The notes beneath the pieces were generated by a model. The model did no database searches and was not told where the DNA came from. It worked only from the letters and a program-made list of their open reading frames with translations. Positions 1 to 64,000 of a stretch of 64,000 nucleotides of DNA are shown here, one piece after another. This DNA comes from a virus: positions 1 to 64,000 of IMG/VR virus record IMGVR_UViG_3300025413_001414. The stretch is one strand, 5' to 3'. A program made the translations under genes and the position numbers. How positions within the stretch are numbered: the stretch's first letter is position 1; each line of letters starts with the position of its first letter.

Positions 1-1
1 T

Positions 2-121
2 AAAAACATATTAAAACAAGGTTTAAAAATATTGTCTGGTTCAAGGATTGAGTCGGACATTAAACAAAAACAGGTGGAGGCGTTGTCGTTAGATAAGTCT
101 ATGAAACCTGAAACACATTAG
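2..121 (+). CDS. 3' end of a gene entering from upstream (C-terminal 39 aa)
   Basis: An open frame runs in from the left edge and stops at TAG 119-121. The readable tail is hydrophilic and ends in KPETH. The final codons form the left arm of a perfect 9-bp inverted repeat (113-121 with 129-137). The peptide KPETH followed, past the stop, by SLANV resembles SPETYRSLADK encoded at 2559-2594, so this tail may belong to a small gene family that is decayed in both places. The function cannot be told from this fragment. Confidence 0.5.
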   Translation, partial: KNILKQGLKILSGSRIESDIKQKQVEALSLDKSMKPETH

Positions 122-137
122 TCTTTGGCTAATGTGT
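113..137 (+). ncRNA. Hairpin with TCTTTGG loop
   Basis: Stem ACACATTAG/CTAATGTGT (9 bp) closes a seven-base TCTTTGG loop and is followed by AGTTCATT. The same architecture, with four compensated stem changes, occurs at 2571-2595 (loop TCTTTAG, followed by the same AGTTCATT). A shorter hairpin with the TCTTTAG loop occurs at 2332-2352 and 10782-10802. The compensated changes indicate a selected hairpin. Its role is unknown. Confidence 0.55.
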
Positions 138-338
138 AGTTCATTGGAAAGTAAAAAGGCAAAACAAATGGAGAAAGCCAAAAAGGAACAAGAAGAGAAA
201 GATGACCTTTATAAAAAAATGTTAGGCCAAATTTCAGGTAAATATGATCAGCAAGATAAATATGGTCAGCAAGATTATATTGACTATACAAATGGTATAA
301 GAGGTAAATGGACTCTATCAGATAATAATATAAAGTAA
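132..338 (+). CDS. Small charged protein or gene remnant (68 aa)
   Basis: The frame encodes a lysine/glutamate-rich helix (residues 6-30, SKKAKQMEKAKKEQEEKDD) followed by a Q/Y/D-rich tail. There is no clear ribosome-binding site, and the start lies inside the hairpin at 113-137. The SLESKKAKQ start resembles the YLESVKRQN peptide encoded in the -1 frame at 2594-2692. It may therefore be the downstream half of a broken gene whose upstream half ends at 121. I do not recognise a family. Confidence 0.4.
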   Translation: MCSSLESKKAKQMEKAKKEQEEKDDLYKKMLGQISGKYDQQDKYGQQDYIDYTNGIRGKWTLSDNNIK

Positions 339-341
339 AAT

Positions 342-1066
342 TTATTTCTTTGGTTGCCTTCCATCATATCTTTTTCCATTTTCAAATCTAGATGATTTTC
401 TTATTCCATTATCATGAAGAATACGACTAACTATCATAATAGTTAGTTCTTCTTCCTCTGATATATCTTTAATTGTTTTATTATTTTTAAATTTATTTAT
501 AACAGAATTTATCTTTTCATCACTAAGTGATATTGAATTAGTTAATTTACATCTGCCCCTATCAATTTCAATTCCAGATGATTTTAAAAATCTTGTTATT
601 CTATTTTTAGATATATTATATTTTCTACATATTGCTTTAATTGAAAATTTGTTATCTAAATAATCCTTTTTATATTATCTGCAATCTCATAGTCTATCAA
701 AATATAATTTTTTGGATCAAATCCTTTTGTTGATAACTGCCTTTTTATTATATCATTTTTATTTGGGTTATTTGAGATAGTATCTCCACCATCACCTCCA
801 CTTGATATATTATATCCATTTTTAATGGAATCAAATTTTTTGATATATTGTTTTTCTAACTCATTTAATTTTTCTAAGTTATCGGTCTCCTCTAATATCT
901 CCCATGATATAGAGTCAAATCCATATTTCAATATGGCATATTTCATCTTTGTATTTTTACTTTTATATTTAGAAAAATAGAAATGACTTAATTTTCTGGA
1001 GTCAAAATTAACACTTTTACCTATATAACTTTTTCCATTCGGAAATAATGCCCTATATATTACCAT
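342..1066 (-). pseudogene. GIY-YIG homing endonuclease with a frameshift
   Basis: The first 136 residues carry a GIY-YIG nuclease module (VIYRALFPNGKSYIGKS near the N-terminus). The frame stops at 656. In the -1 frame the sequence continues from about 665 down to a stop at 342-344, adding about 105 residues with two helix-turn-helix-like segments (SIKAICRKYNISKNRITRF and TIKDISEEEELTIMIVSRIL) as expected for the DNA-binding tail of such enzymes. The shift lies at an A5 run (ATA AAA AGG), so it is either a real lesion, an assembly indel or ribosomal slippage. A TTTTAATATATA box lies upstream. Confidence 0.75.
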
Positions 1067-1128
1067 GCTGGTTTATATATTAAAACTTATACATTAAGTA
1101 TAACTATAAATAAAAAATAAATTCTAAA

Positions 1129-2304
1129 ATGGCAGTTAAGTTAATATTAACACAAATAATGAAGAACGAGTCGCATGTTGCTGCTCGAATGCTCAATTCC
1201 ATCAAATCAATAATTGATGGGGTAGTAGTTATTGATACTGGATCAACAGATGATTCCATAAAAATTGTTGAAAATTGGGGCAAAGAAAATGATATAGAAA
1301 CATATGTTGTTGAAAGAGCTTTTGATAATTTTGAAAATTCTAGAAATGCATCCTTTGATAAGGCCCGTGAAGTTTTTTTATCCAAAAACGATGGTAATGT
1401 ATATTACAATTTTTGGCTTGATTTTGATGAACAACTAATTGTTTACCCAACATTTGATAAGCAAAAGCTAGATAAAGACTTATATATGTTCAACACCAGT
1501 ATTGGAGCTATGAAATATACAAGAAATGAACTATGTAGATTAGATAAAGATTTTAAATTTTATGGGCCAGTTCACGAGTTCATTATTTATACTGGACAAG
1601 ACCAAATCACTTCTGGTTTAGCAGTAGGATTAGATGTTGATGTCAGAATGGATGGTGGATCTTGGAAAGCTGATGTTTCGGAAAAATATAAAAATCATGC
1701 TAATATCTTAGAGGATTATATCACTAAGAATAACGACCCAAGATGGGTATTCTATACAGCTCAATCCTGGCATGATGCAGCATCTATTCAAAATAATAGA
1801 GAAGAAAATGAAGAGAGATGGAGAAGGTCTATTAAATATTATCGTCAAAGAGTAGCCAGAAATGATGGATATGAAGAAGAAAGATATTACTCTCAACTAA
1901 GAATAGGATCGATTATGAGAATGATGGAATCTCCTTGGGAAGAAACACATCAAGAATTACTTAAAGCATACTCTCTTGATCCGTTAAGAGGTGAATCAAT
2001 CAAACTTATTGCTGATCACTATTTAATGATGGGTGAATTTAACTTAGCTTACCTTTATACAAAATTTTGTAAAGTTAATTTTCATGGTAAAAACCCATAT
2101 CCAAACAGATTACTTTTCATCGATGAGTCCTTTTACGTATGGAGAATTTTAGAAGTTCATGCCGCAGCTTGTTACTATACAGGAAGAGTTGAAGAAGCTA
2201 AAGCTAATTATAATGAATTGATTGATGTTCTGAAAAAGAATCCTAAAATGTTCTCTCCAGAAGATATTCAAAAAATTAATGCGAATGCACAATTTTTTAA
2301 GTAA
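1129..2304 (+). CDS. Family 2 glycosyltransferase with TPR-like tail
   Basis: This 391-residue protein starts with a GT-A fold. The nucleotide-sugar motif IDTGSTDDS is at residues 35-43, and a metal-binding WLDFDE is at 96-101. The C-terminal third (about 230-390) is helical and alternates large and small residues (EAKANYNELIDVLKKNP), like tetratricopeptide repeats. Such proteins transfer a sugar to a glycan or protein acceptor in the cytoplasm. In a phage this may decorate virion proteins or modify host surface glycans. A TATAAATA box, the T4 late-promoter form, lies about 20 bases before the start. The acceptor cannot be inferred. Confidence 0.85.
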   Translation: MAVKLILTQIMKNESHVAARMLNSIKSIIDGVVVIDTGSTDDSIKIVENWGKENDIETYVVERAFDNFENSRNASFDKAREVFLSKNDGNVYYNFWLDFDEQLIVYPTFDKQKLDKDLYMFNTSIGAMKYTRNELCRLDKDFKFYGPVHEFIIYTGQDQITSGLAVGLDVDVRMDGGSWKADVSEKYKNHANILEDYITKNNDPRWVFYTAQSWHDAASIQNNREENEERWRRSIKYYRQRVARNDGYEEERYYSQLRIGSIMRMMESPWEETHQELLKAYSLDPLRGESIKLIADHYLMMGEFNLAYLYTKFCKVNFHGKNPYPNRLLFIDESFYVWRILEVHAAACYYTGRVEEAKANYNELIDVLKKNPKMFSPEDIQKINANAQFFK

Positions 2305-2307
2305 TGA

Positions 2308-2595
2308 TTTATATTGAAAACCAAAGAAAACACAGAAGTCTTTAGCTTCTGTGATGAATTTGGTAATTATTCACTAAATTTACTTAAAGGAAAGAGTCTA
2401 TATTAAATATATAATATGTTAGGATATTAAAAAATTCTAGCATCGGCAGGGACTGTCGATTACAGGCGTGGAGCAAAAATAAGACCTGATTAGCTAACTA
2501 ATTAAAATTGGCAGTCTAACTGAAGGCAAAAGCAATGAAGCATCTAAAAAGAAGGAGCTTGTCTCCCGAAACTTATCGGTCTTTAGCCGATAAGT
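2308..2595 (+). ncRNA. Structured RNA element, copy A
   Basis: About 285 bases are repeated with scattered small indels at 10760-11047 (copy B). Predicted helices in order: ACAGAAG/CTTCTGT with loop TCTTTAG (2332-2352); TGAATTTGG/CTAAATTTA (2355-2382); ATCGGCAG/CTGTCGAT with loop GGA (2442-2460); ATTAG/CTAAT near 2489; and ACTTATCGG/CCGATAAGT (2571-2595). In the second helix two C-to-T changes relative to copy B keep pairing only as G-U on the plus strand, which argues for a plus-strand RNA. The last part overlaps a short frame MKHLKRRSLSPETYRSLADK (2535-2597). I do not recognise an RNA family. Confidence 0.7.
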
Positions 2596-2692
2596 AGTTC
2601 ATTATGAGGAGGAATATAAATCTTATTTAGAATCAGTAAAAAGGCAAAATAAAATTGAGGGTATTATAAATAAAGAAAACCACCCGGTCTAA
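2535..2692 (+). pseudogene. Remnant of a small gene beginning MKHLKR
   Basis: The frame from ATG 2535 reads MKHLKRRSLSPETYRSLADK and stops at 2595-2597. The -1 frame then continues as HYEEEYKSYLESVKRQNK to a stop at 2690-2692, just inside the terminator. The join needs the same -1 shift as the related remnant at 2-338. The MKHLKR start is the recurring N-terminal tag seen on many proteins here (for example 11725 and 38825). It is most likely a decayed member of that set. Confidence 0.5.
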
Positions 2693-2709
2693 GAGGTGGT
2701 TTTTCTTTT
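2676..2709 (+). terminator. Rho-independent terminator
   Basis: Stem AAAACCACC/GGTGGTTTT followed by TTTCTTTT. It lies at the end of the copy A RNA and remnant region and before the minus-strand gene at 2731. Confidence 0.8.
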
Positions 2710-2730
2710 GTTATCCTGAGGTAGCAGGCG

Positions 2731-3378
2731 TTATTTTGAAAGTAATTTAATTAAATCTTCTGTTATTCTTGTAATAATCTTTTTACCATCTACAGATATC
2801 ATAGGAATATTGGTTATACAACTATATTTATCATTGCCATCTACTTTAATACGTTCAATCATTTTGCAAATATTTGGGTTATTTGAGTAAATTTTATTAT
2901 AATAAGTTTTTAATTCATTGACAAATTTAGATAAATCTACACCTTTTTTATAGTTATATTTAACCATCTGAAGCTCATTATCTTGACGTTCAACCATTAT
3001 GTACCAAATTGAATTTTTAGAAATTTTTACATTTTCTAAAAAGTTAAAACCTTTAGAAGCTTTAGTTCCTTTTGGTAATTTTGCAACTTTACCATAAAGT
3101 CTAACTTTGTTTTCGTTTTTATTAACTTCAGGCTCTTCTAAACCAGAATTATCTTCCTTATCAAAATCTTGTTGATCTGGTAGGGGTTTCATATATCTAG
3201 TACTAGCATTTTTTGGCTTCTTAGTTGAAGTAATAGGCAAATTTGGATTTCCAGGAATATCCTTATCTTCCATAGGTAGAATCTCTTCAGAAGGTTCTTC
3301 CTTAGGTTTGTTATTAATATCTGAAAACTTTTTAAACGAACTTTTCGTGTTTCCAGTTTCTTCATTCTTCCTAATCAT
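2731..3378 (-). CDS. Hypothetical protein, acidic/proline-rich N-half (215 aa)
   Basis: The N-terminal half (about 1-95) is low-complexity, rich in E, P, K and S, and probably disordered. The C-terminal half (about 95-215) looks folded, with alternating hydrophobic residues (KVRLYGKVAKLP, IWYIMVERQDNELQMVKYNY). A TTTAATATATATAT box lies upstream. I do not recognise the family. Its position beside the baseplate gene group leaves a virion or assembly role possible, but nothing in the sequence shows it. Confidence 0.65.
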   Translation of the reverse strand: MIRKNEETGNTKSSFKKFSDINNKPKEEPSEEILPMEDKDIPGNPNLPITSTKKPKNASTRYMKPLPDQQDFDKEDNSGLEEPEVNKNENKVRLYGKVAKLPKGTKASKGFNFLENVKISKNSIWYIMVERQDNELQMVKYNYKKGVDLSKFVNELKTYYNKIYSNNPNICKMIERIKVDGNDKYSCITNIPMISVDGKKIITRITEDLIKLLSK

Positions 3379-3625
3379 AGATGGTTATTTAGATTTGTTT
3401 AATATATATATTAAAAATTATAATTGTTTTTTTAATTTCTATTATATATAAATTTTAAATTCCCGGCATTGTATATTCTTAAAATTTTACGGTTAGCGAA
3501 CAAGCACGAAAAGAAGCCAGTCGTTACAGTATCCAAGACTTCTAAAATATTTTATTGTCGGAGCAGATATCTTAATATTTACCTCTTTTGTTATTATCAT
3601 TTATACAATTTTTATAGTATATATA
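3379..3625. other. Intergenic gap with a GC-richer block
   Basis: There is no convincing gene. Bases 3460-3565 are less AT-rich than the flanks and carry CAGTCGTTA (3518-3526), a string also present in the structured RNAs at 45273-45470 and 54489-54711. AGAAG/CTTCT can pair across 3512-3542. This may be another RNA gene or an endonuclease remnant. The evidence is thin. Confidence 0.3.
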
Positions 3626-3880
3626 TTAATTTAAATGTTTGTAATAATATTTGTCTACTATATAATTTTTAAAGTTTTTAATAACATTGTGTTCATCAAA
3701 TAAAATAGCGACTAAAACTTGTAATTGTTGTAAAAATGAATTCATTAAATCATTATTGAAAATATAAGGTGAAAGTGTTTTATTCAATAAATTATTTTCA
3801 TAATCAACATAGTCTTGACCAGAATCATTTCTGTGTTTCATATAGTATAACTCCGGTATTTGTCTTCTTTCGTATAACAT
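3626..3880 (-). CDS. Hypothetical protein (84 aa)
   Basis: A short tyrosine- and asparagine-rich protein without recognisable motifs. It lies directly after the endonuclease gene that follows the gp6-like baseplate gene on the same strand, with 13 bases between. It was probably the next gene of the baseplate operon before the endonuclease moved in. Function unknown. Confidence 0.55.
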   Translation of the reverse strand: MLYERRQIPELYYMKHRNDSGQDYVDYENNLLNKTLSPYIFNNDLMNSFLQQLQVLVAILFDEHNVIKNFKNYIVDKYYYKHLN

Positions 3881-3893
3881 ATTTAATTAAATA

Positions 3894-5501
3894 TTAACTT
3901 TGGATTTTGTTTTTATATAAAAATAGTTTGTTACCACTATTATATATTTTTAAATATTTTAATTTTTTAAGTATTTCATTTTCAGTTAGATTTGGATCGT
4001 GACCCATTTTAGTTAAATTTTGCTTTCTCATTGAAAATCTATTTTTCCTATCAAAATTTTTAACATAGAAGTATCCAGGTTTTGTGAATTTTTCAAATTC
4101 AAATCCAAGTTTAATATATAATTTACCAGATGAATAATCATTATTAGAATATGATATAATATTATCAAATTTATAACTAGATATGAAATATTTAAATAGC
4201 TTAGAAGCTCCACCAACTATATTATATCCAATTTTATTACAAAATCTTATTAACTCATAATCACTGTCATTACCATTTTTATTTCCAAGTGATAATCTCT
4301 TTTTTCCAAATGTCATTATAGAAACTAATTCGTCTTTATAGAAGAGTCCAATATTTATTTTAGACACACACCAACCTTGAATGTGATTATTATTGATAAA
4401 ATTTTTAACTAATTTAAAATCCTTTACTTCTTTAATAACACACTTTCTAGCAAAAATTTTATTTGGTGTTTTCCCCAGCTTATTCAATATCATTGATCTA
4501 ACTATTTCATTTTTATTCTTCCAATCATCTTCCCATATCTGAAAAAGATCTATTCCTATTTCAGAACATCTTTTAAATTTATCATAGTGGTAATTCTTAT
4601 CTTTCCAATTTGTAGAATGCCAGTAAACACCATTTAATTCAATTGCTAATTTTTTATCATCTATAAAATAATCTAATTCTAGATTATTTAGAACTTTTCT
4701 ATTTTTGATTTCATATTGAATATTACTTTCATTCAATAAAAATGAAATTTCCTTTTCTGGATAAGATGAGTATATTGGAAAACAAATTGTACATATTACT
4801 TTTTTATTCAAAATTCGTTCCCTTAGAATGTTATTATTTATGACAAAACTATTTCCACAAAAATTACAATCACATATATATCCTTTATTATCATATCCAG
4901 TTATTTTCACTATATAAGAATATTTTTCCTTTATCTGATTTAACGAATCAGATAATCTATTTTTTAATATTTTTTCCCTATCTACTAACTCAAATGGATT
5001 CTCAACTCCATATTTCATCATACAGGTGTTTCTTATCCTTTCTTTTATTTCTTTATTCTTTATAGCAGAATCAACTCCATAAATTTCAATCATTGATTTT
5101 TTAATCTTATCTTTTATTAAATCATTTTTTACTGGGTGCCCTCCATATTTTTTTTTATTAGTTTCTATTATTTTTTTCTTGATCAAGTCCAATTCAAATA
5201 TGTTTTTAACACCATATTTATCTATATTATGATTATTTCTCTTGATGATGGAACACTTTTCAGAGCAACAATATATATCAATCATATCATTTGTATTTAT
5301 TAGATAATTTTCCCATTTTATAGACTTTGTATTGCCGCATATGTCACATCTAACATTTATATAAAAATTTCCCTTTTTAAATGGATAATCAATAGGTGAT
5401 ACTTTTATAAAATCTCCTAATTTTATATCAACTTTTTTAGTTCTCAAATATGATATATTTCTAGTAGAAGCTTTTATACATATCTCATTATCAATTATCA
5501 T
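3894..5501 (-). CDS. KYGV-repeat homing endonuclease, paralogue 1
   Basis: This 535-residue protein has an N-terminal zinc-ribbon-like part (CDICG, later CCSEKC), then roughly 25-residue repeats with the core KYGV (IYGVDSA, KYGVENPFEL), then a C-terminal nuclease-like domain. The nuclease segment has the line ELDYFIDDKK...IELNGVYWHS followed by YHYDKFKRC...QIWEDDW, like a Vsr/PD-(D/E)XK-type fold. Three more copies of this architecture are in the window (34713, 47181, 60275). The start overlaps the stop of the baseplate gene as TAATG, so the element sits exactly at that gene's end and is probably translationally coupled to it. The free-standing homing role is an inference from family and context. 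Confidence 0.8.
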   Translation of the reverse strand: MIIDNEICIKASTRNISYLRTKKVDIKLGDFIKVSPIDYPFKKGNFYINVRCDICGNTKSIKWENYLINTNDMIDIYCCSEKCSIIKRNNHNIDKYGVKNIFELDLIKKKIIETNKKKYGGHPVKNDLIKDKIKKSMIEIYGVDSAIKNKEIKERIRNTCMMKYGVENPFELVDREKILKNRLSDSLNQIKEKYSYIVKITGYDNKGYICDCNFCGNSFVINNNILRERILNKKVICTICFPIYSSYPEKEISFLLNESNIQYEIKNRKVLNNLELDYFIDDKKLAIELNGVYWHSTNWKDKNYHYDKFKRCSEIGIDLFQIWEDDWKNKNEIVRSMILNKLGKTPNKIFARKCVIKEVKDFKLVKNFINNNHIQGWCVSKINIGLFYKDELVSIMTFGKKRLSLGNKNGNDSDYELIRFCNKIGYNIVGGASKLFKYFISSYKFDNIISYSNNDYSSGKLYIKLGFEFEKFTKPGYFYVKNFDRKNRFSMRKQNLTKMGHDPNLTENEILKKLKYLKIYNSGNKLFLYKNKIQS

Positions 5502-7225
5502 TATACGTGATTTTTATTTTTTACATCAATCGTTCCAGTTTTAATAATATTAACAGATTTTAATCCATTGCTTTCAATATCATCACTGTAGTATATATTA
5601 TTTCTATCATACCATCCACCTCTTATAATAGGTAAATCACTTGGGTCAAATATAATATCACCTAAGACTGAATCTATGCCAACAATTTTATTAGGATTAT
5701 ATGTAGTTGATGGTCTTGATATATTTAAAGCATCTTTGGCCGCAAATTGATTTCTTCTATTTTGATCATCCAACATCGATTGTCTGTGATGATCCTCGTT
5801 ATTCTTGGATATAAATGATACATCAACAGACGCTATATCTGTAATGTTAGAAAGATTTGCAACTATTTCACTCTTTGGAATTCTATCTATCTTATTTAAA
5901 TTTAAAAAATATTGTGAGATTGTATCTACAATTTGAGCATTTACATTGTCATCAATTGCATCTGACCAAGTCATTATAAATACATTAATACAATAATAAG
6001 ATAAAGCTGGTGATGAAATTTGATATTTAGTAGTTAAAAGTAAATTACCGCCTGTTTTTAAATACAAATCTATCTTAGAGATTTCATATTTATCTAAACT
6101 AAAAGCTCTTATATCAATAGTAAAATAGTTAGCATTTTGGCTTTTAAATAGAACTATATTTGGTGTAGCAACTATGTAAATTACTCCATTTTGTTGATAA
6201 GCATTAACATGAGAAAATACTCCTAATCTTTTTATAGCATATGCATATTGTTGTGGTAGTCCTAATACAAAATTATTACTAGCAATCGGTAATAATGATT
6301 TAGTGAAGCTAATAGGCTCTTTGTCAGCACCAAAGTTAATATCAGTAAAAATAGAGACATCAAATAAATTAGCTATATCAATAGTATTTCCGAATCCATC
6401 AATTGTAGGATCAACAAATATCCAGTCATTTGGTGTTCTTCTAAATATAGATCCAATAGAGCCATCACTAACTAAGTAATTAACTTGAACCTGTGATGCA
6501 ATTGATGGTATGTAACCAAATCCTGAGTTTCCAAAAATAATATCAATTCCACCATTAAATCCTGTTCTAACAACACATGCCGATTCACCAGGACTCATAT
6601 CATACATTGATTTGTAAATAGTCATTAACTGACCATCAACTAGAACTTCATAATTGAAATTTTCTATATCTTGTTGATTTGATCTAATGGTTGCTTGGAA
6701 AGTTTGATTTTCTGTTCCGTCTCCAGTAAAAGATTGTGATGACCAACCACCTTGTATTATAGGTAAGTATATTTGTGTCGAGTTGGTTACTTTATATGTT
6801 TGTTTATCTGTTCCTAAATTTAGGGAGTATTTTAATCCGTTTGTTTTGTTTTTCAGTAATTGTCTATTCGTAAATGTCAATCTTCCACCTGGGATTGTAG
6901 ATTCTATATCTACACTTGTTTTGATGGAAATTAATAATGTGCCAGTAGCACTTATATTTCTAGTCGGAATGTGACCGGTATAAATGGCTGCGTTTTTAAT
7001 AATTCTTTCATTCACAGAAGCAGTATTTGTGATATCAAATTGTTGTATAGAGTTTTTGAGATATAACATCGATAATTGAAAAAGATTTTCAACTACAGAT
7101 AAAATTTGACCATAAGGAGAACTTGTAGAATATAAAAGATTGGCTTTTGAATATTGATCTTTTAAATATTTTTCTATTTCAGCTTTAATATTAGCAAATG
7201 ATATCTCTGTAAAGGTACTTGCCAT
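5501..7225 (-). CDS. Baseplate wedge protein, T4 gp6 / baseplate J-like
   Basis: A 574-residue protein opening with the typical gp6/baseplate-J arrangement: a helical N-terminus (about 1-90, SFANIKAEIEKYLKDQ, SPYGQILSVVENLFQL), then a beta-rich region and a C-terminal part with NEDHHRQSMLDD. In T4, gp6 forms the ring of wedge subunits around the baseplate hub and triggers sheath contraction. This is the clearest virion structural gene of the window and supports a contractile-tailed phage. A TTTTTAATATATATA box lies upstream. The assignment rests on overall pattern, not on a single signature motif. Confidence 0.75.
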   Translation of the reverse strand: MASTFTEISFANIKAEIEKYLKDQYSKANLLYSTSSPYGQILSVVENLFQLSMLYLKNSIQQFDITNTASVNERIIKNAAIYTGHIPTRNISATGTLLISIKTSVDIESTIPGGRLTFTNRQLLKNKTNGLKYSLNLGTDKQTYKVTNSTQIYLPIIQGGWSSQSFTGDGTENQTFQATIRSNQQDIENFNYEVLVDGQLMTIYKSMYDMSPGESACVVRTGFNGGIDIIFGNSGFGYIPSIASQVQVNYLVSDGSIGSIFRRTPNDWIFVDPTIDGFGNTIDIANLFDVSIFTDINFGADKEPISFTKSLLPIASNNFVLGLPQQYAYAIKRLGVFSHVNAYQQNGVIYIVATPNIVLFKSQNANYFTIDIRAFSLDKYEISKIDLYLKTGGNLLLTTKYQISSPALSYYCINVFIMTWSDAIDDNVNAQIVDTISQYFLNLNKIDRIPKSEIVANLSNITDIASVDVSFISKNNEDHHRQSMLDDQNRRNQFAAKDALNISRPSTTYNPNKIVGIDSVLGDIIFDPSDLPIIRGGWYDRNNIYYSDDIESNGLKSVNIIKTGTIDVKNKNHV

Positions 7226-7334
7226 TTAAAAATAATTTTTTCTTAATGTATATATATTAAAAATTGTAACTCGTATTAAAAAAAAACATCTTTCCACATT
7301 TATATATAGTTATGTAAAAAATTAATCCGAACAG

Positions 7335-8054
7335 ATGGGAAACGATGTGATCACATTATTTGAAAAATATGGTATAAAGGGTGGTTTTGCTGTATTTATT
7401 ATTGTAGCTATCTATATTTTCACAAAAGGTGGTTTATTAAATAAATTAGTTATTTCAATCTCAGAAAAATTTGTTGAGTACTTTATGAAAAAGAAAGTTA
7501 AAGTCATGATTTCTGATGTGACTTTATCTGATATTACTAACCACGATATATTCAATTATATTGATTTCTGGATGTATTCTAGAATACCAACTTTTCAATT
7601 TTCAACTGAATATAGAACCGTTGTTTTTAGAAAATATTTAAGTATTTATCTAAAGAAGCACAAAGAAGATTTACAACAATTTATTAACTCAAAAGCTTTT
7701 ATTAGTATGGATGAGTCAGAATTGTGGAAGAATTTTCTTTCATTAGTCAATAACATTGTATATGATTATGAAAGAGAAATGCTAGATGCGGGCATACCTC
7801 AAATCATTATCTCTAAAATGAAGGCTAAAAATAATGATACGATATCTTTAACTATTGATTTAATTGAAGGTATTTGTAATAGTAAGTTTTATAGTTCAGC
7901 TGATAACTTATTAAAAATTTACTCTATTTTAAATATAATGCTTTCTATTTTAGAAAATACTATACAAAATAGTGAGGCGGTTTGTAACTCGATCAATGGA
8001 CAATTGAAGGGTATGACTTTTACGGACGGTTTGAAAAATTATAAAGAACCTTAA
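7335..8054 (+). CDS. Hypothetical membrane-anchored protein (239 aa)
   Basis: One hydrophobic segment at residues 15-31 (GGFAVFIIVAIYIFTKG) probably anchors the protein in the inner membrane. The rest is mostly helical and soluble (about 40-239). It converges with the kinase-like gene, the two ends overlapping by four bases. I do not recognise the family. Confidence 0.65.
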   Translation: MGNDVITLFEKYGIKGGFAVFIIVAIYIFTKGGLLNKLVISISEKFVEYFMKKKVKVMISDVTLSDITNHDIFNYIDFWMYSRIPTFQFSTEYRTVVFRKYLSIYLKKHKEDLQQFINSKAFISMDESELWKNFLSLVNNIVYDYEREMLDAGIPQIIISKMKAKNNDTISLTIDLIEGICNSKFYSSADNLLKIYSILNIMLSILENTIQNSEAVCNSINGQLKGMTFTDGLKNYKEP

Positions 8055-8578
8055 TTCATTAAATCATAAACCATATCTATTTCAAAATCAGGATCAGTAA
8101 TTCTTAAATCATAATCAGAGAAATTTTTAAAATCTTCTCTATCAGATTTTAATCTTCTGTCAATTGAATCATTATTATCATTTCTTCTGGTGATTCTTTC
8201 TCTTCTTATTTTTTCATCAATATCCAAATAAACAACGAAACACCTTTTTCTATCTTCTACACCTAAAGTGGAAATCTCATGAGGAGTCATAATAAATAAG
8301 TGATTTTTTTCAAAATTATTATTACCAACTGCATAAAACCAGTCGAATTCATTAATTAGAAAGTGTTGATAAGTTTTGATTTGATTTGATTCGAGTAATT
8401 TTTTAAACTTATTATTATCAGTGAATTTATATTCAACTCCTTGCTTTTCTAATTTTCTTTTTGGTCTGGTTGTTATTTTCGGTTCATACTTCAAACCCTT
8501 CTTAATTAGGGCTCTTAATAAATGGTCTTTTCCTGAACCACTCGGCCCACAAATTACCAATTTTTCACTTTTATCCAT
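8051..8578 (-). CDS. Guanylate kinase-like P-loop protein
   Basis: From the preferred start (MDKSEK, 8578) the protein is 175 residues with a P-loop GPSGSGKD at 11-18. TTRPKR follows in the position of the GMP-binding TTRxxR motif, and a late IRRERITRR fits the lid. Guanylate kinases convert GMP or dGMP to the diphosphate with ATP, and T4 gp1 is a phage precedent for deoxynucleotide kinases. The frame is open up to 8635, but the extra 19 residues are hydrophobic and less likely. The usual final lysine/threonine of the P-loop reads KDH, so activity is uncertain. Confidence 0.75.
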   Translation of the reverse strand: MDKSEKLVICGPSGSGKDHLLRALIKKGLKYEPKITTRPKRKLEKQGVEYKFTDNNKFKKLLESNQIKTYQHFLINEFDWFYAVGNNNFEKNHLFIMTPHEISTLGVEDRKRCFVVYLDIDEKIRRERITRRNDNNDSIDRRLKSDREDFKNFSDYDLRITDPDFEIDMVYDLMN

Positions 8579-8709
8579 ACTATTATAGTATGACTCCACC
8601 AAAAAAGTTTGAAATTTTAAATAAAATATAAACAATCCACTATTTCAGAATGACATTACAATAGTTTTATATATCTAGTCTCAACAATAAAAAAAAATAA
8701 TCAAAAATC

Positions 8710-10713
8710 ATGGCAAACGTTTTTCAGAAATTCCTAAACTGGTTCAAAACCGAAGAAAAAGAAATAGAACAAGTATTTGTAGGTAAAAGTAAAATTGGTA
8801 GAAAGTACACTTGGAAGCCAGACACACCTGACTTTAGAGATTTAAATTACACCGTAGCTAACACTAAGTTACCAAAGTCAGTAGACTTAACAAGTGGTAA
8901 TCCTAATGTGTATGATCAAGGTCAATTAGGTAGTTGTTTTTCAGGAGAAACAAAAATTCCTTTATTAAATGGTGAAGTAAAAACAATAGAAGAATTATAT
9001 AATGAAGGAGAAGAATTTTGGGTTTTTTCTTTGGATGAAAATGGATCATTAGTTGCAGGTAAAGCAAAATCAAATTTAACAGGAATAGATAAAGAGGTTA
9101 TAGAAGTCACATTAGATAATGGAAGTTCTATAATTTGCACACCAGATCACAAATTTATGATGAGGGATGGGACTTTTAAAAAAGTTAGCGAAATAGATTT
9201 TTCAGAATCATTAATGCCTAATAATTTAAAAATTCATTCTAGTGGATATTATCAATATTTTGATAATTTTACTAATAAATGGACATTTGTACATTCCTCT
9301 ATAAATAAGACATTTAATTCAGAATATAAAAAAATTGTCGAAAATAGAATAATCGATAAAGGAGATAGATTTTTAGTAACACATCATAAAAATTTTAATA
9401 AAATGGATAATACTCCCGAAAATCTAGAATGGATGGGTGAATTGGAACATCAATTATATCACAAAACTACATGGAATGGAACAGAGGCTCAGAGGGATCA
9501 TTCTAGAAAACTAATTAATAAAATGTATGAAAATAATCCAAATTGGAACGAAGGGGCATCTTCAATTGGTGGTAAAAAAACCTGGGAATTAGCCAAAAAT
9601 GATCCAGAAAGAATGGAAAAAATTAATAAGTGGAAAAAAGCTGGTCATTCTGATGAATCAAGAAAAAAAGCTAACATATCTCATAAAAAGAAATTCGAAG
9701 ATCCAGTTTTTATGAATAATTTTAAAAAAATTATGAAAAATAAAACTGATAAATATTTATCATTTGAGGAAAATAGAAATAAGTTATCAGAACTTGGTAG
9801 ACAAAATTTGGGAACAAATACAACTAAAAATATGATAATTAAATGGTCTAGAGAATTATTAGACGAAAAAAAAGAAATAAATGAGGAAAATTGGAATGAA
9901 CTCAAGAAAAAAAGTGAATTAAAAAATTTTTATAATTTTTCCACAATTAAAAAGTTCTTTAGTTCAATAGAAGAAGTAAATGAATTAGCATTAAATTATA
10001 ATCACAAAATTATCAATAAAAGAACTATTAATGAAAAAATTAATGTTTATTGTTTAGAAGTTGAAAAGTATCATAACTTTGCCTTAGAATCTGGTGTATT
10101 TGTGCATAATTGTACTGCTAACTCTCTTTCAGGTGCATTTGATTTTGAAAGAATTAAACAAAAATTAGCACCTATTGGACCATCAAGATTATTCATTTAT
10201 TACAATGAAAGATTAATGGAAGGTTCTGTTAATTCGGATTCCGGAGCTCAAATTAGAGATGGTATCAAAGTTCTTGCTTCTCAAGGAGTTTGTCCTGAAA
10301 CTGAATGGCCTTATAACACTGGTCAATTTAAAGTAAAACCAAATGATAAGTGTTATCAAGATGCTAAATCTAATACTATTAAACAATATCTTAGATTAGA
10401 TAATACAAACCTTACTTTATTGAAAACATGTTTATCCCAAGGATATACCTTTGTATTTGGATTTACAGTTTATGAATCATTTGAAGGTGAGGAAGTAGCA
10501 CAAACTGGTATAGTTCCAATGCCAAGTCCTAATGAACAATGTATGGGTGGTCACGCTGTTTATTGTATGGGATATGATGATAGTAAAAAAGCATTCAAAG
10601 TTAGAAATTCTTGGGGAACTGGCTGGGGTGACGGTGGTAATTTTTGGTTACCATATGAATATATGACCAATCCTAATTTAGCAAGTGATTTCTGGACAAT
10701 TAGATTAGTATAA
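8710..10713 (+). CDS. Papain-family (C1A) cysteine protease precursor containing an intein
   Basis: The 667-residue precursor has an extein of about 275 residues. YDQGQLGS (68-75) is followed, after the intein, by CTANSLSGAF (468-477), together forming the papain catalytic-cysteine motif. The histone of the triad lies in MGGHAV (His615) and the asparagine in RNSWGTGWG (Asn633). The intein (76-467) thus separates the catalytic Cys468 from its N-terminal half, so the protease can be active only after splicing. The N-terminus lacks a secretion signal. A role in head or tail maturation or in attacking host proteins is possible but not shown. A strong terminator follows. Confidence 0.9.
   Translation: MANVFQKFLNWFKTEEKEIEQVFVGKSKIGRKYTWKPDTPDFRDLNYTVANTKLPKSVDLTSGNPNVYDQGQLGSCFSGETKIPLLNGEVKTIEELYNEGEEFWVFSLDENGSLVAGKAKSNLTGIDKEVIEVTLDNGSSIICTPDHKFMMRDGTFKKVSEIDFSESLMPNNLKIHSSGYYQYFDNFTNKWTFVHSSINKTFNSEYKKIVENRIIDKGDRFLVTHHKNFNKMDNTPENLEWMGELEHQLYHKTTWNGTEAQRDHSRKLINKMYENNPNWNEGASSIGGKKTWELAKNDPERMEKINKWKKAGHSDESRKKANISHKKKFEDPVFMNNFKKIMKNKTDKYLSFEENRNKLSELGRQNLGTNTTKNMIIKWSRELLDEKKEINEENWNELKKKSELKNFYNFSTIKKFFSSIEEVNELALNYNHKIINKRTINEKINVYCLEVEKYHNFALESGVFVHNCTANSLSGAFDFERIKQKLAPIGPSRLFIYYNERLMEGSVNSDSGAQIRDGIKVLASQGVCPETEWPYNTGQFKVKPNDKCYQDAKSNTIKQYLRLDNTNLTLLKTCLSQGYTFVFGFTVYESFEGEEVAQTGIVPMPSPNEQCMGGHAVYCMGYDDSKKAFKVRNSWGTGWGDGGNFWLPYEYMTNPNLASDFWTIRLV
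8935..10110 (+). mobile_element. Intein with HNH homing endonuclease in the protease gene
   Basis: It spans 392 residues. It begins with Cys1 (CFSGETKIPLLNGEVKTIEEL, block A), has block B with TPDH (GSSIICTPDHKFMM), and ends with VYCLEVEKYHNFALESG (block F) and VFVHN before the Cys+1 of the host protein (block G). Between the splicing blocks lies an HNH-type module (VTHHKNFNKMDNTPENLEWM), a DNA nuclease that would spread the intein. All residues needed for splicing (Cys1, TxxH, terminal Asn, Cys+1) are visible. Confidence 0.92.
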
Positions 10714-10731
10714 TTATTGTTTTTTAATATT

Positions 10732-10762
10732 AAAGTCTATAAGAAATTATAGACTTTTTTTA
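10732..10762 (+). terminator. Rho-independent terminator after the protease
   Basis: An 11-bp stem AAAGTCTATAA/TTATAGACTTT runs into T6. It lies 19 bases after the protease stop. Confidence 0.85.
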
Positions 10763-11047
10763 TATTGAAAACCAAAGAAACACAGAAGTCTTTAGCTTCT
10801 GTGAATTTGGTAATTATTCACCAAATTCACTTAAAGGGAAGAGTCTATATTAAATATGTTAGGAAATTAAAAAAATTCTAGCATCGGCAGGGACTGTCGA
10901 TTACAGGCGTGGATCAAAAATAAGACCTGATTAGATAACTAATTAAAATTGGCACACTAACTGAAGGCAAAAGCAATGAAGCATCTAAAAAAGAAGAAGC
11001 TTGTCTCCCGAAACTTATCGGTCTTTATTAGAAATAAAAAGATAAGT
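10760..11047 (+). ncRNA. Structured RNA element, copy B
   Basis: Second copy of the element at 2308-2595. Helices: ACAGAAG/CTTCTGT with loop TCTTTAG (10782-10802); a perfect GTGAATTTGG/CCAAATTCAC (10801-10830); ATCGGCAG/CTGTCGAT (10883-10901); ATTAG/CTAAT near 10931; and ACTTATC/GATAAGT (11013-11047) with a new inner stem TTTATT/AATAAA. Length differences between copies are not multiples of three, so the conserved part is not coding. It follows the protease terminator directly and precedes the gene at 11090. The short frame MKHLKKKK (from 10977) is the same gene remnant as in copy A. Confidence 0.7.
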
Positions 11048-11089
11048 GATATAACAAAAGGTTAATCCATTATTTTAATATATACCTTT

Positions 11090-11725
11090 ATGAAATGGAT
11101 TAAAGGATATAAAAGTTTTACAGAATCTATTAAATTCGATCTCTCAATTGTTAATATAGATATAAACGAATCTTTAAGTATTTGGTATGATGCTCTTTTG
11201 GATTCTATTGGGGCGGAAGAAGTTGATATCTTTGATACTTTCAAGCTTCCTAAAGACGACTACGTTGATAAATTAGACATAGAATATCTTTCTGATAATA
11301 TTGAATTCATTAATTCTCTATCTAGTATAGGATTAAAAAAAGCTTCGATGCAGAGCTCAGATGATTTTGAAACTTTTGTAAATAAACCCTGTAGATTTAT
11401 GTTTATTTACAATATAGAATCCAATGAACTAGAAAATCCAAATTATTTATTGATACAAAGTTGGAATGATACTTTGAAAAAATGGGATAATAGTAAACTC
11501 TATAAAGTTAATGATGATATCAACAAGTTCTACAATAAGTTAAGCTCTAAAATTATTGAAGTAGAAGATGATGGTGAGAAATACATATACAACACGTCCA
11601 ACAAAGGTAATGAATGGATTCTACAAAACTTAGATGCTGAAAATGATACTTTTAAAAAGTATTTAAGAAAAGAAGATTTTGAAGATCTTTTAAAACAAAG
11701 AAAAGTTAAAATTAGAGTTATTTAA
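11090..11725 (+). CDS. Hypothetical protein with possible capsid-targeting start (211 aa)
   Basis: The N-terminus MKWIKGYKSFTES fits the recurring tag of this genome (compare T4 internal-protein MKTYQEFIAEA). The remainder is acidic and soluble without known motifs. A TTTTAATATATA box lies just before the start. The stop overlaps the ATG of the decayed gene at 11725 (TAATG). Packaging into the head is an inference from the tag only. Confidence 0.65.
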   Translation: MKWIKGYKSFTESIKFDLSIVNIDINESLSIWYDALLDSIGAEEVDIFDTFKLPKDDYVDKLDIEYLSDNIEFINSLSSIGLKKASMQSSDDFETFVNKPCRFMFIYNIESNELENPNYLLIQSWNDTLKKWDNSKLYKVNDDINKFYNKLSSKIIEVEDDGEKYIYNTSNKGNEWILQNLDAENDTFKKYLRKEDFEDLLKQRKVKIRVI

Positions 11726-12024
11726 TGAAGCATTTAAAAAGATTTAACGAGTCATTTGATCCAGAAGATTATTTAGACTACCTTTATCTGAAGTTGAAGA
11801 GTCTAATATAATATCTAAATATCAAATAGATAAAGATTTTTATAAAAGATATTAAATGAGATAAACACCCTGTCTTAAAAGAGATACAGGGAATTGGATC
11901 TTATCAAGATAGAATAGGAGTAGTTGAATTTTGGCCACAACAAGAAGATGATGAACCTATCACAATTTCAGAAAGTGACAAGATATATCTACAATATACA
12001 CTATTTAAATATCTTGGAAAATAA
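11725..12024 (+). pseudogene. Decayed small gene with MKHLKRFNES start
   Basis: The frame starts MKHLKRFNESFDPEDYLDY, then needs a shift to continue as LPLSEVEESNIISKYQIDKDFYKRY. A stem CCCTGT/ACAGGG (11869-11892) follows, and another frame gives GIGSYQDRIGVVEFWPQ through TLFKYLGK to TAA 12022-12024. The parts look like one protein split by at least two lesions. The start is the same N-terminal tag as in neighbouring genes. The original function is unknown. Confidence 0.6.
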
Positions 12025-12056
12025 AAATATCCCACTTTTAGGTGGGATATTTTTAT
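12023..12056. terminator. Bidirectional terminator
   Basis: Stem AAAATATCCCAC/GTGGGATATTTT with T-rich flanks on both strands. It separates the plus-strand remnant from the minus-strand genes below 14827. Confidence 0.85.
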
Positions 12057-12073
12057 TTTATTAATCAGTTAAA

Positions 12074-12349
12074 TTAAACAGTCACATAGTAATCTAACCT
12101 ACCATTAGTCACAACTGTTGAATCAGGAATTGAAACAGTCGCTCCCCTTAAACATAATTGCTCACTTTTTACATTTGTTAAATGTAATTGGCCCTTTATA
12201 CGATTTTTTATATCTGATGCCTGAACATTTGTATCAGTTAATACATCAACCATAAAGGATTTTGTATTGATTACAGTTGGCCTTGATGCAGTAGGGCTGG
12301 TTGGTTGTAACCCCTCAACTTCTTTTGTTATTAATAATGAATATTTCAT
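12074..12349 (-). CDS. Hypothetical protein after the fibre gene (91 aa)
   Basis: A small threonine- and valine-rich protein (MKYSLLITKEVEG, then SRPTVINTKSFMVDVLTD) likely to form a beta-sandwich. It is 27 bases downstream of the 816-residue fibre-like gene on the same strand, so it may be an accessory or cap of that structure. No family recognised. Confidence 0.6.
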   Translation of the reverse strand: MKYSLLITKEVEGLQPTSPTASRPTVINTKSFMVDVLTDTNVQASDIKNRIKGQLHLTNVKSEQLCLRGATVSIPDSTVVTNGRLDYYVTV

Positions 12350-12376
12350 ATTTTTATTTTTATTTTTTCAGTTAAT

Positions 12377-14827
12377 TTAGTATTGATCCCACCAAAAAGC
12401 ATCATTTACTAGATAATTATATTGACTCGAAGTTGCACTGTAATGTGCAGTTGGTGTGATTAAATTATAAGTATATACACCATTATCAACAGTGCTTATA
12501 AAATACCTATCTCCTGATACAAAATAATCTTCGTAATTACTAGAATTGACACATACACTATTTACTAATCCATCTAGATTATATAAATTTATAGTCCAAT
12601 AATTATTATTGTTTGGATCTTGATAGAAAAATGCAGTATAATTAGTTCCCACACCAATATTATTGCTATCAGCAGGAGGTAACACAATATTACCACTAGT
12701 CGTCGTTGACGTTAAGATATTTATATTTACAGTATTATAACTACCAATCGAAGTTAGTGTATTTGGAGCTAACAATTGAGTAGTATATGATTCATACTCA
12801 TCATTATCATAAGCTCTAGCATAATAAAATACTGGAAGTGACGAAAAAGTAGCATAATTAATACCACTTTTCGCTGTATTATTGTTAAATATAAAGTTTT
12901 CTTGATACAAATATGCTACATAAATCGGTTGACCATTCGAGTGTGATAATCCAAAATGTAAATCTAACTCTCCTGTTAATTGATTATATGAACCAGTGCC
13001 ACCATAATTACTTGTTAGTGAGTTCTGAATAAATTCTGAACCAGTTGGAGATATTGAAATTGAATAATCATATGATTGGAACCCTTCATTACTACCACCA
13101 GTTAATCCAGCAAAGAACCCGTATATAGTTGGTTGAACCCCACCGTAAGTAATCGGTGGAATAAAATGTAAATTATAATTTAATGTATTGGAAGTAGTTC
13201 CAACTCGAAATTCACCATATGCACCGCCGACTTCTGACCAAGTTCTAACATATAATAAATCATAGTAAGGTCTAAAGTTAGCATATTCTGTATCATGTGT
13301 ATCATAATTGGCAATAAAATTACCATTAGCATCATAAATTTTATATCTTTGTAATACTTCAGGATAACTTCCAAGTCTATATTCAATCATTCTCCACTGT
13401 CCAAATGGCTGATATGAAAGATTATCTAAATCAGAAATATTAACATCATCTATATTTATGCTGAAAGTTGAACCATCAGCTTTAATACCTAAAACAGATA
13501 ACTTACCATCTCCATTATCAACAAAGTTAAAAATAGAATTGCTTGTTGGGAAGTTATATAAAGACCCCCTCTCATATCTAGTTCCATAGTCATTTCCCAT
13601 TAACATTATGCTAGCTGTACTTCCATTAGTAAAGTTATAAGTATTGAAATTGTGATCATCAAACTTAGTGATAATATCCAATTTTGTAAGTGTAGTATCT
13701 ATAAGACCTGAATTATTAGTTCCATTACCTAAATAAATTACAACAGATTCCGGATCATATGCTGGTGAACTCGCACCAGCGTAATAAGGATAAAAATCTT
13801 GTGCTACAATCAAACTATTATAATAATCTGGATTATACTCATGTTGTGTAGATGTAAGTTTTATTCCATCAAAATTATAAAAATAATAACTACTATTATC
13901 TGAGTTATACATCGATATCAATATTTTACCAGTTCCATACATATACCAATCACGAGCTGTTATTTCAAGTGATGTTAAATCTTGAGTTACCACTAATACA
14001 CCATCTGAGTTAAAAAAGTTTATAGATTCATAACGTGAGGTATCGTTATTATATGTAGATGTATATACCCAATTACCTGTATAATATATTTCATAATCTT
14101 GTAAAACCACTACAGAAGTATTACTTATATTGTGTATCTCAACATCATTTTTCCCTTTAATAACCCTCCAAGATACATAATCGATATATGAAACACTAAT
14201 TAAAATAGCATTTTCAGTAGTAACACCGTCCCAATTCCATTCAAATGATAGACTAGTTGCTCCTGAATACTTAAGAGTATAAATATTATCTCCATCAAAA
14301 TATGTAATTCCAAATCCATCAGTAGTCGGATATGTATAATATATGATTCTACCATCAACTCCTTGTTTATCATCATAATTAGAAATAAGTAGAGTATCTA
14401 CAAGGGTTCCATTTGCTTGAATGAATAAAGCCGCATAACTATTATTATTAGAATTCTGAAATAAAATATTAAAACCTTTATTTGTAATTACATAATAGTC
14501 AATATAAGACCAGTCAGAAATACTTAATTTAGTGTCTAAAGCTCCTGTCATAGTACCATTGATATCCATAACAAAGTATTCCCAATTAGTCACACCCTGA
14601 CCCCAGAATACTAAATCTTGGCCTGTAGATTCCGGATAGGTTGGGCTTCTTCTAGTTCCACTTCCACCACCGGCTCCTGCTGCTGAGGATGCCGCTGCTG
14701 GTGCAAGTGCGGCTTCATACATCATATTTGATTGATGTAGAAAATATTGTCTAGCCTGCTCTTGAGGTGATAAATTTTTGTATCTTGGTAGGTTTTTAAA
14801 TCTTTCCCAATTTTGTCTATTCCACAT
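12377..14827 (-). CDS. Large beta-rich virion or fibre-like protein (816 aa)
   Basis: A short helical head (1-40, NWERFKNLPRYKNLSPQEQARQ) is joined by an Ala/Gly-rich linker (about 42-57) to some 750 residues rich in Y, N, S, T, G and D. The pattern repeats as beta-strands, with units such as NGTLVDTLLISNYDD and ISVSYIDYVSWRV. This resembles propeller-like receptor-binding or fibre proteins. The linker suggests a hinge between an attachment helix and an exposed head. Its two genes form a unit closed by the terminator at 12023. Exact role and receptor are unknown. A TTTTAATATATA box lies upstream. Confidence 0.6.
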   Translation of the reverse strand: MWNRQNWERFKNLPRYKNLSPQEQARQYFLHQSNMMYEAALAPAAASSAAGAGGGSGTRRSPTYPESTGQDLVFWGQGVTNWEYFVMDINGTMTGALDTKLSISDWSYIDYYVITNKGFNILFQNSNNNSYAALFIQANGTLVDTLLISNYDDKQGVDGRIIYYTYPTTDGFGITYFDGDNIYTLKYSGATSLSFEWNWDGVTTENAILISVSYIDYVSWRVIKGKNDVEIHNISNTSVVVLQDYEIYYTGNWVYTSTYNNDTSRYESINFFNSDGVLVVTQDLTSLEITARDWYMYGTGKILISMYNSDNSSYYFYNFDGIKLTSTQHEYNPDYYNSLIVAQDFYPYYAGASSPAYDPESVVIYLGNGTNNSGLIDTTLTKLDIITKFDDHNFNTYNFTNGSTASIMLMGNDYGTRYERGSLYNFPTSNSIFNFVDNGDGKLSVLGIKADGSTFSINIDDVNISDLDNLSYQPFGQWRMIEYRLGSYPEVLQRYKIYDANGNFIANYDTHDTEYANFRPYYDLLYVRTWSEVGGAYGEFRVGTTSNTLNYNLHFIPPITYGGVQPTIYGFFAGLTGGSNEGFQSYDYSISISPTGSEFIQNSLTSNYGGTGSYNQLTGELDLHFGLSHSNGQPIYVAYLYQENFIFNNNTAKSGINYATFSSLPVFYYARAYDNDEYESYTTQLLAPNTLTSIGSYNTVNINILTSTTTSGNIVLPPADSNNIGVGTNYTAFFYQDPNNNNYWTINLYNLDGLVNSVCVNSSNYEDYFVSGDRYFISTVDNGVYTYNLITPTAHYSATSSQYNYLVNDAFWWDQY

Positions 14828-14866
14828 TTTGATTGTTTATTTTTTGCTATATATTAAAATTTCACT

Positions 14867-15490
14867 TTAAAATATTTGGTTTTTAATAAAATTTAAAATC
14901 ATTTGGTCTTTATTACACATTTCATTGTACCACATCCAGACATAGTTACTTTCTATGAATAATGTACCATCTCTATAAGCTTGTATATTCTTTTTAAGAA
15001 GTTCTATATCTGAAGATTCTATATCATATTCAATAGAAAGTTCCTGACATATTTTATAAATACCAATTATATCATTTGAAGAATAAAATTTAGACGCTTC
15101 CACGTAAAGGTTATTTAATCTTTTATTAATAATCTTATCAGTATGTGTTACCTTTGCTATTTCTCGGTACAATTTTTTAATTTTATTTGTTCTATTATCC
15201 TCGATATTATTATCTTCCTCATCGAGGTTCTCAATTTCGGTTCTAGAAGAATCATCTTCTTCATCAGATATTTCTTTTGATTGTGTGTCAATATATGATT
15301 TTAATTTTATGTCGAATTTTTCATTATAAATTGATTTTAATTCTGAATTTTTATTTAATATTTTATCTACGTCTTTTAAAAATTCAGAGTCGGCTTCTCT
15401 AATCAATTCTGATTTATATTCATAATCTGCTTTAACAAATTCATACTCCTTGAGTAATTTATTAATCTCAAGTTTTTTTATATCTAACAT
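14867..15490 (-). CDS. J-domain-like protein with HTD in place of HPD (207 aa)
   Basis: The first 100 residues are charged helices with an acidic stretch (SDEEDDSS, DEEDNN). Residues about 105-150 (KKLYREIAKVTHTDK, then NNLYVEASKFYSSND) follow the helix II-loop-helix III pattern of DnaJ domains, with HTD where the HPD motif is expected. J-domains stimulate Hsp70 ATPase. The altered tripeptide makes normal DnaK stimulation doubtful. It may have become a structural or sequestering version. Confidence 0.55.
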   Translation of the reverse strand: MLDIKKLEINKLLKEYEFVKADYEYKSELIREADSEFLKDVDKILNKNSELKSIYNEKFDIKLKSYIDTQSKEISDEEDDSSRTEIENLDEEDNNIEDNRTNKIKKLYREIAKVTHTDKIINKRLNNLYVEASKFYSSNDIIGIYKICQELSIEYDIESSDIELLKKNIQAYRDGTLFIESNYVWMWYNEMCNKDQMILNFIKNQIF

Positions 15491-15546
15491 AAATCTATAT
15501 ATAAAGAAGAATCTTTTTTGAGTCTAATAATTTTATATATACTTTT

Positions 15547-16278
15547 ATGAAACTACATCAATTAACAATCGAAGAATTGGTAGAATTAAGAACTAAAATG
15601 ATTCTTGAAAAAAAATCTACTAAAGAAATTAACCCAATCATTGAGAAAAAGGAAAAAGAATATTCTGATTCATTAATGGAAGATGGTGGAGGTGGTGGCG
15701 GAACTGCTGCTACTGGTGGTCCTGGTGGAGCAGTTGCTAGTGCTTCTGTAGGTTTTGGCGGTGGTGGAGTTGCTATGGGCAATGCAGCTCATGGTGGTAT
15801 GGGTAATGTAACAGCTGCTCAACCATCTACAATGCCAGGTGCTACTATCGGAAGTGCTTGGTCTGGACATGGTGGTACTATTGGCTCAGGTGATGTAGCA
15901 AATCCTTTTCCAGGTGGCGGAAATGTTTATCAAAAATCTCCAGCTATGGATATGGGTAAATCTCATGGTGCTAGAACTGGTAAAAAGAAAAGAGTTAAAA
16001 AATTAGATTTAAAAGCTCTTAAAAATACATTTGCAACAAAACAAGATTTTACTCAAGGATCTGAACATAAATCTAAAATCATGAACTTTAATGATTTTCA
16101 AAAACAAGGAGTAAATAAAGTAACAAAAGTTAAAGAATCTTTAGATAGTGAATATTTAGGTGATTGTGAAAAGTGCGATACTAAAATTTATAGAGAAGAT
16201 TGTTATTCAGGTGAATATCAATGTCCTAATTGCGATCATGCTGGGAAAATATATGAATTAAGAAATTTTAAACCATAA
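15547..16278 (+). CDS. Glycine-rich protein with C-terminal zinc ribbon (243 aa)
   Basis: Residues 1-45 are helical. Residues 47-135 are almost only G, A, S, T, P and M (probably disordered). A basic patch follows (KKKRVKKLDLKALK, about 146-160), and the last 45 residues hold two CxxC pairs (CEKCDTKI and CPNCDHAG) that should bind one zinc. The start codon of the next gene is one base after the stop, so the two genes are co-expressed. The pattern suggests a flexible linker between a nucleic-acid or protein-binding ribbon and the N-terminal helix. Function unknown. Confidence 0.65.
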   Translation: MKLHQLTIEELVELRTKMILEKKSTKEINPIIEKKEKEYSDSLMEDGGGGGGTAATGGPGGAVASASVGFGGGGVAMGNAAHGGMGNVTAAQPSTMPGATIGSAWSGHGGTIGSGDVANPFPGGGNVYQKSPAMDMGKSHGARTGKKKRVKKLDLKALKNTFATKQDFTQGSEHKSKIMNFNDFQKQGVNKVTKVKESLDSEYLGDCEKCDTKIYREDCYSGEYQCPNCDHAGKIYELRNFKP

Positions 16279-16279
16279 G

Positions 16280-17686
16280 ATGATTAAAAAATATTTAGAA
16301 TTTTTAAAAGAGGCTAAAGAAGAAAAAAGCTATTACAAACCAACTAATTTAATACAAGAGTTGTGTGTTGGTATGCTTTTAATTAATAACAGTTTCTTAG
16401 ATAATATCTTAGATAAAGGATTAAAAGCTAGATATTCAGAAAATTCACAAGTGTTTTTAACAGATTTAAAAAATCTTTTATTTGCTAAAAATAGATTACA
16501 CTTAGGCAAATTTATAGGTAATGAATGTGTATCTGAAGACGAGCCATCAAAAGTAAATGGTTTATTTGAATCAGTTTCGTTTAATATAGAAGACGATTGG
16601 AATAAACTAGTTAATGCTAGATTAATTGCCAGAAATATTATTGATAAGTTGTTACCAGATGAAAAAGTTACTGAAGACAGAGTTAAACATGTTTTTTGGA
16701 TAGGTCCTAACAAAGATGAAGATCACCAAGAAGACATGGTTGTTGAACTTTCAGATGGTAGACAATATTCTTTTTATTTAAATAAGAACTTATCTTCTTC
16801 TAAAACTGCAAGTTTTAACACATTTGCTGATGATTTAATTGGTAATGAAATTGATAAATTATATGGTCCTGAATATATTGCAAAATGGAATAAACTAGTT
16901 CAACAATGGGTTAGGACTATTTATGATAATGCTAATAAGAATGTTCAAGTACATATCGAAAAATTTATTGATGAAGATAGAATTGATTCTTTAGATTGGT
17001 TTAGATATTTTGAAATTCAACACAGAGACCCAAGATACAAACATCTTGGTGAATATATCAAAGAATTTGATAAAAACATTTTATATTTTTCTGATTTGAT
17101 GTCTGAAATTTGGAAACATCGTGATATGTGTTTCATGGATGTTGAGAGGGTTTATAATGAATGGGAAGAAACTAAAATATTTATTTTAAATTCTAAGATA
17201 TTAGAACATTTATTAACTGAATCATTGACTAAGAATAATATAGATGATATTAAGAAATTAGATGATGGGTTCAAATTAGCAGAAGGCACTGTTAAGATGA
17301 AATTGGTTAAGACTATTGTTGAAAAAATGGGATGCTCTGAAAGATATACTTATTATTTAGGTAATAATGGTAATATATTTAATCAAATTCCTTCTAGAGA
17401 TTTCTTTAGAAGCATCTATAACGATTTAACAGTTAAGTTTGACTATCATGTTAAATTCTTAGTAGAAGAGGAAGAGGAAAATAATGATTTTAATATTAAA
17501 ATATCGGTCTTGTTGGATAATGATGTATTAATTAAGTTTAATATACTGGTTAAATTTGCTGGTGGTGACATTAGTTCCAAGCTAAGCGCTAAATATTTTT
17601 TTCATCTTAGTGATGACTTTAACTATAGGGTATCAAACATAGAAAAGTCTGAATCAGAAAATGAATTATCTACCCAGAAAACCTAG
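16280..17686 (+). CDS. Hypothetical protein with capsid-targeting-like start (468 aa)
   Basis: MIKKYLEFLKEAKEE closely parallels the T4 capsid-targeting peptide MKTYQEFIAEA, including an LxE-A cleavage-like site (residues 9-12). The body is a large soluble, mostly helical protein with no family I recognise. It starts one base after the zinc-ribbon gene and converges with the HNH gene, overlapping it by 17 bases. If the tag is real, this would be a major internal head protein injected with the DNA. Confidence 0.65.
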   Translation: MIKKYLEFLKEAKEEKSYYKPTNLIQELCVGMLLINNSFLDNILDKGLKARYSENSQVFLTDLKNLLFAKNRLHLGKFIGNECVSEDEPSKVNGLFESVSFNIEDDWNKLVNARLIARNIIDKLLPDEKVTEDRVKHVFWIGPNKDEDHQEDMVVELSDGRQYSFYLNKNLSSSKTASFNTFADDLIGNEIDKLYGPEYIAKWNKLVQQWVRTIYDNANKNVQVHIEKFIDEDRIDSLDWFRYFEIQHRDPRYKHLGEYIKEFDKNILYFSDLMSEIWKHRDMCFMDVERVYNEWEETKIFILNSKILEHLLTESLTKNNIDDIKKLDDGFKLAEGTVKMKLVKTIVEKMGCSERYTYYLGNNGNIFNQIPSRDFFRSIYNDLTVKFDYHVKFLVEEEEENNDFNIKISVLLDNDVLIKFNILVKFAGGDISSKLSAKYFFHLSDDFNYRVSNIEKSESENELSTQKT

Positions 17687-18524
17687 CTCCCTTTGATATA
17701 TTTTCAAAGGCCCATAACGGTTGAAAATTATTAAAATTATTTAAGTTATAAACTTCCTCTTCTGTTTTTGCCCAACTACTAGGGATTATGTGATCTAAAT
17801 GCCACTCACCATAGTTTTCCCAACACATTCCGTCTATAAATTTATTTTCAATAAAAATGATAAATTCCTTGATTCCACAACCTAATATTTCCTCTGTTCT
17901 TCTGTTTTTATTACATCCATAATTTCTTATGGATGACCTGATTAGAGATTGTAAATTCATTCTTAATTTAAATAATGGATCATTATCTCTTTTATTTTTT
18001 GCCCAATTTCTATGGTATTTACGATGGATTTGAATATTTTCCCTGTATAATTCTCTACTTCTCTCACTTACCTTCTCTTTATTATTTTGATAATAGTTTC
18101 TTTTTTTATTATATTCTATATAATACTCCTTACGTTTATCCTTATTATTTTTCCTATATAATTCTAATTTTTCTCTATTGTTATTACACCATATTTTACT
18201 TCTTTCATTATTTTTTATTCTATCTCTATCTTTATTTTTTTGATAATTTAATATTGAGTGACATTTTTTACAAACTGATAATTTCTTATAAAAGTCGCTA
18301 ACCTCCTTTTCTGTATTGCAATTTTTACAAATTTTATTTGACATCTGTAAATTGCGACATTTCACAGAACATGAATAGATATTATTTTGTTTTTTAATAT
18401 TCTTAATGTATTCCTTATACATCATTTCTTTATGTGTATCACAATAATCACATTTTATCTTAATCTTAATATGACTTCCTGAGCTTAAGTGTTCTACATT
18501 AACTAGTATTGTATTACCGGACAA
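17670..18524 (-). CDS. HNH homing endonuclease lacking a normal start
   Basis: The C-terminus has an HNH module (EWHLDHIIPSSWA, then FNNFQPLWAFENISKG). The middle is a long basic coil, and the N-terminal third has zinc-finger cysteines (CDYCDTHKE, CKNCNTEKE, VCKKC). The frame continues upstream of the only start-like codon (TTG at 18524) as YRKLGYDCLSGNTILV, which looks like the true N-terminal domain, but it meets a stop without any ATG. The gene is therefore 5'-truncated, at the same place where the divergent LamG gene is truncated. Expression is doubtful. Confidence 0.7.
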   Translation of the reverse strand: MSGNTILVNVEHLSSGSHIKIKIKCDYCDTHKEMMYKEYIKNIKKQNNIYSCSVKCRNLQMSNKICKNCNTEKEVSDFYKKLSVCKKCHSILNYQKNKDRDRIKNNERSKIWCNNNREKLELYRKNNKDKRKEYYIEYNKKRNYYQNNKEKVSERSRELYRENIQIHRKYHRNWAKNKRDNDPLFKLRMNLQSLIRSSIRNYGCNKNRRTEEILGCGIKEFIIFIENKFIDGMCWENYGEWHLDHIIPSSWAKTEEEVYNLNNFNNFQPLWAFENISKGARFSG

Positions 18525-19099
18525 ACAATCATATCCGAGTTTTCTATAGTGACTTCTGGACTATGGGTAACCCAACTGATATTTCTTTATCAGAATTTAA
18601 TAAATCATGGTTTGCAGTTTGGTGGAATAATAAGTATGGAATAGGAATAGCCCAAAGTGATCCTACCGTTACACAACCACAAGCTTGGAGAATACCTCTT
18701 GTTTATCAATTTCAACAATCAATATTATCACCACAAGTTTGGTCTGACACATGGCATCATATAGCCATCGTAAGAGATCCAACATCACCAGGATATAATG
18801 AGGATCCGAATGTTCCAACTCTTTGGAGATGTTATATTGATGGTCAGCTTATTACAGTTGCTCATGATCCTTATAATTTTAATGGATTATATGGAGTCCA
18901 AAACAATTCAATATTACCAACTACTGGAAAAATTGTAATAGGTAAAGATCCTTCAAATGGGTATATTGAAGGTAATGGCAGATTTAATATTTTAGGTGGA
19001 CCTGGACAAATGTATTATGATGGTTATATAAGCGAATTAAGAGTTAGTGATATAGCAAGATACACAGATAGCTTCACACCACCTACGAATCCTTTTTAA
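18509..19099 (+). CDS. LamG/concanavalin-like domain protein, 5'-truncated
   Basis: About 190 residues follow the LamG jellyroll pattern: WFAVWWNNKYGIGIA, TWHHIAIVRDP, WRCYIDGQLI, and the ending YISELRVSDIARYTDSFTPP. The first strands of such a domain and any ATG start are missing. The frame opens at a TTG inside the divergent HNH gene. Proteins of this kind are often fibre or adhesin domains binding glycans. This one is probably a broken or 5'-deleted virion gene. The next gene follows after 29 bases. Confidence 0.65.
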   Translation: MYYRTNNHIRVFYSDFWTMGNPTDISLSEFNKSWFAVWWNNKYGIGIAQSDPTVTQPQAWRIPLVYQFQQSILSPQVWSDTWHHIAIVRDPTSPGYNEDPNVPTLWRCYIDGQLITVAHDPYNFNGLYGVQNNSILPTTGKIVIGKDPSNGYIEGNGRFNILGGPGQMYYDGYISELRVSDIARYTDSFTPPTNPF

Positions 19100-19128
19100 C
19101 AGAAAAAGATTGTAGTAATATATAACTA

Positions 19129-22032
19129 ATGGCAATTAAATTTTCATTATCACCTGCACCATTATTTTTAGTACCTGATATCAAATCGTTAGTAAAGTTC
19201 TCTAATGGTGATTTAGGCATATCAGATCAAACCAAGTTAAGAACAATTGCCAAAAATGTATCTAATTCTAAATCAGATTCACAATTAGACCAACTTAAAA
19301 ATTTAATGGGATTTACATTAACTGGTGCAAATAGCAGTTATTATAAAAATGGAAAATATCAAATATCAACATCTGACATTAACTTAACACATAATAATGA
19401 TCTATCAGGATTAAAAGCTCTTGAAAAGTCTTTAATACAATCTATATTTGAGAGCCAAAAGCCTTATGCTGAGGTGTTCATACAAACAACTGGAGTCTTA
19501 GTTAAGATAGAAGATATAATTGCTCGTGTTTTATCTGTTGGTGGATCATCCCTCAAACCTTTTTATAATCCAAAAGCTTTAGGATATGGTGGATCAGAAT
19601 TAAATAGTGAGTTATCTAAATTACAATCTTTAAAAAATAAACAAAGAGGACACGGTAACACCCAAAGTGGCATTAATAATAATAAGGTAAAAACAACTGA
19701 TCAACCAAATATTGGTTATGAGTATAAAATTGACTCAATAGTTTATTCAACAGGTGAATATGATCCAACGGTTAAATATAATTATGAATATAGAGATATT
19801 TTAGATGATACTATAAATTTAAGCGATTTAAGTAATAAAGGAGTTGACGTTTTAAATCAAGAAAACAATCAACCAAAACCAAAGATTGTAGTTTTTGGAA
19901 TATTTAATAGTAAAGGACATGTAGTTGATAATGTACCATCTTGGTTAGAAAAAAGTGGCAAGTGGTTTGGACACTTTGATATGGTTACTAATTTTAAGTA
20001 TATTTGGTCTAAGCAAAATTTAGCTGATAAAATATCATTTGGATCACCCGGTAAAGGATGGGTTCAAAAAAAAGATATAATAGGAAATCCGATTGTAGTT
20101 GCTGGGACAGGTAGTGAATTGAATTCAATTGCTAATTATTACAATGATCAAATTCAAAGAAATTTAGATGATCTAAATATAGAGAAACAACAACAAACTA
20201 AAATAAAAAGCCAATTAAATCAAAGTTTAAATTCTGGAACTCAATCAATTTATCAAACTCAATTAGATACAATAATCAGTTCAGGATTTTTACCAACTGT
20301 CCAATTAACAAATGGCAAAAATCCAATTGGAAAATATCCTTTTCTTCCTAAAAATATTGTTTGGTCTGGAACAAGCTCAACAATAGGACTCGGATTAACA
20401 GGATCAACAACACAAGTTTGGATAGACCCTGAAAATGACTATGATATGAAATTGATTCAGATTAAGCCACAATTTGTAATCAAATTTTATGATAGTAAAA
20501 ATAATTTAATTGAAGGTGTGATTGATCCATTATCTATATTGAAACATTTACAAAAAAATCAAGTTGAGGTTATTGTCACTGGTGGCAGTAAATTAGGACA
20601 CACCATGGTTATTAACATAGAGCAGATTGACAATTCTAAATTAAAAGTCAATACACCATATTCAAAGGGATATTACGGATCAAGTACAGATGGTCAAAAA
20701 CAAACTATAGAAGTTTTATACAGATACGCAACAGCTTTGAATGATACTGACCACTATTATATTGTTGAAGGTATTTTATCATCAGAGAATACACAATCAT
20801 TTCCTGTAGTTGATAATGGTATCAGTGTTAATGGTAGTGGATACTATAGATTTCCTAAGGGACCGATTAGCGCAATTGGTGCTTTTATAAGAATGTTAAT
20901 AGATGTTTTTTCAAAATTGTTTCCATCAATTTCACTTTTAGAAAATATACTTGCTAATCCAGCTTCTTTTATTGTTGAAAGTGTTATACTTAAAAAAATT
21001 GGTGATAACAATGGAACTGAGGGTATAAAGTTTGATATTTTTTCAGAAGATTTTCTAAAAGATTTTAACACGATGATTAGTATGGACCCTTCTTTAAGAA
21101 AATCATTTGTAAGTAATTCTAAATTAAAAGATTATGTTTATGTTGGTGAAGATAATAATTACCAATTTCTATTAGATGGAAAGTCAATGGTAAGTTTCCT
21201 ATCTGCTAATTTTGGAATAAGCTTATCAAATTTAACTCCATCACTAATAACAAAAAGCTTACAGGAACAAGGATTAAGTGCATCAGTTCCACCTATGCCT
21301 AATGTCCCACTTGGTGGAATTAAACTACCGGATACACAACCAATATTGGAATTTTTATTAAATTTAGTAACATTCCCGTTAAATATAATTAAAAGCATTA
21401 TTGAATATATAATGAATTTTTTTAAAAAATTAAGCAATCCATTTGAGTTACCAAGTGCTATTGTAGAATTTGTTGGATTCGAGTGGTTATCTAAGTTATT
21501 TAATCCTATTTCGTTATTGGAAATTTTAGATATAAAATTCGATGTAATTAAGTTTGGATATTGGATTGCCGCAATTGATACTTACCCAGATTCGCATTTG
21601 TTTGATTTAAGTGAAATCATATCAATGCCATTTATACCACCTATGTTTAAAGCAACAAAAAAGCAACTATTAGAGTTAGAAAAATCTCCGATGGAGTTTT
21701 TAAAAGCTATAATTTGTCTAATTGCTGATATAATAAATTCTTTTATAGATTTTATATGGAGTCTAATGGGGTTAACTCCTATTTTACCACCACCACATGT
21801 GAATTTATGTAATGATATAAATAAGGCTATAGTTAATAATAAACTTCAAGGTTCGTTTGGGACACAATCATCGATAGAATCTCAACTTAATTCAAATCCA
21901 ACTCAACAGTCATATGAATATTTATATAATATAACTTTATCTGATGGGACAATTTTAACAAATTTAACATATGATCAATTACAAAAATACTTATCAGAAC
22001 ATAGTGATATAGAGTTTGATTTTAATTTCTAA
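19129..22032 (+). CDS. Very large putative virion protein (967 aa)
   Basis: No known domain is recognised. Residues 1-170 look folded, and 170-330 are linker-rich (SKLQSLKNKQRGHGNTQSG). The rest mixes beta segments with several moderately hydrophobic helices late in the protein (NLVTFPLNIIKSIIEYIMNF, WLSKLFNPISLLEIL, IICLIADIINSFIDFIWSL, about 740-880) that could be membrane-active or buried. Size and position beside fibre and LamG genes suggest a structural or injected protein. I cannot assign it to a T4 homologue. Confidence 0.6.
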   Translation: MAIKFSLSPAPLFLVPDIKSLVKFSNGDLGISDQTKLRTIAKNVSNSKSDSQLDQLKNLMGFTLTGANSSYYKNGKYQISTSDINLTHNNDLSGLKALEKSLIQSIFESQKPYAEVFIQTTGVLVKIEDIIARVLSVGGSSLKPFYNPKALGYGGSELNSELSKLQSLKNKQRGHGNTQSGINNNKVKTTDQPNIGYEYKIDSIVYSTGEYDPTVKYNYEYRDILDDTINLSDLSNKGVDVLNQENNQPKPKIVVFGIFNSKGHVVDNVPSWLEKSGKWFGHFDMVTNFKYIWSKQNLADKISFGSPGKGWVQKKDIIGNPIVVAGTGSELNSIANYYNDQIQRNLDDLNIEKQQQTKIKSQLNQSLNSGTQSIYQTQLDTIISSGFLPTVQLTNGKNPIGKYPFLPKNIVWSGTSSTIGLGLTGSTTQVWIDPENDYDMKLIQIKPQFVIKFYDSKNNLIEGVIDPLSILKHLQKNQVEVIVTGGSKLGHTMVINIEQIDNSKLKVNTPYSKGYYGSSTDGQKQTIEVLYRYATALNDTDHYYIVEGILSSENTQSFPVVDNGISVNGSGYYRFPKGPISAIGAFIRMLIDVFSKLFPSISLLENILANPASFIVESVILKKIGDNNGTEGIKFDIFSEDFLKDFNTMISMDPSLRKSFVSNSKLKDYVYVGEDNNYQFLLDGKSMVSFLSANFGISLSNLTPSLITKSLQEQGLSASVPPMPNVPLGGIKLPDTQPILEFLLNLVTFPLNIIKSIIEYIMNFFKKLSNPFELPSAIVEFVGFEWLSKLFNPISLLEILDIKFDVIKFGYWIAAIDTYPDSHLFDLSEIISMPFIPPMFKATKKQLLELEKSPMEFLKAIICLIADIINSFIDFIWSLMGLTPILPPPHVNLCNDINKAIVNNKLQGSFGTQSSIESQLNSNPTQQSYEYLYNITLSDGTILTNLTYDQLQKYLSEHSDIEFDFNF

Positions 22033-22077
22033 AACTTTCATTTAGATTGAATTTATAATATAAAAAAGATTTTTAAA

Positions 22078-22296
22078 ATGGGAAAAAAAGCGAAAGAGCA
22101 TAGAAAGAAAGTAGCTAAAAGAAATGAGTCTATTAAATTACAGCAAAAAAGAATTAAACAAGCTCAACAGGATTTTTTAATGGAAATGATTGAAAAGGAA
22201 AAATTAGCGGGTAAATTTGATAACAATCCTCAGATGCCGATTCCAGGTGGTTACAAGGGACCAGCAATTGATTTAGGACAAGGACCACAGATTTAA
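22078..22296 (+). CDS. Small basic coiled protein (72 aa)
   Basis: The N-terminal half is a strongly basic helix (GKKAKEHRKKVAKRNE), followed by an amphipathic helix and a Pro/Gly-rich tail (MPIPGGYKGPAIDLGQG). It lies 45 bases after the large virion gene and probably shares its transcript. Its basic helix may bind nucleic acid. Function unknown. Confidence 0.65.
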   Translation: MGKKAKEHRKKVAKRNESIKLQQKRIKQAQQDFLMEMIEKEKLAGKFDNNPQMPIPGGYKGPAIDLGQGPQI

Positions 22297-22493
22297 AATG
22301 ATAACATAACAAGTGGTATATTAAATATCTCTGTTATGAAATCTCTTTTGCTATTAACTGAGTAGAATTTAGAAGATATAGAATTAACTTTAGATGTTAA
22401 GTATCCTCTTACTAACTCTTTCTTTTTATAATCGTTTTTATGATTAGCTAAATAACGATTTATAAAAATAATAGCTTCAATTTCCTTTTTCAT
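22293..22493 (-). CDS. Hypothetical protein (66 aa)
   Basis: A short basic protein (KKKELVRGYLTSKVNSI) convergent with the 22078 gene and overlapping it by four bases. Upstream (22510-22530) a TTTAATATATA box reads in its direction, which supports expression. No family recognised. Confidence 0.5.
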   Translation of the reverse strand: MKKEIEAIIFINRYLANHKNDYKKKELVRGYLTSKVNSISSKFYSVNSKRDFITEIFNIPLVMLSF

Positions 22494-22548
22494 GAAATTA
22501 CATAAAATTTAGAGTTATATATTAAATTTTAAAAATAAAATTTTAATT

Positions 22549-23607
22549 ATGATAGAAAACGTCAATATCAATATAAATAAAGATGATCATTCAATAAATG
22601 ATTATTTATATTGTTTTGCTGAATTCGGTGAAATGCCAAGTAAAATAAAAATTTTCAACAACTATGATATTGATAAATTTATAGAGTTTACTGATAAAAA
22701 TTCAACAACTAAAAATATTTCCAAAGAGTTCATTCCAAGTGGATCCGACTTCATTATTAATGAAAAACATTTTATAAATATAGATGATATATTTATCTCA
22801 TTTGTAGAGTATGATAAAATGTCTGAATCAGGACACATTACAGATATAGTTATCTTCTATAGAATTAGTTCAGAATCAAGTGTTAATTCCTTCTTAGAAT
22901 CAATACACCCATTTTTAATTGATTATGAAAATGTCGGTGTTGAACAAAAATTTAATGTCTTGACTTTAACCCCAGAGGGATTACAACTTGAACCAATTGA
23001 TTTACTAAACGCTGATTATGAAAATATTGAATTATATTTTAACAAAGATGTCATTAAAAAATCTAATAAATTAATAAAGATCATAAGAAAAAAGCACAAG
23101 GGGTTGAGTATCATTCATGGTGAAAGAGGAGTTGGTAAAACAACACTGATTAATCATATGTTATCAAAAATAGATAAACTTAGTATTTTTATACCAGCTA
23201 ATATGATTGATATAATAACTACTAATGAATTTAAAAATTTTATTAGAAAACACAAAAAATCGATTATCATTATAGATGATTGTGAAATATATTTTTCAAA
23301 TAGTTATAGTAAGTCAAATATATTAACTAATAATATTTTACAAATGGTAGATGGTATAACATCTGATATGGACAATCTACACATTATAACAGTTTTAAAC
23401 ACAGATAATATAAATGATGTGGATTCTGTCCTGTTAGAATGTAATAATTTAATAGATGTAATGCTTGTTGATAGATTAATTGATTCAAAGTCAAATGAAT
23501 TATGTGAGTACTTAAAACAAAAAAATAAAATCAAAAATCCAAGGTTAATAGATATACTCAAGAATAAAAAAGAAGATTTTGATATAGTCAAGATTGGATT
23601 TCATTAA
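22549..23607 (+). CDS. AAA-type ATPase (352 aa)
   Basis: The C-terminal half is an AAA+ module. The Walker A motif GERGVGKTT is at 191-199, a Walker B strand with IIIIDD ends at 243-244, and a sensor-1-like IITVLNTDN follows. The N-terminal 170 residues are a separate beta-rich domain of unknown type. It heads a run of short, closely spaced plus-strand genes (23623, 23919, 24127, 24354), so an operon is likely. A remodelling or loading role in phage replication or assembly is possible, but the sequence does not decide it. Confidence 0.8.
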   Translation: MIENVNININKDDHSINDYLYCFAEFGEMPSKIKIFNNYDIDKFIEFTDKNSTTKNISKEFIPSGSDFIINEKHFINIDDIFISFVEYDKMSESGHITDIVIFYRISSESSVNSFLESIHPFLIDYENVGVEQKFNVLTLTPEGLQLEPIDLLNADYENIELYFNKDVIKKSNKLIKIIRKKHKGLSIIHGERGVGKTTLINHMLSKIDKLSIFIPANMIDIITTNEFKNFIRKHKKSIIIIDDCEIYFSNSYSKSNILTNNILQMVDGITSDMDNLHIITVLNTDNINDVDSVLLECNNLIDVMLVDRLIDSKSNELCEYLKQKNKIKNPRLIDILKNKKEDFDIVKIGFH

Positions 23608-23622
23608 ATAAATATATAATTT

Positions 23623-23922
23623 ATGTACAACCTATTTACTGAAAAAGACATATTAGATTATTTAATGACTTCTGATTTCAACGAAGGATTAACAAAAGAG
23701 GAATCAAAGTTTTTACTTTTAAAGTATAGGAATTTTTATAGAAATGCTTATTCAAGATATGAACATTTCAAAAATCTGTCAGAAGATTTAAATAAGGATT
23801 TAGATAAAAAAAATCTTGAATTAGAAAAGTTAAATAAACAATTATCAAAAATTCAAGAGGATTTGGAAAAGGAAAAAAACAGAAAACTAACCTGGAAAGA
23901 AAGATTCAGAGGAAAAAAATGA
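23623..23922 (+). CDS. Coiled-coil protein (99 aa)
   Basis: Residues 1-50 are mixed helices, and 50-88 form a heptad-rich coil (LSEDLNKDLDKKNLELEKLNKQL). It starts 16 bases after the AAA gene and overlaps the next start by four bases (ATGA). It is probably a partner or adaptor of the ATPase, judging only by linkage. Confidence 0.65.
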   Translation: MYNLFTEKDILDYLMTSDFNEGLTKEESKFLLLKYRNFYRNAYSRYEHFKNLSEDLNKDLDKKNLELEKLNKQLSKIQEDLEKEKNRKLTWKERFRGKK

Positions 23923-24149
23923 ACACACAATTTAATACAGGTCAAGTAGTTTATTATGTTACTGGTGCTACTACAGCAACAGTTCATGATCCAGGATCAA
24001 CTGAAACTCATATAATGTATTTCAATGGTAAAGGTTTAGCTGCTCATTTTGTTAAAAATTATGAAATAATCGATTATCAAGAATATCTATCTAATCAAAG
24101 AGATGATAAAATAAATTCAATCATAAATGAATACAAGAATCTATCCTAA
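23919..24149 (+). CDS. Small SH3/KOW-like protein with shared C-terminal motif (76 aa)
   Basis: The start FNTGQVVYYVTG and the following beta pattern resemble small SH3-like barrels of the kind seen at 26652. The end QRDDKINSIINEYK matches a C-terminal helix found on five other small proteins here. The ATG overlaps the upstream stop, and the next gene begins before this one ends. Function unknown. Confidence 0.65.
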   Translation: MNTQFNTGQVVYYVTGATTATVHDPGSTETHIMYFNGKGLAAHFVKNYEIIDYQEYLSNQRDDKINSIINEYKNLS

Positions 24150-24357
24150 GGAATCATTTGATAAAGCTGTTAGACAATATGAGGTAAGAACTACAATTTG
24201 CCCAAGATGTTATTCAAAGGATCTTAGATTAGTTGATTCTAGATTTGCCTGGGTTAATGATTTTGAATGTATAAAATGTGATCATAAATTTAATAAAGAA
24301 CAATCACTAACTGTTGAATCTCTTAGAAATAAAAAAATTGATGATATATTAAAATGA
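24127..24357 (+). CDS. Zinc-ribbon protein with shared C-terminal motif (76 aa)
   Basis: Two CxxC pairs (CPRCYSKDL and CIKCDHKF, about residues 24-55) define a zinc ribbon. The C-terminus LRNKKIDDILK belongs to the recurrent tail motif. It overlaps both neighbours, so all three are translated together. Such ribbons often bind DNA, RNA or polymerase. The target is unknown. Confidence 0.75.
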   Translation: MNTRIYPKESFDKAVRQYEVRTTICPRCYSKDLRLVDSRFAWVNDFECIKCDHKFNKEQSLTVESLRNKKIDDILK

Positions 24358-25181
24358 TTTTAAAAAGTCCTTTAAATTATAGTGGTAGTAAAGACAAAAT
24401 TATTACACAACTAATTAAATATTTTCCCAAAAAAGAAGATGTGAATACTTTTTATGATGTGTTTGCAGGTGGTTTATCAGTTACTATCAATACTGACTAC
24501 AACAAATATATTTCTAATGATATTATCAATCCTTTAATAGAGTTTTATGAAATTTTACAAACAGCATCAATAACAGACAAAATAGATTCTGAAATTGAAA
24601 AAATTGTTAGTTTTAAGATTAATAAAGAATCACAAGAGGAATTTCTTAGAGTAAGAGAACGTTTTAATGAAAGTTATGATCCATATTTATTTTTTTCTTT
24701 GGTTTCATCTTGCACTAATAATTTAATGAGATTTAATCAAAAATTTAAATTTAATCAAACATTTGGTAAAAGAACTATAAATGATAACACTATTCAAAAA
24801 TTAAAAGAATATTGTAACGTCTTAAAAAATAAAAATATTCAATTTACTAATCATCATTTTAGTAATTTATTTCAAATACATCCACCTAAACAAGGTGACT
24901 TTATTTATTTGGATCCACCTTATTATCATATAACCTCTGCTGGATATAATGCTTTTTGGAAAAAACAGGATGAAGAATATTTACATCAAATATTAGATTC
25001 ACTTGATAGTAATGGAATTAGATTTGCATTAAGTGGTGTTTCAAAACACAAAGGAAAAGATAATCCATACATGAACAGAATAAATAAATATAAAGTAATT
25101 AAGATTGAACACGATTATGAAAAAGTAGCTAAAAAGAAAGATTTAGGAGAAACGCAAGAGATTTTGGTTATAAATTATTAA
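24354..25181 (+). CDS. D12-class DNA N6-adenine methyltransferase
   Basis: A 275-residue Dam-like enzyme. LNYSGSKDKI (7-16) is the SAM-binding start, FYDVFAGGLSV (33-43) is motif I-like, and DPPYY (187-191) is the catalytic motif IV. It methylates adenine in a short DNA site. In phages this protects against restriction or marks phage DNA. The start overlaps the preceding stop (ATGA). A second, divergent D12 enzyme is at 27671. Confidence 0.93.
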   Translation: MILKSPLNYSGSKDKIITQLIKYFPKKEDVNTFYDVFAGGLSVTINTDYNKYISNDIINPLIEFYEILQTASITDKIDSEIEKIVSFKINKESQEEFLRVRERFNESYDPYLFFSLVSSCTNNLMRFNQKFKFNQTFGKRTINDNTIQKLKEYCNVLKNKNIQFTNHHFSNLFQIHPPKQGDFIYLDPPYYHITSAGYNAFWKKQDEEYLHQILDSLDSNGIRFALSGVSKHKGKDNPYMNRINKYKVIKIEHDYEKVAKKKDLGETQEILVINY

Positions 25182-25207
25182 TATATAATAAAAAATAAAT
25201 TACTTTT

Positions 25208-25756
25208 ATGGAAATAAAAAAATATTCAGATTTCACTATAAATGAAGCTAAAGTTAAAAAAGAAGAAATTATCGATAAATTATTAGATTTATTTAAGAAG
25301 AAGCCTCATGTAGAGATGGACAGACTATCAAATGAAAAAGGATTATATTCTTTATCTGGTATGAAGAAATATCTTTCTAATTATACTACTCTTCAAGTAG
25401 ATCAGGCTTTACATGATATTAGAAATGATAAATCTACTGGTTTAAAAGTTATCAGAGTTTTTATTAATGTATGGGATGAGTCTATGCCTTATTATTATAT
25501 GGATTTAACTGAAGCAGAAGCTAAGAAGATTAAATCTGAATATGAAGAGCAAGAAATGAAAAAGAATAAAGAAGAAATAGATAAAACAACTGAACGTAAA
25601 AAGGGTCAAAAAGCAGCAACAGGAGCAAAATTAGCAGCAAAAAAAGAAGAAACTGCAAAGAAAGCAGCGGTAAGAAAAAAGGCAGCTCCTAAGAAAAAAG
25701 CTTCTGGTGAAGGTGTAGAAAGAGCACCAAGAACAAGGAAAAAAACATCTAAATAA
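25208..25756 (+). CDS. Lys/Ala-rich, histone-tail-like protein with capsid-targeting-like start
   Basis: MEIKKYSDFTINEA parallels the T4 MKTYQEFIAEA tag with an IxE-A site (residues 11-14). Residues 20-110 form a compact domain (LYSLSGMKKYLSNYTTLQVDQALHDI). From about 115 on, the protein is a K/A/E-rich tail ending KKAAPKKKASGEG-RAPRTRKKTSK, like histone H1 tails. This suggests a DNA-binding protein that may be packaged with the genome. It ends at a strong terminator and is followed by an Hc1-like gene. Confidence 0.7.
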   Translation: MEIKKYSDFTINEAKVKKEEIIDKLLDLFKKKPHVEMDRLSNEKGLYSLSGMKKYLSNYTTLQVDQALHDIRNDKSTGLKVIRVFINVWDESMPYYYMDLTEAEAKKIKSEYEEQEMKKNKEEIDKTTERKKGQKAATGAKLAAKKEETAKKAAVRKKAAPKKKASGEGVERAPRTRKKTSK

Positions 25757-25761
25757 ATATT

Positions 25762-25785
25762 AAAAACCAGGGAAACCTGGTTTTT
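25762..25785 (+). terminator. Rho-independent terminator
   Basis: Stem AAAAACCAGG/CCTGGTTTTT directly after the histone-tail-like gene. Confidence 0.85.
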
Positions 25786-25818
25786 GTATATATAACCATA
25801 TAAAAAATAAAAATTTTT

Positions 25819-26034
25819 ATGGATTATTTAGATAAGTATGATGATTTAATCAAGTTATTAACAGAAGAAATTGAGATTGATGGTAAGAAATACCTTTTAA
25901 AAGATGATTTTGAAAAATTTTTTGTAAAAGGAAATAAAACTGCTGGAACAAGAATACGAAAGGTAATGCAAATGTTGAGAAGAACAGCAGAGGATATAAG
26001 AAATAATGTTCAAGATTATAAAAAGTCAATCTAA
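25819..26034 (+). CDS. Histone H1-like Hc1 family protein (71 aa)
   Basis: KFFVKGNKTAGTRIRK at residues 34-49, followed by MQMLRRTAEDIRNNVQDYKK, is the signature of the short Hc1-like proteins common in Bacteroidetes chromosomes, and the length fits. These bind DNA non-specifically. A phage copy could compact phage DNA or act on the host nucleoid. The family also supports the inferred host group. It is flanked by its own terminator. Confidence 0.85.
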   Translation: MDYLDKYDDLIKLLTEEIEIDGKKYLLKDDFEKFFVKGNKTAGTRIRKVMQMLRRTAEDIRNNVQDYKKSI

Positions 26035-26036
26035 TT

Positions 26037-26059
26037 AAAAATCCCTACGGGGATTTTTT
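26037..26059 (+). terminator. Rho-independent terminator
   Basis: Stem AAAAATCCC/GGGGATTTTTT just after the Hc1-like stop codon. Confidence 0.85.
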
Positions 26060-26104
26060 AGTTTTAATATTAAATATATAAATAATAAATTAATATATAC
26101 ATTA

Positions 26105-26650
26105 ATGAAAAAATTTAGTAACATATCAAAAGTAGAAGTTGGTCAAGAACCAAAGCCAGTTGAACCTTCAAAACAAGAAGTAGAAATTAATGAATTTAAG
26201 CTTGAAGTTATGAAATTAATAGATGAATTATTAAGCATTCGTTCATATGGAGTAGCTAGACCAGAAATTATGATTCCTACTAAAATTGTAGGTAAGGAAA
26301 TGTTTGTTGAGGCACTTACTGATTTACTTACTAAAAAGTCTAATAAAGCACAAGTAAAGGCATTAGAATCATTAAAATCTACAAATAAAGATTGGAAGTC
26401 AATTGAAGAAAAAATTGAATCAATTGAAAATAATAACTTTGATATTAAAGAGGTTAAAAAAATTAATGATATTATTGAAAAATGGGGAAGTGATGAAAGT
26501 AACTTATCATTTTTTTTAGAATCTTATGTTAATAGATTTGATGTTGAAGAAGCTAAGAATAAATATCAGATAGTGGAGAAGATGAATAAAAATAATGATC
26601 CACTTTTAAATTTGATTTCTGAAAAATTTTTGGAAAGAAGTAAAGTGTAA
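26105..26650 (+). CDS. Hypothetical helical protein (181 aa)
   Basis: The N-terminus MKKFSNISKVEVGQEPKPVEP is a loose match to the recurring tag and is followed by a proline/glutamate linker. The rest (about 30-181) is helical (EFKLEVMKLIDELLSI, VKALESLKSTNKDW). It converges with the SH3-like gene at 26652. A TTAATATATA box lies 10 bases upstream. No family recognised. Confidence 0.6.
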   Translation: MKKFSNISKVEVGQEPKPVEPSKQEVEINEFKLEVMKLIDELLSIRSYGVARPEIMIPTKIVGKEMFVEALTDLLTKKSNKAQVKALESLKSTNKDWKSIEEKIESIENNNFDIKEVKKINDIIEKWGSDESNLSFFLESYVNRFDVEEAKNKYQIVEKMNKNNDPLLNLISEKFLERSKV

Positions 26651-26651
26651 T

Positions 26652-26870
26652 TTATCTAAGAATTTTATTAATTAAATCATCTCTTTTTTCGGTTAAAATA
26701 ACAGATTTGTAGTCATTTATAGAAACTAAGTCTTCCTCGTTGAATAGACCTTCATGTAAATTTTCGGTAGCCCAAACACAGTCACACAAACCATCTTCTT
26801 TACATTCCACTACTCTCATTTTATTACCACCAGTATTTTTGATAACTAAATCTCCTGGTTTAAATTTCAT
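26652..26870 (-). CDS. YodC-like small SH3 protein with shared C-terminal motif (72 aa)
   Basis: MKFKPGDLVIKNTGGNKMRV and the downstream C...CDCVW pattern match the short YodC/DUF2158-like proteins with an SH3-like barrel. The tail EKRDDLINKILR is the recurrent C-terminal motif. The cellular target is unknown. Confidence 0.7.
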   Translation of the reverse strand: MKFKPGDLVIKNTGGNKMRVVECKEDGLCDCVWATENLHEGLFNEEDLVSINDYKSVILTEKRDDLINKILR

Positions 26871-26920
26871 GATATAAAATAGTTTTTTTTATATATTCAT
26901 TTTGAGTCACTTTCTATATT

Positions 26921-27441
<521 letters not shown>

Positions 27442-27464
<23 letters not shown>

Positions 27465-27669
27465 ATAATTTAATTTTATTTTCTCTTATCATATCTTTAG
27501 TTAAATCAGCTCTTCTATATTGCTCAGCACAATAGTAACATCTGGATCCTTGAAATTGGTAATGAAGACCGAATGTATAAGAACAGTCTTCGCAGTAATG
27601 TAATCCACAAGTATCACAAACCCATTCAGGCTCCACATTCTCGGTATAACAAATATAACAATGTATCAT
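27442..27669 (-). CDS. Cysteine-rich zinc-finger protein (75 aa)
   Basis: Nine cysteines and a histidine in a cross-brace spacing (CYICYTENVEPEWVCDTCGLHYCEDCSY, then CYYC, shown here in short pieces) indicate two zinc sites of a RING/B-box-like treble clef. It lies directly after the methylase (one base gap). RING-like folds mediate protein contacts. A specific role cannot be inferred. Confidence 0.7.
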
Positions 27670-27670
27670 A

Positions 27671-28525
27671 TCAATAATTCATTATTAAAATTTCAGTTGC
27701 CTTAGTTTGTGCTTTACCAGATTTAGCCATTGCAGCTTTATGAAAATCCATTTGCTTCCAAGTATATTCATCTTTTGGAAACCATTCTGATAATTGTGGA
27801 AAATCATAATAACTCAAAGAAAATTTACCCTTAATACTTTTTAGACAATTAGGCAATCTTTCATGATCTTCTCTTGTGAATGAGTGATTAGAATAATATT
27901 TTCCTTCACCAACAATATAGTAAGGAGGATCACAATAAAAATAACTTTTCTCAGAATCATACTTTTTAATAACTTCCTCAAAATCTAAATTTTCAACATC
28001 AGTAATAGCCTGAAACATCTTTTGCCACTTTGGATGTTCTAATTTATTTTTAAATGAAGTAAATTTAGAATGATACTTACCTTTCAAGTCAATGAACTTT
28101 GAGGTTGCTGGATTAGCTCCAGAAAAAACTTGACTCAATACATAAGCATAACCAGCTGCTAAATTGTAATTAGGCTCATCAGGAATTTTAAAATCGGGAC
28201 TAAAAATCTTTGATTGAATTTTATTAAAAGTCTCTCTACATTCAACAGGTGTAGGTGAGATACCTTTTTGTTGAACTGGTAGTTTGTTACAAGCTTCTAA
28301 TAGTTTTTTAGGATTTCTAATACATCTATAAAGATTATAATTTAATGGATTAAAATCATTATAGACAATTGTTTTTAAATTAGGATATTCATCTAACTCC
28401 ATTTTAAAAAATGTCCAGAACATACCACTAAAGCTCTCACAAAAAACTTCAATATCTTTTGGAATATTAGGAATTATTAAATTTGGAGCAATAGTAGATT
28501 TACCCCCGATATAGCTTATACACAT
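27671..28525 (-). CDS. Second D12-class adenine methyltransferase
   Basis: A 284-residue enzyme with SYIGGKSTIAP (4-14) as the SAM-binding start, FCESFSGMF near 28-36 as motif I, and CDPPYY at 198-203 as the catalytic motif. It differs strongly from the enzyme at 24354, so the phage probably methylates two sites. It starts the minus-strand operon leading to the zinc-finger gene. Confidence 0.92.
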   Translation of the reverse strand: MCISYIGGKSTIAPNLIIPNIPKDIEVFCESFSGMFWTFFKMELDEYPNLKTIVYNDFNPLNYNLYRCIRNPKKLLEACNKLPVQQKGISPTPVECRETFNKIQSKIFSPDFKIPDEPNYNLAAGYAYVLSQVFSGANPATSKFIDLKGKYHSKFTSFKNKLEHPKWQKMFQAITDVENLDFEEVIKKYDSEKSYFYCDPPYYIVGEGKYYSNHSFTREDHERLPNCLKSIKGKFSLSYYDFPQLSEWFPKDEYTWKQMDFHKAAMAKSGKAQTKATEILIMNY

Positions 28526-28589
28526 AGTTATACATTATTTTATAACTATTATATTTAATTATCTGAAAAAGTTGCATTTCTATAAATTA

Positions 28590-28620
28590 AAAAAACCTGT
28601 TATTTTCTAACAGGTTTTTT
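28590..28620 (-). terminator. Rho-independent terminator
   Basis: Stem AAAAAACCTGTTA/TAACAGGTTTTTT. It overlaps the last codons of the secreted-protein gene and closes the 30290-28600 minus-strand unit. Confidence 0.8.
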
Positions 28621-28812
28621 CTTATTATTATAAAGTGTATCTGATTTTTTTAACCACATAACATAATCTTGAAATTGATTATGAAGAATTGTGGTATTAT
28701 TCTTTACCTTTTTTACTACGATAGAATCTTTAAAAATTTCAATCGGCACAATTACTTGTGACTTGACTGAGATTGAAAAAAATACTAAAATTATACCTAA
28801 AAATTTTTTCAT
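28600..28812 (-). CDS. Small exported protein (70 aa)
   Basis: MKKFLGIILVFFSISVKSQ is a classic signal peptide with the Bacteroidetes-style SQ end. The mature part is about 50 residues, polar and basic (KKKPVRK at the end). It starts one base after the DUF151 gene. It could be a periplasmic lysis or exclusion factor, but no motif supports a choice. Confidence 0.7.
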   Translation of the reverse strand: MKKFLGIILVFFSISVKSQVIVPIEIFKDSIVVKKVKNNTTILHNQFQDYVMWLKKSDTLYNNKKKPVRK

Positions 28813-28813
28813 A

Positions 28814-29395
28814 TTATTTAACTTCTTTTAGTTTATTAATTCTATCTCTAATTTGTGAAGCAATTTCAAACTCCTCATCTTCAACTGCTTTTTCAAGCAT
28901 CTTTTCAAGACTCTCAATAGAGACGGTTTCTTTCTTTCTTTCTCTATGATTCTTTTTATTTTGATCATCAGCGATTTGACCATCATCTGTCATATATATA
29001 CCAGCCATATCTAATACTGATTGAGATGCGTAGATAGGACATTTATAGATAATTGACATTGCAACAGCATCACCAATACCACATTCAATATCATAACTAT
29101 CCATAACATTAGATAATGTGACTCTTGTATAAAATACACCCTCAGTTAAAGAATGTATGTATATCTCATTAATCTCACCACCTAAAGCATCAGTGAAACT
29201 TTTGAATAGATCGTGTGTTGATGGTCTTGGTGATTCAATACCTTCCATTTTTAAAGCGATGTATTGAGCATCATTTGATTTAATAATGATAGGTAGTTTT
29301 CTGTCACCTTTTATTTCAGATAATACCAAAACATAAGATCCAATTTGACTTTGACTATAAGATAGTCCCAATATTTTTAATTTAATTCTCTTCAT
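28814..29395 (-). CDS. DUF151 bifunctional nuclease-like protein with UVR motif
   Basis: Residues 1-130 follow the DUF151 (bifunctional nuclease) fold: LKILGLSYSQSQIGSYVLVL, RKLPIIIKSNDAQYIAL, the RPSTHDLF line and IECGIGDAVAMSI. The last 30 residues (LEKMLEKAVEDEEFEIASQI-RDRINKLK) form a UvrB/UvrC-type motif. This two-part arrangement is typical of Bacteroidetes chromosomal proteins with reported DNase/RNase activity. In a phage it may degrade or repair nucleic acid. It was probably acquired from a host. Confidence 0.85.
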   Translation of the reverse strand: MKRIKLKILGLSYSQSQIGSYVLVLSEIKGDRKLPIIIKSNDAQYIALKMEGIESPRPSTHDLFKSFTDALGGEINEIYIHSLTEGVFYTRVTLSNVMDSYDIECGIGDAVAMSIIYKCPIYASQSVLDMAGIYMTDDGQIADDQNKKNHRERKKETVSIESLEKMLEKAVEDEEFEIASQIRDRINKLKEVK

Positions 29396-29404
29396 AAATA
29401 TTTT

Positions 29405-30055
29405 TTAATCTTGTAACAATAAGTCTGCTGCGCTTGTGGCTGCAAATGCGATATTCTTACTAAAAACTCTATATCCCAAGCTTCTCAAGTAAGGAACCAT
29501 TGCTTTATAACTCATATTTGATTTATTTTTAGCATTACCTTTCTTATCAACATGACCTTCGCTTGGATTGTAGTCAACGTGAATATCAACTAATTTGAAA
29601 GGGATTTCTCTTTCAGCTTCAGTTAAACTCAAGTTGTTGATAAAAGAATCCTCATTGTGAGGTAATATATGAGAATATTGACCAGCGCATTTTAAAATAT
29701 GAAACTTATACCTTTTTCTTTCCTTATCACTCAAGTCTTTTCTTTGATAGAATGGCTCTAATCCTTCTTGTAGCATATCAGCAACTGCAAGTGCTAATTC
29801 AGCTTCTCTTTGAAGTCTTTCAAAGTGATCACGAACTTTATGAACGTTTTCTCTAAAGAATATAACGTGAGCACCGTTTCTAATATCAGTGTCATAAAGC
29901 ATAATAGTAACTGCATAGACAGTTTTTCTACGTCGTTGCACAGAATCACAACCTACGCTAATAGTTACATTAGGAGATTTATTGATATACTCTTTAAGAT
30001 ATTCTATTATATCAGGGATAAATTCCCCACCAAACCTTTTAAATTTATTTTTCAT
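29405..30055 (-). CDS. RNase H-like DUF458 (YkuK-type) protein
   Basis: ISVGCDSVQRRRKTVYAVTIML (about 32-52) is the first strand pair of the RNase H-like fold with its acidic residue. A later VDIHVDYNPSEGHVDKKG and a C-terminal helix complete the pattern. The family is found in Bacillus (YkuK) and many phages. Catalysis is likely but substrates are unknown. The upstream gene overlaps its start by 11 bases. Confidence 0.75.
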   Translation of the reverse strand: MKNKFKRFGGEFIPDIIEYLKEYINKSPNVTISVGCDSVQRRRKTVYAVTIMLYDTDIRNGAHVIFFRENVHKVRDHFERLQREAELALAVADMLQEGLEPFYQRKDLSDKERKRYKFHILKCAGQYSHILPHNEDSFINNLSLTEAEREIPFKLVDIHVDYNPSEGHVDKKGNAKNKSNMSYKAMVPYLRSLGYRVFSKNIAFAATSAADLLLQD

Positions 30056-30290
30056 CGTTTCCTTTTTCTTCTTTATCGTATTCTATTATATTTATTAATA
30101 AAATGCTTTTTTGTGTAATAATAGGTGGTATTACCATAAATCCATCTTCTAACCACATTTCAAATCCATTTTCATCAACATAAAACTTTTTAGAAATATC
30201 AACCATTTCTAAATATTGGTCACTTGTTATATTCATCTTTTCAGAATGAAATTCACCTAGTTCATTTTTGATGACCATTTGGACTATCAT
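30045..30290 (-). CDS. Hypothetical protein (81 aa)
   Basis: A small acidic protein with a beta-strand pattern (IVQMVIKNELGEF, FMVIPPIITQ) and charged tail (EYDKEEKGNDEK). It overlaps the DUF458 gene, so both are likely translated together. No family recognised. Confidence 0.6.
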   Translation of the reverse strand: MIVQMVIKNELGEFHSEKMNITSDQYLEMVDISKKFYVDENGFEMWLEDGFMVIPPIITQKSILLINIIEYDKEEKGNDEK

Positions 30291-30374
30291 AAGTATAAAT
30301 TTTTATTATTATACTTACGATATAGTAAATTGTTTAATTAACAAATTTAAGGAAAAACTTCGTATCAAAAAAAA

Positions 30375-31193
30375 TTATTTATAGAAAAGATGTGAAAAAT
30401 TATCTTTCTCCTCGGTTATAACCCTTGGATAATAAGGATCTGATTCGATATCGTAGATACTCGATTTAATATCTCTACCAAATAGGTCACCGAATGTATT
30501 ATCTTCTTTCATTTGAAAGCATTTATCTATATGATCTTGATTATCGTAAAGATGAACCTCATCATGTGCTGTATTTTTAAATTTGTTCTCAACATTATCT
30601 TTACCAATCCAGCTGAAATGATAACCCATCGATCCTTCCCACGGAATATCCCACCTACCAGCTCTCCATATCTGTGGTTGAAATAGATTTTTCCTTTTTC
30701 CGACAACTGTTCCTTTCCACAAAACATCATTTTGTATTACATTTAAATAATAACAAAACGAACTCATACCAAAACTAAAGTAAGGATATCTATCGGTTAA
30801 ATCATATATCATATCCATAGCAAAGTAGTTAGGAAATTCATCTAAATCACTAATCATTATTATATCTTCATTGTTAGCGTTAAGTAATCCATACATGATG
30901 CCGTTTCTTTGTTGGTTATCTAGAATCATAAATGGACTATTAGGATTATACGAATCACCTTTGTAATTCATATCCATATTACCAAAATTCAAGTTTACTT
31001 GAATATACTCAATCTTGTCTTTTGCCCATTCAAAATCTTGTTGAATTTTGCTAAAATTCCAATCTTTGAGTATACCTCTATGTGTCATATTTGCTTCTAC
31101 TATAACAAATTTATCAACGTAATTCCATAGATGTTTTAATCTAAAATATAGAATATCAGTTTCATTATTGAATGTAAAACAATCGTAAATCAT
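30375..31193 (-). CDS. GT17-family glycosyltransferase
   Basis: A 272-residue enzyme. FTFNNETDILYFRLKHLW near the N-terminus, VEANMTHRG (32-40) and MISDLDEFPN (113-122, with Asp116/Asp118 as metal ligands) match the family of beta-1,4-GlcNAc-transferase-like proteins (GT17). It is next to the methyltransferase-glycosyltransferase fusion (one base between), so the pair probably builds or decorates a glycan. The acceptor may be a virion protein or the host envelope. Confidence 0.85.
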   Translation of the reverse strand: MIYDCFTFNNETDILYFRLKHLWNYVDKFVIVEANMTHRGILKDWNFSKIQQDFEWAKDKIEYIQVNLNFGNMDMNYKGDSYNPNSPFMILDNQQRNGIMYGLLNANNEDIIMISDLDEFPNYFAMDMIYDLTDRYPYFSFGMSSFCYYLNVIQNDVLWKGTVVGKRKNLFQPQIWRAGRWDIPWEGSMGYHFSWIGKDNVENKFKNTAHDEVHLYDNQDHIDKCFQMKEDNTFGDLFGRDIKSSIYDIESDPYYPRVITEEKDNFSHLFYK

Positions 31194-31194
31194 A

Positions 31195-33210
31195 TTAATT
31201 ATATATATCTTTAATTATTTTATCTAATATTTCAAACCTATCATATTGGTGAACAATTGCGTAAACTTCACCACTTTGATTCACTATTTGATTATCTTTA
31301 TTAATCGAGATAAAATTAGTTTGACCTAAAGTAGATATTTCCTTAGTATTATTATAGTGTTCTTTTACTTTATCTGGAAATGCATTTGAATAGTAAATAG
31401 GAATTGCTTGTTCGACTACAAAGGAGTTATCACCAGTATCAAGTGAGGATTTTTCAATAATTAATTGAATAAAGAATTCCAAAAAGGGCATTATTTCGTT
31501 TCTATTACCAGCTATAATACCACCATTTAATATAGGTCTATCTTTAACTTTTTCAAAATATTCATCTCCATAAACTCTTTTGATCCAAGTTGTATTAATC
31601 CAACAATTACCAATTGTGTTATCTTCCATACCAAAATGAACAACTCTTTCTTTAAAATAGTTGAAAGGATTATCTTGAAATATAACATCTCTAGAATCTA
31701 CTAATAATATATTTTCATATTGTAGATAATTATCTAATACTATTTTATAATAGAAAGGTCTTAGATTATTAATTGTATTTAGCTTCAGTTGAATATATTC
31801 TGGCTTAATCAATTGATTAATTATATCTATATTGACTGAGTAATCAATTTGTATAGGTTCATATGATAATACCATCAAAGTTCCTTTAAAATTAACTCTT
31901 TCTAAACTTTTAATAAACGGTCTAATCATTTCTGATGTATAGTTTATAGCAACAGTTAGTATTAAATCTTTTTTCATTTCTTTTTTATATACCCAACATC
32001 CTTGAAAATCTTGAATATCTTTTACATCAAAAGATTCATGAACTGCCTTTGTTACACCTTCTAACCCAATAGGCCCAATTCCACCCGGTGGGACGTAAGG
32101 TCCATAATCATGACCAGCAATAATACCACCAACTTTAACTTTAGGTAACCAATGCTCAATATCTTCTTTAACACTCTCATAGGAGTGGTCTCCATCTATG
32201 AAAACAAAATCTAAGGACTCATCTTCATATAATTTAGATGCTGATACAGAAGTTGATCGTATTGGATTGATAATATACTTAACTGGTTTAATATTCTTTA
32301 GAAACTCAATATATAACCCATCTTTGTTGCTTAATAAAGGTTCAAACCACGGACTATAAGGGTCTCTATGCACATCGGCCCCATCCCAAGTATCAACACA
32401 GTCGAACTGTATCTTTTTTCCTGAGTTATGTATCTCTACAGCCATATAAGCTGAGCTTCTACCTTTCCACGACCCAACCTCTACAAAGTGGCTTCCTTCT
32501 GGAAATTGTTTGACCATACTTGAGTATAGATCAGGGTAGGTAAACCAGTCCTCTCCTAAATTTTGATAAAAGTGTTCCATCTTTTTATTTATGAATAGTA
32601 TATTTTTTTGGTGTAGATTAGTATATGTATTTACTAATTCATCTAATGTCTCTGCCTCTTTAAATCCCAATTCGTCCATGAACTTACAAACCTCATCATA
32701 CAATGGAGAACCCTGATTATAAGGAGTCATAGATACTTCTAATAATATCCCTTTAGCTCTACTACATATATTTCTACCACCTGTTATTATATCTAATTCA
32801 GAACCTTGTGTATCTAACTTTATTAAATCAAATTCCTCGTTTAAGATATCATCTAGTTTGACTCCTTTCTTTTTGATAATATTAATCTTATCATCAGAAT
32901 ACCAATCTGTCAACTCTCTATATATAGAATTACCAGTTGAGATTGGATTATTAGTTGTATAAAAATCATATTCTGAATTATCTTTAGCTAATAAACCTAT
33001 ATAGTAAGAATTGGTAAGTTTTTTGAGGTGTATTTCACATTCTTCTGAAGCTTCTACCGAGAATATGTAGGCATCAGGAAACTGTTCTTTAGCGAAGTAA
33101 TGAAATTGTCCAATATTTGCACCTATATCTAATATTCTATTTGGGTAGAAATACTTTTTGATAGGGGTTAAGTCAGTGCTATCTTCTTTTTTATATTGAC
33201 TAAACTCCAT
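31195..33210 (-). CDS. Three-domain FkbM methyltransferase / class I methyltransferase / glycosyltransferase-like
   Basis: Domain 1 (about 1-210) is FkbM-like: ILDIGANIGQFHYFA, then LIKLDTQGSELDII. Domain 2 (about 215-415) is a second SAM enzyme: HFVEVGSWKGRSSAYMA, then DFVFIDGDHSYESV and GGIIAGHDYG, like Methyltransf_24. Domain 3 (about 420-671) looks like a GT-A glycosyltransferase with ILLVDSRDVIFQDNPF as its DxD region. Such fusions O-methylate and extend surface glycans. It is co-directional with the GT17 gene and probably works in the same pathway. Confidence 0.85.
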   Translation of the reverse strand: MEFSQYKKEDSTDLTPIKKYFYPNRILDIGANIGQFHYFAKEQFPDAYIFSVEASEECEIHLKKLTNSYYIGLLAKDNSEYDFYTTNNPISTGNSIYRELTDWYSDDKINIIKKKGVKLDDILNEEFDLIKLDTQGSELDIITGGRNICSRAKGILLEVSMTPYNQGSPLYDEVCKFMDELGFKEAETLDELVNTYTNLHQKNILFINKKMEHFYQNLGEDWFTYPDLYSSMVKQFPEGSHFVEVGSWKGRSSAYMAVEIHNSGKKIQFDCVDTWDGADVHRDPYSPWFEPLLSNKDGLYIEFLKNIKPVKYIINPIRSTSVSASKLYEDESLDFVFIDGDHSYESVKEDIEHWLPKVKVGGIIAGHDYGPYVPPGGIGPIGLEGVTKAVHESFDVKDIQDFQGCWVYKKEMKKDLILTVAINYTSEMIRPFIKSLERVNFKGTLMVLSYEPIQIDYSVNIDIINQLIKPEYIQLKLNTINNLRPFYYKIVLDNYLQYENILLVDSRDVIFQDNPFNYFKERVVHFGMEDNTIGNCWINTTWIKRVYGDEYFEKVKDRPILNGGIIAGNRNEIMPFLEFFIQLIIEKSSLDTGDNSFVVEQAIPIYYSNAFPDKVKEHYNNTKEISTLGQTNFISINKDNQIVNQSGEVYAIVHQYDRFEILDKIIKDIYN

Positions 33211-33259
33211 TAATTTTTTATTTTTTATATATTTTTCACAAGGACAAGTTTAAATAAAA

Positions 33260-33286
33260 AAAGTTGATACACAAGGTATCAACTTT
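33260..33286 (-). terminator. Rho-independent terminator of the MoxR gene
   Basis: Stem AAAGTTGATAC/GTATCAACTTT, which runs into T7 on the minus strand 24 bases after the MoxR stop. Confidence 0.85.
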
Positions 33287-33309
33287 GTAAGGCTTCAACA
33301 AGTAAAGAA

Positions 33310-34443
33310 TTACTTGGTTGGTTTATTGATTCGTTTGATATTAACGAGAACATCTTTGAACGAAATCATAAACTTCTTAATCTTCGGATCTGACACGTCA
33401 GGAACGTTATCGAGAACGTGTAACAGATAAGCCGTCAATTCATCATCACCGACCCTCTTCAAGAACTTGGTAACATTGTCGATTTGTTTATCAGACAATT
33501 TCTTGATATCGTACTCCTTCAATGATTGGATCAATTCAGAGTTTTTATCACGATTATACTTATCCAATTCTTTTACTACAGTGTCGTAACGGTCAATAAT
33601 ATCTTGGATAGTGATATTAATCATTTCTTGACAATATTGTAAGAAACGTTGAGCGCCGTTACCAATGTAAGAGTGTGCGATGTTCTGTAGAACTGGCAAG
33701 AATGCCTTTGGAGACGAATCTTTACCGAAATTGTTACAAATAAAGTCACTCAAGAATGTCCAAGAACGAGGCGTTGCGTAAGCCTTAGTACTTTCAGTTG
33801 GGGCTTGATACAACTTTTCAGGGTAGTTCTTGATGTAGGAAACTACAATCGGGTGAACTTTATCCTTAGCGAAGTTATCAATCCATTCATCAGCACCTAA
33901 AGTATGTGAATAGTGAATCAAACGGTTATTAAGAGCGTTGTCGAATTCTTCAACATCAGTACCATCTTCATCACCAAGGTTACCACTGGACATCATCAAT
34001 ACGGTATCATTGAATTTGAACTCAGTACCGATTTGACGTTCAAGAAGAATTTGAAGAGCCGCGTTACGAACTGGTAGAGAAGCACGATTCAATTCTTCAA
34101 AGTGAATAATCGTAGGTTGTTTGTTAGCCTCAATAGCCCAACGAGGAACTACGAAGTCAAGACATTTAACACCCGAAACATCACTGACACTAGGATAAAG
34201 ACCTACGTCGGTTTCGTCAACCATTGAAAGTCGAATATCCATATATCTAAATCCTATTTTTTCAGCAATTGAACGTGAAATTGCTGATTTTGCAATACCA
34301 GGTTTAGAAGTAATGTAAAGAACACCGGATTTAGGCCACATTACCATGAAGTAAAGACGTTCACGTTCAGTAAGAGCGTTCATCTTGGCCATAAATTCTT
34401 GTGGTAGACCTGCTTTTGTATCTTTGTTTTCTGCCATAATCAT
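33310..34443 (-). CDS. MoxR-type AAA+ ATPase
   Basis: A 377-residue AAA+ protein. The Walker A region SKPGIAKSA (46-54) has Ala in place of the last Gly. Walker B is IIHFEELNRA with Glu116/Glu117, and sensor 1 is MMSSGNLGDEDG. MoxR ATPases act with VWA proteins to remodel complexes. The VWA protein at 45528 is the likely partner, as in the CobS/CobT-like pairs known from cyanophages. Codons are richer in G and C than in neighbours. Two host-like TAnnTTTG promoters lie upstream. Confidence 0.85.
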   Translation of the reverse strand: MIMAENKDTKAGLPQEFMAKMNALTERERLYFMVMWPKSGVLYITSKPGIAKSAISRSIAEKIGFRYMDIRLSMVDETDVGLYPSVSDVSGVKCLDFVVPRWAIEANKQPTIIHFEELNRASLPVRNAALQILLERQIGTEFKFNDTVLMMSSGNLGDEDGTDVEEFDNALNNRLIHYSHTLGADEWIDNFAKDKVHPIVVSYIKNYPEKLYQAPTESTKAYATPRSWTFLSDFICNNFGKDSSPKAFLPVLQNIAHSYIGNGAQRFLQYCQEMINITIQDIIDRYDTVVKELDKYNRDKNSELIQSLKEYDIKKLSDKQIDNVTKFLKRVGDDELTAYLLHVLDNVPDVSDPKIKKFMISFKDVLVNIKRINKPTK

Positions 34444-34457
34444 TTGTTTTATTTATA

Positions 34458-34489
34458 CAAATTTACGAATTGTTTTTGAATTAAAAAAA
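34458..34489 (-). promoter_or_regulatory. Host-like promoter upstream of MoxR gene
   Basis: On the minus strand TAAATTTG (34458-34465) fits the Bacteroidetes -7 box TAnnTTTG, 14 bases before the ATG. The -33 side is only T-rich. Confidence 0.5.
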
Positions 34490-34532
34490 TTTATTTTTAC
34501 AATCACATATTCTCTGTAAGAGTTTATTTATA

Positions 34533-34564
34533 CAAATATACGATATATTTCTTAATTACCAAAA
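34533..34564 (-). promoter_or_regulatory. Host-like promoter, distal, MoxR gene
   Basis: The minus strand has TATATTTG (34533-34540) with TTTTGGT at the expected -33 distance, matching the form seen at 37266 and 49408. Confidence 0.55.
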
Positions 34565-34712
34565 CTTATTTTTTATAACCAATTCATATTGTTCGTATAT
34601 ATCACACAAATGTAAATCAAATTTCTAAATCCACAAAAAATTTGTTTCCGATAAATAGTTCAACTATCAAAGGGAAGGGAGGGTATTTAATATATAAGTA
34701 GAAATTAATTTT

Positions 34713-36440
34713 ATGCAAAACTATACATTTTTATATAATGATACAAAGTTAGACAAAAACAAACTAAAAGAGGATTGGATTAAGAAAAATGTCCCATCTT
34801 TATACAAAGATGTTATATCATTCTCAAACATGATAAACTTTGAGTATTCCAAATTTTCACAATTATTATATCATTATAAAATAAATAAGACTGAATTGCC
34901 AATATGTGACTATTGCAAAAAAGAAAATAAAAGATTTATTGGATTTGATTATGGATATAAACTAGGATGTAGTAGACATTGTGCAATTTTACTAACAAGA
35001 CCAAAGTCAAATGAAACTAGGAGATTGAACACATTAGAAAAATATGGAGTTGAACACACCACCCAACTAAATTCAGTTAAAGAAAAAATAAAAAAAACCA
35101 ACATTAAAAAGTATGGAGTAGAACATGCTTCACAGAATGAAAATATTAAAAATTCAATTAAAAAAACAAACAATATACGATATGGTACTGATTTGCCTCT
35201 TCAAAATTTACAAATTAAGAATAAAATGATTGATAACTTTATAGAAAAGTATGGTGTCAGTAACCCAATTTTACTAGATTCAGTCAAAAATAAAATTAAA
35301 AAAAATAATTTGAAAAAATATGGATGTGAATGGCACATATCTTCTGATATTATCAAACAAAAAATAAAAAATTCACAATATCTTCATAATTATAAAAATA
35401 TTGTTTCTAATTATGGTAAAATCGATGGATTAAATATAATATCATATGAAAATAATATAGTAAAATTTTATTGTGAAAAGTGTAACAATGAGTTTGAATC
35501 AAATTATGTACATCTTTATAATAGACATATCAGAGATAAATCTAATATTTGTACTATTTGCAATCCACTAAATAACAAAACATCTAATGGACAAAAAGAA
35601 ATTATAAATTTTTTAAAGGAACTAAGAATAAATATTACAGTAAATGATAGAAAAATAATAAATCCATACGAAATAGACATTTATCTAAAAGATTATAATT
35701 TAGGTATTGAGTTTAACGGCATATATTGGCACTCTGAAATAAACAAGGATAATGGCTACCATTATGATAAGTATAATAGATGCACACAAAAAGGTATTGG
35801 ACTAATTCAAATTTGGGAAGATGATTGGACATATAAAAAGGATATAATAAAGTCAGTGATAAAAAGTAGGATAAATAAGAATTCATCAATTGGTGCTAGA
35901 TTATGTATCATAAAAGTAGTTTCAAATGAAGATTCTAAAATTTTTCTAAATGAAAATCATATTCAGGGATGGTGTATTTCAAAATATAGATATGGATTAT
36001 ATTTTGAAAATAATCTAGTTAGTATATTAACAATTTCAAATAGTAGAAAAAATATTACTAAAAATGCAAAAATCGGAGAATATGAAATAGTTAGATTTTG
36101 TAATAAAATTGGAACAAATATCATTGGATCTTTATCAAAACTTTGGAAGTTTTTTGTAAATGAAATAAATCCGGTAAGAGTTATTTCATATTGTGATAAT
36201 GATCTATTTAGTGGTAAATCCTATTATAAAATAGGTATGAAATTAGATAGTATGTCATTTAATTATTGGTGGTGTGATGGTGATAAAAGACAAAATAGAT
36301 GGAATTTCAGAAAAGATAAATTAATAAGTGAAGGATATGATAGAGAAAAAACTGAATCAGAAATAATGATAGAAAGAGGATGGTATAAATGTTATGGATC
36401 TGGTAATAAAAAATTTATTTGGAATAAAGATAATATTTAA
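34713..36440 (+). CDS. KYGV-repeat homing endonuclease, paralogue 2
   Basis: A 575-residue protein with an N-terminal zinc-binding part (CDYCKKEN, later CSRHC), at least five KYGV-type repeats between about 105 and 215 (KYGVEHTTQL, KYGVEHASQN, RYGTDLPLQN, KYGVSNPIL), and the nuclease segment EIDIYLKDYN-LGIEFNGIYWHSE plus QIWEDDW. It sits between the MoxR and 36497 genes in opposite orientation, so it probably inserted in the gap. A TTTAATATATA box is upstream. Confidence 0.8.
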   Translation: MQNYTFLYNDTKLDKNKLKEDWIKKNVPSLYKDVISFSNMINFEYSKFSQLLYHYKINKTELPICDYCKKENKRFIGFDYGYKLGCSRHCAILLTRPKSNETRRLNTLEKYGVEHTTQLNSVKEKIKKTNIKKYGVEHASQNENIKNSIKKTNNIRYGTDLPLQNLQIKNKMIDNFIEKYGVSNPILLDSVKNKIKKNNLKKYGCEWHISSDIIKQKIKNSQYLHNYKNIVSNYGKIDGLNIISYENNIVKFYCEKCNNEFESNYVHLYNRHIRDKSNICTICNPLNNKTSNGQKEIINFLKELRINITVNDRKIINPYEIDIYLKDYNLGIEFNGIYWHSEINKDNGYHYDKYNRCTQKGIGLIQIWEDDWTYKKDIIKSVIKSRINKNSSIGARLCIIKVVSNEDSKIFLNENHIQGWCISKYRYGLYFENNLVSILTISNSRKNITKNAKIGEYEIVRFCNKIGTNIIGSLSKLWKFFVNEINPVRVISYCDNDLFSGKSYYKIGMKLDSMSFNYWWCDGDKRQNRWNFRKDKLISEGYDREKTESEIMIERGWYKCYGSGNKKFIWNKDNI

Positions 36441-36443
36441 CAT

Positions 36444-36478
36444 AAAAAAAAAGAATCCGATTGGATTCTTTTTTTTAT
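36444..36478. terminator. Bidirectional terminator
   Basis: Stem AAAAGAATCC/GGATTCTTTT with A8 and T8 flanks. It serves both convergent genes (34713 and 36497). Confidence 0.88.
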
Positions 36479-36496
36479 TTCTCCGAAATATTTTTA

Positions 36497-37132
36497 TTAT
36501 CCTTTAATAACTTCTACGTTTTTCACAGCGATTACAGGTTTAACTTCTTCTACAATATTGTAGATTTCCATATCAGCCTCTTGAGAGTAATCCTTCAGCT
36601 TATCGATTGTACCTTTAGCCACACTGAAAGAAACAACGGCTTTAACAATCTTTTCTTTATCATCTTCATCAATTTCATCACAAGCCTCAATCAATTGAGA
36701 AAGAATTTCACCATATTTATCAACCATTTCACTATCAAATGAGAAGCTCGTTTTTTCTTCAACAGCAGCTTCACCGAAGGTTTCAGTCAAATACTTAGCC
36801 CTATCTTCGTTGATAGAAATATACTTATCAGAAGGTACGAACATCATTTGAGCCGTATCCAAACCAGATTTAGCCTCCAACATGATAGAACCTGGATTTT
36901 TGCTGGTTTTATCATATACTTTAGACCACTCAACCTTACCAATTTCTTTTACTTCATCAGAAATCATATCAGCCTCGGCCTTATCACGCTTCATGTTATC
37001 TTGAAGCTCTTGAAGCTTTTGAATTTTATCGAAGAAATCAGCATCTTTCACTTTAACACGAACTTTTTCATCTTTCGCTTTAGTTGTTTTAGCGGGAGCC
37101 GACTTTTTAGCTTTTGCAAATAAATTAGCCAT
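36497..37132 (-). CDS. Hypothetical GC-richer protein (211 aa)
   Basis: A basic N-terminal stretch (AKAKKSAPAKTTKAKDEKVRVK) precedes a helical, acidic body. No motif is recognised. Codon use resembles the MoxR and VWA genes and differs from the AT-richer neighbours, and it shares their promoter class. It is preceded by the small-RNA and promoter array at 37170-37465. A role with the MoxR/VWA pair is an inference from these shared traits. Confidence 0.7.
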   Translation of the reverse strand: MANLFAKAKKSAPAKTTKAKDEKVRVKVKDADFFDKIQKLQELQDNMKRDKAEADMISDEVKEIGKVEWSKVYDKTSKNPGSIMLEAKSGLDTAQMMFVPSDKYISINEDRAKYLTETFGEAAVEEKTSFSFDSEMVDKYGEILSQLIEACDEIDEDDKEKIVKAVVSFSVAKGTIDKLKDYSQEADMEIYNIVEEVKPVIAVKNVEVIKG

Positions 37133-37169
37133 AATAATAAGTTTTAAGTTTTTTGATTGATTTGTTTCA

Positions 37170-37200
37170 CAAAGATACGAACTTTTTCAGAAACCACCTA
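37170..37200 (-). promoter_or_regulatory. Extended host-like promoter P1
   Basis: The minus strand reads TAGGTGGTTTC, 12 bases, TATCTTTG (37170-37177). It is 38 bases before the ATG of the 36497 gene. Spacing is the same as in the promoters at 37266, 37434 and 49408. Confidence 0.8.
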
Positions 37201-37212
37201 ATTTTTTATTTA

Positions 37213-37248
37213 GAAATGACATGCTAAATACACCATACCCTTCATTTC
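37213..37248 (-). ncRNA. Hairpin small-RNA unit 1
   Basis: The minus-strand RNA would have stem GAAATGA/TCATTTC around a conserved core (GGTATGGTGTATTTAGCATG). It is transcribed from promoter P2 and read into the leader of the 36497 gene unless processed. It is one of three copies of this hairpin; see 37356 and 37392. Confidence 0.65.
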
Positions 37249-37265
37249 TCTCGTTCTTTGTTACA

Positions 37266-37297
37266 CAAAGATACGACAAATTTCCGAAACCACCAAA
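37266..37297 (-). promoter_or_regulatory. Extended host-like promoter P2
   Basis: The minus strand reads TTTGGTGGTTTC (37286-37297), 12 bases, TATCTTTG (37266-37273). It would produce a transcript starting about 15 bases before hairpin unit 1. Confidence 0.85.
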
Positions 37298-37299
37298 TA

Positions 37300-37327
37300 A
37301 AAATTCCCCTCGTATAGAGAGGAATTC
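37300..37327 (-). terminator. Terminator of the two-hairpin small RNA
   Basis: On the minus strand AATTCCTCTC pairs with GAGGGGAATT and is followed by a T-run. One pair is U-G only in this orientation, which supports minus-strand use. Confidence 0.75.
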
Positions 37328-37429
37328 TTATACCAAAACAAACAGTTATGAGACTAAAGTGACGTGCCAGATACACTATACCTTTCACTTTGTAAATGAC
37401 GTGCCAGATACACTATACCTTTCATTTAC
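37300..37429 (-). ncRNA. Small RNA gene with two tandem hairpin units
   Basis: From promoter P3 the expected start falls at the first base of hairpin unit 3 (37392-37429, stem GTAAATGA/TCATTTAC). Unit 2 (37356-37391, stem AAAGTGA/TCACTTT) follows at once, and the terminator 37300-37327 ends the transcript, giving an RNA of about 130 nt. The core GGTATAGTGTATCTGGCACG is identical in both units, while the stems differ by compensated changes. No protein frame is plausible. I know no RNA family with this core. Confidence 0.75.
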
Positions 37430-37433
37430 AATA

Positions 37434-37465
37434 CAAAGATACAGCAAGATTTTGTAACCACCAAA
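37434..37465 (-). promoter_or_regulatory. Extended host-like promoter P3
   Basis: The minus strand reads TTTGGTGGTTAC (37454-37465), 12 bases, TATCTTTG (37434-37441), directly before the tandem hairpin RNA. Confidence 0.85.
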
Positions 37466-37472
37466 TTTATTT

Positions 37473-38108
37473 TTATTCAAACCAAGTCACTTTTCCAGTA
37501 AGAATATCATATACAGATCCAACTACTCTTACTTGATTTGTATTTACAAGATTATTAATAACTGGTTTAGAATTTTTGAGACTATCTACATTTGAAGTTA
37601 CATTACATTTGATTGCTTCATAAATAAAATTACTATCAGTCTTTTTAACTTTCTTAGTAGATTGTTGAATTTTCTCAATAAGAACTTGAATATGATTGTC
37701 AAACTTACTATTTGAGTTGACCGCTGCAGTAACCGCACCACAACTAGTATGGCCCATTATAACAATTAGATTAGTATGTAGATTCAAAATAGCATACTCT
37801 ATACTTGATAAGTTATCATCATTTATAACATTGCCAGCAACTCTAATTACAAAAAGTTCTCCAAGACCTTTATTAAATATTATTTCTGGAGAAACTCTTG
37901 AGTCAGCGCAAGTAATAATAACAGCTTTAGGATTTTGACCTTTAGATAAAAAAAGTCTGGTTAACGAATCTCGATTTTTACTGCTAAATAATCCAGAAGT
38001 ATATTCATTATTTCCAGATTTTAACCAAGTTAGAAGTGAATCATTTTTAGATTGTGAGAAACTTAAATTACTAATTAAAAGTAATAAAATAAGGATAAAA
38101 TTTTTCAT
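37473..38108 (-). CDS. Exported beta-class carbonic anhydrase
   Basis: A 211-residue protein with a signal peptide (1-19, ending SFSQ). The beta-carbonic-anhydrase zinc ligands are Cys67 in ITCADSRVSPE, His120 and Cys123 in MGHTSCGAV, with the Asp69-Arg71 pair present. The enzyme interconverts CO2 and bicarbonate, here in the periplasm. I know of no established role for it in phages. It may alter host envelope pH or carbon supply during infection. All catalytic residues are intact, so it is probably active. Confidence 0.92.
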   Translation of the reverse strand: MKNFILILLLLISNLSFSQSKNDSLLTWLKSGNNEYTSGLFSSKNRDSLTRLFLSKGQNPKAVIITCADSRVSPEIIFNKGLGELFVIRVAGNVINDDNLSSIEYAILNLHTNLIVIMGHTSCGAVTAAVNSNSKFDNHIQVLIEKIQQSTKKVKKTDSNFIYEAIKCNVTSNVDSLKNSKPVINNLVNTNQVRVVGSVYDILTGKVTWFE

Positions 38109-38109
38109 T

Positions 38110-38304
38110 TTATTTTTTTATATCTTTCGTAAATAAATTTGTTGAGAATTCAAAAAAAGATATAATATGTTCATTAACCTTGTGTTTATTTACCTTACCA
38201 CAGTTAGTACATTTTGATTCCTTTTCCTTTTCTTTAGAAGTATAATTGATTGTGTATTTATGATTGCACCCTTTACAAAGTACAAATTTATCTTTGACTT
38301 TCAT
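38110..38304 (-). CDS. Zinc-ribbon protein (64 aa)
   Basis: LCKGCNHKYTINY and SKCTNCGKVN provide two CxxC pairs of a zinc ribbon. It overlaps the upstream deoxynucleotidase gene by 17 bases and abuts the carbonic anhydrase gene (one base), so the three are co-expressed. Function unknown. Confidence 0.7.
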   Translation of the reverse strand: MKVKDKFVLCKGCNHKYTINYTSKEKEKESKCTNCGKVNKHKVNEHIISFFEFSTNLFTKDIKK

Positions 38305-38788
38305 TAAAATATTCTAATATTTTATCCCAATTTTCATAAGGAGGTTTGCCATATTGTAATTGGGTTCCTTTGAATCCTGGCCAAGGCATATCATCAATTA
38401 AATAATCTCCTATTAATAAATCTTTATTGGGTGATATAATTAACTTCTGACAAAATTTTAAATCAAAATGTTTTTCAATCCAAAGTCTTTTCTCTGTATA
38501 ACAAAGTGGATTCATATAGGATGGTCTAGTTAAAATATAAACATCAAAAGATTTTCTTAATTTATTTACTGCATCAATAGCCCCTTCCAAAGGTTCTAAT
38601 TGTAGAAAAAATCCTTCTTTAGATTGTGGGTATTTTATATCTGGATGTAATTCACGCATTTCATGATAATGTGATAAATAATCACAAATGGTATCGTCCA
38701 TATCAATATATACTATCTCTTTCCCCTTTAACTCATTATCATCAATAGGTGAATAAACATTGGTCTCAAATCTTTTTAAGTATTTCAT
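38288..38788 (-). CDS. 5'(3')-deoxyribonucleotidase-like HAD phosphatase with N-terminal tag
   Basis: VYIDMDDTICDY (27-38, nucleophile Asp29) and YLIDDMPWPGFKGT (C-terminal third) are the HAD motifs of NT5C-type deoxyribonucleotidases, which dephosphorylate dNMPs. It starts MKYLKRFETN, matching the recurring N-terminal tag. A promoter-like TTAATATATATTAATATATA block lies between this gene and the divergent one at 38825. Confidence 0.85.
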   Translation of the reverse strand: MKYLKRFETNVYSPIDDNELKGKEIVYIDMDDTICDYLSHYHEMRELHPDIKYPQSKEGFFLQLEPLEGAIDAVNKLRKSFDVYILTRPSYMNPLCYTEKRLWIEKHFDLKFCQKLIISPNKDLLIGDYLIDDMPWPGFKGTQLQYGKPPYENWDKILEYFNESQR

Positions 38789-38790
38789 AT

Positions 38791-38815
38791 TAATATATAT
38801 TAATATATATTAATA
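38791..38815. promoter_or_regulatory. Divergent TTAATATATA box
   Basis: Overlapping copies of TTAATATATA read in both directions between the divergent genes 38288 and 38825. The same box stands 10-40 bases before many other genes and resembles an AT-rich phage late promoter. Confidence 0.5.
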
Positions 38816-38824
38816 CAAAATTAC

Positions 38825-39286
38825 ATGAGACATATAAAAAAATTTGAATCTTTCTCAAGTGAAAGAGTTGGTGATGAACTAGTAACATATATTGACAATA
38901 TTTTTTATGGCTATGATAAATTTGAAAGTTTATTATCAAATGGTGAGATAGAAGAGATAACTGATGCTGAAGTTGAACGAATTAAATATTTAATTGATTT
39001 AGAAGAACCTTCACCGATAAAAAAGTATGAAATTGGCAAAAGATTTAGATCTGATAATTTTAAATCCTGTGTAAGTTTTGATATGAATTTTGGTCGTAAA
39101 AATGGAACCGGGTATATTATATTCTATAAATTTAAAGATGAATGGTGGTTAGTTGAATTATGCACAAATGAAAATGCGACATCCAGATCGCGCAATAGAA
39201 GAGCATACAAAGCTTGGTTATTAGACAGTATGGATGGTATAGAAAAATGGGCAGATACAGAACTTGAAAAAGTTTTAGAAGTATAA
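38825..39286 (+). CDS. Hypothetical protein with N-terminal tag (153 aa)
   Basis: MRHIKKFESFSSERVGDE carries the recurring tag. The remaining part is a compact alpha/beta domain (GTGYIIFYKFKDEWWLVELCT) of unknown type. The 58-residue gene at 39292 follows after five bases. Confidence 0.65.
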   Translation: MRHIKKFESFSSERVGDELVTYIDNIFYGYDKFESLLSNGEIEEITDAEVERIKYLIDLEEPSPIKKYEIGKRFRSDNFKSCVSFDMNFGRKNGTGYIIFYKFKDEWWLVELCTNENATSRSRNRRAYKAWLLDSMDGIEKWADTELEKVLEV

Positions 39287-39291
39287 TTTAC

Positions 39292-39468
39292 ATGGAAACA
39301 TATTCATTTTTTTACAACGGCAAATGGTATCAAGTTGGTGACTTTATCAGAATGGGTTTATTTAGAAGTGCTTGGGAAATAATACACATAATTGACGGTG
39401 GATCCACTGTAATAACAAGAAACGGAAAATATAAAAAAATAGAAGGTAAGGTTAGAATATCAGATTAA
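39292..39468 (+). CDS. Small SH3-like protein (58 aa)
   Basis: An ATG at 39292 opens a 58-residue frame to TAA 39466-39468: FFYNGKWYQVGDFIRMG, AWEIIHIIDGGSTVI, KYKKIEGKVRISD. The pattern of short strands suits a small beta-barrel. It is in operon with 38825 and converges with the HNH gene, overlapping its end by nine bases. Confidence 0.6.
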   Translation: METYSFFYNGKWYQVGDFIRMGLFRSAWEIIHIIDGGSTVITRNGKYKKIEGKVRISD

Positions 39469-40056
39469 ATAATATTGCTTATTTTCTTTGTTATATCCAA
39501 CGACTCCACTTTTGTATAGTTCAAAAATAATTTTTTCAGCTTTTGCGTGGCAGTTATTATGTTCTTGCACTGTACATATATCCAAATTTAATAAATTATT
39601 ATTTGATTTATCTCCATCTATATGATGAACAACTTCCCCCTTTTCAAGTGGTCTTCCAATTTTCTCTTGCATTAAAAAGATATGCTCTCTTATTCTTCCT
39701 CCATATACAGAAGAAGTTGATTTATTCAAATATTTATAATCTGATCCTACATATATACAAACATATCCATTACTATCAATAATTTTTGATCCAATGAGAT
39801 GATCATGCTTATTTGGATTCTTTTTATTATAAGATTTGGTAGCTAAACTAAAAACATTTCCGCAATTTCCACAAAAATGCTCGTAATTATTATTAGCTCT
39901 TTTTGGTGAAAAATTATCAGATGTTCTTTCAAATAGAGAATAACAATTATCACATTTTAATTTATATGTTTTCCTTTTTCTTTTCTTTTTAAATAATTTA
40001 CCAGCAATTGATTTAAATTCAAATTCGGATTCTATATAATATATATCTATTATCAT
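39460..40056 (-). CDS. HNH homing endonuclease (198 aa)
   Basis: VVHHIDGDKSNNNLLNLDICTVQEHNNCH (in two parts around residues 141-170) is an HNH_3-type nuclease motif with all its His and Asn residues. The N-terminal half has two CxxC pairs (CDNC, CGNC). It is a free-standing homing enzyme between operons. A TTTTTAATATATA box precedes it. Confidence 0.85.
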   Translation of the reverse strand: MIIDIYYIESEFEFKSIAGKLFKKKRKRKTYKLKCDNCYSLFERTSDNFSPKRANNNYEHFCGNCGNVFSLATKSYNKKNPNKHDHLIGSKIIDSNGYVCIYVGSDYKYLNKSTSSVYGGRIREHIFLMQEKIGRPLEKGEVVHHIDGDKSNNNLLNLDICTVQEHNNCHAKAEKIIFELYKSGVVGYNKENKQYYLI

Positions 40057-40121
40057 AACTTTTTATTTTTATATATTAAAAACAAAAAGTCAAAAATTTC
40101 AAAAAAACAAAGTTTTTGTCT

Positions 40122-40457
40122 TTACATTGAAAATGAATTTCCGCATCCACAAACACGAGAAGCTTGTGGATTGATCCATTCAAAACCTCTACCATTTAAC
40201 CCATCAGAGTAATTTAATTCGGTTCCCCACAAATATAATAAAGATTTTTTATCAACTAAAACTTTAAGCCCGCCATCAACATCAAAAACTTCATCAACTC
40301 CTTCCTGAATTTTATCATCAAAATCCATGGTATAGCTCAAGCCACTGCAGCCCCCACCCTTCACTCCGACTCTGAGGTGGTGTGTATCTGGTGTGATTCC
40401 TTCTTTCATCATTAATTCTATGATATGTTCTAAAGCTTGATTTGTAACGGTTATCAT
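40122..40457 (-). CDS. IscA/ErpA-type iron-sulfur carrier
   Basis: At 111 residues it has the family length. VKGGGCSGLSY gives Cys37, and VCGCG near the end gives Cys103 and Cys105, the three ligands of A-type Fe-S carriers. It delivers 2Fe-2S or 4Fe-4S clusters to apoproteins. In the phage it could serve a phage or host metalloenzyme during infection. It overlaps the upstream gene by four bases. Confidence 0.93.
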   Translation of the reverse strand: MITVTNQALEHIIELMMKEGITPDTHHLRVGVKGGGCSGLSYTMDFDDKIQEGVDEVFDVDGGLKVLVDKKSLLYLWGTELNYSDGLNGRGFEWINPQASRVCGCGNSFSM

Positions 40458-40768
40458 AATATTTGATTTAATTTTTGTTCTCTAATATATGATTGATATT
40501 TACTAACTGTATCATTACAATACTTTGAGGTAAATTTCATATCATATTTTATAATATATTTATAATTCTTTTGCTTTTTAAAGAAGCTGTCGTAAAAGTG
40601 TCTCTCTAATTCTTCGATTAATTCACAATTATAAAAAATAAAATGTCTTTCAGAGTGCTTAGAATATTTTATAATTTGTGGAATATCTATTTTTTCATTG
40701 ACAATTATATGCAACAATCCACCATCAAATGTCACATTTACTATCACTATTTCATTTTTAAAACTCAT
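40454..40768 (-). CDS. Hypothetical protein with shared C-terminal motif (104 aa)
   Basis: The N-terminal half has beta-strands (IVIVNVTFDGGLLHIIV). The end YIREQKLNQIL matches the tail found at 24127, 26652 and 44569. It is translationally coupled to the IscA gene. No family recognised. Confidence 0.6.
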   Translation of the reverse strand: MSFKNEIVIVNVTFDGGLLHIIVNEKIDIPQIIKYSKHSERHFIFYNCELIEELERHFYDSFFKKQKNYKYIIKYDMKFTSKYCNDTVSKYQSYIREQKLNQIL

Positions 40769-40770
40769 AA

Positions 40771-41067
40771 CTAATAATCATAGTCGTCATCATCTTCTTG
40801 ATCTTCATCTTCTTCGTCATCATCCTCAGAATAGAACTCCTCATAATCAGGATAATCGATAGCATCATTGTCCTTGAAAAAAAGAATTAAGTCTTTTATT
40901 TCTTTAATATTTAAGCCTACATTTTTGATTTTTATCATTTTGTCATCTTCTTCTAAGATTGTATATTCTATCTTAGAGTCATTTTGTAAATCGTCTAATT
41001 TATCAAATACAACACTTCTATCTTGTGATTCATCTAAGCTATAATATTTGCAAAGTTTCATAAGCAA
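40771..41067 (-). CDS. Acidic-tailed hypothetical protein (98 aa)
   Basis: About 70 residues of mixed structure (LNIKEIKDLILFFKDNDAIDY) are followed by a tail of D and E (residues 79-98). Such tails are common on DNA mimics and on chaperone-like proteins. It is two bases from the next gene of the operon. A TTTAATATATA box lies upstream. Confidence 0.6.
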   Translation of the reverse strand: MLMKLCKYYSLDESQDRSVVFDKLDDLQNDSKIEYTILEEDDKMIKIKNVGLNIKEIKDLILFFKDNDAIDYPDYEEFYSEDDDEEDEDQEDDDDYDY

Positions 41068-41070
41068 TTT

Positions 41071-41805
41071 TTATTTTTTCAATTTTCTATATATTAAAGT
41101 ATTGGATAAAATTTGTTTATCACTTGAATCTTCCCATTTAGCAGATATCATTAAATTATCACCAATTAAACTAACTGTATAATATCTATTTTTACCAATT
41201 CTGAAAGTGGCATAGTTGTCTTCTATCTTGATAGGTTCAACATCATCATTTTGATTACCATCAAAATTAGTTAGTGTTTTTACAAAATCAAAAGTTTCAT
41301 TTTTTTTGTAGTATTCATTTTTTAAAAGTTTTAAGAATGGATCAACTTCTGGTAAGACTTGATTTTTTCTAACACCAAATACATCTTTCCATTTCATCGC
41401 TATGGTTATGTGAAAATCCTGCTCAGAAAGTCCGTATTTTTTCCTGACTTCTTGTAATTCTTCGGATTTTACTACCACAAAATAAGCACGATTGCCATTT
41501 TTTTCAGCAGTTCCCAAACCAATTAAATTTACATTAAATTCCATACTGAATATATGTTCCAGACTATTTACAAATTTATCTATACCTACTTCTTTGCAAA
41601 GTCTATTATACTCCATAACATTTATCACGGTAATATGATACTTTCCATGATCTCTATTTTTTTGAATATTTATATATTCCTCATATTCATCATTTAAAAT
41701 ATTTTTAAGCTTTTCTAAATATGTGGCTACCATTTCTGGATAAATATTTACACCAATATAATTATTACCTATTGTATCGGTAATATAGGATAGTCTAGTA
41801 TTCAT
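41071..41805 (-). CDS. 2H-superfamily phosphoesterase-like protein
   Basis: Two H-x-T motifs, YHITVINV (His57, Thr59) and FHITIAMK (His132, Thr134), are spaced as in the 2H phosphoesterases (cyclic phosphodiesterases/ligase-like), which open 2',3'-cyclic phosphates on RNA. The last 70 residues are an additional beta-rich domain. Together with the CCA-adding enzyme just upstream it suggests tRNA-end repair, as an inference. Confidence 0.75.
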   Translation of the reverse strand: MNTRLSYITDTIGNNYIGVNIYPEMVATYLEKLKNILNDEYEEYINIQKNRDHGKYHITVINVMEYNRLCKEVGIDKFVNSLEHIFSMEFNVNLIGLGTAEKNGNRAYFVVVKSEELQEVRKKYGLSEQDFHITIAMKWKDVFGVRKNQVLPEVDPFLKLLKNEYYKKNETFDFVKTLTNFDGNQNDDVEPIKIEDNYATFRIGKNRYYTVSLIGDNLMISAKWEDSSDKQILSNTLIYRKLKK

Positions 41806-41839
41806 AATCTATATATAGTTATTTTTTATTTAAAAAGAT

Positions 41840-41962
41840 AATACAAAAATAATACCATTATCAAGTGCTAAGACAGAAGAAGAGATAGTAAAATTGAACC
41901 ATTATACGAATCTTCAACCACTATGTGGTAAAATAAATAGAGATATCAAAAAGGAAAAATAG
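41840..41962 (+). pseudogene. C-terminal remnant of an HNH endonuclease
   Basis: On the plus strand, bases up to TAG 41960-41962 encode IIPLSSAKTEEEIVKLNHYTNLQPLCGKINRDIKKEK (here in one frame, about 37 residues). This matches the tail of HNH enzymes such as the one at 17670 (HIIPSSWAKTEEEV, FNNFQPLW). No start or upstream half is present. Confidence 0.75.
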
Positions 41963-41967
41963 TAAAG

Positions 41968-43143
41968 TCATATAATTTCTTTAAATTTTTCAATTTCTAA
42001 TCTCTTTATTTCCTTACCTAATTCAGCACCTTTGAATCCTTGTTTCATTAACTCTTCAGCTGAAACAGATGGTTTGTATTTTATAAAAGCCAAATGAGTT
42101 GCATCATTTATTTGATTTATTTTATACCAATCTAAGATAACTTCATCACTAACTCTCGCAACTGTTCTCTTTTTATACATTTCTGTAACATCATCTACTT
42201 TAAAATCTAAAAGAGATATCAAGAAAACTATCCTTCTAGCCATATCCACTTCAATTTTACAATCTTGAACTAACTTATCTAATATATTTTTGTTTTCTTT
42301 TAACAAATTAGCTAAGTAAACTTCTAAATATTTAGAATCTCTGATATCAGTATTGATTTTAAAGCCAGGTAGAATTTCTTCCCATAATCCGAATTTAGTC
42401 AATAGATTTAAATATTCTGAAAAATCTTTGGCTTGTTTGAAAGCTTTTTTAAGCTCATCCCAAATTCTCTCTTGTGATACATCATCTTTTGGACTTATAC
42501 CTCTTAATCTATTATCTTTTCTTATGGCTTGATCCGTTTTAGAATCAATCTTACCACCAGTTCTTGTGGCAAACCTCAAAATTCTAAGGATTCTTAGACG
42601 ATCTTCTATAAATCTCTTATTAGCATCACCTACTGCTCTAACTATACCATTTTTTATATCATCAACACCACCAACTAAATCAACTATCTGTTTGTTTTTA
42701 ATGTCATAGAATAGAGCATTCATAGTCAGGTCTCTTCTATTACAATCATCTTCAATAGTTACATCACCACCTACTTCAACTTTTTTTTCATCGCCTTTCG
42801 TATCTCTACCACCAGAAATATCCCTTCTATAAGAAGCAATTTCATAACCGCCTGGTTCATCTTTTGTATAGACTCTTAATACACCAAAATTTTTACCTTG
42901 TTCATCAGAAATATTGAATTCTTTTAATATTTCTTTTGATTCATTAGGAAGAGCATTTGTTACCAAATCATAATCTTTTGGTTCTATACCTTGTATGAAA
43001 TCTCTAACTGCACCACCGACTAAAAAGATGTCTTTACCTGCTTTAATATAAGCATTTGATATGTCTATAATATCATTTGGTAGAGGAATTTCTGTTGAGA
43101 TTTTATTCTCATTTATAAATTGTCTATATCTTTTAATTTTCAT
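41968..43143 (-). CDS. tRNA nucleotidyltransferase (CCA-adding / poly(A) polymerase family) with N-terminal tag
   Basis: A 391-residue protein. The class II nucleotidyltransferase motif FLVGGAVRD (40-48) is followed by PKDYDL (Asp57/Asp59) and [10 protein letters not shown]. The RNA-binding helices contain [13 protein letters not shown]. It adds or repairs the CCA end of tRNAs. The first residues [13 protein letters not shown] match the recurring tag with an IxE site, unusual for a housekeeping enzyme and suggestive of packaging. A truncated second copy is at 43625. Confidence 0.9.
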
Positions 43144-43611
43144 TTTGGTTCATTTTTTTCTTTCTTTCTATCCAAGCAAGTTTCATTTTTAACTTGTGTT
43201 CTTCTGATTTTGGTTTACCTTTTCTTATCTCTGATAGCTTCTTTTTTGTTTCTTCGAATAACTTTTTACCTTTTTTTGATTGAGATAATTTCATTTTTGC
43301 TTCTTCTTACATAGGAATTCCCTTATTCCAAGATTTTGTTCCTTTTTTAGTTTTGGAAATTTTGTCTTTTGTGTTGTTTGAGTGCTTCTTACCATAAAAA
43401 CTATTTTTTTACCTAACTTTGATTCTGATTTCTTTTTCCTAGTATCTTCTGGTTCTATCCTACCTGTCAATGCTTTAGATATTTTACTTTTTGTTTCTTC
43501 TGAAAGAGTGTCGACATATTTTGGATGATTTTGTCCTGCAGATGTTGATCCTATGTAGAATTTAGGTAATTTATCACCACTATAAGTAACTAAGTATGTA
43601 ACATATTTCAT
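43134..43611 (-). pseudogene. Broken GIY-YIG endonuclease
   Basis: The 106-residue opening frame (43291-43611) has YVTYLVTYSGDKLPKFYIGST at the start, as in GIY-YIG enzymes, but the core is missing and NUMOD3-like DNA-binding units follow at once (LSEETKSKISKALTGR). Further NUMOD3 units continue in another frame (about 43134-43296: [19 protein letters not shown]). Deletion and frameshift have inactivated it. It lies between a complete and a truncated CCA-adding enzyme gene. Confidence 0.75.
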
Positions 43612-43624
43612 ATGTAAATATAAA

Positions 43625-43870
43625 TTAAAATTTTAATATATATAAATTAATTAGTTCTAAAACTTCATCTGGAGTAGCATCAGTGCATAAGTCAAAATCC
43701 TTTGGTCTCTCATTATTTAGAAAGTCTCTAACCGCACCACCTACTACAAACAATTTTTTATGATGTTGTTTGAACAATTGATGTAAATCTTTAACAGATT
43801 GTGTAATAATATTCCACATATCACTTTTACTTTCTAAAAATTCATTGTATTTAGTATTATCATCTTGCAA
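43625..43870 (-). pseudogene. N-terminal fragment of a second CCA-adding enzyme
   Basis: The 81-residue frame contains [20 protein letters not shown] and DLCTDATPDEVLEL, colinear with residues 40-75 of the complete enzyme at 41968 but clearly diverged. The protein stops after the first motif block, right where the GIY-YIG remnant begins. It was probably interrupted by that insertion and then lost its 3' part. Confidence 0.8.
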
Positions 43871-43952
43871 ATGTAGTCAAAATTTTAATATATATGGACA
43901 AAGAAGATCAGGTCGTGGATATTTTAATGGTGTAAAAACTAATATATAAGTA

Positions 43953-44195
43953 ATGAGACATATAAAACTATTTGAGGATTTTAAACAAAAAAATATCACA
44001 ACTGATGATATAATTGAATGTATAAATAATGGTGGAGTTTTATATGCAACTATTATTAAAAATTTTCCAGATAATGATCCAGAAATACCATTAAATCCAG
44101 TAAGTGTGGATAATGAAGGAACAGTAACGGTAGAATTAGATGGGAAAAACTATGAGGTTGAATTAAGACATGTAGATAAAATAGAGTGGAGATAA
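43953..44195 (+). CDS. Hypothetical protein with N-terminal tag (80 aa)
   Basis: MRHIKLFEDFKQKN carries the recurring tag with an LxE-D site. The remaining 65 residues are a small beta-rich unit (GTVTVELDGKNYEVELRHV). An ACTAATATATA box is just upstream. It is followed after 22 bases by the 44218 gene. Confidence 0.65.
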   Translation: MRHIKLFEDFKQKNITTDDIIECINNGGVLYATIIKNFPDNDPEIPLNPVSVDNEGTVTVELDGKNYEVELRHVDKIEWR

Positions 44196-44217
44196 TAATA
44201 AAAATAATAAATTAAAT

Positions 44218-44565
44218 ATGGAACTTTTAACTAAATCTGGTGGTTCAGTTGAGCTTGTTGTAAGTAAATCGAGTTTAATTGGAACGAGATTAATATTAAA
44301 TATAGACCAAAGTGCTAACATCAAAAATGGTGAAGGTGAGGCAGCAATTGCTTTAACCTCGGATGAATGTAAAGAATTGATAGCTGGTCTAAATGAATTT
44401 ATTAGATTATTAGAAGGTCAGGATTACGTGCTTACTGCAAAAAGTGTAGTTGATTTAATAGCTCAACCTGAAGTACAAGAAGTTATGAAAAAGTTAGAAG
44501 ATGAAGGTAAGATTAAAAAATTAGAAATAAAAGAAGTACCATTAAGCGCTAGATTAATGAGATAA
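44218..44565 (+). CDS. Hypothetical protein (115 aa)
   Basis: A soluble alpha/beta protein (GGSVELVVSKSSLIGTRLIL, then ALTSDECKELIAGLNEFIRLLE). It is codirectional with the tagged gene before it and convergent with the gene at 44569. No family recognised. Confidence 0.65.
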   Translation: MELLTKSGGSVELVVSKSSLIGTRLILNIDQSANIKNGEGEAAIALTSDECKELIAGLNEFIRLLEGQDYVLTAKSVVDLIAQPEVQEVMKKLEDEGKIKKLEIKEVPLSARLMR

Positions 44566-44568
44566 CTG

Positions 44569-45261
44569 TTAAATTAATATTTTTTCAATCTTTTCATTCC
44601 TTAACTCAGCCATATCTATATCCCAATCACGTAAATAAGAGTGAGGTAGATGATCCCTAAATGATGGTATGAGTTTAGTCCAACGCTCATCTAAAGATGA
44701 ATATTCAAATCTTGCATTAAAGATAAATGAATGATATGGTATCTCAAAATCTTTATAAAAATCATCTAAGAAATTAACAAACTCTTCCAATATTTTTTGT
44801 TCTGAATCATAGTTTTCATTTTCATCATCAACCAATCCCAATTGACTATTTGGAGTATAAAAAGTTACTTCATCACGAACATCATCTAAGACATGTGAAT
44901 TACCAAAAGGTCTTTTATAACACATCATAATTGCATTATCTTTATAATCATCAAAGTCAAGGTATAAAAAACGAAGTAATCCCATATGATAATCCTTGAT
45001 ATTATGTTTATCTAAAGTGGATTGAGAGGGTTTACCTATCATACTAATGAACTGCATGCAAACAAATAAACGAGAGAGTTCTTCTATGTCTTTAATATGC
45101 GGATTATCTGATAGCTTCCAAACAAGTTGAGGACTATAATAGCTTGATTCTGATTTGCTAGAGACCAAACTATTTATCTTCTCAATATCACTATCTGTAA
45201 TAGAGAATTTTTGGTCTTTGACCAGTCCGTAATTTCCGTAAAAATAAGCTGAATTATACAT
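44569..45261 (-). CDS. Hypothetical protein with shared C-terminal motif (230 aa)
   Basis: An aromatic and acidic soluble protein without known motifs. Its last residues MAELRNEKIEKILI are the best example of the recurring C-terminal helix. The structured RNA at 45273-45470 ends 12 bases before its ATG, so the RNA could be either an independent transcript or a leader that controls this gene. Confidence 0.65.
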   Translation of the reverse strand: MYNSAYFYGNYGLVKDQKFSITDSDIEKINSLVSSKSESSYYSPQLVWKLSDNPHIKDIEELSRLFVCMQFISMIGKPSQSTLDKHNIKDYHMGLLRFLYLDFDDYKDNAIMMCYKRPFGNSHVLDDVRDEVTFYTPNSQLGLVDDENENYDSEQKILEEFVNFLDDFYKDFEIPYHSFIFNARFEYSSLDERWTKLIPSFRDHLPHSYLRDWDIDMAELRNEKIEKILI

Positions 45262-45272
45262 AAATTTTATTT

Positions 45273-45470
45273 AAAAACAACAGCCCCGTTACGGTAGTAA
45301 TCAGAGGTCCGGTCTTGTCGAAAGATAATTAGTCTTCCCCAGGTTAACCTGACTAAATCTGTTTAGACATCAGTGTAACGACTGACCAAAGTGAGTTTCA
45401 CTACCTACAAAGCTTTAAAACGGAGTATGAATCCCGTTGCATCATTGTTGTCCTACAGATAACTGTTGTT
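45273..45470 (-). ncRNA. Unclassified structured RNA with its own promoter
   Basis: About 200 nt of markedly less AT-rich sequence. The minus-strand RNA has three nested long-range helices: AACAACAG with CTGTTGTT (ends), CTCCGTT with AACGGGG, and GGTAGT with ACTACC. Local hairpins inside include AGTGA/TCACT, TCAGT/ACTGA and TTAGTC/GACTAA. A TATATTTG promoter box ends five bases upstream, and a T-run follows the closing helix. It is not a tRNA. I see no tmRNA, 6S or SRP signature. Confidence 0.65.
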
Positions 45471-45474
45471 ATCA

Positions 45475-45482
45475 CAAATATA
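45475..45482 (-). promoter_or_regulatory. Host-like -7 box for the structured RNA
   Basis: The minus strand reads TATATTTG immediately before the predicted RNA start. Upstream TTTCATTTAATTTTG supplies a T-rich -33 side. Confidence 0.55.
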
Positions 45483-45499
45483 CAAAATTAAATGAAATA

Positions 45500-45529
45500 A
45501 AAAAATAGGAACCGAAGTTCCTATTTTTT
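45500..45529 (-). terminator. Rho-independent terminator of the VWA gene
   Basis: Stem AATAGGAAC/GTTCCTATT with a CGAA/TTCG loop and T7 on the minus strand. Confidence 0.88.
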
Positions 45530-47048
45530 ACTTATCATCATTTTCCAAAACAATCTGTTTTACTTTACCATTTGAACGAGCGATTGGAACTTTAGTACCA
45601 ACAGATATCATCAAGACATTACCTTTAACTTTTGACAAATCAAGTGAGTCAGTATAACCATCTGTTAACAGAATTGTTGCGTATTGGTTGAAGTGTTCTA
45701 CTACATAGTCAAATCCAGTTTGCATTATTGTACCTCCAAGTCCGCGAATTGGAACTTTATCCAATCCTTTCTTATTCTTGATATTTTTAACCCATTTGAT
45801 TTCAGTATCACTTTCAATCAAATTGATTTCAATATCGTTACGATATACATAAGAAAGAACTCTTTCAAAAGTGCCAGATCCACCCATACTTCCTGATGTA
45901 TCAAGAATAACGTTAATCTTTGTTTTAATCTTACGGTTACCTTTCAAACCAGGCACTTGACGACGATTAGGTTTAACAATAGTCTTTTGTTTTTTAGTAC
46001 CAAAGATTTCATTAGCGATTGAACGCTTGATATGTTTCAAATAATCTTTCCTTTTCTTACGAAGCTTATTCAAAGTCTGTTCGATGTTTCCTACTTGAAG
46101 GCCACGAGCCTGTAATCTTTCCATCACATCTTTTACCATAGACTCTCTCATTTCCTCCGGAATTTCATCACCCATGTGGACGTCCATGTATTGACCTTGA
46201 GTATTCTCCATGTTGTCAAAGATTTGATCCAATGACCAAGTATCAATAGTTCCTTTGTCATTTTTCGGATCTTTACCATAAGGGCCATAAGAAGATTTAC
46301 CTTGAGAATCTTTACCATCTTGACCACCACTTCCACCACAATCTGGACAAGGTTCGCCTTTACCATGTTGATGACCTTGACCATTTTGATTCTGACCATT
46401 CTGATCTTGTTGACCATCTTGACCACTCTGACCTTGACCATCTTGTGGCTGAGCTTCACCTTGATCTTGTTGAGGTTGACCTTGTTGATTCTTTTGACCC
46501 TCTTGTTTTTGACCAGTACCGTTACAAGTCTTACACTGGCCGTTTTTCTTTTGTTTCTTTTTGTGCTCGTCTTGTTTATCACGAAGCCACTCATAAACTT
46601 CTTCAAAGATTAATTTACCAGTATATTCTTTAGGAATAAACAAAGCCATGTTCTTACCATTTTCATCCTTAGGAATTTCAATGAAAGAATTTGGAATATC
46701 TTCCCAGATGATATGATTGATAATCATATCTTGAGCGATATTAGAAAGTTGATGGTCGTATTGACCAGTAATAGTACGTTTAGGGTGATTCCACAAAAGG
46801 TGGAAATCTTCGTGTAGAGTAATGAAGTTAACCTCTTTTTGAGACATCTTCTCCAAGAACTCTGAATTGTAATAGAATTGCATACCCTTTGCAGTCATAT
46901 TTACACCACAAGTAGGTACTGCTTTATTATTTTCGTGGAAGTTAATGAAAAGATTGAACGTTCCATAATATGGTAGGTTCACTTTTGTATCAATCAACAT
47001 AATCTGTATAGATTCCATTAATTTCTCGTGAATGTTCTTTAATTGCAT
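45528..47048 (-). CDS. VWA-domain protein with metallopeptidase-like N-terminus
   Basis: A 506-residue protein of the DUF2201 type. An HEDFH (79-83) HExxH motif lies in a peptidase-like domain, then a Q/G/D-rich low-complexity region (about 165-270) that includes two CxxCxGxG units (CKTCNGTG, CPDCGGSG). A C-terminal VWA domain has the MIDAS motif DTSGSMG. VWA proteins of this type pair with MoxR ATPases; the one at 33310 shares its codon use and promoter class. Together they may remodel or insert metal into a target complex. TATCTTTG lies upstream. Confidence 0.85.
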   Translation of the reverse strand: MQLKNIHEKLMESIQIMLIDTKVNLPYYGTFNLFINFHENNKAVPTCGVNMTAKGMQFYYNSEFLEKMSQKEVNFITLHEDFHLLWNHPKRTITGQYDHQLSNIAQDMIINHIIWEDIPNSFIEIPKDENGKNMALFIPKEYTGKLIFEEVYEWLRDKQDEHKKKQKKNGQCKTCNGTGQKQEGQKNQQGQPQQDQGEAQPQDGQGQSGQDGQQDQNGQNQNGQGHQHGKGEPCPDCGGSGGQDGKDSQGKSSYGPYGKDPKNDKGTIDTWSLDQIFDNMENTQGQYMDVHMGDEIPEEMRESMVKDVMERLQARGLQVGNIEQTLNKLRKKRKDYLKHIKRSIANEIFGTKKQKTIVKPNRRQVPGLKGNRKIKTKINVILDTSGSMGGSGTFERVLSYVYRNDIEINLIESDTEIKWVKNIKNKKGLDKVPIRGLGGTIMQTGFDYVVEHFNQYATILLTDGYTDSLDLSKVKGNVLMISVGTKVPIARSNGKVKQIVLENDDK

Positions 47049-47071
47049 ACGGTATATATTATTTATTTATA

Positions 47072-47103
47072 CAAAGATACAAAATATTTATGAAACTAAA
47101 AAA
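47072..47103 (-). promoter_or_regulatory. Extended host-like promoter of the VWA gene
   Basis: TATCTTTG (47072-47079) with GTTTC at the same distance as in the promoters at 37266 and 49408. It is 24 bases before the ATG. Confidence 0.7.
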
Positions 47104-47180
47104 TATTTTACTTAAAAGTCAACTTTACATATTAGGGATAATGTAATTATCCATATATAGATATAAACAAAGTTAATAAA

Positions 47181-49016
47181 ATGGTATTAGATAAAAAAAT
47201 AAAAGTTAAAATAAACAAAAAAAATATTTCACATTATATTCAATTTTATCCATCAATAAAATTAAAGGATATTATTGAGGTTGATGTTGAGAATCATTTA
47301 ATGAAAGGAAGTAATCAAAAAATAAACGTCCAATGTGATATCTGTGGAATTGCTAGGTTTATAAATTTCCAATCATATAATATTAATTTAAATTCTTGCC
47401 CGGAATATCCAATTTATACTTGTGATAAATGTTCTCATATTAAAATAAAAGAGTATAATAAGAAAAAATATGGCGTAGAATATTATTCAAAAACTAAGGA
47501 ATATTCAGAAAAGTTTAAGAGTACAATGATTGAAAAATATGGAGTAGAATATGCTTTACAAAGTGATGAATTAAAAAAAAGGCAAATAAATAATAATTTA
47601 GAAAAATATGGTAAAAAAAATGTTTTTCAAGTTGATAAAATTAAAGATAAAATTAAAGAGTATAATAAGGAGAAATATGGTGTAGAACATTATTCAAAAA
47701 CTAAGGAATATTCAGAAAAGTTTAAGAACATAATGATTGAAAAACATGGGGTTGAAAGTCCACTTCAAGGTGGGAGTGTCTCAAGAGAAAAGGCTAAAAA
47801 TACGATGTTAAATAAATATGGAGTTGATGTATATGCAAAAAGTAGTGAATTTTTAGAAAAGGTTAAAATAACCAATATGAAAAAATATGGAGTTGAGTGG
47901 ATAATGAAATCAGATATTTTTAAAGACAAAAGCAAAAAATCTATTAAAAATAGATATGGTGTTGATAATATAGCTAAATACGAGAAGCATAGAAAGGATT
48001 TTAAAATATCTAACGATCCAAATTATATAAAATATGTAAACGAAGGCATATCGCTATTAAAATGTAACAAAGGACATGAATTTGAGATACCATCACATAT
48101 CTATTATAATAGAAGTAAATATAAAATAAATTTATGTACAATGTGTAATCCAGTTGGCGAAAGTTCATCTATAAAGGAAAACGAACTATTTGATTTTATA
48201 TGCAATAACTATAGAGGAGAAATAATAAATTCATATAGGGATAAAAAGGAAATTGATATTTATTTACCAGAATTAAAATTAGGATTTGAATTTAATGGAT
48301 TATTCTGGCATTCAGAATTATATAAGGAAAAAAACTATCACTTAGATAAAACAATTTTATTTAAGGACAAAGGTATAAGCTTATTTCATGTATGGGAGGA
48401 TGATTGGATGTATAAACAGGATATAGTTAAATCGATGATTTTAAACAAATTAGGTGAAACTCCTAGTAGAATATTTGCTAGAAAATGTGAAATTAAAGAA
48501 GTTACTGATAGTAAATTAGTTAGATATTTCCTAAATAAAAATCATATTCAAGGATTTGTTGGATCAAAAATAAAATTAGGGTTATATTATAATGACGAAT
48601 TAGTTAGCTTAATGACATTCGGTAATTTACGAAGATCTTTAGGCCAAAAAAGCAGTGAAGGATCATATGAATTATTAAGATTCTGCAACAAATTAAATAC
48701 CAATGTTATTGGTGGTGCTTCTAAATTACTCAAATATTTTTTAAAATTTAATAATGTCAGGGAAATTATTAGTTATAGTGATTTAAGTAGATCTAATGGT
48801 AATATGTATCAACAATTAGGATTTAAATTACAACATAATTCTAATCCTAATTATTATTACATTATTGGTGGTATTAGAAAACATAGATTTGGATTTAGAA
48901 AAGATGAATTAGTTAAGGATGGATTTGATCCGAATAAAACTGAAATTCAAATAATGAATGAAAGAGGTTATTATAGGATTTTTGATTGTGGAATGCAAAA
49001 ATGGGTATTAAATTAG
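47181..49016 (+). CDS. KYGV-repeat homing endonuclease, paralogue 3
   Basis: A 611-residue protein with N-terminal zinc ligands (CDICGIARF, CDKCSH), about eight KYGV units between 95 and 275 (KKYGVEYYSKT, EKYGVEYALQS, EKYGKKNVFQV), then the nuclease signature EIDIYLPELK-LGFEFNGLFWHSE and HVWEDDW. Two repeat blocks (EYSEKFK, KYGVE-YYSKTK) are nearly identical within the protein, showing recent internal duplication. It fills the gap between divergently placed minus-strand operons. Confidence 0.8.
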   Translation: MVLDKKIKVKINKKNISHYIQFYPSIKLKDIIEVDVENHLMKGSNQKINVQCDICGIARFINFQSYNINLNSCPEYPIYTCDKCSHIKIKEYNKKKYGVEYYSKTKEYSEKFKSTMIEKYGVEYALQSDELKKRQINNNLEKYGKKNVFQVDKIKDKIKEYNKEKYGVEHYSKTKEYSEKFKNIMIEKHGVESPLQGGSVSREKAKNTMLNKYGVDVYAKSSEFLEKVKITNMKKYGVEWIMKSDIFKDKSKKSIKNRYGVDNIAKYEKHRKDFKISNDPNYIKYVNEGISLLKCNKGHEFEIPSHIYYNRSKYKINLCTMCNPVGESSSIKENELFDFICNNYRGEIINSYRDKKEIDIYLPELKLGFEFNGLFWHSELYKEKNYHLDKTILFKDKGISLFHVWEDDWMYKQDIVKSMILNKLGETPSRIFARKCEIKEVTDSKLVRYFLNKNHIQGFVGSKIKLGLYYNDELVSLMTFGNLRRSLGQKSSEGSYELLRFCNKLNTNVIGGASKLLKYFLKFNNVREIISYSDLSRSNGNMYQQLGFKLQHNSNPNYYYIIGGIRKHRFGFRKDELVKDGFDPNKTEIQIMNERGYYRIFDCGMQKWVLN

Positions 49017-49043
49017 ACTTGAATTTACAATTCAATAATCCAG

Positions 49044-49403
49044 TCAAGCCCAGCCTGAATCCAACGTTTCATTTTCCACTACTGATTTAGCCGATATGAA
49101 ATCATTATTTTTTAAATATGACTTGATTTTATCTAAATTTTGAGGAGTAATCCATTTTATAAATATTGTTGAATTACGATGTGAATTATAACGACTACGA
49201 AGGTCGAAACTTGTAATTTTACTAATTAAATTTTCCAAGCCTTCGGTGGTTTCCCAATCACTACAAACATTATAACCCTCTAAACCTAAATCATCATAGA
49301 TACCAAGAATTAATATGTAATTTTTATGAAATTCAACTTGCTCAGGGGTTCTTAATAGAACTGAAATTGAAATATCTCTCTTGATTGGAGTTAGTGTATC
49401 CAT
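49044..49403 (-). CDS. Hypothetical protein (119 aa)
   Basis: An alpha/beta protein (SISVLLRTPEQVEFHKNYIL, STIFIKWITPQNLDKI) with no recognised family. It has a very short leader: the -7 box TATCTTTG ends four bases before the ATG, with the TTTGGTGGTTTC box inside the 3' end of the upstream gene. Confidence 0.65.
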   Translation of the reverse strand: MDTLTPIKRDISISVLLRTPEQVEFHKNYILILGIYDDLGLEGYNVCSDWETTEGLENLISKITSFDLRSRYNSHRNSTIFIKWITPQNLDKIKSYLKNNDFISAKSVVENETLDSGWA

Positions 49404-49407
49404 CTCA

Positions 49408-49439
49408 CAAAGATACTAAACTTTTTTGAAACCACCAAA
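49408..49439 (-). promoter_or_regulatory. Extended host-like promoter inside an upstream coding end
   Basis: TTTGGTGGTTTC (49428-49439), 12 bases, TATCTTTG (49408-49415). The first box encodes the FGGF of the EFGGFKKV tail of the membrane protein. Confidence 0.82.
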
Positions 49440-49982
49440 TTCAATAATCCAGTAGTTCCAACCTATCATAATCATCGAGTGTATTGTTTCTGATATAGCC
49501 ATACCATGAAAAAATTTAATAACTGATAGAGGTAATAACACCATCACTATTGAAAATATTAAATTAGTTTTCCAAACTCTTAATGGAATTTTGTTGTAGT
49601 TAAAATGTGCAAAAAGAAAAATAGCTAGTGGATATCCAAAAAAATAATACACAGCTAATATATTGTGTATGTAATATCTCATACTAAATAATCCAACTAA
49701 AAAAAGAGAAGCGTTGAGTGATATGAAAAATAAAATAATCAATTTTTTAAATACAAGATTATTAAAAGAATTTATATAAGTATAGACATTATACATCATT
49801 GATATTGATAGTATAATAAGTGAAGCATTCCATATCCAAGGATGACTTGATTTTGTTCCCCAATATGAAAGTTGTATATCTGTAAATTTAAAATTAGCAG
49901 TAAAGAAAAAGTATAAAAATATAGCAAAGAATACCACAGTAGAAAATACTACTTGCAACATTCTAATTTTTTTGAGGTACAT
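49416..49982 (-). CDS. Polytopic membrane protein (188 aa)
   Basis: About six hydrophobic segments (for example 9-27, 50-66, 82-100, 108-126 and 137-155) separated by short loops make this an integral inner-membrane protein. No transporter signature is visible. It could be a superinfection-exclusion or holin-related factor, but this is speculation. Its 3' end holds the promoter of the next gene. Confidence 0.75.
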   Translation of the reverse strand: MYLKKIRMLQVVFSTVVFFAIFLYFFFTANFKFTDIQLSYWGTKSSHPWIWNASLIILSISMMYNVYTYINSFNNLVFKKLIILFFISLNASLFLVGLFSMRYYIHNILAVYYFFGYPLAIFLFAHFNYNKIPLRVWKTNLIFSIVMVLLPLSVIKFFHGMAISETIHSMIMIGWNYWIIEFGGFKKV

Positions 49983-49998
49983 TAATTCCTTATTTTAA

Positions 49999-50613
49999 TT
50001 ATAATTTAATTTTAATAGTGTTACCAGAAAATGAAATATATTCAATTCCTAGGTTTTTTACTTCTGCTTCTAAATTGAATTTATCAACCATACTCAATCC
50101 ATTATTTTTATAAACAATAGATTTTTCAGGCTTGTCACCTTCAAGAGAATACTTAGATTCTTCTATTAATTTTTCTTCAATTTGAAATCTTTTGAAAATA
50201 CCCTCAAGCTTCTTTTCTAATTCTTCTTTTTCTTCATCAGTTGCTGCAGATTCATTAATTAATTCAAAAAGTGAATCTAATCTTTCAAAGTATTCGCTTT
50301 CCATCATTTTCTTGGTAAGAATCTCATGAATATCATTTGCAACATTATCAATTAAAGATACTCTTTCAATTTTATCAGAATTTTCATTTAAAGGATTGGT
50401 AAGGTAATTCCACTTAACAAAATTACCATTCAAGTCCTTTTTAGAAATTTCTACTTTAACAGTAGCTTCTTTTTTCTCACCAAGATACTGAACATAGTCA
50501 GTAGCATTGATTTCGAAATAAAAATCTCCTTTTCTATTCTTTTCGGAAATTTCAACCTGACTGAAAAGATTTTTTAAATTAAAATCTATTTTGTTGATGT
50601 TTTCTTTAATCAT
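49999..50613 (-). CDS. Hypothetical protein (204 aa)
   Basis: An acidic soluble protein, beta-rich at first (GDFYFEINATDYVQYLG), then helical (EEKEELEKKLEGIFKRF). It follows the 50618 gene by four bases. No family recognised. Confidence 0.65.
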   Translation of the reverse strand: MIKENINKIDFNLKNLFSQVEISEKNRKGDFYFEINATDYVQYLGEKKEATVKVEISKKDLNGNFVKWNYLTNPLNENSDKIERVSLIDNVANDIHEILTKKMMESEYFERLDSLFELINESAATDEEKEELEKKLEGIFKRFQIEEKLIEESKYSLEGDKPEKSIVYKNNGLSMVDKFNLEAEVKNLGIEYISFSGNTIKIKL

Positions 50614-50617
50614 ATAA

Positions 50618-50926
50618 TTATAACATTTTTTTTAATTCATTAACAACCCAATCATACTGCCCATCACTTAGTTCATCACCTACTTCTAATATAATATCTT
50701 CCATAAACTCTGCTTTATAGTCTTTATCATTAGTAGTAATAAAATCATTTATCATACCATTTAAATCCGCACTACCAAATGATCCTAGAAAGGTTATAAC
50801 ATCACTTTCCTGACTCACATCATCATTATCATCGTAGTTTTCTTTGATATACATATCAAATTTAGTAATAATACTTTCTTTGTATAGTGGAAGCCCAGCA
50901 TGTTTTGTTTTCTTCTTTTTTGCCAT
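50618..50926 (-). CDS. Hypothetical small protein (102 aa)
   Basis: MAKKKKTKHAGLPLYKES at the preferred start (50926) is basic, and the remainder is acidic and helical (MINDFITTNDKDYKAEFMED). Two extra codons upstream (from 50932) are possible. It is in operon with 49999. No family recognised. Confidence 0.65.
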   Translation of the reverse strand: MAKKKKTKHAGLPLYKESIITKFDMYIKENYDDNDDVSQESDVITFLGSFGSADLNGMINDFITTNDKDYKAEFMEDIILEVGDELSDGQYDWVVNELKKML

Positions 50927-50940
50927 GTACATATATATAA

Positions 50941-50969
50941 AAAAAGTGAAATCATAATTTCACTTTTTA
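50941..50969 (-). terminator. Rho-independent terminator
   Basis: Stem AAAAAGTGAAAT/ATTTCACTTTTT at the end of the 50967 gene on the minus strand. It overlaps that gene's stop. Confidence 0.82.
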
Positions 50970-51557
50970 TATTATAATAACCGATTCTAATTCTGTTCTT
51001 TTTTTTGATTCTAATGAATTCATTCTTTTATCAAGTTCCCTATCAAATAGCATAGACATTTCATCAGCATACTTTTGAGGTATAAAAACTTGATAGTATA
51101 AAATTCTTTTTGGGGTATCCATAACAGTTAAGTTAATATCAGTTCTATTTTTAAGAATCATAAGTAATGTTCCTTTCTGAATAAATCTTGTATAGGTTAA
51201 AAGATTTGAATTAAGAAAAGTAGTAGGATCTTTCAAAAGTGTATTCCACGATTGAATTGACTTTTGTTGCATTGAGTTTATCTCAACTTTATCATCATAA
51301 ACTTTAGTTTCAAGTTTAGAAAAAATTGAATTCAATTTTGATAAATTTCTTAGTAGAAAAAATTTAAAGATTAAAGGTGTCTTGAACTTCAATTTATAAA
51401 TCACAAATAACAACACTGAGTAAGCAAGAAAGTAATAACCAAGTGGTATCATATACCAATCTTTATCACCTGCTCGAAATGTGTGCTCAACTCCAGATGT
51501 TATAAAAGATAGGATACTGGAAATTATAACAATAAGTAAGAATAAAACTATATACAT
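50967..51557 (-). CDS. Membrane protein with soluble C-terminus (196 aa)
   Basis: Two transmembrane segments (1-19, and about 37-56) are followed by some 130 mostly soluble residues (LNSIFSKLETKVYDDKVEIN). The layout is somewhat LemA-like but without its motifs. It lies nine bases after the 51567 gene. Function unknown. Confidence 0.65.
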   Translation of the reverse strand: MYIVLFLLIVIISSILSFITSGVEHTFRAGDKDWYMIPLGYYFLAYSVLLFVIYKLKFKTPLIFKFFLLRNLSKLNSIFSKLETKVYDDKVEINSMQQKSIQSWNTLLKDPTTFLNSNLLTYTRFIQKGTLLMILKNRTDINLTVMDTPKRILYYQVFIPQKYADEMSMLFDRELDKRMNSLESKKRTELESVIII

Positions 51558-51566
51558 AAATTAAAT

Positions 51567-52907
51567 TTATTTTGATTTCTCAACAAGCTTTTTGTCAAGG
51601 TTTTCTTGGTTTTGTTTTTCAGCTGCCTCATTTTTATCATCACTACCATACATAGCAAAGTAAGAATTACTACCAGCCATTTTATCAAATTCAGGGTCTT
51701 GTGAAAATCCTTTCTTAATCATCTTATCAACGATTTCATGCCAAGTCATTTCACCAAGATACATTAACTTCTTGTCAATTATAACAACATCCACATCTTG
51801 ATTCTTTTCTTCAATCAAGGATATACCAATATCTGAAAGTGTTTTCTTGATATCATCAGATAAAGACCAATAATCAGTAACTTCTGTTATAACATCATCG
51901 ACCTTTTGACCTAGTTTAATATGATATTCTCCTTGTTCAAAAAGTTTCATAAAAGCTTCAGCATTAATACTTTTTACTTTAGAAACTTTTTCCTTAATTA
52001 AATTAGCGATATCTTCTTCCAAAACGACTTTCTCATTAAGCCTTTCTGAAACATGAAAAAAATATCCATTAGTTTCTTCATTGGGTTTCAAAGAATCAAT
52101 TCTTGATTCTAAAACTCTAATATCAGTTGTAGCATCAGAAATCTTTTTCTCAGCAGAAAACTTTTCATATTCAAATCTTTTCAATTCAGATTTTTGATGT
52201 TCAAGTTTCTTTTGCAATTCTTGAAATTTTTCTTCTTTCATCTTTTTGAAAGATTCTTCCAACATAGATTTAGAACTATTTTCACCTTCAAATTCTTTTT
52301 TAGTCCCTTCATTTTTTTCAGTCTTATCCAATGATTTTTCTTCATATGAATTAATAGACATAATCATAGATTGTGCTTCTTCTGAGGCATCAGAATCATC
52401 ATCAAATAGTGAAAGCAAATCATCTAACTTAGAATTTTGTTCATCAGACATTTCCACTTCATCATCAAAGATTGAGGCTAGTTTTGAGATAGGAGTTGTA
52501 TAGTCAACAGATAGATAAAGATTAATTGTCTTATCTAAGACTTTAGTAACACTTTTGAATGGCAAATCTGTAATTACCATCTTCTTATTGAAAGAAGTAA
52601 TTGTTTTCTCACAAATAACATCTAAAAGACGTTCTCTTTGTTCAGCAGTAGTTTTATCTGTATCTACTTCTTCAAAGTTGACAGTTCCTTCATCACAGAT
52701 AGTTAGTTTAAAAGTAATATTATCCGAATCTATACCGGCTAGATACTTACCTTCGATAAAAGCTTCATTAGCAATGAAATGAATGTTTCCTTTCATACCA
52801 AGAAATTCAATAAATTTTTCTTGAGGTTTAAAAGTGCCGATTACTTTTTCCTTTACAGTTTCTTGATTTTCTTGTTCGATGTTATCTAAAATGTCTTGCA
52901 TATACAA
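51567..52907 (-). CDS. Coiled-coil protein (446 aa)
   Basis: An N-terminal globular part (1-150) is followed by an acidic linker (DDLLSLFDDDSDAS), then a long coiled coil (about 225-290, EEKFQELQKKLEHQKSELKRF), then a C-terminal domain (300-430). It resembles large cytoplasmic scaffolds. A minus-strand TATTTTTG box is eight bases before the start. No family recognised. Confidence 0.65.
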   Translation of the reverse strand: MYMQDILDNIEQENQETVKEKVIGTFKPQEKFIEFLGMKGNIHFIANEAFIEGKYLAGIDSDNITFKLTICDEGTVNFEEVDTDKTTAEQRERLLDVICEKTITSFNKKMVITDLPFKSVTKVLDKTINLYLSVDYTTPISKLASIFDDEVEMSDEQNSKLDDLLSLFDDDSDASEEAQSMIMSINSYEEKSLDKTEKNEGTKKEFEGENSSKSMLEESFKKMKEEKFQELQKKLEHQKSELKRFEYEKFSAEKKISDATTDIRVLESRIDSLKPNEETNGYFFHVSERLNEKVVLEEDIANLIKEKVSKVKSINAEAFMKLFEQGEYHIKLGQKVDDVITEVTDYWSLSDDIKKTLSDIGISLIEEKNQDVDVVIIDKKLMYLGEMTWHEIVDKMIKKGFSQDPEFDKMAGSNSYFAMYGSDDKNEAAEKQNQENLDKKLVEKSK

Positions 52908-52927
52908 TTTTTTACAAAAATACGTAA

Positions 52928-53341
52928 TTATTTTGAGTTATCCAACAAATTTTCAATACCGATTTCTCTTCGTTTGATTTTTGCTTCTTCGTCGGTAAGT
53001 GGATCAGGTAATTTTTGACCAAAAGTATCTACTAACTTTGAGACATTTATATATTTATCACTTATACTTATTAGATCAAGTAAATCTGGATCAGTAGTGG
53101 TTACCACATCTACATCTTCATACAAATCTGGAAGCGAATTATAAATCAATTCTAATTCTTTTGTAAATTCGGAAAAGTTTTCTATTACAATTGTATCATC
53201 CTCACTAAAATTATCAATAGATAAAATTAATAACAGTAATAATTCTTTTCGAGTAAGGTTTTTAATTTTTTCGGATTGCTTAGTTACATTGAAATTTAAA
53301 TAAATTTCTTTAAATAAGTCACTAACAGTTAAATTTTCCAT
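52928..53341 (-). CDS. Hypothetical protein (137 aa)
   Basis: An acidic helical protein (TRKELLLLLILSIDNFSEDD). The ATG overlaps the stop of the 53341 gene by one base, so the two genes are coupled. No family recognised. Confidence 0.65.
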   Translation of the reverse strand: MENLTVSDLFKEIYLNFNVTKQSEKIKNLTRKELLLLLILSIDNFSEDDTIVIENFSEFTKELELIYNSLPDLYEDVDVVTTTDPDLLDLISISDKYINVSKLVDTFGQKLPDPLTDEEAKIKRREIGIENLLDNSK

Positions 53342-53625
53342 TATTCTTCTAATAGTTTTGATAAAACGTATTCACGGTATTCTTGAGCCCCAACAGATCC
53401 AAGTGAATAGGCTCGTCTGAAAAAAACCTCAAATATATTTTCATTACCAATTTCTTTAGCAGCAATAGCACGATTGATACATTTATATTCATCGGTGATT
53501 AGACTTGCTTGCTTTTGTGCTAAGTGTCTTTCCGTATCAACATTTCCATCTGACTTGGAAATAATATCTCTAACACGCTTATAGTTTTTTTCAAATTCTG
53601 ATTTTGATTGACCACGTATCGGCAT
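53341..53625 (-). CDS. Hypothetical protein (94 aa)
   Basis: A small helical, basic protein (FEKNYKRVRDIISKSDG, NRAIAAKEIGNENIFE). It is a middle gene of the 54471-52928 series, all closely spaced. No family recognised. Confidence 0.65.
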   Translation of the reverse strand: MPIRGQSKSEFEKNYKRVRDIISKSDGNVDTERHLAQKQASLITDEYKCINRAIAAKEIGNENIFEVFFRRAYSLGSVGAQEYREYVLSKLLEE

Positions 53626-53636
53626 AAATATTATAG

Positions 53637-54095
53637 TTAATTTTTTTCAAATAAAGAATTAATAATCTCATTTCTAATAACATCCTGATGTATGAAGTAA
53701 TCCTCAAAGAAATGGACTGTAGTATCGAAATGATGAGATCCATACAATTCTTCTACTTCTAACTTTGTTAAATAACAAAAAAAGTGATTTACCGAATCTT
53801 GATCTAAGATATTATAAAAAGGTATTTCTACCTTTCTCCTATAAATATCTTTGTCGGATACTCTCTTATTAATTCTCTGTAAATCTTGTATTTCTTCTTC
53901 TGTTAATTTTTTACCAATGTAAGGCTTAGTCAGATTTAAAAAAGATTTTAATTCATACATATATTTTTTATAATCGGTGATAACTTCAACTTTTTTATCG
54001 ACTATTTCAGTCACATTATACCAATCATCTTGTTCAAAAAAGATGCCCCAATGTGCATCATATGTCTTTATACATTTTACTTTCATATTATTCAA
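53637..54095 (-). CDS. Hypothetical protein with shared C-terminal motif (152 aa)
   Basis: It begins with a beta pattern (MKVKCIKTYDAHWGIFFEQD, KVEVITDY) like a small SH3 unit, then helices. It ends IRNEIINSLFEKN, a variant of the recurrent tail. It overlaps the upstream gene by eight bases. Confidence 0.65.
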   Translation of the reverse strand: MNNMKVKCIKTYDAHWGIFFEQDDWYNVTEIVDKKVEVITDYKKYMYELKSFLNLTKPYIGKKLTEEEIQDLQRINKRVSDKDIYRRKVEIPFYNILDQDSVNHFFCYLTKLEVEELYGSHHFDTTVHFFEDYFIHQDVIRNEIINSLFEKN

Positions 54096-54471
54096 AGTCA
54101 GCTATTGGTATTTCTTTAGCCAAATCAGACCTGGTTTTTTTAGGTTTAGGCTTATAAACCATATTTAAGGCACTATATTTTATATCTTCATTTTGAACCA
54201 CTTTACTTGATTTTAAAATATCTTGTAGTATTTTAGGATCCGGATTTTTATGAAGATACAAGGCTATATCTAATATCATATTTTGAGTATCCTTATGTCG
54301 TATTTTATCAATCTCATATCCATATTTATTAGAAAGATAGGTTACGAATCCATATGGCAAAGTATTATTACCTGATTCTATATTCTGAATAATAAGTCTA
54401 TGATAGTCTATATTCATCACCAATTCTCTTGGGACTACTATAGACAAATCTTTTTGTATAAGTTCCATCAT
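54088..54471 (-). CDS. Hypothetical protein (127 aa)
   Basis: A helical protein (PRELVMNIDYHRLIIQNIES, TQNMILDIALYLHK) with a basic C-terminus. It starts 17 bases after the RNase P-like RNA, so it is probably the first protein gene after the RNA on the same transcript. No family recognised. Confidence 0.65.
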   Translation of the reverse strand: MMELIQKDLSIVVPRELVMNIDYHRLIIQNIESGNNTLPYGFVTYLSNKYGYEIDKIRHKDTQNMILDIALYLHKNPDPKILQDILKSSKVVQNEDIKYSALNMVYKPKPKKTRSDLAKEIPIADFE

Positions 54472-54488
54472 ATTTTATATTTAATATT

Positions 54489-54711
54489 ATAGTGACGATT
54501 ATACCCGCGGTTCTGTTTTATTCTATCATTTATCTCACCTTTCGGTGGCCTATTAAGGCTGCCTCAACCCGACTATCGTTGGGAAACCGACACCCTAAGT
54601 CTGTATGAGTTGCTACTTCTTTGGTCTAACGACTGATTAGGTCTTCCAAATTAGGTTTTGTAGCCGCGAAGTTCCTCTAGCATTTGCCAGCGATAGATCA
54701 TCCATCACTAT
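54489..54711 (-). ncRNA. rnpB: Compact RNase P RNA (catalytic RNA of RNase P)
   Basis: The minus-strand RNA of 223 nt is closed by a 10-bp P1 starting ATAGTGA and ending TCACTAT. GAGGAAC then TTCGCGG corresponds to conserved region I (bacterial GAGGAAAGTCCGGG). Near the 3' end AGATAAATGAT and then ACAGAACCGCGG corresponds to the bacterial AGATGAATGA ... ACAGAACCCGG. The partner bases covary: bacterial CCGGG/CCCGG is replaced by CGCGG/CCGCG. CACCGAAAGGTG forms a GNRA hairpin in the P18 position. The specificity half is much shorter than usual (whole RNA about 220 instead of 350-400 nt). It should process tRNA 5' ends with host or phage protein. Confidence 0.82.
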
Positions 54712-55175
54712 GTTAATATTTCTAAATTCAATTCTCTTTTAAACTTTTGTTTATACTCACCAATAAATTCCTCTAAAAGTGGGTGAATATGTGGATATAT
54801 TTCTTCACGAATATTATCAACATCACCAATATACTCTTTGAATAATTTTAAAATTCTATTAGGTGTATTTGGTATAATATTAATTAAACATAAATAGTTT
54901 AAAACCCTTTCTTTTTTAGGATCTAATTTTTTACCACTTTTATTCCATGTGTCCATCCATTCCAATTTTAAAGACATTGCTTTAAAATCAGTAACAACTA
55001 CACTCTGCCACCAATCAGAAAATTCATTATCCCTAATCACTGGATCAAATCCAATCATCTTGGTATATTTTTCCCATATATAATCAATATTGGATCGTAA
55101 GACATATGTATCATTACAAGCCTTATGAAACATTATTGAAAATGTTAATAAGTTATCTACCTGGTCATTATTCAT
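54708..55175 (-). CDS. Hypothetical protein (155 aa)
   Basis: A soluble helical protein with a basic C-terminus (EYKQKFKRELNLEILT). Its stop overlaps the first bases of the RNase P-like RNA, so both are probably on one transcript driven by the TATATTTG box at 55180-55187, just before the ATG. No family recognised. Confidence 0.65.
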   Translation of the reverse strand: MNNDQVDNLLTFSIMFHKACNDTYVLRSNIDYIWEKYTKMIGFDPVIRDNEFSDWWQSVVVTDFKAMSLKLEWMDTWNKSGKKLDPKKERVLNYLCLINIIPNTPNRILKLFKEYIGDVDNIREEIYPHIHPLLEEFIGEYKQKFKRELNLEILT

Positions 55176-55179
55176 ATTA

Positions 55180-55187
55180 CAAATATA
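55180..55187 (-). promoter_or_regulatory. Host-like -7 box
   Basis: Minus-strand TATATTTG, four bases before the ATG of the 54708 gene. It is a likely promoter for that gene and the RNase P-like RNA. Confidence 0.5.
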
Positions 55188-55256
55188 CGATAAATTTAAG
55201 AAAAAAGAAAAAACAAAATCTTTAAAATTAAATATATAGATAAAATTATTTTTGAT

Positions 55257-56117
55257 ATGAATAGAAAATGGCTTATATTTTTGGTATCTCTTGCAGCAAT
55301 TACAATTGCTGGAACTGCTGCCTATTTTTCAGTTACAGGTCTTGGTGTATTATTTGCTGGTGCTTCTGTGTCAGTTATGATTATGGCTGGTTCATTAGAG
55401 TTTGCTAAACTTGTTACTGCTACATACTTAAAACAATCTTGGAAAACAATAAAAGGTATTAATAAATGGTATTTAACAATTGCTGTTGCTATTTTAATGT
55501 TAATTACATCTGCGGGTATCTTTGGTTATTTATCAAATGCCTTCCAACAACAAAATTTGAAATTAGACCAAGTTCAGCGAGAAATCTCTGTCTGGGACAC
55601 AAAGATTAAAACTAATAATGATCAAATTACATTCTTAAATACACAACTTACTAATTTACAACAAAATCAGGGTAAGTTATTGGAAAATGGTAAAGTTAAT
55701 AATCGTTTATTATCATCAGTTGATAATAGGGATAAACAAACAGCTAAGATATCCGATAAAATATCATCTTTACAAGATTCAATTGTATCCTACAATAATC
55801 AAATCAATGAAATCAAAAACAAAAACATCGACATTGAAAAAGAAGTTGGTGGATTTAGATTCGTAGCTGAGGCTTTTAATGTTCCATTAAAAACAGTTGT
55901 TAAATTTTTCATAATTTTAATTGTAGTAGTTTTTGACCCATTAGCTATCGCACTTGTAATTGCTTTTAACGAGTTAACTTTACAAGGTAAAAAAGATGAA
56001 GAAGAAACTAAAACTGAACTACCACAAGTTGAGACTCCTAAAGTAGAACAGGAAATATCAACACCAACCGTTGAAACTACTGAATCTGATGATTCTGATT
56101 TAAAAAAAAAGTCTTAG
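55257..56117 (+). CDS. Membrane/coiled-coil protein, zero-frame product (286 aa)
   Basis: Three hydrophobic segments lie between residues 5 and 97 (LIFLVSLAAITIAGTAAYF, GVLFAGASVSVMIMAGSL, LTIAVAILMLITSAGIFGYL). A periplasm-sized or cytoplasmic coil (100-200) and a further membrane segment (about 215-238, VVKFFIILIVVVFDPLAIAL) follow. The arrangement resembles DUF4407-type phage membrane proteins. The frame ends after an acidic tail at 56117, 15 bases beyond a poly-A slip site that would join it to the coil at 56102-56995. Confidence 0.75.
   Translation: MNRKWLIFLVSLAAITIAGTAAYFSVTGLGVLFAGASVSVMIMAGSLEFAKLVTATYLKQSWKTIKGINKWYLTIAVAILMLITSAGIFGYLSNAFQQQNLKLDQVQREISVWDTKIKTNNDQITFLNTQLTNLQQNQGKLLENGKVNNRLLSSVDNRDKQTAKISDKISSLQDSIVSYNNQINEIKNKNIDIEKEVGGFRFVAEAFNVPLKTVVKFFIILIVVVFDPLAIALVIAFNELTLQGKKDEEETKTELPQVETPKVEQEISTPTVETTESDDSDLKKKS
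56100..56117 (+). promoter_or_regulatory. dnaX-type -1 frameshift site (A AAA AAG)
   Basis: The zero-frame codons are TTA AAA AAA AAG TCT TAG. Slipping back one base on A-AAA-AAG gives AAA AAA GTC TTA GAG and opens a 297-codon frame (56102-56995). A AAA AAG is the classic slippery heptamer of E. coli dnaX. An assembly indel in the A9 run is the alternative. Confidence 0.6.
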
Positions 56118-56995
56118 AGGATAAGGAAGAGTACCTTAAAAACTTAGAAAACCAATTAGAATCAAAATTAAAAGAAGTTGAAACTGTTAAAAATGAATAT
56201 GCTTCTAAGTTAAAAGAACTAGAAGATAATAAGTTAAATTTCAACTCTACTTCACAAAAACATCTTCAAGATTTAGAAAGTCAAAAAAATGAATACTCTT
56301 CTAAATTGAAAGAATTAGAGTCATTAAAATCAATTAATGAATCACAACTACAAGATTTAGAAAATCAAAAGTCTGAATTTGATTCTAAATTAAATGATTT
56401 AGCAAAACAAAAATCTGAAATAACTTCTAAATTAAATGAATTAGAAAGTCAGAAATCAAGTAGTGATGCTTTACAATTGGAATTAAACAATGCTAAATCT
56501 GAATATACTTCTAAATTAAATGAATTAGAATCATTAAAATCTGAATATACTTCTAAATTAAATGAATTGGAATTAGATAAAACTAATTACAATAACAAAT
56601 TTATTGAATTACAAAATCTTAAAAATGAATATGATTCTAAATTGAAATCTTTAGAAAATAGACAAAATGGCTTAGACAATGAAGTAGAAGAAAAAAGAAG
56701 AGATTTAGAATTAAAATATAAATCTAAATTAAAAGAGATTGAAAAGACTTATCAAGATAAGATAAAGAATATGGAAGAAGATTTTGAATCTAAAATTGAA
56801 CAATTACAAGAATCTTATAAGGATAAAATGTCTGACTTAATCGATACAAATAATTCTAAAGTTGATAAAGAAAATTTAAATAATATTAAAGAAATGTTAG
56901 TTAGCACACATGGATCACTACCATATTATCAAAATAGAATGGATGCTCTTAAAAGAAGAATTGAAGAAGTAATTGAGCAGATAGAAAGTCTGTAA
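56102..56995 (+). CDS. Coiled-coil extension reached by -1 frameshift
   Basis: The frame continues as KKVLEDKEEYLKNLENQLES and runs for about 297 residues of nearly pure heptad coil. It has repeated units such as SEYTSKLNELES and KNEYSSKLKELES, and ends in IEEVIEQIESL. There is no good start codon at its beginning (the first are internal TTG or ATG codons), so it is most simply the C-terminal part of a 55257-56995 fusion protein. The full protein would be a membrane-anchored rod of about 580 residues. Confidence 0.65.
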   Translation, partial: KKKVLEDKEEYLKNLENQLESKLKEVETVKNEYASKLKELEDNKLNFNSTSQKHLQDLESQKNEYSSKLKELESLKSINESQLQDLENQKSEFDSKLNDLAKQKSEITSKLNELESQKSSSDALQLELNNAKSEYTSKLNELESLKSEYTSKLNELELDKTNYNNKFIELQNLKNEYDSKLKSLENRQNGLDNEVEEKRRDLELKYKSKLKEIEKTYQDKIKNMEEDFESKIEQLQESYKDKMSDLIDTNNSKVDKENLNNIKEMLVSTHGSLPYYQNRMDALKRRIEEVIEQIESL

Positions 56996-57015
56996 TTAAT
57001 TTTAATATATAGTGT

Positions 57016-57750
57016 ATGTCTTTATCTAATTACAAAAAAACTCTTATTTATTTAAAAAAGAAGAAAAGAATTCTTTTCCTAACCACATCTACCAGATGGA
57101 ATGATGAGGTTCCTAAATCATCATCTTTAGCCTATTCACTAAAAGAAGAATTAGGAAATGATAAAGTCACCATTATTGATGTTTCTAAATTAAAAATCTA
57201 TCCGTGTGAAGGCAATGTTTCACAAATGAGTAATGGTAATCATTGCGGAACCAAAGAAGCTGTTTTAAAAGACAAACAAAAAAATCCATCAGGTAATCAC
57301 AGGTGTTGGTGCTCTATCAACAATGAAGATGATGAATTGTGGAAAATATCAAAAGAATTGTTAGAGTCGGATTGTGTAGTTTTCTTTGGGTCAATTCGTT
57401 GGGGTAAAATGAATGCTATGTATGCTAAATTAATTGAAAGATTAACTTGGTTAGAAAATAGACACACTACTCTTGGAGAATCCAATATTATAAAGAATAT
57501 AGATTGTGGTATAATATCAGTTGGCCACAACTGGAATGGTAAAGAAGCAATTGAATTGGAAAAGAAAATTTTAACATTTTTTGGGTTTAATGTTCCTAAT
57601 GAATTATCATGGTCTTATCAGTGGACCGAAGATTATAAAGATGAGTCACAAGCTGGGTATAAACAAGATCCTAAGGATTTTGAAAAAGAATTTAGCTTTA
57701 TTCAATTAATTAGAGAGAGTATTATAAAATTCAAAGATTTTATAAAATGA
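57016..57750 (+). CDS. NAD(P)H-dependent FMN reductase / flavodoxin-like protein
   Basis: RILFLTTSTRWN (18-29) is the FMN-phosphate loop start of the flavodoxin-like fold. KSSSLAYSLKEEL and CVVFFGSIRWGKMNAMYAKLIERL follow in the order of FMN_red proteins. The enzyme uses NAD(P)H to reduce FMN or quinones. Three extra cysteines in the middle (HCGTKE, CWCS) could bind metal. Its stop codon lies in the closing helix of the structured RNA that follows. A TTTTAATATATA box lies upstream. Confidence 0.75.
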   Translation: MSLSNYKKTLIYLKKKKRILFLTTSTRWNDEVPKSSSLAYSLKEELGNDKVTIIDVSKLKIYPCEGNVSQMSNGNHCGTKEAVLKDKQKNPSGNHRCWCSINNEDDELWKISKELLESDCVVFFGSIRWGKMNAMYAKLIERLTWLENRHTTLGESNIIKNIDCGIISVGHNWNGKEAIELEKKILTFFGFNVPNELSWSYQWTEDYKDESQAGYKQDPKDFEKEFSFIQLIRESIIKFKDFIK

Positions 57751-57912
57751 GATAAAGCACATCAACAATTAAAAGATACAATATTATTTTAATTTGGACT
57801 GTAGGAGGAATGTGCTTAAAGAAATAAACCGGCAGTTTAAATCTTTGAAGGGTTTGATTAAACGCTATTCGTGATCCACTCTAAATAAACCTTGTTGTGA
57901 AACATATCTCAT
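57747..57912. ncRNA. Structured RNA candidate between convergent genes
   Basis: About 166 bases are closed by ATGAGATA/TATCTCAT. They also contain AAGCACAT/ATGTGCTT (57755-57762 with 57813-57820) and a hairpin GTTTAAATC/GATTAAAC (near 57836-57864). The segment exactly fills the gap between two convergent genes and overlaps both stop codons. No promoter decides the strand. It matches no RNA family I know. Confidence 0.45.
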
Positions 57913-58196
57913 ATATCAAAATCTTGAAATCCTTGTAATTTATCCCTTAACCTAAGGAGTGTAAACATTTGATTTTTAGATAAGTGTTTAAATTTTTTAT
58001 TGGATTTAATAAACATAAGATCATGAACTCTCTTTTGTGAAAATTTAGCAATATAATCTTTGAATCTACTACTCATATTATTAGTTTGAAATATCTTTCC
58101 ATTAAGTGAGGAAATGATTTCAAGAAACTCTTTCTTTTCAAAAATCCAAGTTCGAATTTTGTTATCAATAAAGTTATTTATTACACTAGCTTTCAT
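57909..58196 (-). CDS. Hypothetical protein (95 aa)
   Basis: A basic helical protein (KEFLEIISSLNGKIFQ, LSKNQMFTLLRLRDKL). Its start is one base from the rhomboid stop, so both are co-translated. No family recognised. Confidence 0.65.
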   Translation of the reverse strand: MKASVINNFIDNKIRTWIFEKKEFLEIISSLNGKIFQTNNMSSRFKDYIAKFSQKRVHDLMFIKSNKKFKHLSKNQMFTLLRLRDKLQGFQDFDI

Positions 58197-58197
58197 T

Positions 58198-58752
58198 TTA
58201 AAATCTTCGTTTATTTGATAAATAAATTAGTCCACCCATTAGAGCACCACCCACATGTCCAAAATGAGACACATTATCATGTGAATTGAATCCACTGATT
58301 ACCTCAATTAAAAATAGACCACCAATAATATACTTAGCTTTAATAGGAGCAGGTAGGAACATAAAATACATTGACTGATTTGGATACATCAAAGTAAATA
58401 TAACCATAATACCCCAGATGGAACCAGAAGCCCCAACTAAAGGATTACTACTCCCTACCATATAAAGATGAAGGGCTGCTCCAGCAATGCCACAAAGTAA
58501 ATAGTAAATCCACATTTTTCGACCACCATAAATTTCCTCAACAGAAGGTCCAAAAGATAGTAATACTAACATATTGAAAATAATATGTAAAAAACCACCA
58601 TGTATGAATTGGTAAGTGATAAACTGAAATCCTAAATCGGGATTATTCAAAGAAAATAATCCATACATTAGATTTGGTAGCAATAGTGTCAATAAAAAGG
58701 CTACTACATTAATGTAGAAAATACTTTTAACGGTAGGTGTAGATTGGAACAT
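58198..58752 (-). CDS. Rhomboid-family intramembrane serine protease
   Basis: A 184-residue protein with about six membrane helices. The catalytic serine is Ser109 in VGASGSIWG, and the histidine is His166 in SHFGHVGGALMG. The oxyanion helper HIIFN (56-60) is also present. Rhomboids cut transmembrane substrates inside the bilayer. A phage copy could shed a host surface protein or process a phage membrane protein. A TATCTTTG box is upstream at 58832. Confidence 0.93.
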   Translation of the reverse strand: MFQSTPTVKSIFYINVVAFLLTLLLPNLMYGLFSLNNPDLGFQFITYQFIHGGFLHIIFNMLVLLSFGPSVEEIYGGRKMWIYYLLCGIAGAALHLYMVGSSNPLVGASGSIWGIMVIFTLMYPNQSMYFMFLPAPIKAKYIIGGLFLIEVISGFNSHDNVSHFGHVGGALMGGLIYLSNKRRF

Positions 58753-58831
58753 ATATTTAATTTAATTTAATATTTTATTTAATATTTTATTTAATTTTTT
58801 ATCTCTAATAATTTGTGCAGTTATATCTCTA

Positions 58832-58839
58832 CAAAGATA
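58832..58839 (-). promoter_or_regulatory. Host-like -7 box for the rhomboid gene
   Basis: Minus-strand TATCTTTG about 80 bases before the rhomboid ATG. The intervening region is a tandem TTTAATATTTTAT repeat. No TTTGG box is seen at -33. Confidence 0.45.
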
Positions 58840-58844
58840 AGAAA

Positions 58845-60188
58845 TTATTTTAACTTCTTTTTTAATATTGATAAATCTTCTAAATACATATTTTTAGAAT
58901 CAATTTTACTAAGAGCATCCATTTCTTCTTTCTTAATCTTAAAATCTTCTTTTAATTTTTCAAACATTTCTTTTGTTAAAGACCAGATTGGCATTCTCAA
59001 TAAGTAGTCGAAACTATCATCAATTTTATCCAAGCCTAAAGCATCAATATCTTTTATAAGTTTATCCTTTGGAACATTTTTTACCTCTAACTTACCATCT
59101 AAAATAGCTTTAATAAATCTTGCTCTATTAGATAATATTTTTAATTCATGGTTTAACTTATCTAAAAGATATTGTTTTCTTTTATCATAATAAGTTAACC
59201 TGAAATTAACAAAGTAGATAAATATATCTTCAATAGAATCAAATATTTTTAACTTACTATTTTCATCCAAAGTAGAGTAGATTTCAGTTTCATATTCTTC
59301 TAATTTAAGAAGTTTTATTAGCTTTTCCTCATCATACTTAGCTAACTGGTCTCGTGTAAATTTAATGGTATAATCTATATTATCCTTACAATTATCATCA
59401 TAAGAGATAATAACCTTCTTTTCAATTAAGTCATCTAAGATTGATTCGTATTTTTCGAAAGTCATTGATGGTGGTAATTCTGTTATCTTAACTGTTGATG
59501 TATTAACAACTTGAGGCTTTCCTCTGATTATCCATCTTTTTTTATTTTCTTCATCTTGAATATAATCACCATTGAAGAAAGGATTATAGGGTTTAACTTG
59601 AGATATCTTTTTACCTTTTAATAAATTTTCACAAGCTGTAATTGCATCAATTGGATTTCTGTTTAATATATTAGAAGAAAATCCAACTGCGATACCAGAT
59701 GAACCGTTAATTAATACTGTTGGTATAATAGGTAGGAAAAATCTTGGTTCAATTTCTTCTCCTTCTTCTTCTTTATAATCTAGTAATTCAAAGTCTTTAT
59801 AAAGTAGTCTAAAGTTATTATTTAATTTGGTTCCAATATATCTTGGAGCACCTGGTTCAGGTGATCTCAAGGACCCGAATTGACCATCTTCTTCAAGAAG
59901 TGGCATATTGTTTTTGAATTTTTGAGCCATGTTAATAATAGCAGATTCAAGACTTGTGTTACCATGATGATAATAACAATCAGAAGCTACTTTTCCAGCT
60001 AATTGAAATATTTTTAATGGTTTTTCGTTACCCGTTTTCCAAACAGAGTTACTAACGTGAATAATCTTTCTTTGTGAAGGTTTAAGACCATCTATAACAG
60101 ATGGTATGGCTCTATTTTCAATAACATATAATGAAAATTCTTTGTATTCACTTGATAAAAATTCTGTAATTGTTTTTTCTGAATTCAT
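58845..60188 (-). CDS. Type II topoisomerase medium subunit (T4 gp52-like)
   Basis: From the preferred start MNSEKT (60188) it has 447 residues. The breakage-reunion motif SLRSPEPGAPRYIGTKL gives active-site Tyr117, and INGSSGIAVGFSSNI follows as in gp52/GyrA proteins. It pairs with the large subunit at 62512 to relax or decatenate phage DNA during replication. The short length matches T4 gp52 rather than full GyrA. The extra 16 hydrophobic residues upstream (to 60236) are unlikely. Confidence 0.92.
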   Translation of the reverse strand: MNSEKTITEFLSSEYKEFSLYVIENRAIPSVIDGLKPSQRKIIHVSNSVWKTGNEKPLKIFQLAGKVASDCYYHHGNTSLESAIINMAQKFKNNMPLLEEDGQFGSLRSPEPGAPRYIGTKLNNNFRLLYKDFELLDYKEEEGEEIEPRFFLPIIPTVLINGSSGIAVGFSSNILNRNPIDAITACENLLKGKKISQVKPYNPFFNGDYIQDEENKKRWIIRGKPQVVNTSTVKITELPPSMTFEKYESILDDLIEKKVIISYDDNCKDNIDYTIKFTRDQLAKYDEEKLIKLLKLEEYETEIYSTLDENSKLKIFDSIEDIFIYFVNFRLTYYDKRKQYLLDKLNHELKILSNRARFIKAILDGKLEVKNVPKDKLIKDIDALGLDKIDDSFDYLLRMPIWSLTKEMFEKLKEDFKIKKEEMDALSKIDSKNMYLEDLSILKKKLK

Positions 60189-60274
60189 AATGTATATATA
60201 ATAATATTTATTTTTTGTTTTAAAACAGGTATACAATCAGTGATCGAATGGCTTAAAATTTAATATATATATTT

Positions 60275-62104
60275 ATGATAGTAAATGAAAAAATAAGTAT
60301 AAATGTTAATCCAAATTCTAGAATTTATTACAATTCGATTGGATATAGATGTTCTAATTTTGAGAAAATAGAAATTAGAACAATTGATCTACCAAATGGG
60401 TCTAATATTAAAATATTGGTCAGGTGTGATGTTTGTTTTATTGATCAAACAACTAAGTACAATAAATACTTGAAAAACACAAGGAATAATACTATTCTAT
60501 ACACCTGCAAAAAATGTTCTTTTATAAAAAATAAAAAAACAAAATTAGAAAAATACGGAAATGAAAATTATCAGAATACAGAAAAAATAAAGAAGACAAA
60601 ATTAGAAAAATACGGAGACGAAAACTATACAAATAGAATAAAAGCGAAAAATACATGTATAGAAAAATATGGAGTTGATAATGTATCAAAGTTTGATGAT
60701 ATAAAGTTAACTAAAAAGAAAACAAATATTGATAATTGGGGAGTTGATAATGTTTTTAAATCTGAAGAAATTAAGAGTAAAATATCAGAATCGGTTAGAA
60801 TTAAATATGGATCAGATAATTATGTTACATCAGATGATTGTAAAAATAAGTATAAAATATTCTGTGAGGAATTAGGTGTTAGTCATTATTCACAGTCTAA
60901 AGAATTTAAAGATAAATTTGAGGAAACATGTTTAGTAAGCTGGGGATATAAGACGAATTTATTAAATAATGATATAAAAAATAAGATAAAGGAGACCAAT
61001 CTTATAAAGTATGGATTTGAGTATCATATGAAAAATGCAAAATATTCAGAATTAACATCAAAAAGAATAACAGAGGGCAGAAATGATTATTATAAAGTAT
61101 TAGGATATGAATTGATAAATTATGATTTTAATAAAAAGGAATATCTACTTAAAAGTATTTCATGTGGTCATGAATTTAAAATAAATCATGATTTATTTAG
61201 AAGTAGGATAAAATATAACAACAGTTCTTGTTTGATATGCTATCCAAAAGATGGGTTAACATCAATAAAAGAATTAGAGCTTGGTAACTTTATTAAAGAA
61301 ATATCAAATAATATTATATTAAACTCAAGAGACTTGATTGATGGTAAGGAAATAGATATTTATTTACCAGATCATAAGATAGGAATAGAATTTAATGGAT
61401 TATACTGGCATTCGGATGAATTTAAAGATAAATATTATCATTATAATAAAACAAAATCCTGTTTAGAAAATGGAATATCCTTAATTCATATATGGGAGGA
61501 TGACTGGTTAAATAAAAAAGATATAGTTAAATCAATAATTAAAAACAGATTAGGAATAATTGATAATAGAATATATGCCAGAAAATGTAAAATTGAAATT
61601 GTTACAAACTCAATTAGTAATAAGTTTTTAGACGAAAATCACATTCAAGGTGGGACAAATGCTTCTGTTTGTATTTCATTAAAATATGAAAATGAAATAG
61701 TATCTATAATGACATTTGGTAAAAGAAGAATAAACTCTAAATTGAACCTGGAACTTGTTAGATTTTGTAATAAGAAAAATACATCAGTCATCGGATCGGC
61801 TTCTAAATTATTCAAACACTTTATTGAAAATAACGAATACGATAAAATAACATCATATTCAGATTTGTCCATTTTTAATGGAGATTTATATGAAAGTCTT
61901 GGATTCAAAAATGACGGCGAAACATCTTTAAATTACTATTGGAGCGATTTAAAAAGAAGATATCATAGATTTAATTTTAACAAAAAGAGACTAATAAAAA
62001 TAGGATATGATCCAAATAAGACCGAAGATGAAATTATGAAGAGCATTGGATATATTAAAATATGGTCTTGTGGTCAGGTAAGGTGGATTTTTAATAAGAT
62101 ATAA
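60275..62104 (+). CDS. KYGV-repeat homing endonuclease, paralogue 4
   Basis: A 609-residue protein with zinc ligands near the N-terminus (RCDVCF, CKKCSF), seven repeat units from about 90 to 260 (LEKYGNENYQN, IEKYGVDNVSK, NWGVDNVFKS), and the nuclease segment EIDIYLPDHK-IGIEFNGLYWHSD followed by HIWEDDW. It lies between the two topoisomerase subunit genes, a classic site for mobile elements in T4-like phages. A TTTAATATATATA box is just upstream. Confidence 0.8.
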   Translation: MIVNEKISINVNPNSRIYYNSIGYRCSNFEKIEIRTIDLPNGSNIKILVRCDVCFIDQTTKYNKYLKNTRNNTILYTCKKCSFIKNKKTKLEKYGNENYQNTEKIKKTKLEKYGDENYTNRIKAKNTCIEKYGVDNVSKFDDIKLTKKKTNIDNWGVDNVFKSEEIKSKISESVRIKYGSDNYVTSDDCKNKYKIFCEELGVSHYSQSKEFKDKFEETCLVSWGYKTNLLNNDIKNKIKETNLIKYGFEYHMKNAKYSELTSKRITEGRNDYYKVLGYELINYDFNKKEYLLKSISCGHEFKINHDLFRSRIKYNNSSCLICYPKDGLTSIKELELGNFIKEISNNIILNSRDLIDGKEIDIYLPDHKIGIEFNGLYWHSDEFKDKYYHYNKTKSCLENGISLIHIWEDDWLNKKDIVKSIIKNRLGIIDNRIYARKCKIEIVTNSISNKFLDENHIQGGTNASVCISLKYENEIVSIMTFGKRRINSKLNLELVRFCNKKNTSVIGSASKLFKHFIENNEYDKITSYSDLSIFNGDLYESLGFKNDGETSLNYYWSDLKRRYHRFNFNKKRLIKIGYDPNKTEDEIMKSIGYIKIWSCGQVRWIFNKI

Positions 62105-62218
62105 TTGTTTTTTTACTATTAGAGCACAGTTTAAAATAATCTTTAAAAATTTTTATTAGAGACAAAAAAATTGAAATGTTATTAAGTTAGGATTTAGAAA
62201 TTACAAATTTAAAATTTT

Positions 62219-62344
62219 CTATTCTGTTCTTTTTTTGTTTTGCTTCATTATTTTGTTATTTTTAATTGAGTAAATTCTACCAAAATTTGATATTTGATAT
62301 TCACCATCATATCCTAATATATCTACCCATATTTCTTTTTCCAT
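62219..62344 (-). pseudogene. NUMOD4 remnant of an HNH endonuclease
   Basis: The 41-residue frame IWVDILGYDGEYQISNFGRI-YSIKN is the NUMOD4 motif that normally begins HNH homing endonucleases. No nuclease part follows. It is a further endonuclease relic next to the topoisomerase locus. Confidence 0.75.
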
Positions 62345-62384
62345 AAACAAATCTATTATTTATAATATATATTGAAAATTAAAA

Positions 62385-62540
62385 ATGTCAAAAAGGACAG
62401 AAAAATACACACAATATGAGGATTTTAAATTTATATTAGAAACCAAAATGTTAAATAAATCTAAGATAATAGAGAGCTTAATTAAAAAATGGATTAAAGA
62501 AAATAAATTAAATGATGAAAAAAATAGAAGATCAGTATAA
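62385..62540 (+). CDS. Small basic protein before the topoisomerase (51 aa)
   Basis: An ATG at 62385 opens a 51-residue frame of basic helices (FILETKMLNKSKIIESLIKKW) ending at 62538-62540. It overlaps the topoisomerase start by 29 bases in another frame, so it may couple translation. A TATAATATATATTGAAAA box lies upstream. No family recognised. Confidence 0.5.
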   Translation: MSKRTEKYTQYEDFKFILETKMLNKSKIIESLIKKWIKENKLNDEKNRRSV

Positions 62541-64000
62541 AGTTTTAGATCAAATTTCACACGTATTGTTGAGGCCACAAACATATGTTGGATCAAATAA
62601 GCCACACACCGAATCAAAATGGATAATAGAAAATGATAAAATGATTCAAAGAGAAATCACATATGTACCATCTTTTATTAAAATATTTGATGAGGTTGTC
62701 ACAAATGCAATTGATGAGGCAAAAAGGAATAAAAATTTAAATAGAATTGATATAAAAATTGATTTAAAATCAAATCAAATATCAATAAAAGACAACGGAG
62801 GAATAGCCTGTGTTATACACAAGGAACAAAAAAAATATGTTCCGGAAGTCATATTTGGAATCTTAATGTCGGGATCCAATTATGATGATTCTGAAAAGAG
62901 AGATGTTGCTGGAATGAATGGATTGGGAGCTAAACTGACTAATATTTTCTCCACCGAATTTTCAGTTTCTACTTGTGATGGTAAAAATAGTTTTAAACAA
63001 ACTTTTACTGAAAATATGAGAAAGAGAACCAAACCTATTATTATAACATCCAATAAAAACCATACAGAAATATCATACATACCTGATTTGGAAAAATTTG
63101 GTCTCACCAATATTGATGAGGATAATTTTAAAATGTTAGAAAAAAGGGTTTATGATGTCGCAGCTTGTAACTCTAAATTAAAAATATATTTTAATGATAA
63201 ATTAATATCTATAAAATCCTTTGAAGATTATATCAAGTTATACACTGATACTTATTTTTATGAATCAAAAAAAGATAAATCTTGGTCTATTGGTATAGCT
63301 CCATCAGATAGTGGATTTAAACAAATTAGTTTTGCTAACTCAACTGATACATATGATGGTGGAACACATTTAGATTATGTTTTAAATCAAATAATTTCAT
63401 CCATGAGAGCTTTCTTTAATAAGAAATACAAGGTTGATATTAAACCATCTGAGTTAAAGAACCATATGTTTGTGTTTTTGGATTCAACTATTGTTAATCC
63501 AAGCTTTTCATCACAAACAAAGGAAAAATTAATAACAGAGGTTAAAGATTTCGGATCCACATTTGAAATAAGTGATAAATTAATAAACTCTATTTTGAAA
63601 TCTGAGATAGTTCAATCTGTTTTAGACTGGATTGAACAAAAGAAAAATGCTGATGAGAATAGAGCTGCTAGAGAATTAAATAAAAACTTAGCTAAAATCA
63701 AAGTTGATAAACTAATTGATGCGAAAGGTAAGGATAGATGGAAATGTAGTCTAGCATTATTTGAGGGGGATTGTCTACACGAAGACACTCTTGTTAGAGT
63801 GATAAGAGATGGTGATATAGTAGACACTAAAATAAAAAATGCGACAACAGAAGATTTAGTTATAACACACAATAATTCAATATCAAATATTTATTCTATT
63901 ACAAAAAAGATAAAGAAAAAAGTTACAATTAAGACAAAAGAAGGTGAAGTAATATGTAGCCAAGATCACAAGTGGTTTATATATGATAAAGAAAAAAATG
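62512..64000 (+). CDS. Type II topoisomerase large subunit (T4 gp39/60-like), interrupted by an intein, 3' end outside
   Basis: The first 420 residues are the GHKL ATPase part: DEVVTNAIDEA holds the ATP-binding Glu and Asn, then ISIKDNGGI and GMNGLGAKLTNI. A transducer region follows, up to CSLALFEGD, the start of the Toprim motif EGDSA. Cys421 then begins an intein. Spliced, the protein would pair with the gp52-like subunit. The start at 62512 (MM) or 62515 overlaps the 51-residue gene. The sequence is cut by the window end. Confidence 0.9.
   Translation, partial: MMKKIEDQYKVLDQISHVLLRPQTYVGSNKPHTESKWIIENDKMIQREITYVPSFIKIFDEVVTNAIDEAKRNKNLNRIDIKIDLKSNQISIKDNGGIACVIHKEQKKYVPEVIFGILMSGSNYDDSEKRDVAGMNGLGAKLTNIFSTEFSVSTCDGKNSFKQTFTENMRKRTKPIIITSNKNHTEISYIPDLEKFGLTNIDEDNFKMLEKRVYDVAACNSKLKIYFNDKLISIKSFEDYIKLYTDTYFYESKKDKSWSIGIAPSDSGFKQISFANSTDTYDGGTHLDYVLNQIISSMRAFFNKKYKVDIKPSELKNHMFVFLDSTIVNPSFSSQTKEKLITEVKDFGSTFEISDKLINSILKSEIVQSVLDWIEQKKNADENRAARELNKNLAKIKVDKLIDAKGKDRWKCSLALFEGDCLHEDTLVRVIRDGDIVDTKIKNATTEDLVITHNNSISNIYSITKKIKKKVTIKTKEGEVICSQDHKWFIYDKEKN
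63772..64000 (+). mobile_element. Second intein (partial), in the Toprim motif of the topoisomerase
   Basis: It starts with Cys (CLHEDTLVRVIRDGDIVDTKI, block A-like) directly after EGD. ATTEDLVITHNN and a block B-like EGEVICSQDHKWF (SQDH in place of TxxH) follow. The C-terminal half lies beyond the window. The insertion point is the conserved EGD|S of the Toprim domain, whose Glu is catalytic. Confidence 0.85.

Follow-up and report, generated by a model that had tools for sequence, protein, structure and literature searches.

The internal proteins of phage T4 begin with MKTYQEFIAEA, a peptide that targets them to the prohead, where gp21 cuts it after the Glu. Of this capsid-targeting sequence (CTS), residues 4 and 7 are needed for targeting and residues 8 and 10 for processing by gp21, a protease that cleaves after (L/I)xE and also shreds its own scaffold (PMC9026906). 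The ejection proteins of phages SPN3US and phiKZ carry removable N-terminal propeptides that are often longer than 100 residues (PMC5694885). Late transcription in T4 is directed by promoters of the sequence TATAAATA (PMC1524935).

The DNA analysed here, called the window in what follows, comprises bases 1-64000 (64,000 nucleotides) of IMGVR_UViG_3300025413_001414, an incomplete record of 78,698 bases. Its closest named relatives are LR756502 (642 kb; W01 below), LR745206 (635 kb; W02) and LR756501 (735 kb; W03), whose matching proteins have median identities to those of the window of 48%, 51% and 37%, respectively. Genomes above 634 kb have been placed in the Mahaphage clade, with Bacteroidetes as predicted hosts (Al-Shayeb et al. 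2020, PMC7162821). W01-W03 were analysed as full genomes, with genes taken from a simple open-frame caller; gene starts are predicted, and a start correction was applied before profile counts. The N-terminal peptide, or tag, was searched for by a strict regular expression anchored at the N-terminus, [ILVM][KR]x[FY]xxF, with the expectation given by the internal rate in the same proteins, and by an iterated 16-column profile, one version of which was trained on W01-W03 only and included no window sequence.

N-terminal tags in the window and its relatives

The initial annotation had pointed to eight similar N-termini on otherwise unrelated proteins. All of them are present, and when the 761 ATG starts of the window (at least 20 aa) were scored with the profile trained on W01-W03, the top eight were exactly these. 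The positions had to be amended in part, since the peptides exist but the genes of the CCA-adding enzyme (tRNA nucleotidyltransferase) and the deoxynucleotidase had been cited by their low coordinate, the tags themselves lying at 43105-43143 and 38759-38788. The tags, with their profile scores, are:

11090-11128 (+), tag MKWIKGYKSFTES on a 211-aa protein (gene 11090-11725); 13.6
11725-11811 (+), relic, tag MKHLKRFNES heading a 28-aa open frame; 19.3
16280-16315 (+), tag MIKKYLEFLKEA on a 468-aa protein with no assigned function (gene 16280-17686); 20.2
25208-25249 (+), tag MEIKKYSDFTINEA on a 182-aa protein (gene 25208-25756); 9.3
38759-38788 (-), tag MKYLKRFETN on a deoxynucleotidase-like protein (gene 38288-38788); 10.7
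38825-38863 (+), tag MRHIKKFESFSSE on a 153-aa protein (gene 38825-39286); 24.6, the highest in the window
43105-43143 (-), 13-residue tag on the tRNA nucleotidyltransferase (gene 41968-43143); 20.6
43953-43988 (+), tag MRHIKLFEDFKQ on an 80-aa protein (gene 43953-44195), whose W01 orthologue is tagged; 16.8

The peptide at 11725 heads an open frame of only 28 aa and counts as a relic. Taken alone the tag at 25208 is weak, because its score of 9.3, the eighth, nearly equals the 9.2 of the ninth start; the W01 orthologue is strongly tagged (MEVKRYNQFINEA, profile 19.0). Orthologues of the 11090 protein are tagged in W02 (MRYIKSYKTFKES) and W03 (MRIKGYNKFVKED), as is the W02 orthologue (MILKKYKMFLES) of the tRNA nucleotidyltransferase, in which the PolyA_pol match (E=8e-30) begins at residue 39. 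The deoxynucleotidase-like protein matches Pfam NT5C at residues 55-135 (E=7e-12), and its W02 homologue is without a tag and starts about 20 residues closer to the domain.

Some other features of the window may be recorded here. At 43625-43870 (-) lies a truncated duplicate of the N-terminal part of the tRNA nucleotidyltransferase, with a tag-like ...TKYNEFLES resembling the W01 and W02 orthologues; it adjoins a 106-aa frame at 43291-43611 (-) that by eye is like a GIY-YIG homing endonuclease. Apparently a gene was broken (43291-43870, -) and then replaced, the intact gene 41968-43143 lying beside it. Four long frames, at 3894-5501 (-), 34713-36440 (+), 47181-49016 (+) and 60275-62104 (+), share motifs close to their N-termini, among them I-x-V-x-C-D-[IV]-C, and by eye resemble a dispersed family of zinc-finger/HNH-type homing endonucleases.

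The genome-wide motif search that the initial annotation had proposed gave N-terminal matches to the strict expression in 6 of the 107 genes of the window genome, where 0.2 would be expected, and seven tagged genes (6.5%) by profile. The expression matched 65 of 983 genes in W01 (1.06 expected), 55 of 951 in W02 (1.13) and 51 of 1024 in W03 (1.35), and with the profile and start correction the tagged genes numbered 170 (17%), 158 (16%) and 112 (11%), respectively, shuffled N-termini of the same genomes giving 0.7-1.7 profile-positive genes per genome. The enrichment is confined to N-termini. The tagged share of sampled genes was 4.3% in LR756500 and 4.2% in LR756504 (200-kb sample); elsewhere it was 2% in T4, 1.2% in Lak-A1 (3/257) and 0.4% in GAP32 (1/275), and none of the 116 genes in a 50-kb sample of PA5oct was tagged. 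Once the first 18 residues were removed, 417 tagged proteins fell into 332 BLAST clusters. A degenerate-DNA search for the KIFE subtype found at least 119 viral stretches as against one in 84,980 prokaryote genomes. IKKYx[QE]FINE, searched for without anchoring, gave 25 viral sites, and in 24 of these a Met lies within three codons. Same-strand neighbours among the tagged genes number 61, 34 and 56, roughly three times the 21, 10 and 19 of shuffles. The scale of tagging in these giant phages, 11-17% of the genes of W01-W03, is new here; literature searches on targeting tags in huge phages and for a proteome of these phages found none. Arrays of five to seven tagged paralogues (MKHIKPYKIFES...) occur on three IMG/VR contigs (L303, L312 and L261) and hold repeats of leucine-rich appearance such as LEYLPLKFNYVSGGFSC.

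Likeness to the T4 peptide and the protease-scaffold protein

When the same profile was applied to 1580 ATG starts of T4 (at least 40 aa), the internal proteins IPIII, IPII and IPI ranked second, fourth and fifth. The first place was taken by gp61.1 (MKTFKEFIKED; 18966-19130, -, locus L193) and the third by a 76-aa frame at 114210-114440 (+; MLLEFKQFLYEA, locus L112). Scoring with or above the known internal proteins, these two are possible candidates for further T4 head cargo. The tag columns of highest conservation are an aromatic i/i+3 pair and the I/L preceding it; columns 0 (Y/F) and +3 (F), with 3.1 and 2.1 bits, correspond to T4 positions 4 and 7. All four T4 positions are retained in the subtype [IL]KKYxxF[IL]NE. 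The subtypes MKHLKxYKIFES, MKHLKRFNES and MKYLKTFESF keep the aromatic, and IxE is absent from them at the T4 position. Members of the FxxE subtype have I, L or V two residues before the Glu in 71 of 89 cases, and the FNE and FExF subtypes are without (L/I)xE there, so that a clear gp21-type (L/I)xE site at the T4 position is predicted only for the FIxE subtype.

A gp21-like protease, which the initial annotation had suggested looking for, was found in W01-W03; the incomplete 78.7-kb record of the window itself holds no protease gene. The gene order in W01 is portal (Portal_T4, E=1e-57), S77 protease and capsid protein (Gp23, E=4e-28), and in W03 a Gp23 gene (E=2e-25) adjoins that of the protease. 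Matches of the protease to Pfam Peptidase_S77 reach 20-24 bits, below the 27-bit cut-off. With its predicted structure as a Foldseek query the sole significant match was T4 gp21 (5jbl, E=2e-8), and its His (E-x-D-H-P) and Ser (V-S-S-R) motifs align with those of gp21. By predicted fold and catalytic residues, the protease of the relatives thus belongs to the gp21 family.

One polypeptide comprises the protease and a scaffold-like region built of 14-residue tandem repeats, NIAYSEYIAENLDK. Aligned to MKTYQEFIAEA, the repeat agrees with it at Y4, E6, I8, A9 and E10 and has Tyr in place of F7. In an unbiased ranking by internal [FYW]xx[FY][ILVM]xE sites the protease-scaffold protein came first in all three genomes, with 11, 11 and 14 sites as against 2, 3 and 7 in the next-best proteins. 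Only this core flagged the scaffold; scanning protein interiors with the full FIxE profile missed it, because the residues preceding the aromatic differ. Among 14 IMG/VR homologues the Tyr, Ala and Glu are invariant in most repeats, and in the structural model residues 235-448 form roughly one continuous helix, predicted at moderate confidence (pLDDT mostly 60-79, overall 63). Clear repeats are found in W01, W02, W03 and LR756504 and degenerate ones in LR756500. They are absent from Lak-A1, GAP32 and PA5oct, which do have S77 proteases, and from T4 gp22, and since gp22 is without such a repeat, docking via scaffold mimicry would be unnecessary in T4. On alignment, the tag looks like a single unit of the repeat in the scaffold, a likeness that is new here, and it may bind the way the repeat does.

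Small standalone proteins made of three to four copies of the scaffold repeat were also seen, at 460435 (-) in W02 (83 aa) and at 619760 (+) in W03 (207 aa), the latter ending in the peptide DPYGEEDW. A second S77-like frame of 178 aa with altered catalytic motifs (GELGYP, RPRAAG) lies at 11314-11850 (-) in W03 (locus L043). In W03, 92 proteins, for instance those at 154863 (-) and 44452 (-), contain the peptide LDPYGEE(N/D/I)W, with 107 copies in all. In 40 of the 92 it stands near the C-terminus, and 34 of the 92 are also N-terminally tagged (11% expected). The peptide has zero occurrences in W01, W02 and the window genome.

Upstream element and proposed cargo

Leaders, taken as at least 50 bases to the next upstream gene, were searched for [AT]ATATATA. 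The TAATATATA element is present on 93% of the leaders of tagged genes (42/45, 38/41 and 31/34), as against 27-36% of those of untagged genes (73/244, 62/227 and 94/262) and 10% in shuffles, and it is mostly placed 0-10 or 20-30 bases before the ATG. Counting one tagged gene per cluster, the figures are 39/42, 37/40 and 29/32. The element was found on 12 of 12 head and tail genes tested and on 4 of 13 replication genes (none of six for B-family polymerase, three of three for topoisomerase); it is not exclusive to virion genes, because topoisomerase genes carry it. In each large genome two separate genes match B-family DNA polymerase (120483 and 253958 in W01, 130568 and 232803 in W02, 90179 and 709334 in W03), as if the polymerase were split. 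Each of the seven intact tagged genes of the window has a copy of the element, either in front of the gene itself or in front of the one that leads it:

11077-11084 (+), element [AT]ATATATA, 6 bases upstream of 11090
15534-15541 (+), element at -13 of 15547, in the leader of the 15547-16280 operon
25180-25187 (+), element before 25208
38792-38811 (both strands), overlapping elements in the gap from which the tagged genes 38288 (-) and 38825 (+) diverge
43637-43644 (-; from offset -33), element 25 bases ahead of 43291-43611 (-), a gene that immediately precedes the tagged 41968 gene and overlaps it
43941-43948 (+), element before 43953

That tagged genes and head and tail genes have an upstream element in common is new here. 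The element would be a late promoter; since their leaders share it with head and tail genes, cargo proteins such as the tRNA nucleotidyltransferase, RNA ligase and Acb1-like phosphoesterase seem to be late products.

The majority of tagged proteins are without a Pfam match; in the window those with one include the tRNA nucleotidyltransferase and the deoxynucleotidase. Families represented among tagged proteins include RNA ligase 1, PPK2, SET, 2'-5' ligase/Acb1-like phosphoesterases, NFACT-R and CoaE, and further NUDIX, GNAT, methyltransferases, a nucleotide-cyclase domain, HNH and two wall hydrolases. The wall hydrolases are odd as head cargo and count against packaging. A sample of long untagged proteins, classified by Pfam, included ribonucleotide reductase, topoisomerase, tRNA synthetases, RNB, sugar-nucleotide enzymes and portal. 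Enzymes that repair tRNA or destroy cyclic-nucleotide signals would, if produced late, be most readily understood as cargo carried into the next infection.

Interpretation and comparison with known systems

The initial annotation had proposed a shared packaging tag of T4 type, and the sequence evidence supports one: the profile matches the T4 internal proteins, the conserved columns include T4 residues tested by mutation (PMC9026906), and a gp21-family protease, tag-like scaffold repeats and an element common with head and tail genes are found. We consider it probable, at roughly 80%, that the tag is a T4-type CTS used on a very large scale, by which cargo would be loaded into the head and delivered to the next host. 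Cargo genes would be transcribed late, alongside those of head and tail, as their common TAATATATA element suggests. The N-terminal tag, [IL]Kx[YF]xxF, could then dock the cargo on the scaffolding core, or on the scaffold's own binding site; docking on the core is proposed because the tag resembles one unit of the helical repeat Y-S-E-Y-I-A-E. The shell would close around core and cargo, and the protease, to judge from its homology to gp21, would cut FIxE-type tags after the Glu, the other subtypes being perhaps cut elsewhere or left uncut. The enzymes would stay beside the DNA and reach the next host along with it, and tRNA repair and cyclic-nucleotide-degrading, nucleotide and protein-modifying activities could act there immediately. 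Packaging, attachment to the scaffold, cleavage and entry into the host are in this sense proposals drawn from the sequences. Against this reading stands LR756504, which has scaffold repeats yet only 4% tagged genes in the 200-kb sample.

Three other explanations deserve to be weighed. The tag might be no targeting signal but a favoured start sequence, useful in translation or recombination and copied from gene to gene; AT-rich starts do help translation, some tagged genes are tandem paralogues (those of L303, L312 and L261), and tagged genes cluster. This is the least probable of the alternatives and is already contradicted by several observations. Synonymous codon use in the tags equals that of gene bodies, Shine-Dalgarno content does not differ for tagged genes, and the carriers form 332 unrelated clusters. 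Among 410 W01-W02 orthologue pairs both members are tagged in 40, where 6.8 would be expected (p=3e-33), and in these the three key columns are 63-75% identical as against about 20% for the residues past the tag. The tag is kept even where the subtype changes, as it does in 30 pairs: orthologues of the 16280 protein are 62-70% identical in their bodies and have starts of another subtype, MKWLRGYKLFTES in W01, MKWLRNFELFKEA in W02 and MKVIRKYHLFLEA in a further orthologue (L387). Selection on the tag is on protein sequence, not DNA. Some orthologues of CoaE, RNA ligase and the deoxynucleotidase are without a tag and start near the domain; no general N-terminal extension was seen across tagged/untagged pairs (medians 3 and 2), because many "untagged" partners have weak or mis-started tags.

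There are two further explanations. The tag could send late proteins not to the head but to another phage-made place in the cell, such as a replication or assembly compartment, and its N-terminal position, conservation and late-type expression would fit that too; we nevertheless regard it as unlikely, since it leaves unexplained why the same profile picks out the packaged internal proteins of T4, why the core motif recurs in the scaffold repeats and why there is an FIxE site. Alternatively the core motif might be a protease recognition site only, present in repeats and tags as both are cut, and without a role in targeting. The repeats do hold many IAE/LAE sites and the FIxE tags hold IxE, and in T4 the scaffold is shredded by gp21, whose cleavage follows (L/I)xE (PMC9026906). 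However, the KIFES, FNES and FESF subtypes keep the aromatic and the preceding [IL]K and not IxE at that place, and the aromatic positions of T4 serve targeting rather than cutting (PMC9026906), which makes a pure cleavage site quite improbable.

To return to the T4-type CTS, the tagging of 11-17% of genes suggests that each virion brings a large enzyme kit into the infected cell. A bolder version, to which we give even odds, is that the tag is one scaffold repeat standing free of the others and the scaffold a helical rack on which about a dozen almost identical faces allow docking, so that a start of 12 residues would suffice to make a protein cargo. More than 100 kinds of protein would then be produced late and packed, and would go to work in the next host before any phage gene is read. 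If so, the cargo would include tRNA repair enzymes, anti-CBASS-like phosphoesterases, protein modifiers and nucleotide enzymes. A readable tag predicts 100-170 packaged proteins per genome, proposed to act early in the following infection, in the largest known phages, which have roughly 1000 genes, the majority without an assigned role. The tag also offers a structural idea of how a CTS functions, namely that it may copy a scaffold repeat, and the tags are short sequences suited to trial in T4.

Compared with the propeptides of SPN3US and phiKZ, the tag belongs likewise to giant phages, and those phages package and eject many proteins (PMC5694885); their propeptides have no single common short motif and another cleavage motif (PMC5694885), unlike the huge-phage tag. 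The closer likeness is to the CTS of IPI, IPII and IPIII of T4, with which the tag shares its N-terminal place, a length of about 10-14 residues, the aromatic i/i+3 pair, unrelated carriers and, in one subtype, IxE, in phages that have an S77 protease and a T4-type portal and capsid protein. It differs in scale, with 112-170 tagged genes per genome against the handful of T4, in having several subtypes and many enzymes as cargo, and in the resemblance of its core to scaffold tandem repeats that gp22 does not have. The head machinery likewise agrees with gp21 and gp22 in the gp21 fold, the catalytic motifs and the order portal, protease/scaffold, capsid protein, and departs from them in that protease and scaffold-like region form a single protein with 10-14 copies of the 14-residue repeat.

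Follow-up and report, generated by a model that had tools for sequence, protein, structure and literature searches.

Promoter-linked hairpins with a conserved loop in a phage genome fragment, and a hairpin family of like architecture heading GOLLD RNAs and tRNA arrays in its relatives

In HK022 put, lambda nut and the rrn leader, a structured RNA is made soon after the promoter and heads a long transcript, and put has been described as a cis-element (PMC9378689). ToxI units are 36-nt pseudoknots (PMC3475682), and Racrs are short phage RNAs that copy the host CRISPR repeat, often as single repeats placed directly after a promoter (PMC10651486). GOLLD RNA (RF02032) and large tRNA arrays stand out among the features of huge phages and are some of the least understood of them. 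Sponge RNAs of the CsrB/RsmZ type present one loop motif on several hairpins with differing stems, an organization that suits protein titration; CsrA is not known from Bacteroidota.

The hairpins reported here share with put, nut and the rrn leader their place close behind a promoter and, by analogy, the untranslated operons (tRNA, GOLLD) that such hairpins head in related phages might profit from antitermination. No sequence likeness to these leaders is known, however, and the stand-alone copies of the hairpin are themselves terminated. With pseudo-ToxI and ToxI they have in common that they are phage-borne tandem units of 36-37 nt, known in our case from sequence, but they are simple large-loop hairpins, no toxin gene was recognised nearby (the neighbouring proteins tested are not toxins by Pfam or PHROG) and Rfam returned no match. 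Unlike Racrs, they vary in their stems, and a degenerate exact-core scan of 84,980 genomes yielded just two matches, both inside coding genes and neither of them array-like. The loop, of about 15-20 nt, bears no resemblance to the GGA motif of CsrB/RsmZ. GOLLD RNA has a different kind of connection to the hairpins: in relatives, modules of this architecture head it on the same strand, 5' of the Rfam model, and they also occur where GOLLD is absent; in the window, Rfam at the gathering threshold found no GOLLD match.

The window is the whole stretch of DNA that was analysed, 64,000 nt (64 kb) of a 78.7-kb IMG/VR fragment. The initial annotation had described three hairpins in it with a conserved core and compensated stems, and such hairpins are real and confirmed at this locus. 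All elements lie on the minus strand, a point absent from that annotation (Table 1). P1 is followed by hairpins A and B and an intrinsic terminator; farther downstream come P2, hairpin C and P3, and last a gene for a 211-aa protein. The 20-nt core GGTATAGTGTATCTGGCACG occurs exactly at 37363-37382 and 37400-37419 and as the variant GGTATGGTGTATTTAGCATG at 37220-37239, in each case on the minus strand; these three copies are all that the 78.7-kb record holds. Chance would give 0.01 such matches at up to three mismatches. The loops of A and B are 22 nt long and identical, and that of C departs from them by five substitutions, every one a transition. Across the three copies, 3 of the 10 stem pairs have changed on both sides, and the true stem register has 83% of its cells paired, compared with 37-50% in slid registers. 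Folding z-scores for the single hairpins reach only -1.9 to -2.6; since these are modest, the case for the hairpins is built on compensation and context, not on energy.

Table 1. Features of the promoter-hairpin locus (window coordinates).
Feature	Position	Strand	Details
Promoter P1	37434..37465	-	TTTGG 37465-37461; -7 box TATCTTTG 37441-37434
Hairpin A	37390..37431	-	Stem of up to 10 bp, UUGUAAAUGA/UCAUUUACAA; loop AAGGUAUAGUGUAUCUGGCACG 37421-37400
Hairpin B	37356..37391	-	Stem AAAGUGA/UCACUUU; loop 37384-37363, same as A
Intrinsic terminator	37297..37331	-	15-bp stem and U-run; predicted from folding to close the P1 RNA
Promoter P2	37266..37297	-	TTTGG 37297-37293; -7 box TATCTTTG 37273-37266
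Hairpin C	37212..37249	-	Stem AGAAAUGA/UCAUUUCU; loop AGGGUAUGGUGUAUUUAGCAUG 37241-37220
Promoter P3	37170..37201	-	AGGTGG region; -7 box TATCTTTG 37177-37170
211-aa phage protein gene	36497..37132	-	Predicted to be read from P3 and also from P2 via hairpin C

The promoters are of the Bacteroidota type, with TTTGGTGGTT or AGGTGGTTT upstream followed by TATCTTTG, and their type makes a Bacteroidota host probable; one further promoter of equal quality lies in the window, at 49415. The independent terminated RNA postulated in the initial annotation is upheld as a prediction from promoter and folding: the unit P1-A-B-terminator would give an RNA of about 135 nt, running from about 37431 to the terminator end near 37297. 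The 133-nt P1 RNA has a folding z of -4.2, largely because of its terminator. Also as previously suggested, the third copy has a promoter of its own, P2, upstream of hairpin C. This hairpin is flanked by the tandem promoters P2 and P3, and no U-run follows it.

Exact and degenerate scans of IMG/VR for the window core gave matches only within genes or lacking stems, and among phages and plasmids a blast search with the locus found just promoter-like or chance matches. Rfam 15 returned nothing for the whole window at the gathering threshold, nor for the 331-base locus at E-values up to 10, in agreement with the earlier statement that the core belongs to no known family. Within the IMG/VR and Rfam searches, the window core thus appears only in this phage. 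The literature search turned up no paper on these hairpins. The RbpB/FopS sRNAs of Bacteroides were considered as candidates and rejected, as both their sequence and their structure differ from those of the window hairpins.

The gene immediately downstream of the locus encodes the 211-aa protein, and not MoxR or VWA, which is a second point that the initial annotation did not contain. This protein has no Pfam, PHROG or PDB fold match and is conserved among huge phages; its AlphaFold model has a pLDDT of 81, and the BFVD matches of the model are uncharacterised phage proteins only. The 211-aa and MoxR-like genes are closest to those of the uncultured phages LR745206 and LR756502 (634-642 kb), at 57-70% identity, with LR756501 (735 kb) the next nearest. 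Tandem promoters are common upstream of the 211-aa orthologues, and many huge phages have them there without a clear hairpin, so that the hairpin is not required in this slot. In LR745206 (W01:521838) and in a second relative, G018 (L037/L163), the slot between the tandem promoters is nevertheless occupied by a hairpin, with the loops GGGAACGAUUCAGAUACAA and AGACAACGAUUUAGAUACAA. In another relative, G002 (L005:5880-5930, plus strand), the slot hairpin has yet a third loop, unrelated and of about 20 nt (UGAACUGGAAACAGUUAAAG).

The slot hairpins of LR745206 and G018 share the loop AGGNAACGAUUYAGAUACAA, with the conserved core AACGAUUYAGAUACAA. Searching the relatives' records with ACGATTYAGATACAA brought up more copies, including four in tandem in one record (G011), and an IMG/VR scan for the core gave at least 120 stretches. 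Among 29 distinct hairpins, changes on both sides were seen at all 10 of the 10 pairs, and the covariation score was 0.84, against 0.27 for shuffles and at most 0.25 for slid registers; these hairpins were chosen for having at least four paired positions, which inflates their pairing percentages. Among copies picked solely by their loop sequence, 29 of 31 promoter-proximal ones (within 40 nt) and 20 of 21 second copies have a stem of 6 bp or longer, compared with 11% of random sites. The corresponding figure for isolated copies of the motif, 10 of 32, is expected if many of them are chance occurrences. The spacing is rigid: the core motif follows the -7 box at 16 or 19 nt (the loop at 12 or 15 nt), and the next -7 box lies 45-51 nt beyond the core. 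Across many contigs, a 15-nt loop that hardly varies recurs on stems that do. The relatives' hairpin is a genuine, large RNA family, for which no Rfam entry and no paper was found, nor did any paper contain its core. With one base deleted, the core was also likened to the 790 loop of 16S rRNA (GAUUAGAUAC); this likeness and likenesses to CRISPR repeats were judged compatible with chance or unverifiable, and were dropped.

Two arrangements of the relatives' hairpin recur. In the first, it forms stand-alone RNAs of 85-115 nt with two loop copies, in which the first hairpin is 5'-terminal, a small middle hairpin sometimes follows, and a second hairpin with the same core, usually inside the terminator, precedes a U-run. 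These small RNAs mostly adjoin T4-like capsid genes on the opposite strand. In the second arrangement, promoter-hairpin-promoter modules head GOLLD RNAs, tRNA arrays or the 211-aa gene. The GOLLD-heading modules lie on the same strand as the RNA at 11 of 11 loci, 552-673 nt before the start of the Rfam model, and those heading tRNA arrays are found at L085, at L115, near 387.6 kb in LR745206 and at other loci. Two modules may also succeed one another before a third promoter (L112, L113, L121 and L184). At L121, L184 and L169 promoter-hairpin slots of the same kind carry an alternative loop type, AUGAAAGAUACUCGGUA. Hairpins with this loop were located upstream of GOLLD-type heads at L121:4744-4820 (plus strand), L184 near 7247 (minus), L169 near 8140 (plus) and L155 near 5108 (minus). 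At L112, L113, L116, L118, L143 and L157 the GOLLD RNA adjoins a tmRNA gene on the opposite strand, and single AACGAUUYAGAUACAA hairpins at L111, L140 and L090 lie in or beside tRNA arrays or tRNA-like sequence and have no promoter of their own.

This promoter-hairpin architecture with another loop, common in related phages and absent from the initial annotation, invites comparison with the window. In both, a 5' hairpin follows a TAnnTTTG promoter, the loop is of about 20 nt and starts with (A)AGG, and the arrangements are the same. Hairpin A begins 2 nt past the -7 box of P1 and its loop comes 12 nt after that box, as at the relatives' locus L101; hairpin B follows A, the onset of hairpin C is about 16 nt past its -7 box, and P3 lies about 42 nt beyond the loop of C (45-51 nt in relatives). 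Hairpin C sits between tandem promoters before the 211-aa gene, and A and B, together with the terminator, would make up a two-loop RNA. A part of the 5' likeness, TTTGTATTGTAAT, is also found after promoters that have no such hairpin (for example at L204), which makes that part a general promoter feature.

The differences are equally plain. The loop sequence is not the same, and the second hairpin, which in relatives is often the terminator itself, is separate from the terminator in the window. Compensated change in the variable stem affects 3 of 10 pairs in the window, compared with 10 of 10 in relatives. Even when one mismatch is allowed, the relatives' loop core is absent from the window record, and the relatives' covariance model (R1) scored the window hairpins at 11.5 and 10.7 bits, with E-values of 2.2 and 3.9 in 64 kb; in view of this failure the window hairpins were not filed as members of the family. 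Other loop types in the same slot provide a precedent for loop replacement within one architecture, and we read the window elements as a divergent or convergent version of the relatives' module, with a loop of its own and a shared architecture. The data do not support a separate loop for every phage, since no other recurrent post-promoter loop was found in LR756502, G002, G001 or part of LR745206. Most likely, the window hairpins function as those of the relatives do.

Our preferred reading, to which we assign a probability of roughly 0.45, is that the locus consists of tandem promoter-hairpin modules whose loop docks a trans-acting partner, the hairpin being a leader where it sits in cis at the 5' end and a titrator where it is supplied in trans as a small RNA. 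The first module (P1-A-B-terminator) would yield an independent non-coding RNA of about 135 nt, and the second (P2-C-P3) would give the 211-aa gene a longer transcript with a hairpin near its 5' end. The partner, for which the conserved loop would be the recognition site, is probably a protein belonging to the transcription or RNA machinery. In cis, the leader on heavily transcribed RNAs may recruit this partner in the manner of put/nut or the rrn leader, or may shield the 5' terminus; acting in trans, the small RNA that ends at the terminator would offer two loops and titrate the same partner. That the loop is kept and the stem is free, with two loops on each free RNA and one on leaders, points to a loop-binding partner. 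Since the relatives' hairpins lead untranslated GOLLD and tRNA transcripts at a fixed position, the most economical guess places it in the transcription or RNA machinery. The sequences show the promoter positions, the 5'-terminal placement, the compensated stems, the conserved loops, the terminator and the slots shared with relatives; we infer that the modules are transcribed, that they have a partner and a function, and that the two loop types are equivalent. Several findings run counter to the preferred reading: the failure of the relatives' model on the window hairpins, the 5' likeness shared with hairpin-free promoters, and the many huge phages whose tandem promoters have no hairpin. In addition, the free copies end in terminators, a poor fit for purely cis antitermination, and A and B can pair mutually rather than fold singly: in the unconstrained fold, loop A pairs with loop B at -40.3 kcal/mol, compared with -37.0 kcal/mol for the two-hairpin fold. 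In a broader and slightly more tentative proposal, the window hairpins would belong to a widespread class of 5'-terminal hairpins with exchangeable loops, present in cis at the head of GOLLD RNAs, tRNA arrays and a conserved phage gene and also as free titrating small RNAs, so that one common partner would link these abundant phage RNAs, the loop having been replaced in the window.

The main rival, which we regard as unlikely, is an antisense small RNA acting in trans. Its loop would pair with a host RNA, A and B would be twin seeds, and C would be a relic of a leader or an extra source. The five loop changes between A/B and C are all transitions, as if a fixed RNA partner had been kept through G-U pairs, and loop A is complementary to the relatives' loop over 9+2 pairs (-11.5 kcal/mol), with a p of 0.013 against dinucleotide shuffles that is weak because several loop comparisons were tried. 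For copy C, however, pairing with the relatives' loop does not exceed that of shuffles, and a target scan with the window loop in the phage's own 78.7 kb found none above shuffled loops. Self-dimerisation of the loop was not significant. The result of the target scan also bears on regulation of the MoxR/VWA group, a role put forward in the initial annotation; this was not borne out, hairpin C leading into the 211-aa gene instead.

Less likely than antisense action is a decoy for host defence, akin to pseudo-ToxI or Racr, in which the hairpin would mimic a host antitoxin RNA, a CRISPR repeat or a tRNA substrate. Phage tRNAs can counter tRNA-cleaving defences, and the related modules adjoin tRNA arrays. 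The placement of Racr single repeats has been described above, and 37-nt tandem units read from a strong promoter are akin to the repeats of pseudo-ToxI (PMC3475682). A mimic of a repeat or an antitoxin should, however, conserve the sequence of its stem too, and the stems here vary freely; the scan of 84,980 genomes returned its two coding matches only, Rfam gave no antitoxin match, and a decoy does not account for the leader copies that relatives have in front of GOLLD RNA and tRNA arrays. Of the roles suggested earlier, that of a type III antitoxin is not supported, with no toxin gene recognised beside the locus and no Rfam match, although a decoy of this type keeps the low probability given here.

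Also less likely, and ranked just behind the decoy, is a plain stabiliser of the 5' end or promoter spacer, which would block 5'-dependent decay and whose loop would have no specific partner. The hairpin, both in relatives and as window A, begins a few nt from the expected transcription start, and many copies head abundant RNAs, as such an element should; it would have no need of a near-invariant 15-nt loop on changing stems, nor of terminated stand-alone copies.

Short coding repeats, giving leader peptides or duplicated gene starts, are highly improbable: the frame ATG/GTG AAR GGT ATR GTG TAT YTR GCA YGT CAY TTN (peptide MKG[IM]VYLA[RC]H[LF]) has several synonymous differences (AAA/AAG, CTG/TTA, CAT/CAC) and ends in a stop in copy C, but it leaves the three compensated pairs unexplained, enters different downstream frames in A and B, opens in A very near the point where the RNA is expected to begin, and the same-slot hairpins of relatives lack this peptide.

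Within the libraries searched, the relatives' family, the connection of that family with GOLLD and tRNA arrays, and the loop-exchanged version in the window appear to be undescribed; this novelty applies to the module class, of which the window locus is a divergent or convergent case. If the preferred reading is true, the shared 5' module would offer a first way to learn how GOLLD RNAs and tRNA arrays are switched on and which partner takes part, and the different loop of the window could help to separate partner-binding bases from scaffold.

Some further features of the window were recorded. A beta-carbonic anhydrase gene (37473-38108, minus strand; Pfam Pro_CA, E 2.6e-41), the start of whose product resembles a signal peptide, lies directly upstream of P1, and it has no match in the relatives' records G001 and G002. 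At 8710-10713 on the plus strand, a frame of the papain-like (C1) peptidase type is apparently split by an intein-like insert (CFSGETKIPLLNG ... VHNC), judging from its translation only. Finally, four long related proteins with IEFNGxYWHS-type motifs (34713-36440, 3894-5501, 47181-49016 and 60275-62104) are probably homing endonucleases, an unusually high number for 64 kb.

Follow-up and report, generated by a model that had tools for sequence, protein, structure and literature searches.

A putative promoter-linked, folded RNA as a possible lineage-specific 5' leader of a hypothetical phage gene

The non-coding stretch that runs from position 45470 to position 45262 on the minus strand of the window (the whole 64,000 nucleotides of DNA analyzed here, part of a 78,698-base, or 78.7-kb, IMG/VR record) separates a VWA-type gene and its terminator from a gene encoding a 230-aa protein (44569-45261, minus strand). 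We tentatively read this stretch, which is characterized by a predicted fold, a raised GC content, and the lack of a long open reading frame (ORF), as a structured 5' leader that belongs to the 230-aa gene and is specific to one lineage, and we put the probability of this reading at about 40%. Overall, it is a real sequence feature and plausibly an orphan leader RNA without conservation. A preliminary description of positions 45273-45470 had left the choice between a free RNA and a long leader of the gene at 44569; of the two, the leader is favored and the free RNA less so, because a promoter motif lies upstream and neither a terminator nor a second strict promoter motif was found between the RNA and the gene. 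Therefore, a single transcript that begins with a folded leader of 209 nt (45262-45470) is the simplest reading. The TATATTTG promoter would direct host-type RNA polymerase to start near 45470; the first ∼209 nt copied would adopt a branched fold, closed near the start codon, and transcription would continue through the 230-aa gene, for which no other promoter was recognized. The RNA would then most likely act in cis, setting the stability or translation of this one message. Should it prove real, it would be a regulatory RNA specific to phages and outside any family, in very large phages with little-known RNA biology; as it is, it represents one orphan sequence with moderate folding evidence and is mainly a candidate for transcript mapping.

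The promoter box TATATTTG, at 45475-45482 on the minus strand, matches the −7 box found in sigma-A type promoters of Bacteroidota. It had previously been placed at the 5' end of the RNA, and it is indeed present there, just upstream of 45273-45470 and not inside it. Because the −7 box of Flavobacterium sigma-A promoters spans −12 to −5 (PMC6847099, PMC9723704), the same placement of TATATTTG predicts a start at 45470, which is the first base of an 8-bp helix (AACAACAG) proposed earlier, a coincidence that counts in favor of the leader reading. A strict motif, T[CT]GTAnnTTTGT[AG], was derived from the list of TAnnTTTG sites in the window and occurs seven times, compared with 0.45 expected from 20 Markov-1 sequences (largest count, 2), a test that is partly circular because the target site was already in that list. 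All seven sites are non-coding and on the minus strand; the other six stand 2-131 nt from an ORF start and the target 211 nt. From its sequence, a promoter upstream of the RNA is therefore credible; if the RNA is real, this would agree with these huge phages relying on the sigma-A type of host promoter. When the plus strand was considered as the RNA strand, the fold was weaker, and no TAnnTTTG box lay just before the 5' end among the sites listed, so that the minus strand is preferred. Elsewhere in the window, two strict-motif sites (37180 and 37276) have an upstream GGTGGTTTC element in common, and three copies of a 34-nt unit (37214-37427, minus strand) lie close to TATCTTTG promoter boxes; the ends of this unit can pair as AAATGA/TCATTT in two copies and as AAGTGA/TCACTT in one, a compensatory change.

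On the upstream side, the sole terminator found in a search of 44400-47300 is a hairpin at 45500-45529 (minus strand) that belongs to the VWA/DUF2201 gene (45528-47048, minus strand) and is predicted to isolate the RNA from upstream transcription. The nearest named relatives of the VWA/DUF2201 gene are in uncultured phage records of 634-735 kb ("huge phages"), and further relatives are in 34 IMG/VR records, several of which look like near-duplicate pairs with identical coordinates and gaps. An HNH/homing-endonuclease-like gene (47181-49016) adjoins the VWA gene; similar DNA is found in ORFs at 34713-36440 and 60275-62104, and the VWA gene in three of the related loci (L002, L003, and L004) is flanked by ORFs resembling this endonuclease-like gene.

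The stretch is GC-richer than its surroundings, as had been claimed: positions 45273-45470 have 40.9% GC, compared with 27.7% in the window and 26.8% (sd 5.0) in 7,508 non-coding 198-nt windows, where non-coding was defined by ORFs of at least 100 aa. Just three non-coding stretches reach at least 38% GC, namely the target, 2414-2638, which holds one copy of a two-copy element, and 54453-54726, which holds an RNase P-like RNA. Inside 45262-45470, no same-strand ORF exceeds 24 aa. A 14-codon ATG frame, MMQRDSYSVLKLCR (45401-45445, minus strand), lies inside the 24-aa GTG frame, traverses the predicted elements P1a and P2 into P3, and could encode a leader peptide, frames of such sizes being common by chance. 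The two-copy element itself is non-coding, ∼280 nt long, and on the plus strand (2310-2600 and 10765-11030), with blocks that are 89-98% identical and with GC-richer, hairpin-forming parts; a search of its first copy gave no convincing Rfam match.

With its 5' end at 45470, the RNA has a minimum-energy fold of −53.6 kcal/mol that comprises, in order, a small 5' hairpin, helix P1, hairpin P1a, P2, P3, a 7 by 7 internal loop, P4, and a branched tip, all on the minus strand. P1, the preferred closing helix, pairs AGGACAAC (45447-45454) with GUUGUUUU (45274-45281) at a predicted probability of ∼0.67-0.89 over most of the helix. The pair probabilities are 0.80-0.99 for P1a (AACGGG...UCCGUU, 45419-45438), ∼0.95 over most of P2 (AGCUUUGU, 45407-45414, with ACGGGGCU, 45282-45289), and 0.92-1.00 for P3 (GGUAGUGA, 45398-45405, with UUACUACC, 45293-45300). 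Positions 45308-45390 hold P4 (UUUGGUC/GACCGGA, 0.68-0.78) and a branched apical part with three small hairpins, in which a CAGG/CCUG hairpin has a probability of 0.63. The last helix stops ∼12 nt short of the start codon. If the 5' end is moved to 45476, a 6-bp hairpin GAUAAC/GUUAUC (probability 0.87) replaces the small 5' hairpin, and this hairpin would form given a start 3 nt before 45470.

The preliminary description had the RNA closed by three nested helices of 8, 7, and 6 bp, which we took to be AACAACAG/CUGUUGUU, CUCCGUU/AACGGGG, and GGUAGU/ACUACC, respectively. The complementary stretches exist, and the 6-bp helix, which is contained in P3, is strongly predicted (pair probability ∼1.0 with the 5' end at 45470), but the 8-bp and 7-bp helices are not preferred (0.04-0.10 and 0.00, respectively). 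Their 3' strands prefer AGGACAAC and AGCUUUGU instead, and forcing all three helices yields −48.8 kcal/mol compared with −53.6 kcal/mol for the unconstrained fold. Thus, AACAACAG (45463-45470), the first 8 nt of the predicted transcript, is a minority partner of CUGUUGUU (45276-45283), most of which also pairs with AGGACAAC. Because the 3' strand of the last helix has two competing 5' partners, a switch is permitted, and one may speculate that AACAACAG and AGGACAAC compete for this strand next to the start codon. We consider it improbable that the RNA is a new class of switchable structured leader, confined to a single lineage of huge phages, whose two 5' copies of an ACAAC element compete for this 3' strand and thereby set the expression of one phage gene.

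The predicted folding stability appears modestly beyond chance. Compared with 1000 dinucleotide shuffles (mean −44.4, sd 4.0 kcal/mol), the target has a z-score of −2.28, with 16 shuffles as stable, and a separate run gave −2.26 (2/200 as stable). Two features count against the leader reading here: stability is just modestly unusual, and the opposite strand is similar, with a z-score of −2.07. The start of the gene speaks in the same direction, the base at −3 being T; in F. johnsoniae, A at −3 promotes initiation, as stated in PMC6847099. On the supporting side, a 209-nt leader would be unusual because Flavobacterium leaders are typically 24-33 nt long, the figures being a median of 24 and a mean of 65 nt in F. 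psychrophilum (PMC9723704) and an average of 33 nt in F. johnsoniae (PMC6847099). PMC9723704 describes structured 5' UTRs and cis-regulatory leaders in Bacteroidota that are alike in having a sigma-A −7 box and a long folded leader before one gene; in contrast, the RNA here is without a known ligand class or conservation and precedes a phage gene of unknown function.

The adjoining gene had been called hypothetical, and this description holds: the 230-aa protein has no family in Pfam or PHROGs and no relative in the PDB (one chance match, E 0.39), and an AlphaFold2 single-sequence model, with a mean pLDDT of 34, was of no use. IMG/VR pattern scans with the gene returned nothing, and homologues were found in 3 of 38 related records (LR745206, G012, and G026), all from huge phages. 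The sequence upstream of these homologues contains an ORF 30 nt away, an overlapping ORF, or a 41-codon ORF read by eye, and a structured leader precedes none of the three; the association of RNA and gene is thus not conserved, and the 230-aa gene does not need the leader because its homologues are found without it. Farther downstream (41968-43870, minus strand), a complete CCA-adding/poly(A) polymerase gene follows a fragment of a second such gene; of the two small ORFs that separate them, one looks GIY-YIG-like by eye.

The occurrence of gene homologues without the RNA also means that the RNA has no fixed link to the gene, which is one of the points in favor of a free small RNA of ∼200 nt that acts in trans, starts at 45470, and has its 3' end set at the U-run by weak termination or processing, the gene being served by read-through. 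The U-run reported at the 3' end is there, as a run of five U at about 45272-45276 (minus strand) after the last helix, and the RNA forms a discrete GC-rich domain whose first 8 nt are complementary to the last 8 nt before the U-run. A Watson-Crick helix of at least 8 bp between the first 12 and the last 25 nt arose in 24 of 5000 shuffles, a statistic that was picked post hoc. However, this end-to-end helix is a minority fold, no intrinsic terminator was recognized at the U-run, so that the 3' end lacks the terminator hairpin with U-tract that would mark a free small RNA, and no homologue was detected anywhere searched. We therefore regard a trans-acting free RNA as doubtful, if the strongest of the alternatives to the leader.

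Relatives of the RNA were sought in several ways. By blastn, the target was present in 0 of 38 related records (one 15-nt chance match, E 0.03), compared with 9 of 38 (one marginal, at E 0.006) for the RNase P-like RNA, used as a control; blastn in phages, plasmids, and 3 related records likewise revealed no relative. R1, a covariance model built from the single sequence, matched the window alone among 36 records and, in five phage records, produced no match below E 0.8; one R1 match (E 0.8) was in LR756502; matches by R1 or blastn were otherwise scattered and weak, at E 0.03 or worse. Exact 16-18-mer patterns, which detect only near relatives, gave 1, 16, 0, and 0 matches in four scans of IMG/VR and 1 match, in a Dietzia contig, in genome_contigs. 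The locus from the single-match IMG/VR scan (L044) shares just 18 nt with the RNA, the 16 matches lie mostly inside open frames and look unrelated, and R1 matched none of 17 pattern-scan loci. Further, in none of 39 related loci does the space after the VWA gene exceed 163 nt, and the RNA is therefore absent from the syntenic place. On these sequence comparisons, the RNA seems specific to its lineage. Because no homologue was found, there is no sign of selection, which counts against a leader.

These absences speak for a neutral or recently acquired GC-richer insertion between promoter and gene, with incidental folding. In addition to the missing relatives and the syntenic gaps, such an insertion is suggested by the fold, which has a z-score of −2.0 relative to GC-matched windows, does not rank among the 15 windows with the greatest excess stability in a 200-nt scan, and, as noted above, is nearly matched by the opposite strand. 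Conversely, a strong promoter motif stands right at the 5' edge of the stretch, its ends are complementary to each other, and, all its frames being short, it is not an obvious piece of a gene. On balance, a neutral insertion appears unlikely to us, and we retain the structured leader as the preferred reading.

The RNA had also been said not to fit tRNA, tmRNA, 6S, or SRP RNA, and a comparison with all of Rfam had been proposed. Consistent with that statement, no known class was matched: Rfam (4227 families) gave no match at or above the gathering threshold in the window and, with just the stretch as query, no match at E 10, and ARAGORN found no tRNA or tmRNA gene. Weak Rfam matches to FtrA, BTnc060, and sraA are on the plus strand, run into the terminator of the upstream gene, and score far below threshold. 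Type III toxin-antitoxin RNAs consist of tandem short repeats that precede a toxin gene, and no tandem repeats were found; likewise, the layout of an IscB-type guide RNA was set aside, the 230-aa gene showing no nuclease family. The silence of Rfam is weak evidence because Rfam also failed, at E 5, to detect the RNase P-like RNA elsewhere in the window, two homologues of which do match; even so, it is highly improbable that the RNA belongs to a known class (6S, tmRNA, RNase P RNA, or a riboswitch) and has diverged too far for the Rfam models, the stretch lacking RNase P motifs by eye and any homologue that would bridge it to a family. Literature searches found no description of this RNA. ROOL and GOLLD, ornate phage RNAs (PMC12286853), are alike in being phage-encoded, folded, non-coding RNAs of unknown function but are much larger, form conserved classes, and are often near tRNA islands, whereas the RNA here has no Rfam match and there is no tRNA in the window.

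The RNase P-like RNA (54490-54712, minus strand) is ∼220 nt long and has homologues, detected by blastn, in related huge phages. It resembles the candidate leader in being GC-rich, non-coding, ∼200 nt long, and on the same strand; unlike the leader RNA, it is conserved among relatives and akin to a known ribozyme. A search of eight loci showed that two homologues (L079 and L077) match the Rfam archaeal RNase P model at E 1.4e-8 and 9.7e-7, with scores of 40.7 and 34.8 bits, both below the gathering threshold of 84. An alignment of nine sequences keeps GAG-AA, AGATA-ATG, and ACAGAA-like blocks, which we take to be hallmarks of RNase P, and 54490-54712 is possibly a phage-encoded minimal RNase P RNA. 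No paper on phage RNase P RNA was found in the literature by title or abstract; PMC8172020 reports that CPR bacteria have diverged RNase P RNA and, in a separate context, that a megaphage carries 74 tRNAs and a tmRNA.

Follow-up and report, generated by a model that had tools for sequence, protein, structure and literature searches.

The window, by which we mean the whole stretch of 64,000 nucleotides that was analysed, comes from a virus record of 78,698 bases (IMG/VR IMGVR_UViG_3300025413_001414) and carries a gene for a membrane protein whose 3' end reads GAT TTA AAA AAA AAG TCT TAG, followed by a long open -1 frame (Table 1). The zero-frame protein, which shares 70% and 67% identity with its relatives L003 and L004, contains about four hydrophobic segments, near residues 4-27, 24-49, 70-95 and 205-242, of which the last two are separated by a long helical coil, and it has an acidic tail (structure model mean pLDDT 65.7). 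In the loop formed by residues 52-74, K+R amounts to 4 and D+E to 0, and the positive-inside rule, which is well established for membrane topology, would place the coil in the periplasm and the tail in the cytoplasm.

Table 1. Features of the membrane-protein gene and its -1 extension (window positions)
Feature	Position	Strand	Remarks
Zero-frame membrane-protein gene	55257-56117	+	ATG at 55257, stop TAG at 56115-56117; short product of 286 aa
A9 run, proposed slippage site	56102-56110	+	25 of the 135 distinct relatives listed have A9-A11 close to the stop
Heptamer A_AAA_AAG, possible ribosomal -1 site	56105-56111	+	In frame; heptamer in 18 of 25 sites, judged by the base after the run
Zero-frame stop TAG	56115-56117	+	Lies two codons on from the start of AAG
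-1 frame coiled-coil extension	56105-56995	+	14-residue repeat, readable only after a shift; fusion product of 579 aa

Since the run of nine A is read as TTA AAA AAA AAG TCT TAG, the heptamer A_AAA_AAG lies in frame. The -1 frame opens 16 nt 5' of the zero-frame stop and closes at a stop codon at 56993-56995, thereby giving 296 residues counted from the heptamer, with a hydrophobic periodicity of 7/11/14 besides the 14-residue repeat. The original prediction of a -1 frame open for about 297 codons after A-AAA-AAG, with coil periodicity and no plausible start of its own, is thus borne out, the earliest candidate start being a TTG at 56306, 191 nt beyond the zero-frame stop. Over the 292 codons beyond that stop, the -1 frame contains no stop codon whereas the two remaining forward frames contain 35 and 59, which makes chance a poor explanation of the opening. 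In addition, the GC content by codon position is coding-like in the extension (0.36/0.19/0.13, compared to 0.41/0.31/0.17 in the zero frame). No relative of the coil was found among the viral contigs searched, nor among the tails of related genes, and a search of the window gene as DNA against phages returned no match; for want of relatives, the coil is therefore taken as coding from the shared site, the open frame, the codon composition and the repeat. It had also been proposed that a run of 8 or 10 A would give one uninterrupted frame. This holds for 10 A, with which a single continuous frame of 579 residues is predicted, but not for 8 A, with which only 288 residues would be made; by arithmetic, 7 A would likewise join the two frames.

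Relatives of the gene were collected from three scans of viral contigs (of which the best 80 of 389, the best 80 of 377 and the best 80 of 432 were kept), one further search and eight phage records, which together gave at least 239 gene-bearing records, counting the window, some contigs having been fetched repeatedly. At least 135 distinct complete genes, again with the window, make up the relative set, while one scan of cellular genomes yielded no relative. Sites were retained when a run of 8 or more A lay within the last 90 nt before the zero-frame stop and was accompanied by a -1 extension. An A9-A11 run near the zero-frame stop together with an open -1 frame is present in 25 of the 135 distinct complete genes listed, window included, and in all 25 the run is so phased as to lead into the open -1 frame, which extends for 57 to 292 codons past the stop, except in L035, where the contig end cuts it at 20. 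One more gene that passes the filter, L087, was left out because it is distant, with a run 41 nt before the stop and an extension of 32 codons; apart from it, none of the eight members from annotated records passed. Among the 135 genes listed, there is no case of a run of 8 or more A near the stop without a -1 extension, and 109 have no near-stop run. As for other genes, A8 or longer near the stop occurs in 28 of 1276 ORFs, five of which have a -1 extension of 40 codons or more; by eye, four of these extensions begin with an ATG directly past the stop, as would a normal downstream gene, while the remaining one is on the minus strand of the window.

Twelve of the 25 sites belong to clade A and twelve to clade B, the remaining one being that of the window, which a quick tree places on a long branch amid rows of clade A. 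At least five changes between one-frame and two-frame states are needed on this tree, which, with the 109 relatives devoid of a near-stop run, indicates that the arrangement is not required everywhere. As judged from these sequences, the run of nine A has the appearance of a genuine switch point, maintained in evolution, near the end of a phage membrane-protein gene.

That the -1 frames are coding is seen in clade B, in which the extensions of 11 of the 12 members match 95 of the 102 in-frame tails found in one-frame relatives (lowest E 2.6e-44); the extension of the twelfth, the contig-end-cut L035, matches four one-frame tails. Translations of control frames gave no such match (0 of 125). 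The shared part is a small domain with the consensus DxDGDGxIDGYDTDGDG...PYYAxPxFDWxDKxKWINDQNAVNYW, for which the structure model is of good confidence (pLDDT 84.5). In clade A, the 12 extensions are related to one another. Besides, in 14 hand-picked pairs, substitutions fall on -1 codon positions 1, 2 and 3 in the numbers 110, 84 and 288. The long coil itself is peculiar to the window, the other members carrying other tails. The claim of two products, one short and one long, is strongly supported by another 24 distinct relatives that are arranged in this way, and a single gene very probably gives rise to both by a change of frame at the run, irrespective of which machine slips.

Long A runs are otherwise rare in the genes of these phages. 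In 980 other genes, 15 runs of A9 or longer were observed against about 99 expected from synonymous shuffling, with 12, 3, 0 and 0 runs of A9, A10, A11 and A12+ compared to 58.4, 22.1, 13.8 and 4.6 expected. The observed/expected ratio falls from 0.96 for A6 and 0.91 for A7 to 0.49 for A8, 0.21 for A9 and 0.14 for A10, and no A11 was found for 13.8 expected. In the same line, KKK is encoded by AAA throughout in only 9 of 115 cases, although AAA makes up 79.5% of the Lys codons. It should be kept in mind that replication slippage could also explain such avoidance (Baranov et al., PMC1088944, available excerpt).

The tails of the family members were examined for runs in 127 genes, that is the 135 less the eight annotated-record loci. 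A run of A9 or longer is found in the tail in 38 of them, the 25 included, to be compared with the 15 such runs in the 980 other genes. The 13 others are one-frame relatives with an in-frame A9-A11 run, in which one additional A brings a stop after at most about 11 residues. Slippage would here give the short form, with a polarity opposite to that of the 25 sites. Since 11 of these 13 genes form one clade and the runs may just reflect Lys codons that arose by chance in a single lineage, this reverse polarity is no more than suggestive as a slippage signal. Finally, seven clade B genes (L049, L069, L070, L074, L174, L175 and L224) have two serial A9-A11 runs, one shortening and one lengthening.

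The following model is proposed. Most transcripts would carry nine A and be read to the zero-frame stop, giving the 286-residue membrane protein. On some transcripts, RNA polymerase would slip on the A9 run and add one A (or lose two), so that translation would continue in the -1 frame and produce the 579-residue protein, in which the same membrane part is followed by a coiled-coil rod that should lie in the cytoplasm. Slippage of the polymerase could be supplemented or replaced by -1 slippage of the ribosome on A_AAA_AAG. We infer the use of both products, and likewise their shares. That it is the polymerase which slips seems rather probable, and this preference relies on the A9-A11 length of the runs, the base other than G that follows the run in 7 of 25 sites, the avoidance of A9 or longer elsewhere and, more tentatively, the mixed polarity. 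In PMC1088944, the A9 threshold and conserved runs are taken as a sign of slippage, and mixed direction among orthologues is regarded as transcriptional in section 10 of PMC3711429.

It is possible, if less likely, that the ribosome alone is responsible, by -1 frameshifting on A_AAA_AAG or A_AAA_AAA in the style of E. coli dnaX, the long run being then incidental and the two products the same. Consistent with this, the heptamer is in frame in the window and retained in 13 of 13 A9 sites, window included, and the direction is -1 in 25 of 25 near-stop sites, such uniform direction being a ribosomal sign according to the available part of PMC3711429. However, with run lengths of 9, 10 and 11, the base after the run is G at 18 sites, T at 5 and C at 2, and AAG is therefore missing from 7 of the 25. 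The run is, moreover, always 9-11 long where the ribosomal heptamer requires 7 bases, while A6-A7 is tolerated in coding sequence and A9 or longer strongly avoided. Nor was a conserved 3' structure found: the search for a downstream stem-loop gave a z of -0.23 in the window and a mean z of -0.13, with 2 of 25 sites below -2 (60-nt span, pseudoknots left out). No Shine-Dalgarno-like stimulator lies upstream of the window site, a tetramer of this kind being present within 15 nt upstream at 8 of 25 sites, and Shine-Dalgarno use is in any case scant outside the clade B loci. Indeed, such tetramers occur at 2 starts versus 3 control positions out of 46 in the window, at 6 versus 13 out of 102 in clade A, and at 32 of 417 starts versus 53 at the control position in the first 60 one-frame loci; the exception is clade B, with 9 of 64 starts against 3 of 64. 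Rfam gave no match, nor did the region show any site resembling a terminator.

A phase-variable (contingency) locus would toggle whole genomes between short and long through replication slippage. DNA tracts of A9-A11 do change readily, and this alternative is named in the portions of PMC3711429 and PMC1088944 available; yet the 42 records with a near-stop run show only A9 at the third position and A10-A11 at the second, none being fused, and no one-frame relative appears by eye to be the +1 A version of the same site, which renders phase variation improbable. Two separate genes, the second being begun internally or by reinitiation, might be suspected where a TTG overlaps the stop (L006, L159 and L162) or a start codon lies 5-26 nt beyond it (L008, L009, L028 and L070), but the first -1 start of the window is the TTG 191 nt beyond the stop, none is listed for L035 and L222, and in clade B the extensions show homology to portions of a single protein, so that this explanation is very unlikely. 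Finally, a homopolymer sequencing or assembly error in a true one-frame gene, which the error-prone nature of homopolymers and the single frame of most relatives might suggest, is the least credible of all in the face of same-phase runs in 24 other distinct genes, equal run lengths across contigs for one site (L049 = L069; L170 = L172 = L173; other repeats being one contig refetched) and a substitution pattern that follows the -1 codons.

Returning to slippage at the run, a broader and tentative reading is that the A run acts as a socket: a slippage site would be kept at the junction between membrane part and tail, unrelated C-terminal modules would be attached behind it, and the ratio of bare to tailed protein would be set by the run, some members having serial runs and one clade the reverse polarity. 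The modules named behind the run comprise a DGDG/WIN domain, an often RRR-ended tail and the 290-residue coil of the window.

In E. coli, the dnaX frameshift yields the shorter form. The phage sites share with this gene the A_AAA_AAG heptamer and the -1 outcome but not its stimulators, which were not found (PMC5009743, partial text). The description of the site as dnaX-like thus stands as regards the heptamer, while the Thermus dnaX or TssM kind fits better. As in Thermus thermophilus dnaX, an A9 run is associated with two products, although there the templated frame gives the long form and the protein is unrelated (PMC1088944, excerpt). A further parallel may be drawn with Citrobacter rodentium tssM1, where, in an inner-membrane protein gene, a run (A11 there) precedes an early stop, slippage adds a C-terminal part and both resulting lengths are needed; polarity is mixed among tssM genes too, Yersinia tssM3 being the reverse of Citrobacter tssM1. 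Unlike the phage gene, tssM1 encodes an unrelated protein and is a bacterial secretion gene whose transcriptional slippage has been shown experimentally (PMC4256274, from the sections available). Likeness to the tail assembly chaperone G/GT extends to a phage gene with a -1 extension (PMC5009743, partial text), but the tail-chaperone reading is rejected on account of the hydrophobic segments and a neighbourhood without recognised tail genes, and no sequence relation was found. No description of the gene was encountered in the literature searched, including the available parts of PMC4256274, PMC2853527, PMC5009743, PMC1088944, PMC3711429 and PMC10885494.

As regards function, Pfam and PHROGs gave just weak coil-type matches for the window proteins, and five tails searched against Pfam had no match above cut-off, with sub-threshold EF-hand matches for DxDGDG in three. 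With Foldseek against the PDB, neither the membrane part (low-confidence model) nor the clade B tail (one match at E 8.2) reached E 0.001, and no PDB sequence matched the latter. In the tails of clade B and of some one-frame relatives, DxDGDG repeats resembling calcium sites precede a conserved FxW...WIN...AV..YW motif, for which neither Pfam nor the PDB gave a match. The family is found in large phages of several kinds, and its neighbours, which vary by clade, look like genes for sigma factor, amidase, ClpP, Hsp20 and deformylase (by eye, except for the amidase). The amidase gene downstream in clade A led a lysis role to be considered; this was rejected, such a neighbour being not found in clade B loci and none being seen beside the window gene.

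The nearest named gene in the window encodes a gp52-like topoisomerase (58845-60236) with 69% and 67% identity to its counterparts in two uncultured phages, of 642 and 635 kb, which suggests that the record, at 78.7 kb, may be a piece of a huge phage; the membrane-protein gene is absent within about 9 kb of gp52 in three huge-phage regions. The product of 58198-58752, which resembles a rhomboid protease in its GASGSIWG motif, has relatives near gp52 in two huge phages. The 64 kb also contain four large HNH/homing-endonuclease-like genes (3894-5501, 34713-36440, 45528-47048 and 47181-49016), which 60275-62104 resembles by eye. A second coding A9 run is located within the first of these (phrog_3339), at 5148-5156 on the minus strand (T9 on the plus strand), and the three remaining A9+ runs in the window fall between listed ORFs. 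As a working guess, the family member would serve as an anchor in the membrane, its tailed form binding a partner in the cytoplasm and its bare form setting spacing or number. By analogy, the product ratio would be fixed by slippage, as for TssM1 (PMC4256274, available sections).

Taken together, these observations add a new gene family to a kind of recoding that is already known. Tail chaperones are the best-known case of frameshifting in tailed phages, while slippage on A runs is known mainly in genes of bacteria and in IS elements. The phage membrane proteins described here, a widespread family, appear to use A-run recoding. Since ordinary gene calling would shorten these proteins, their tails are easily missed. 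The natural variation of the family in run length, next base, polarity and tail makes both the choice between polymerase and ribosome and the use of the product ratio directly testable.
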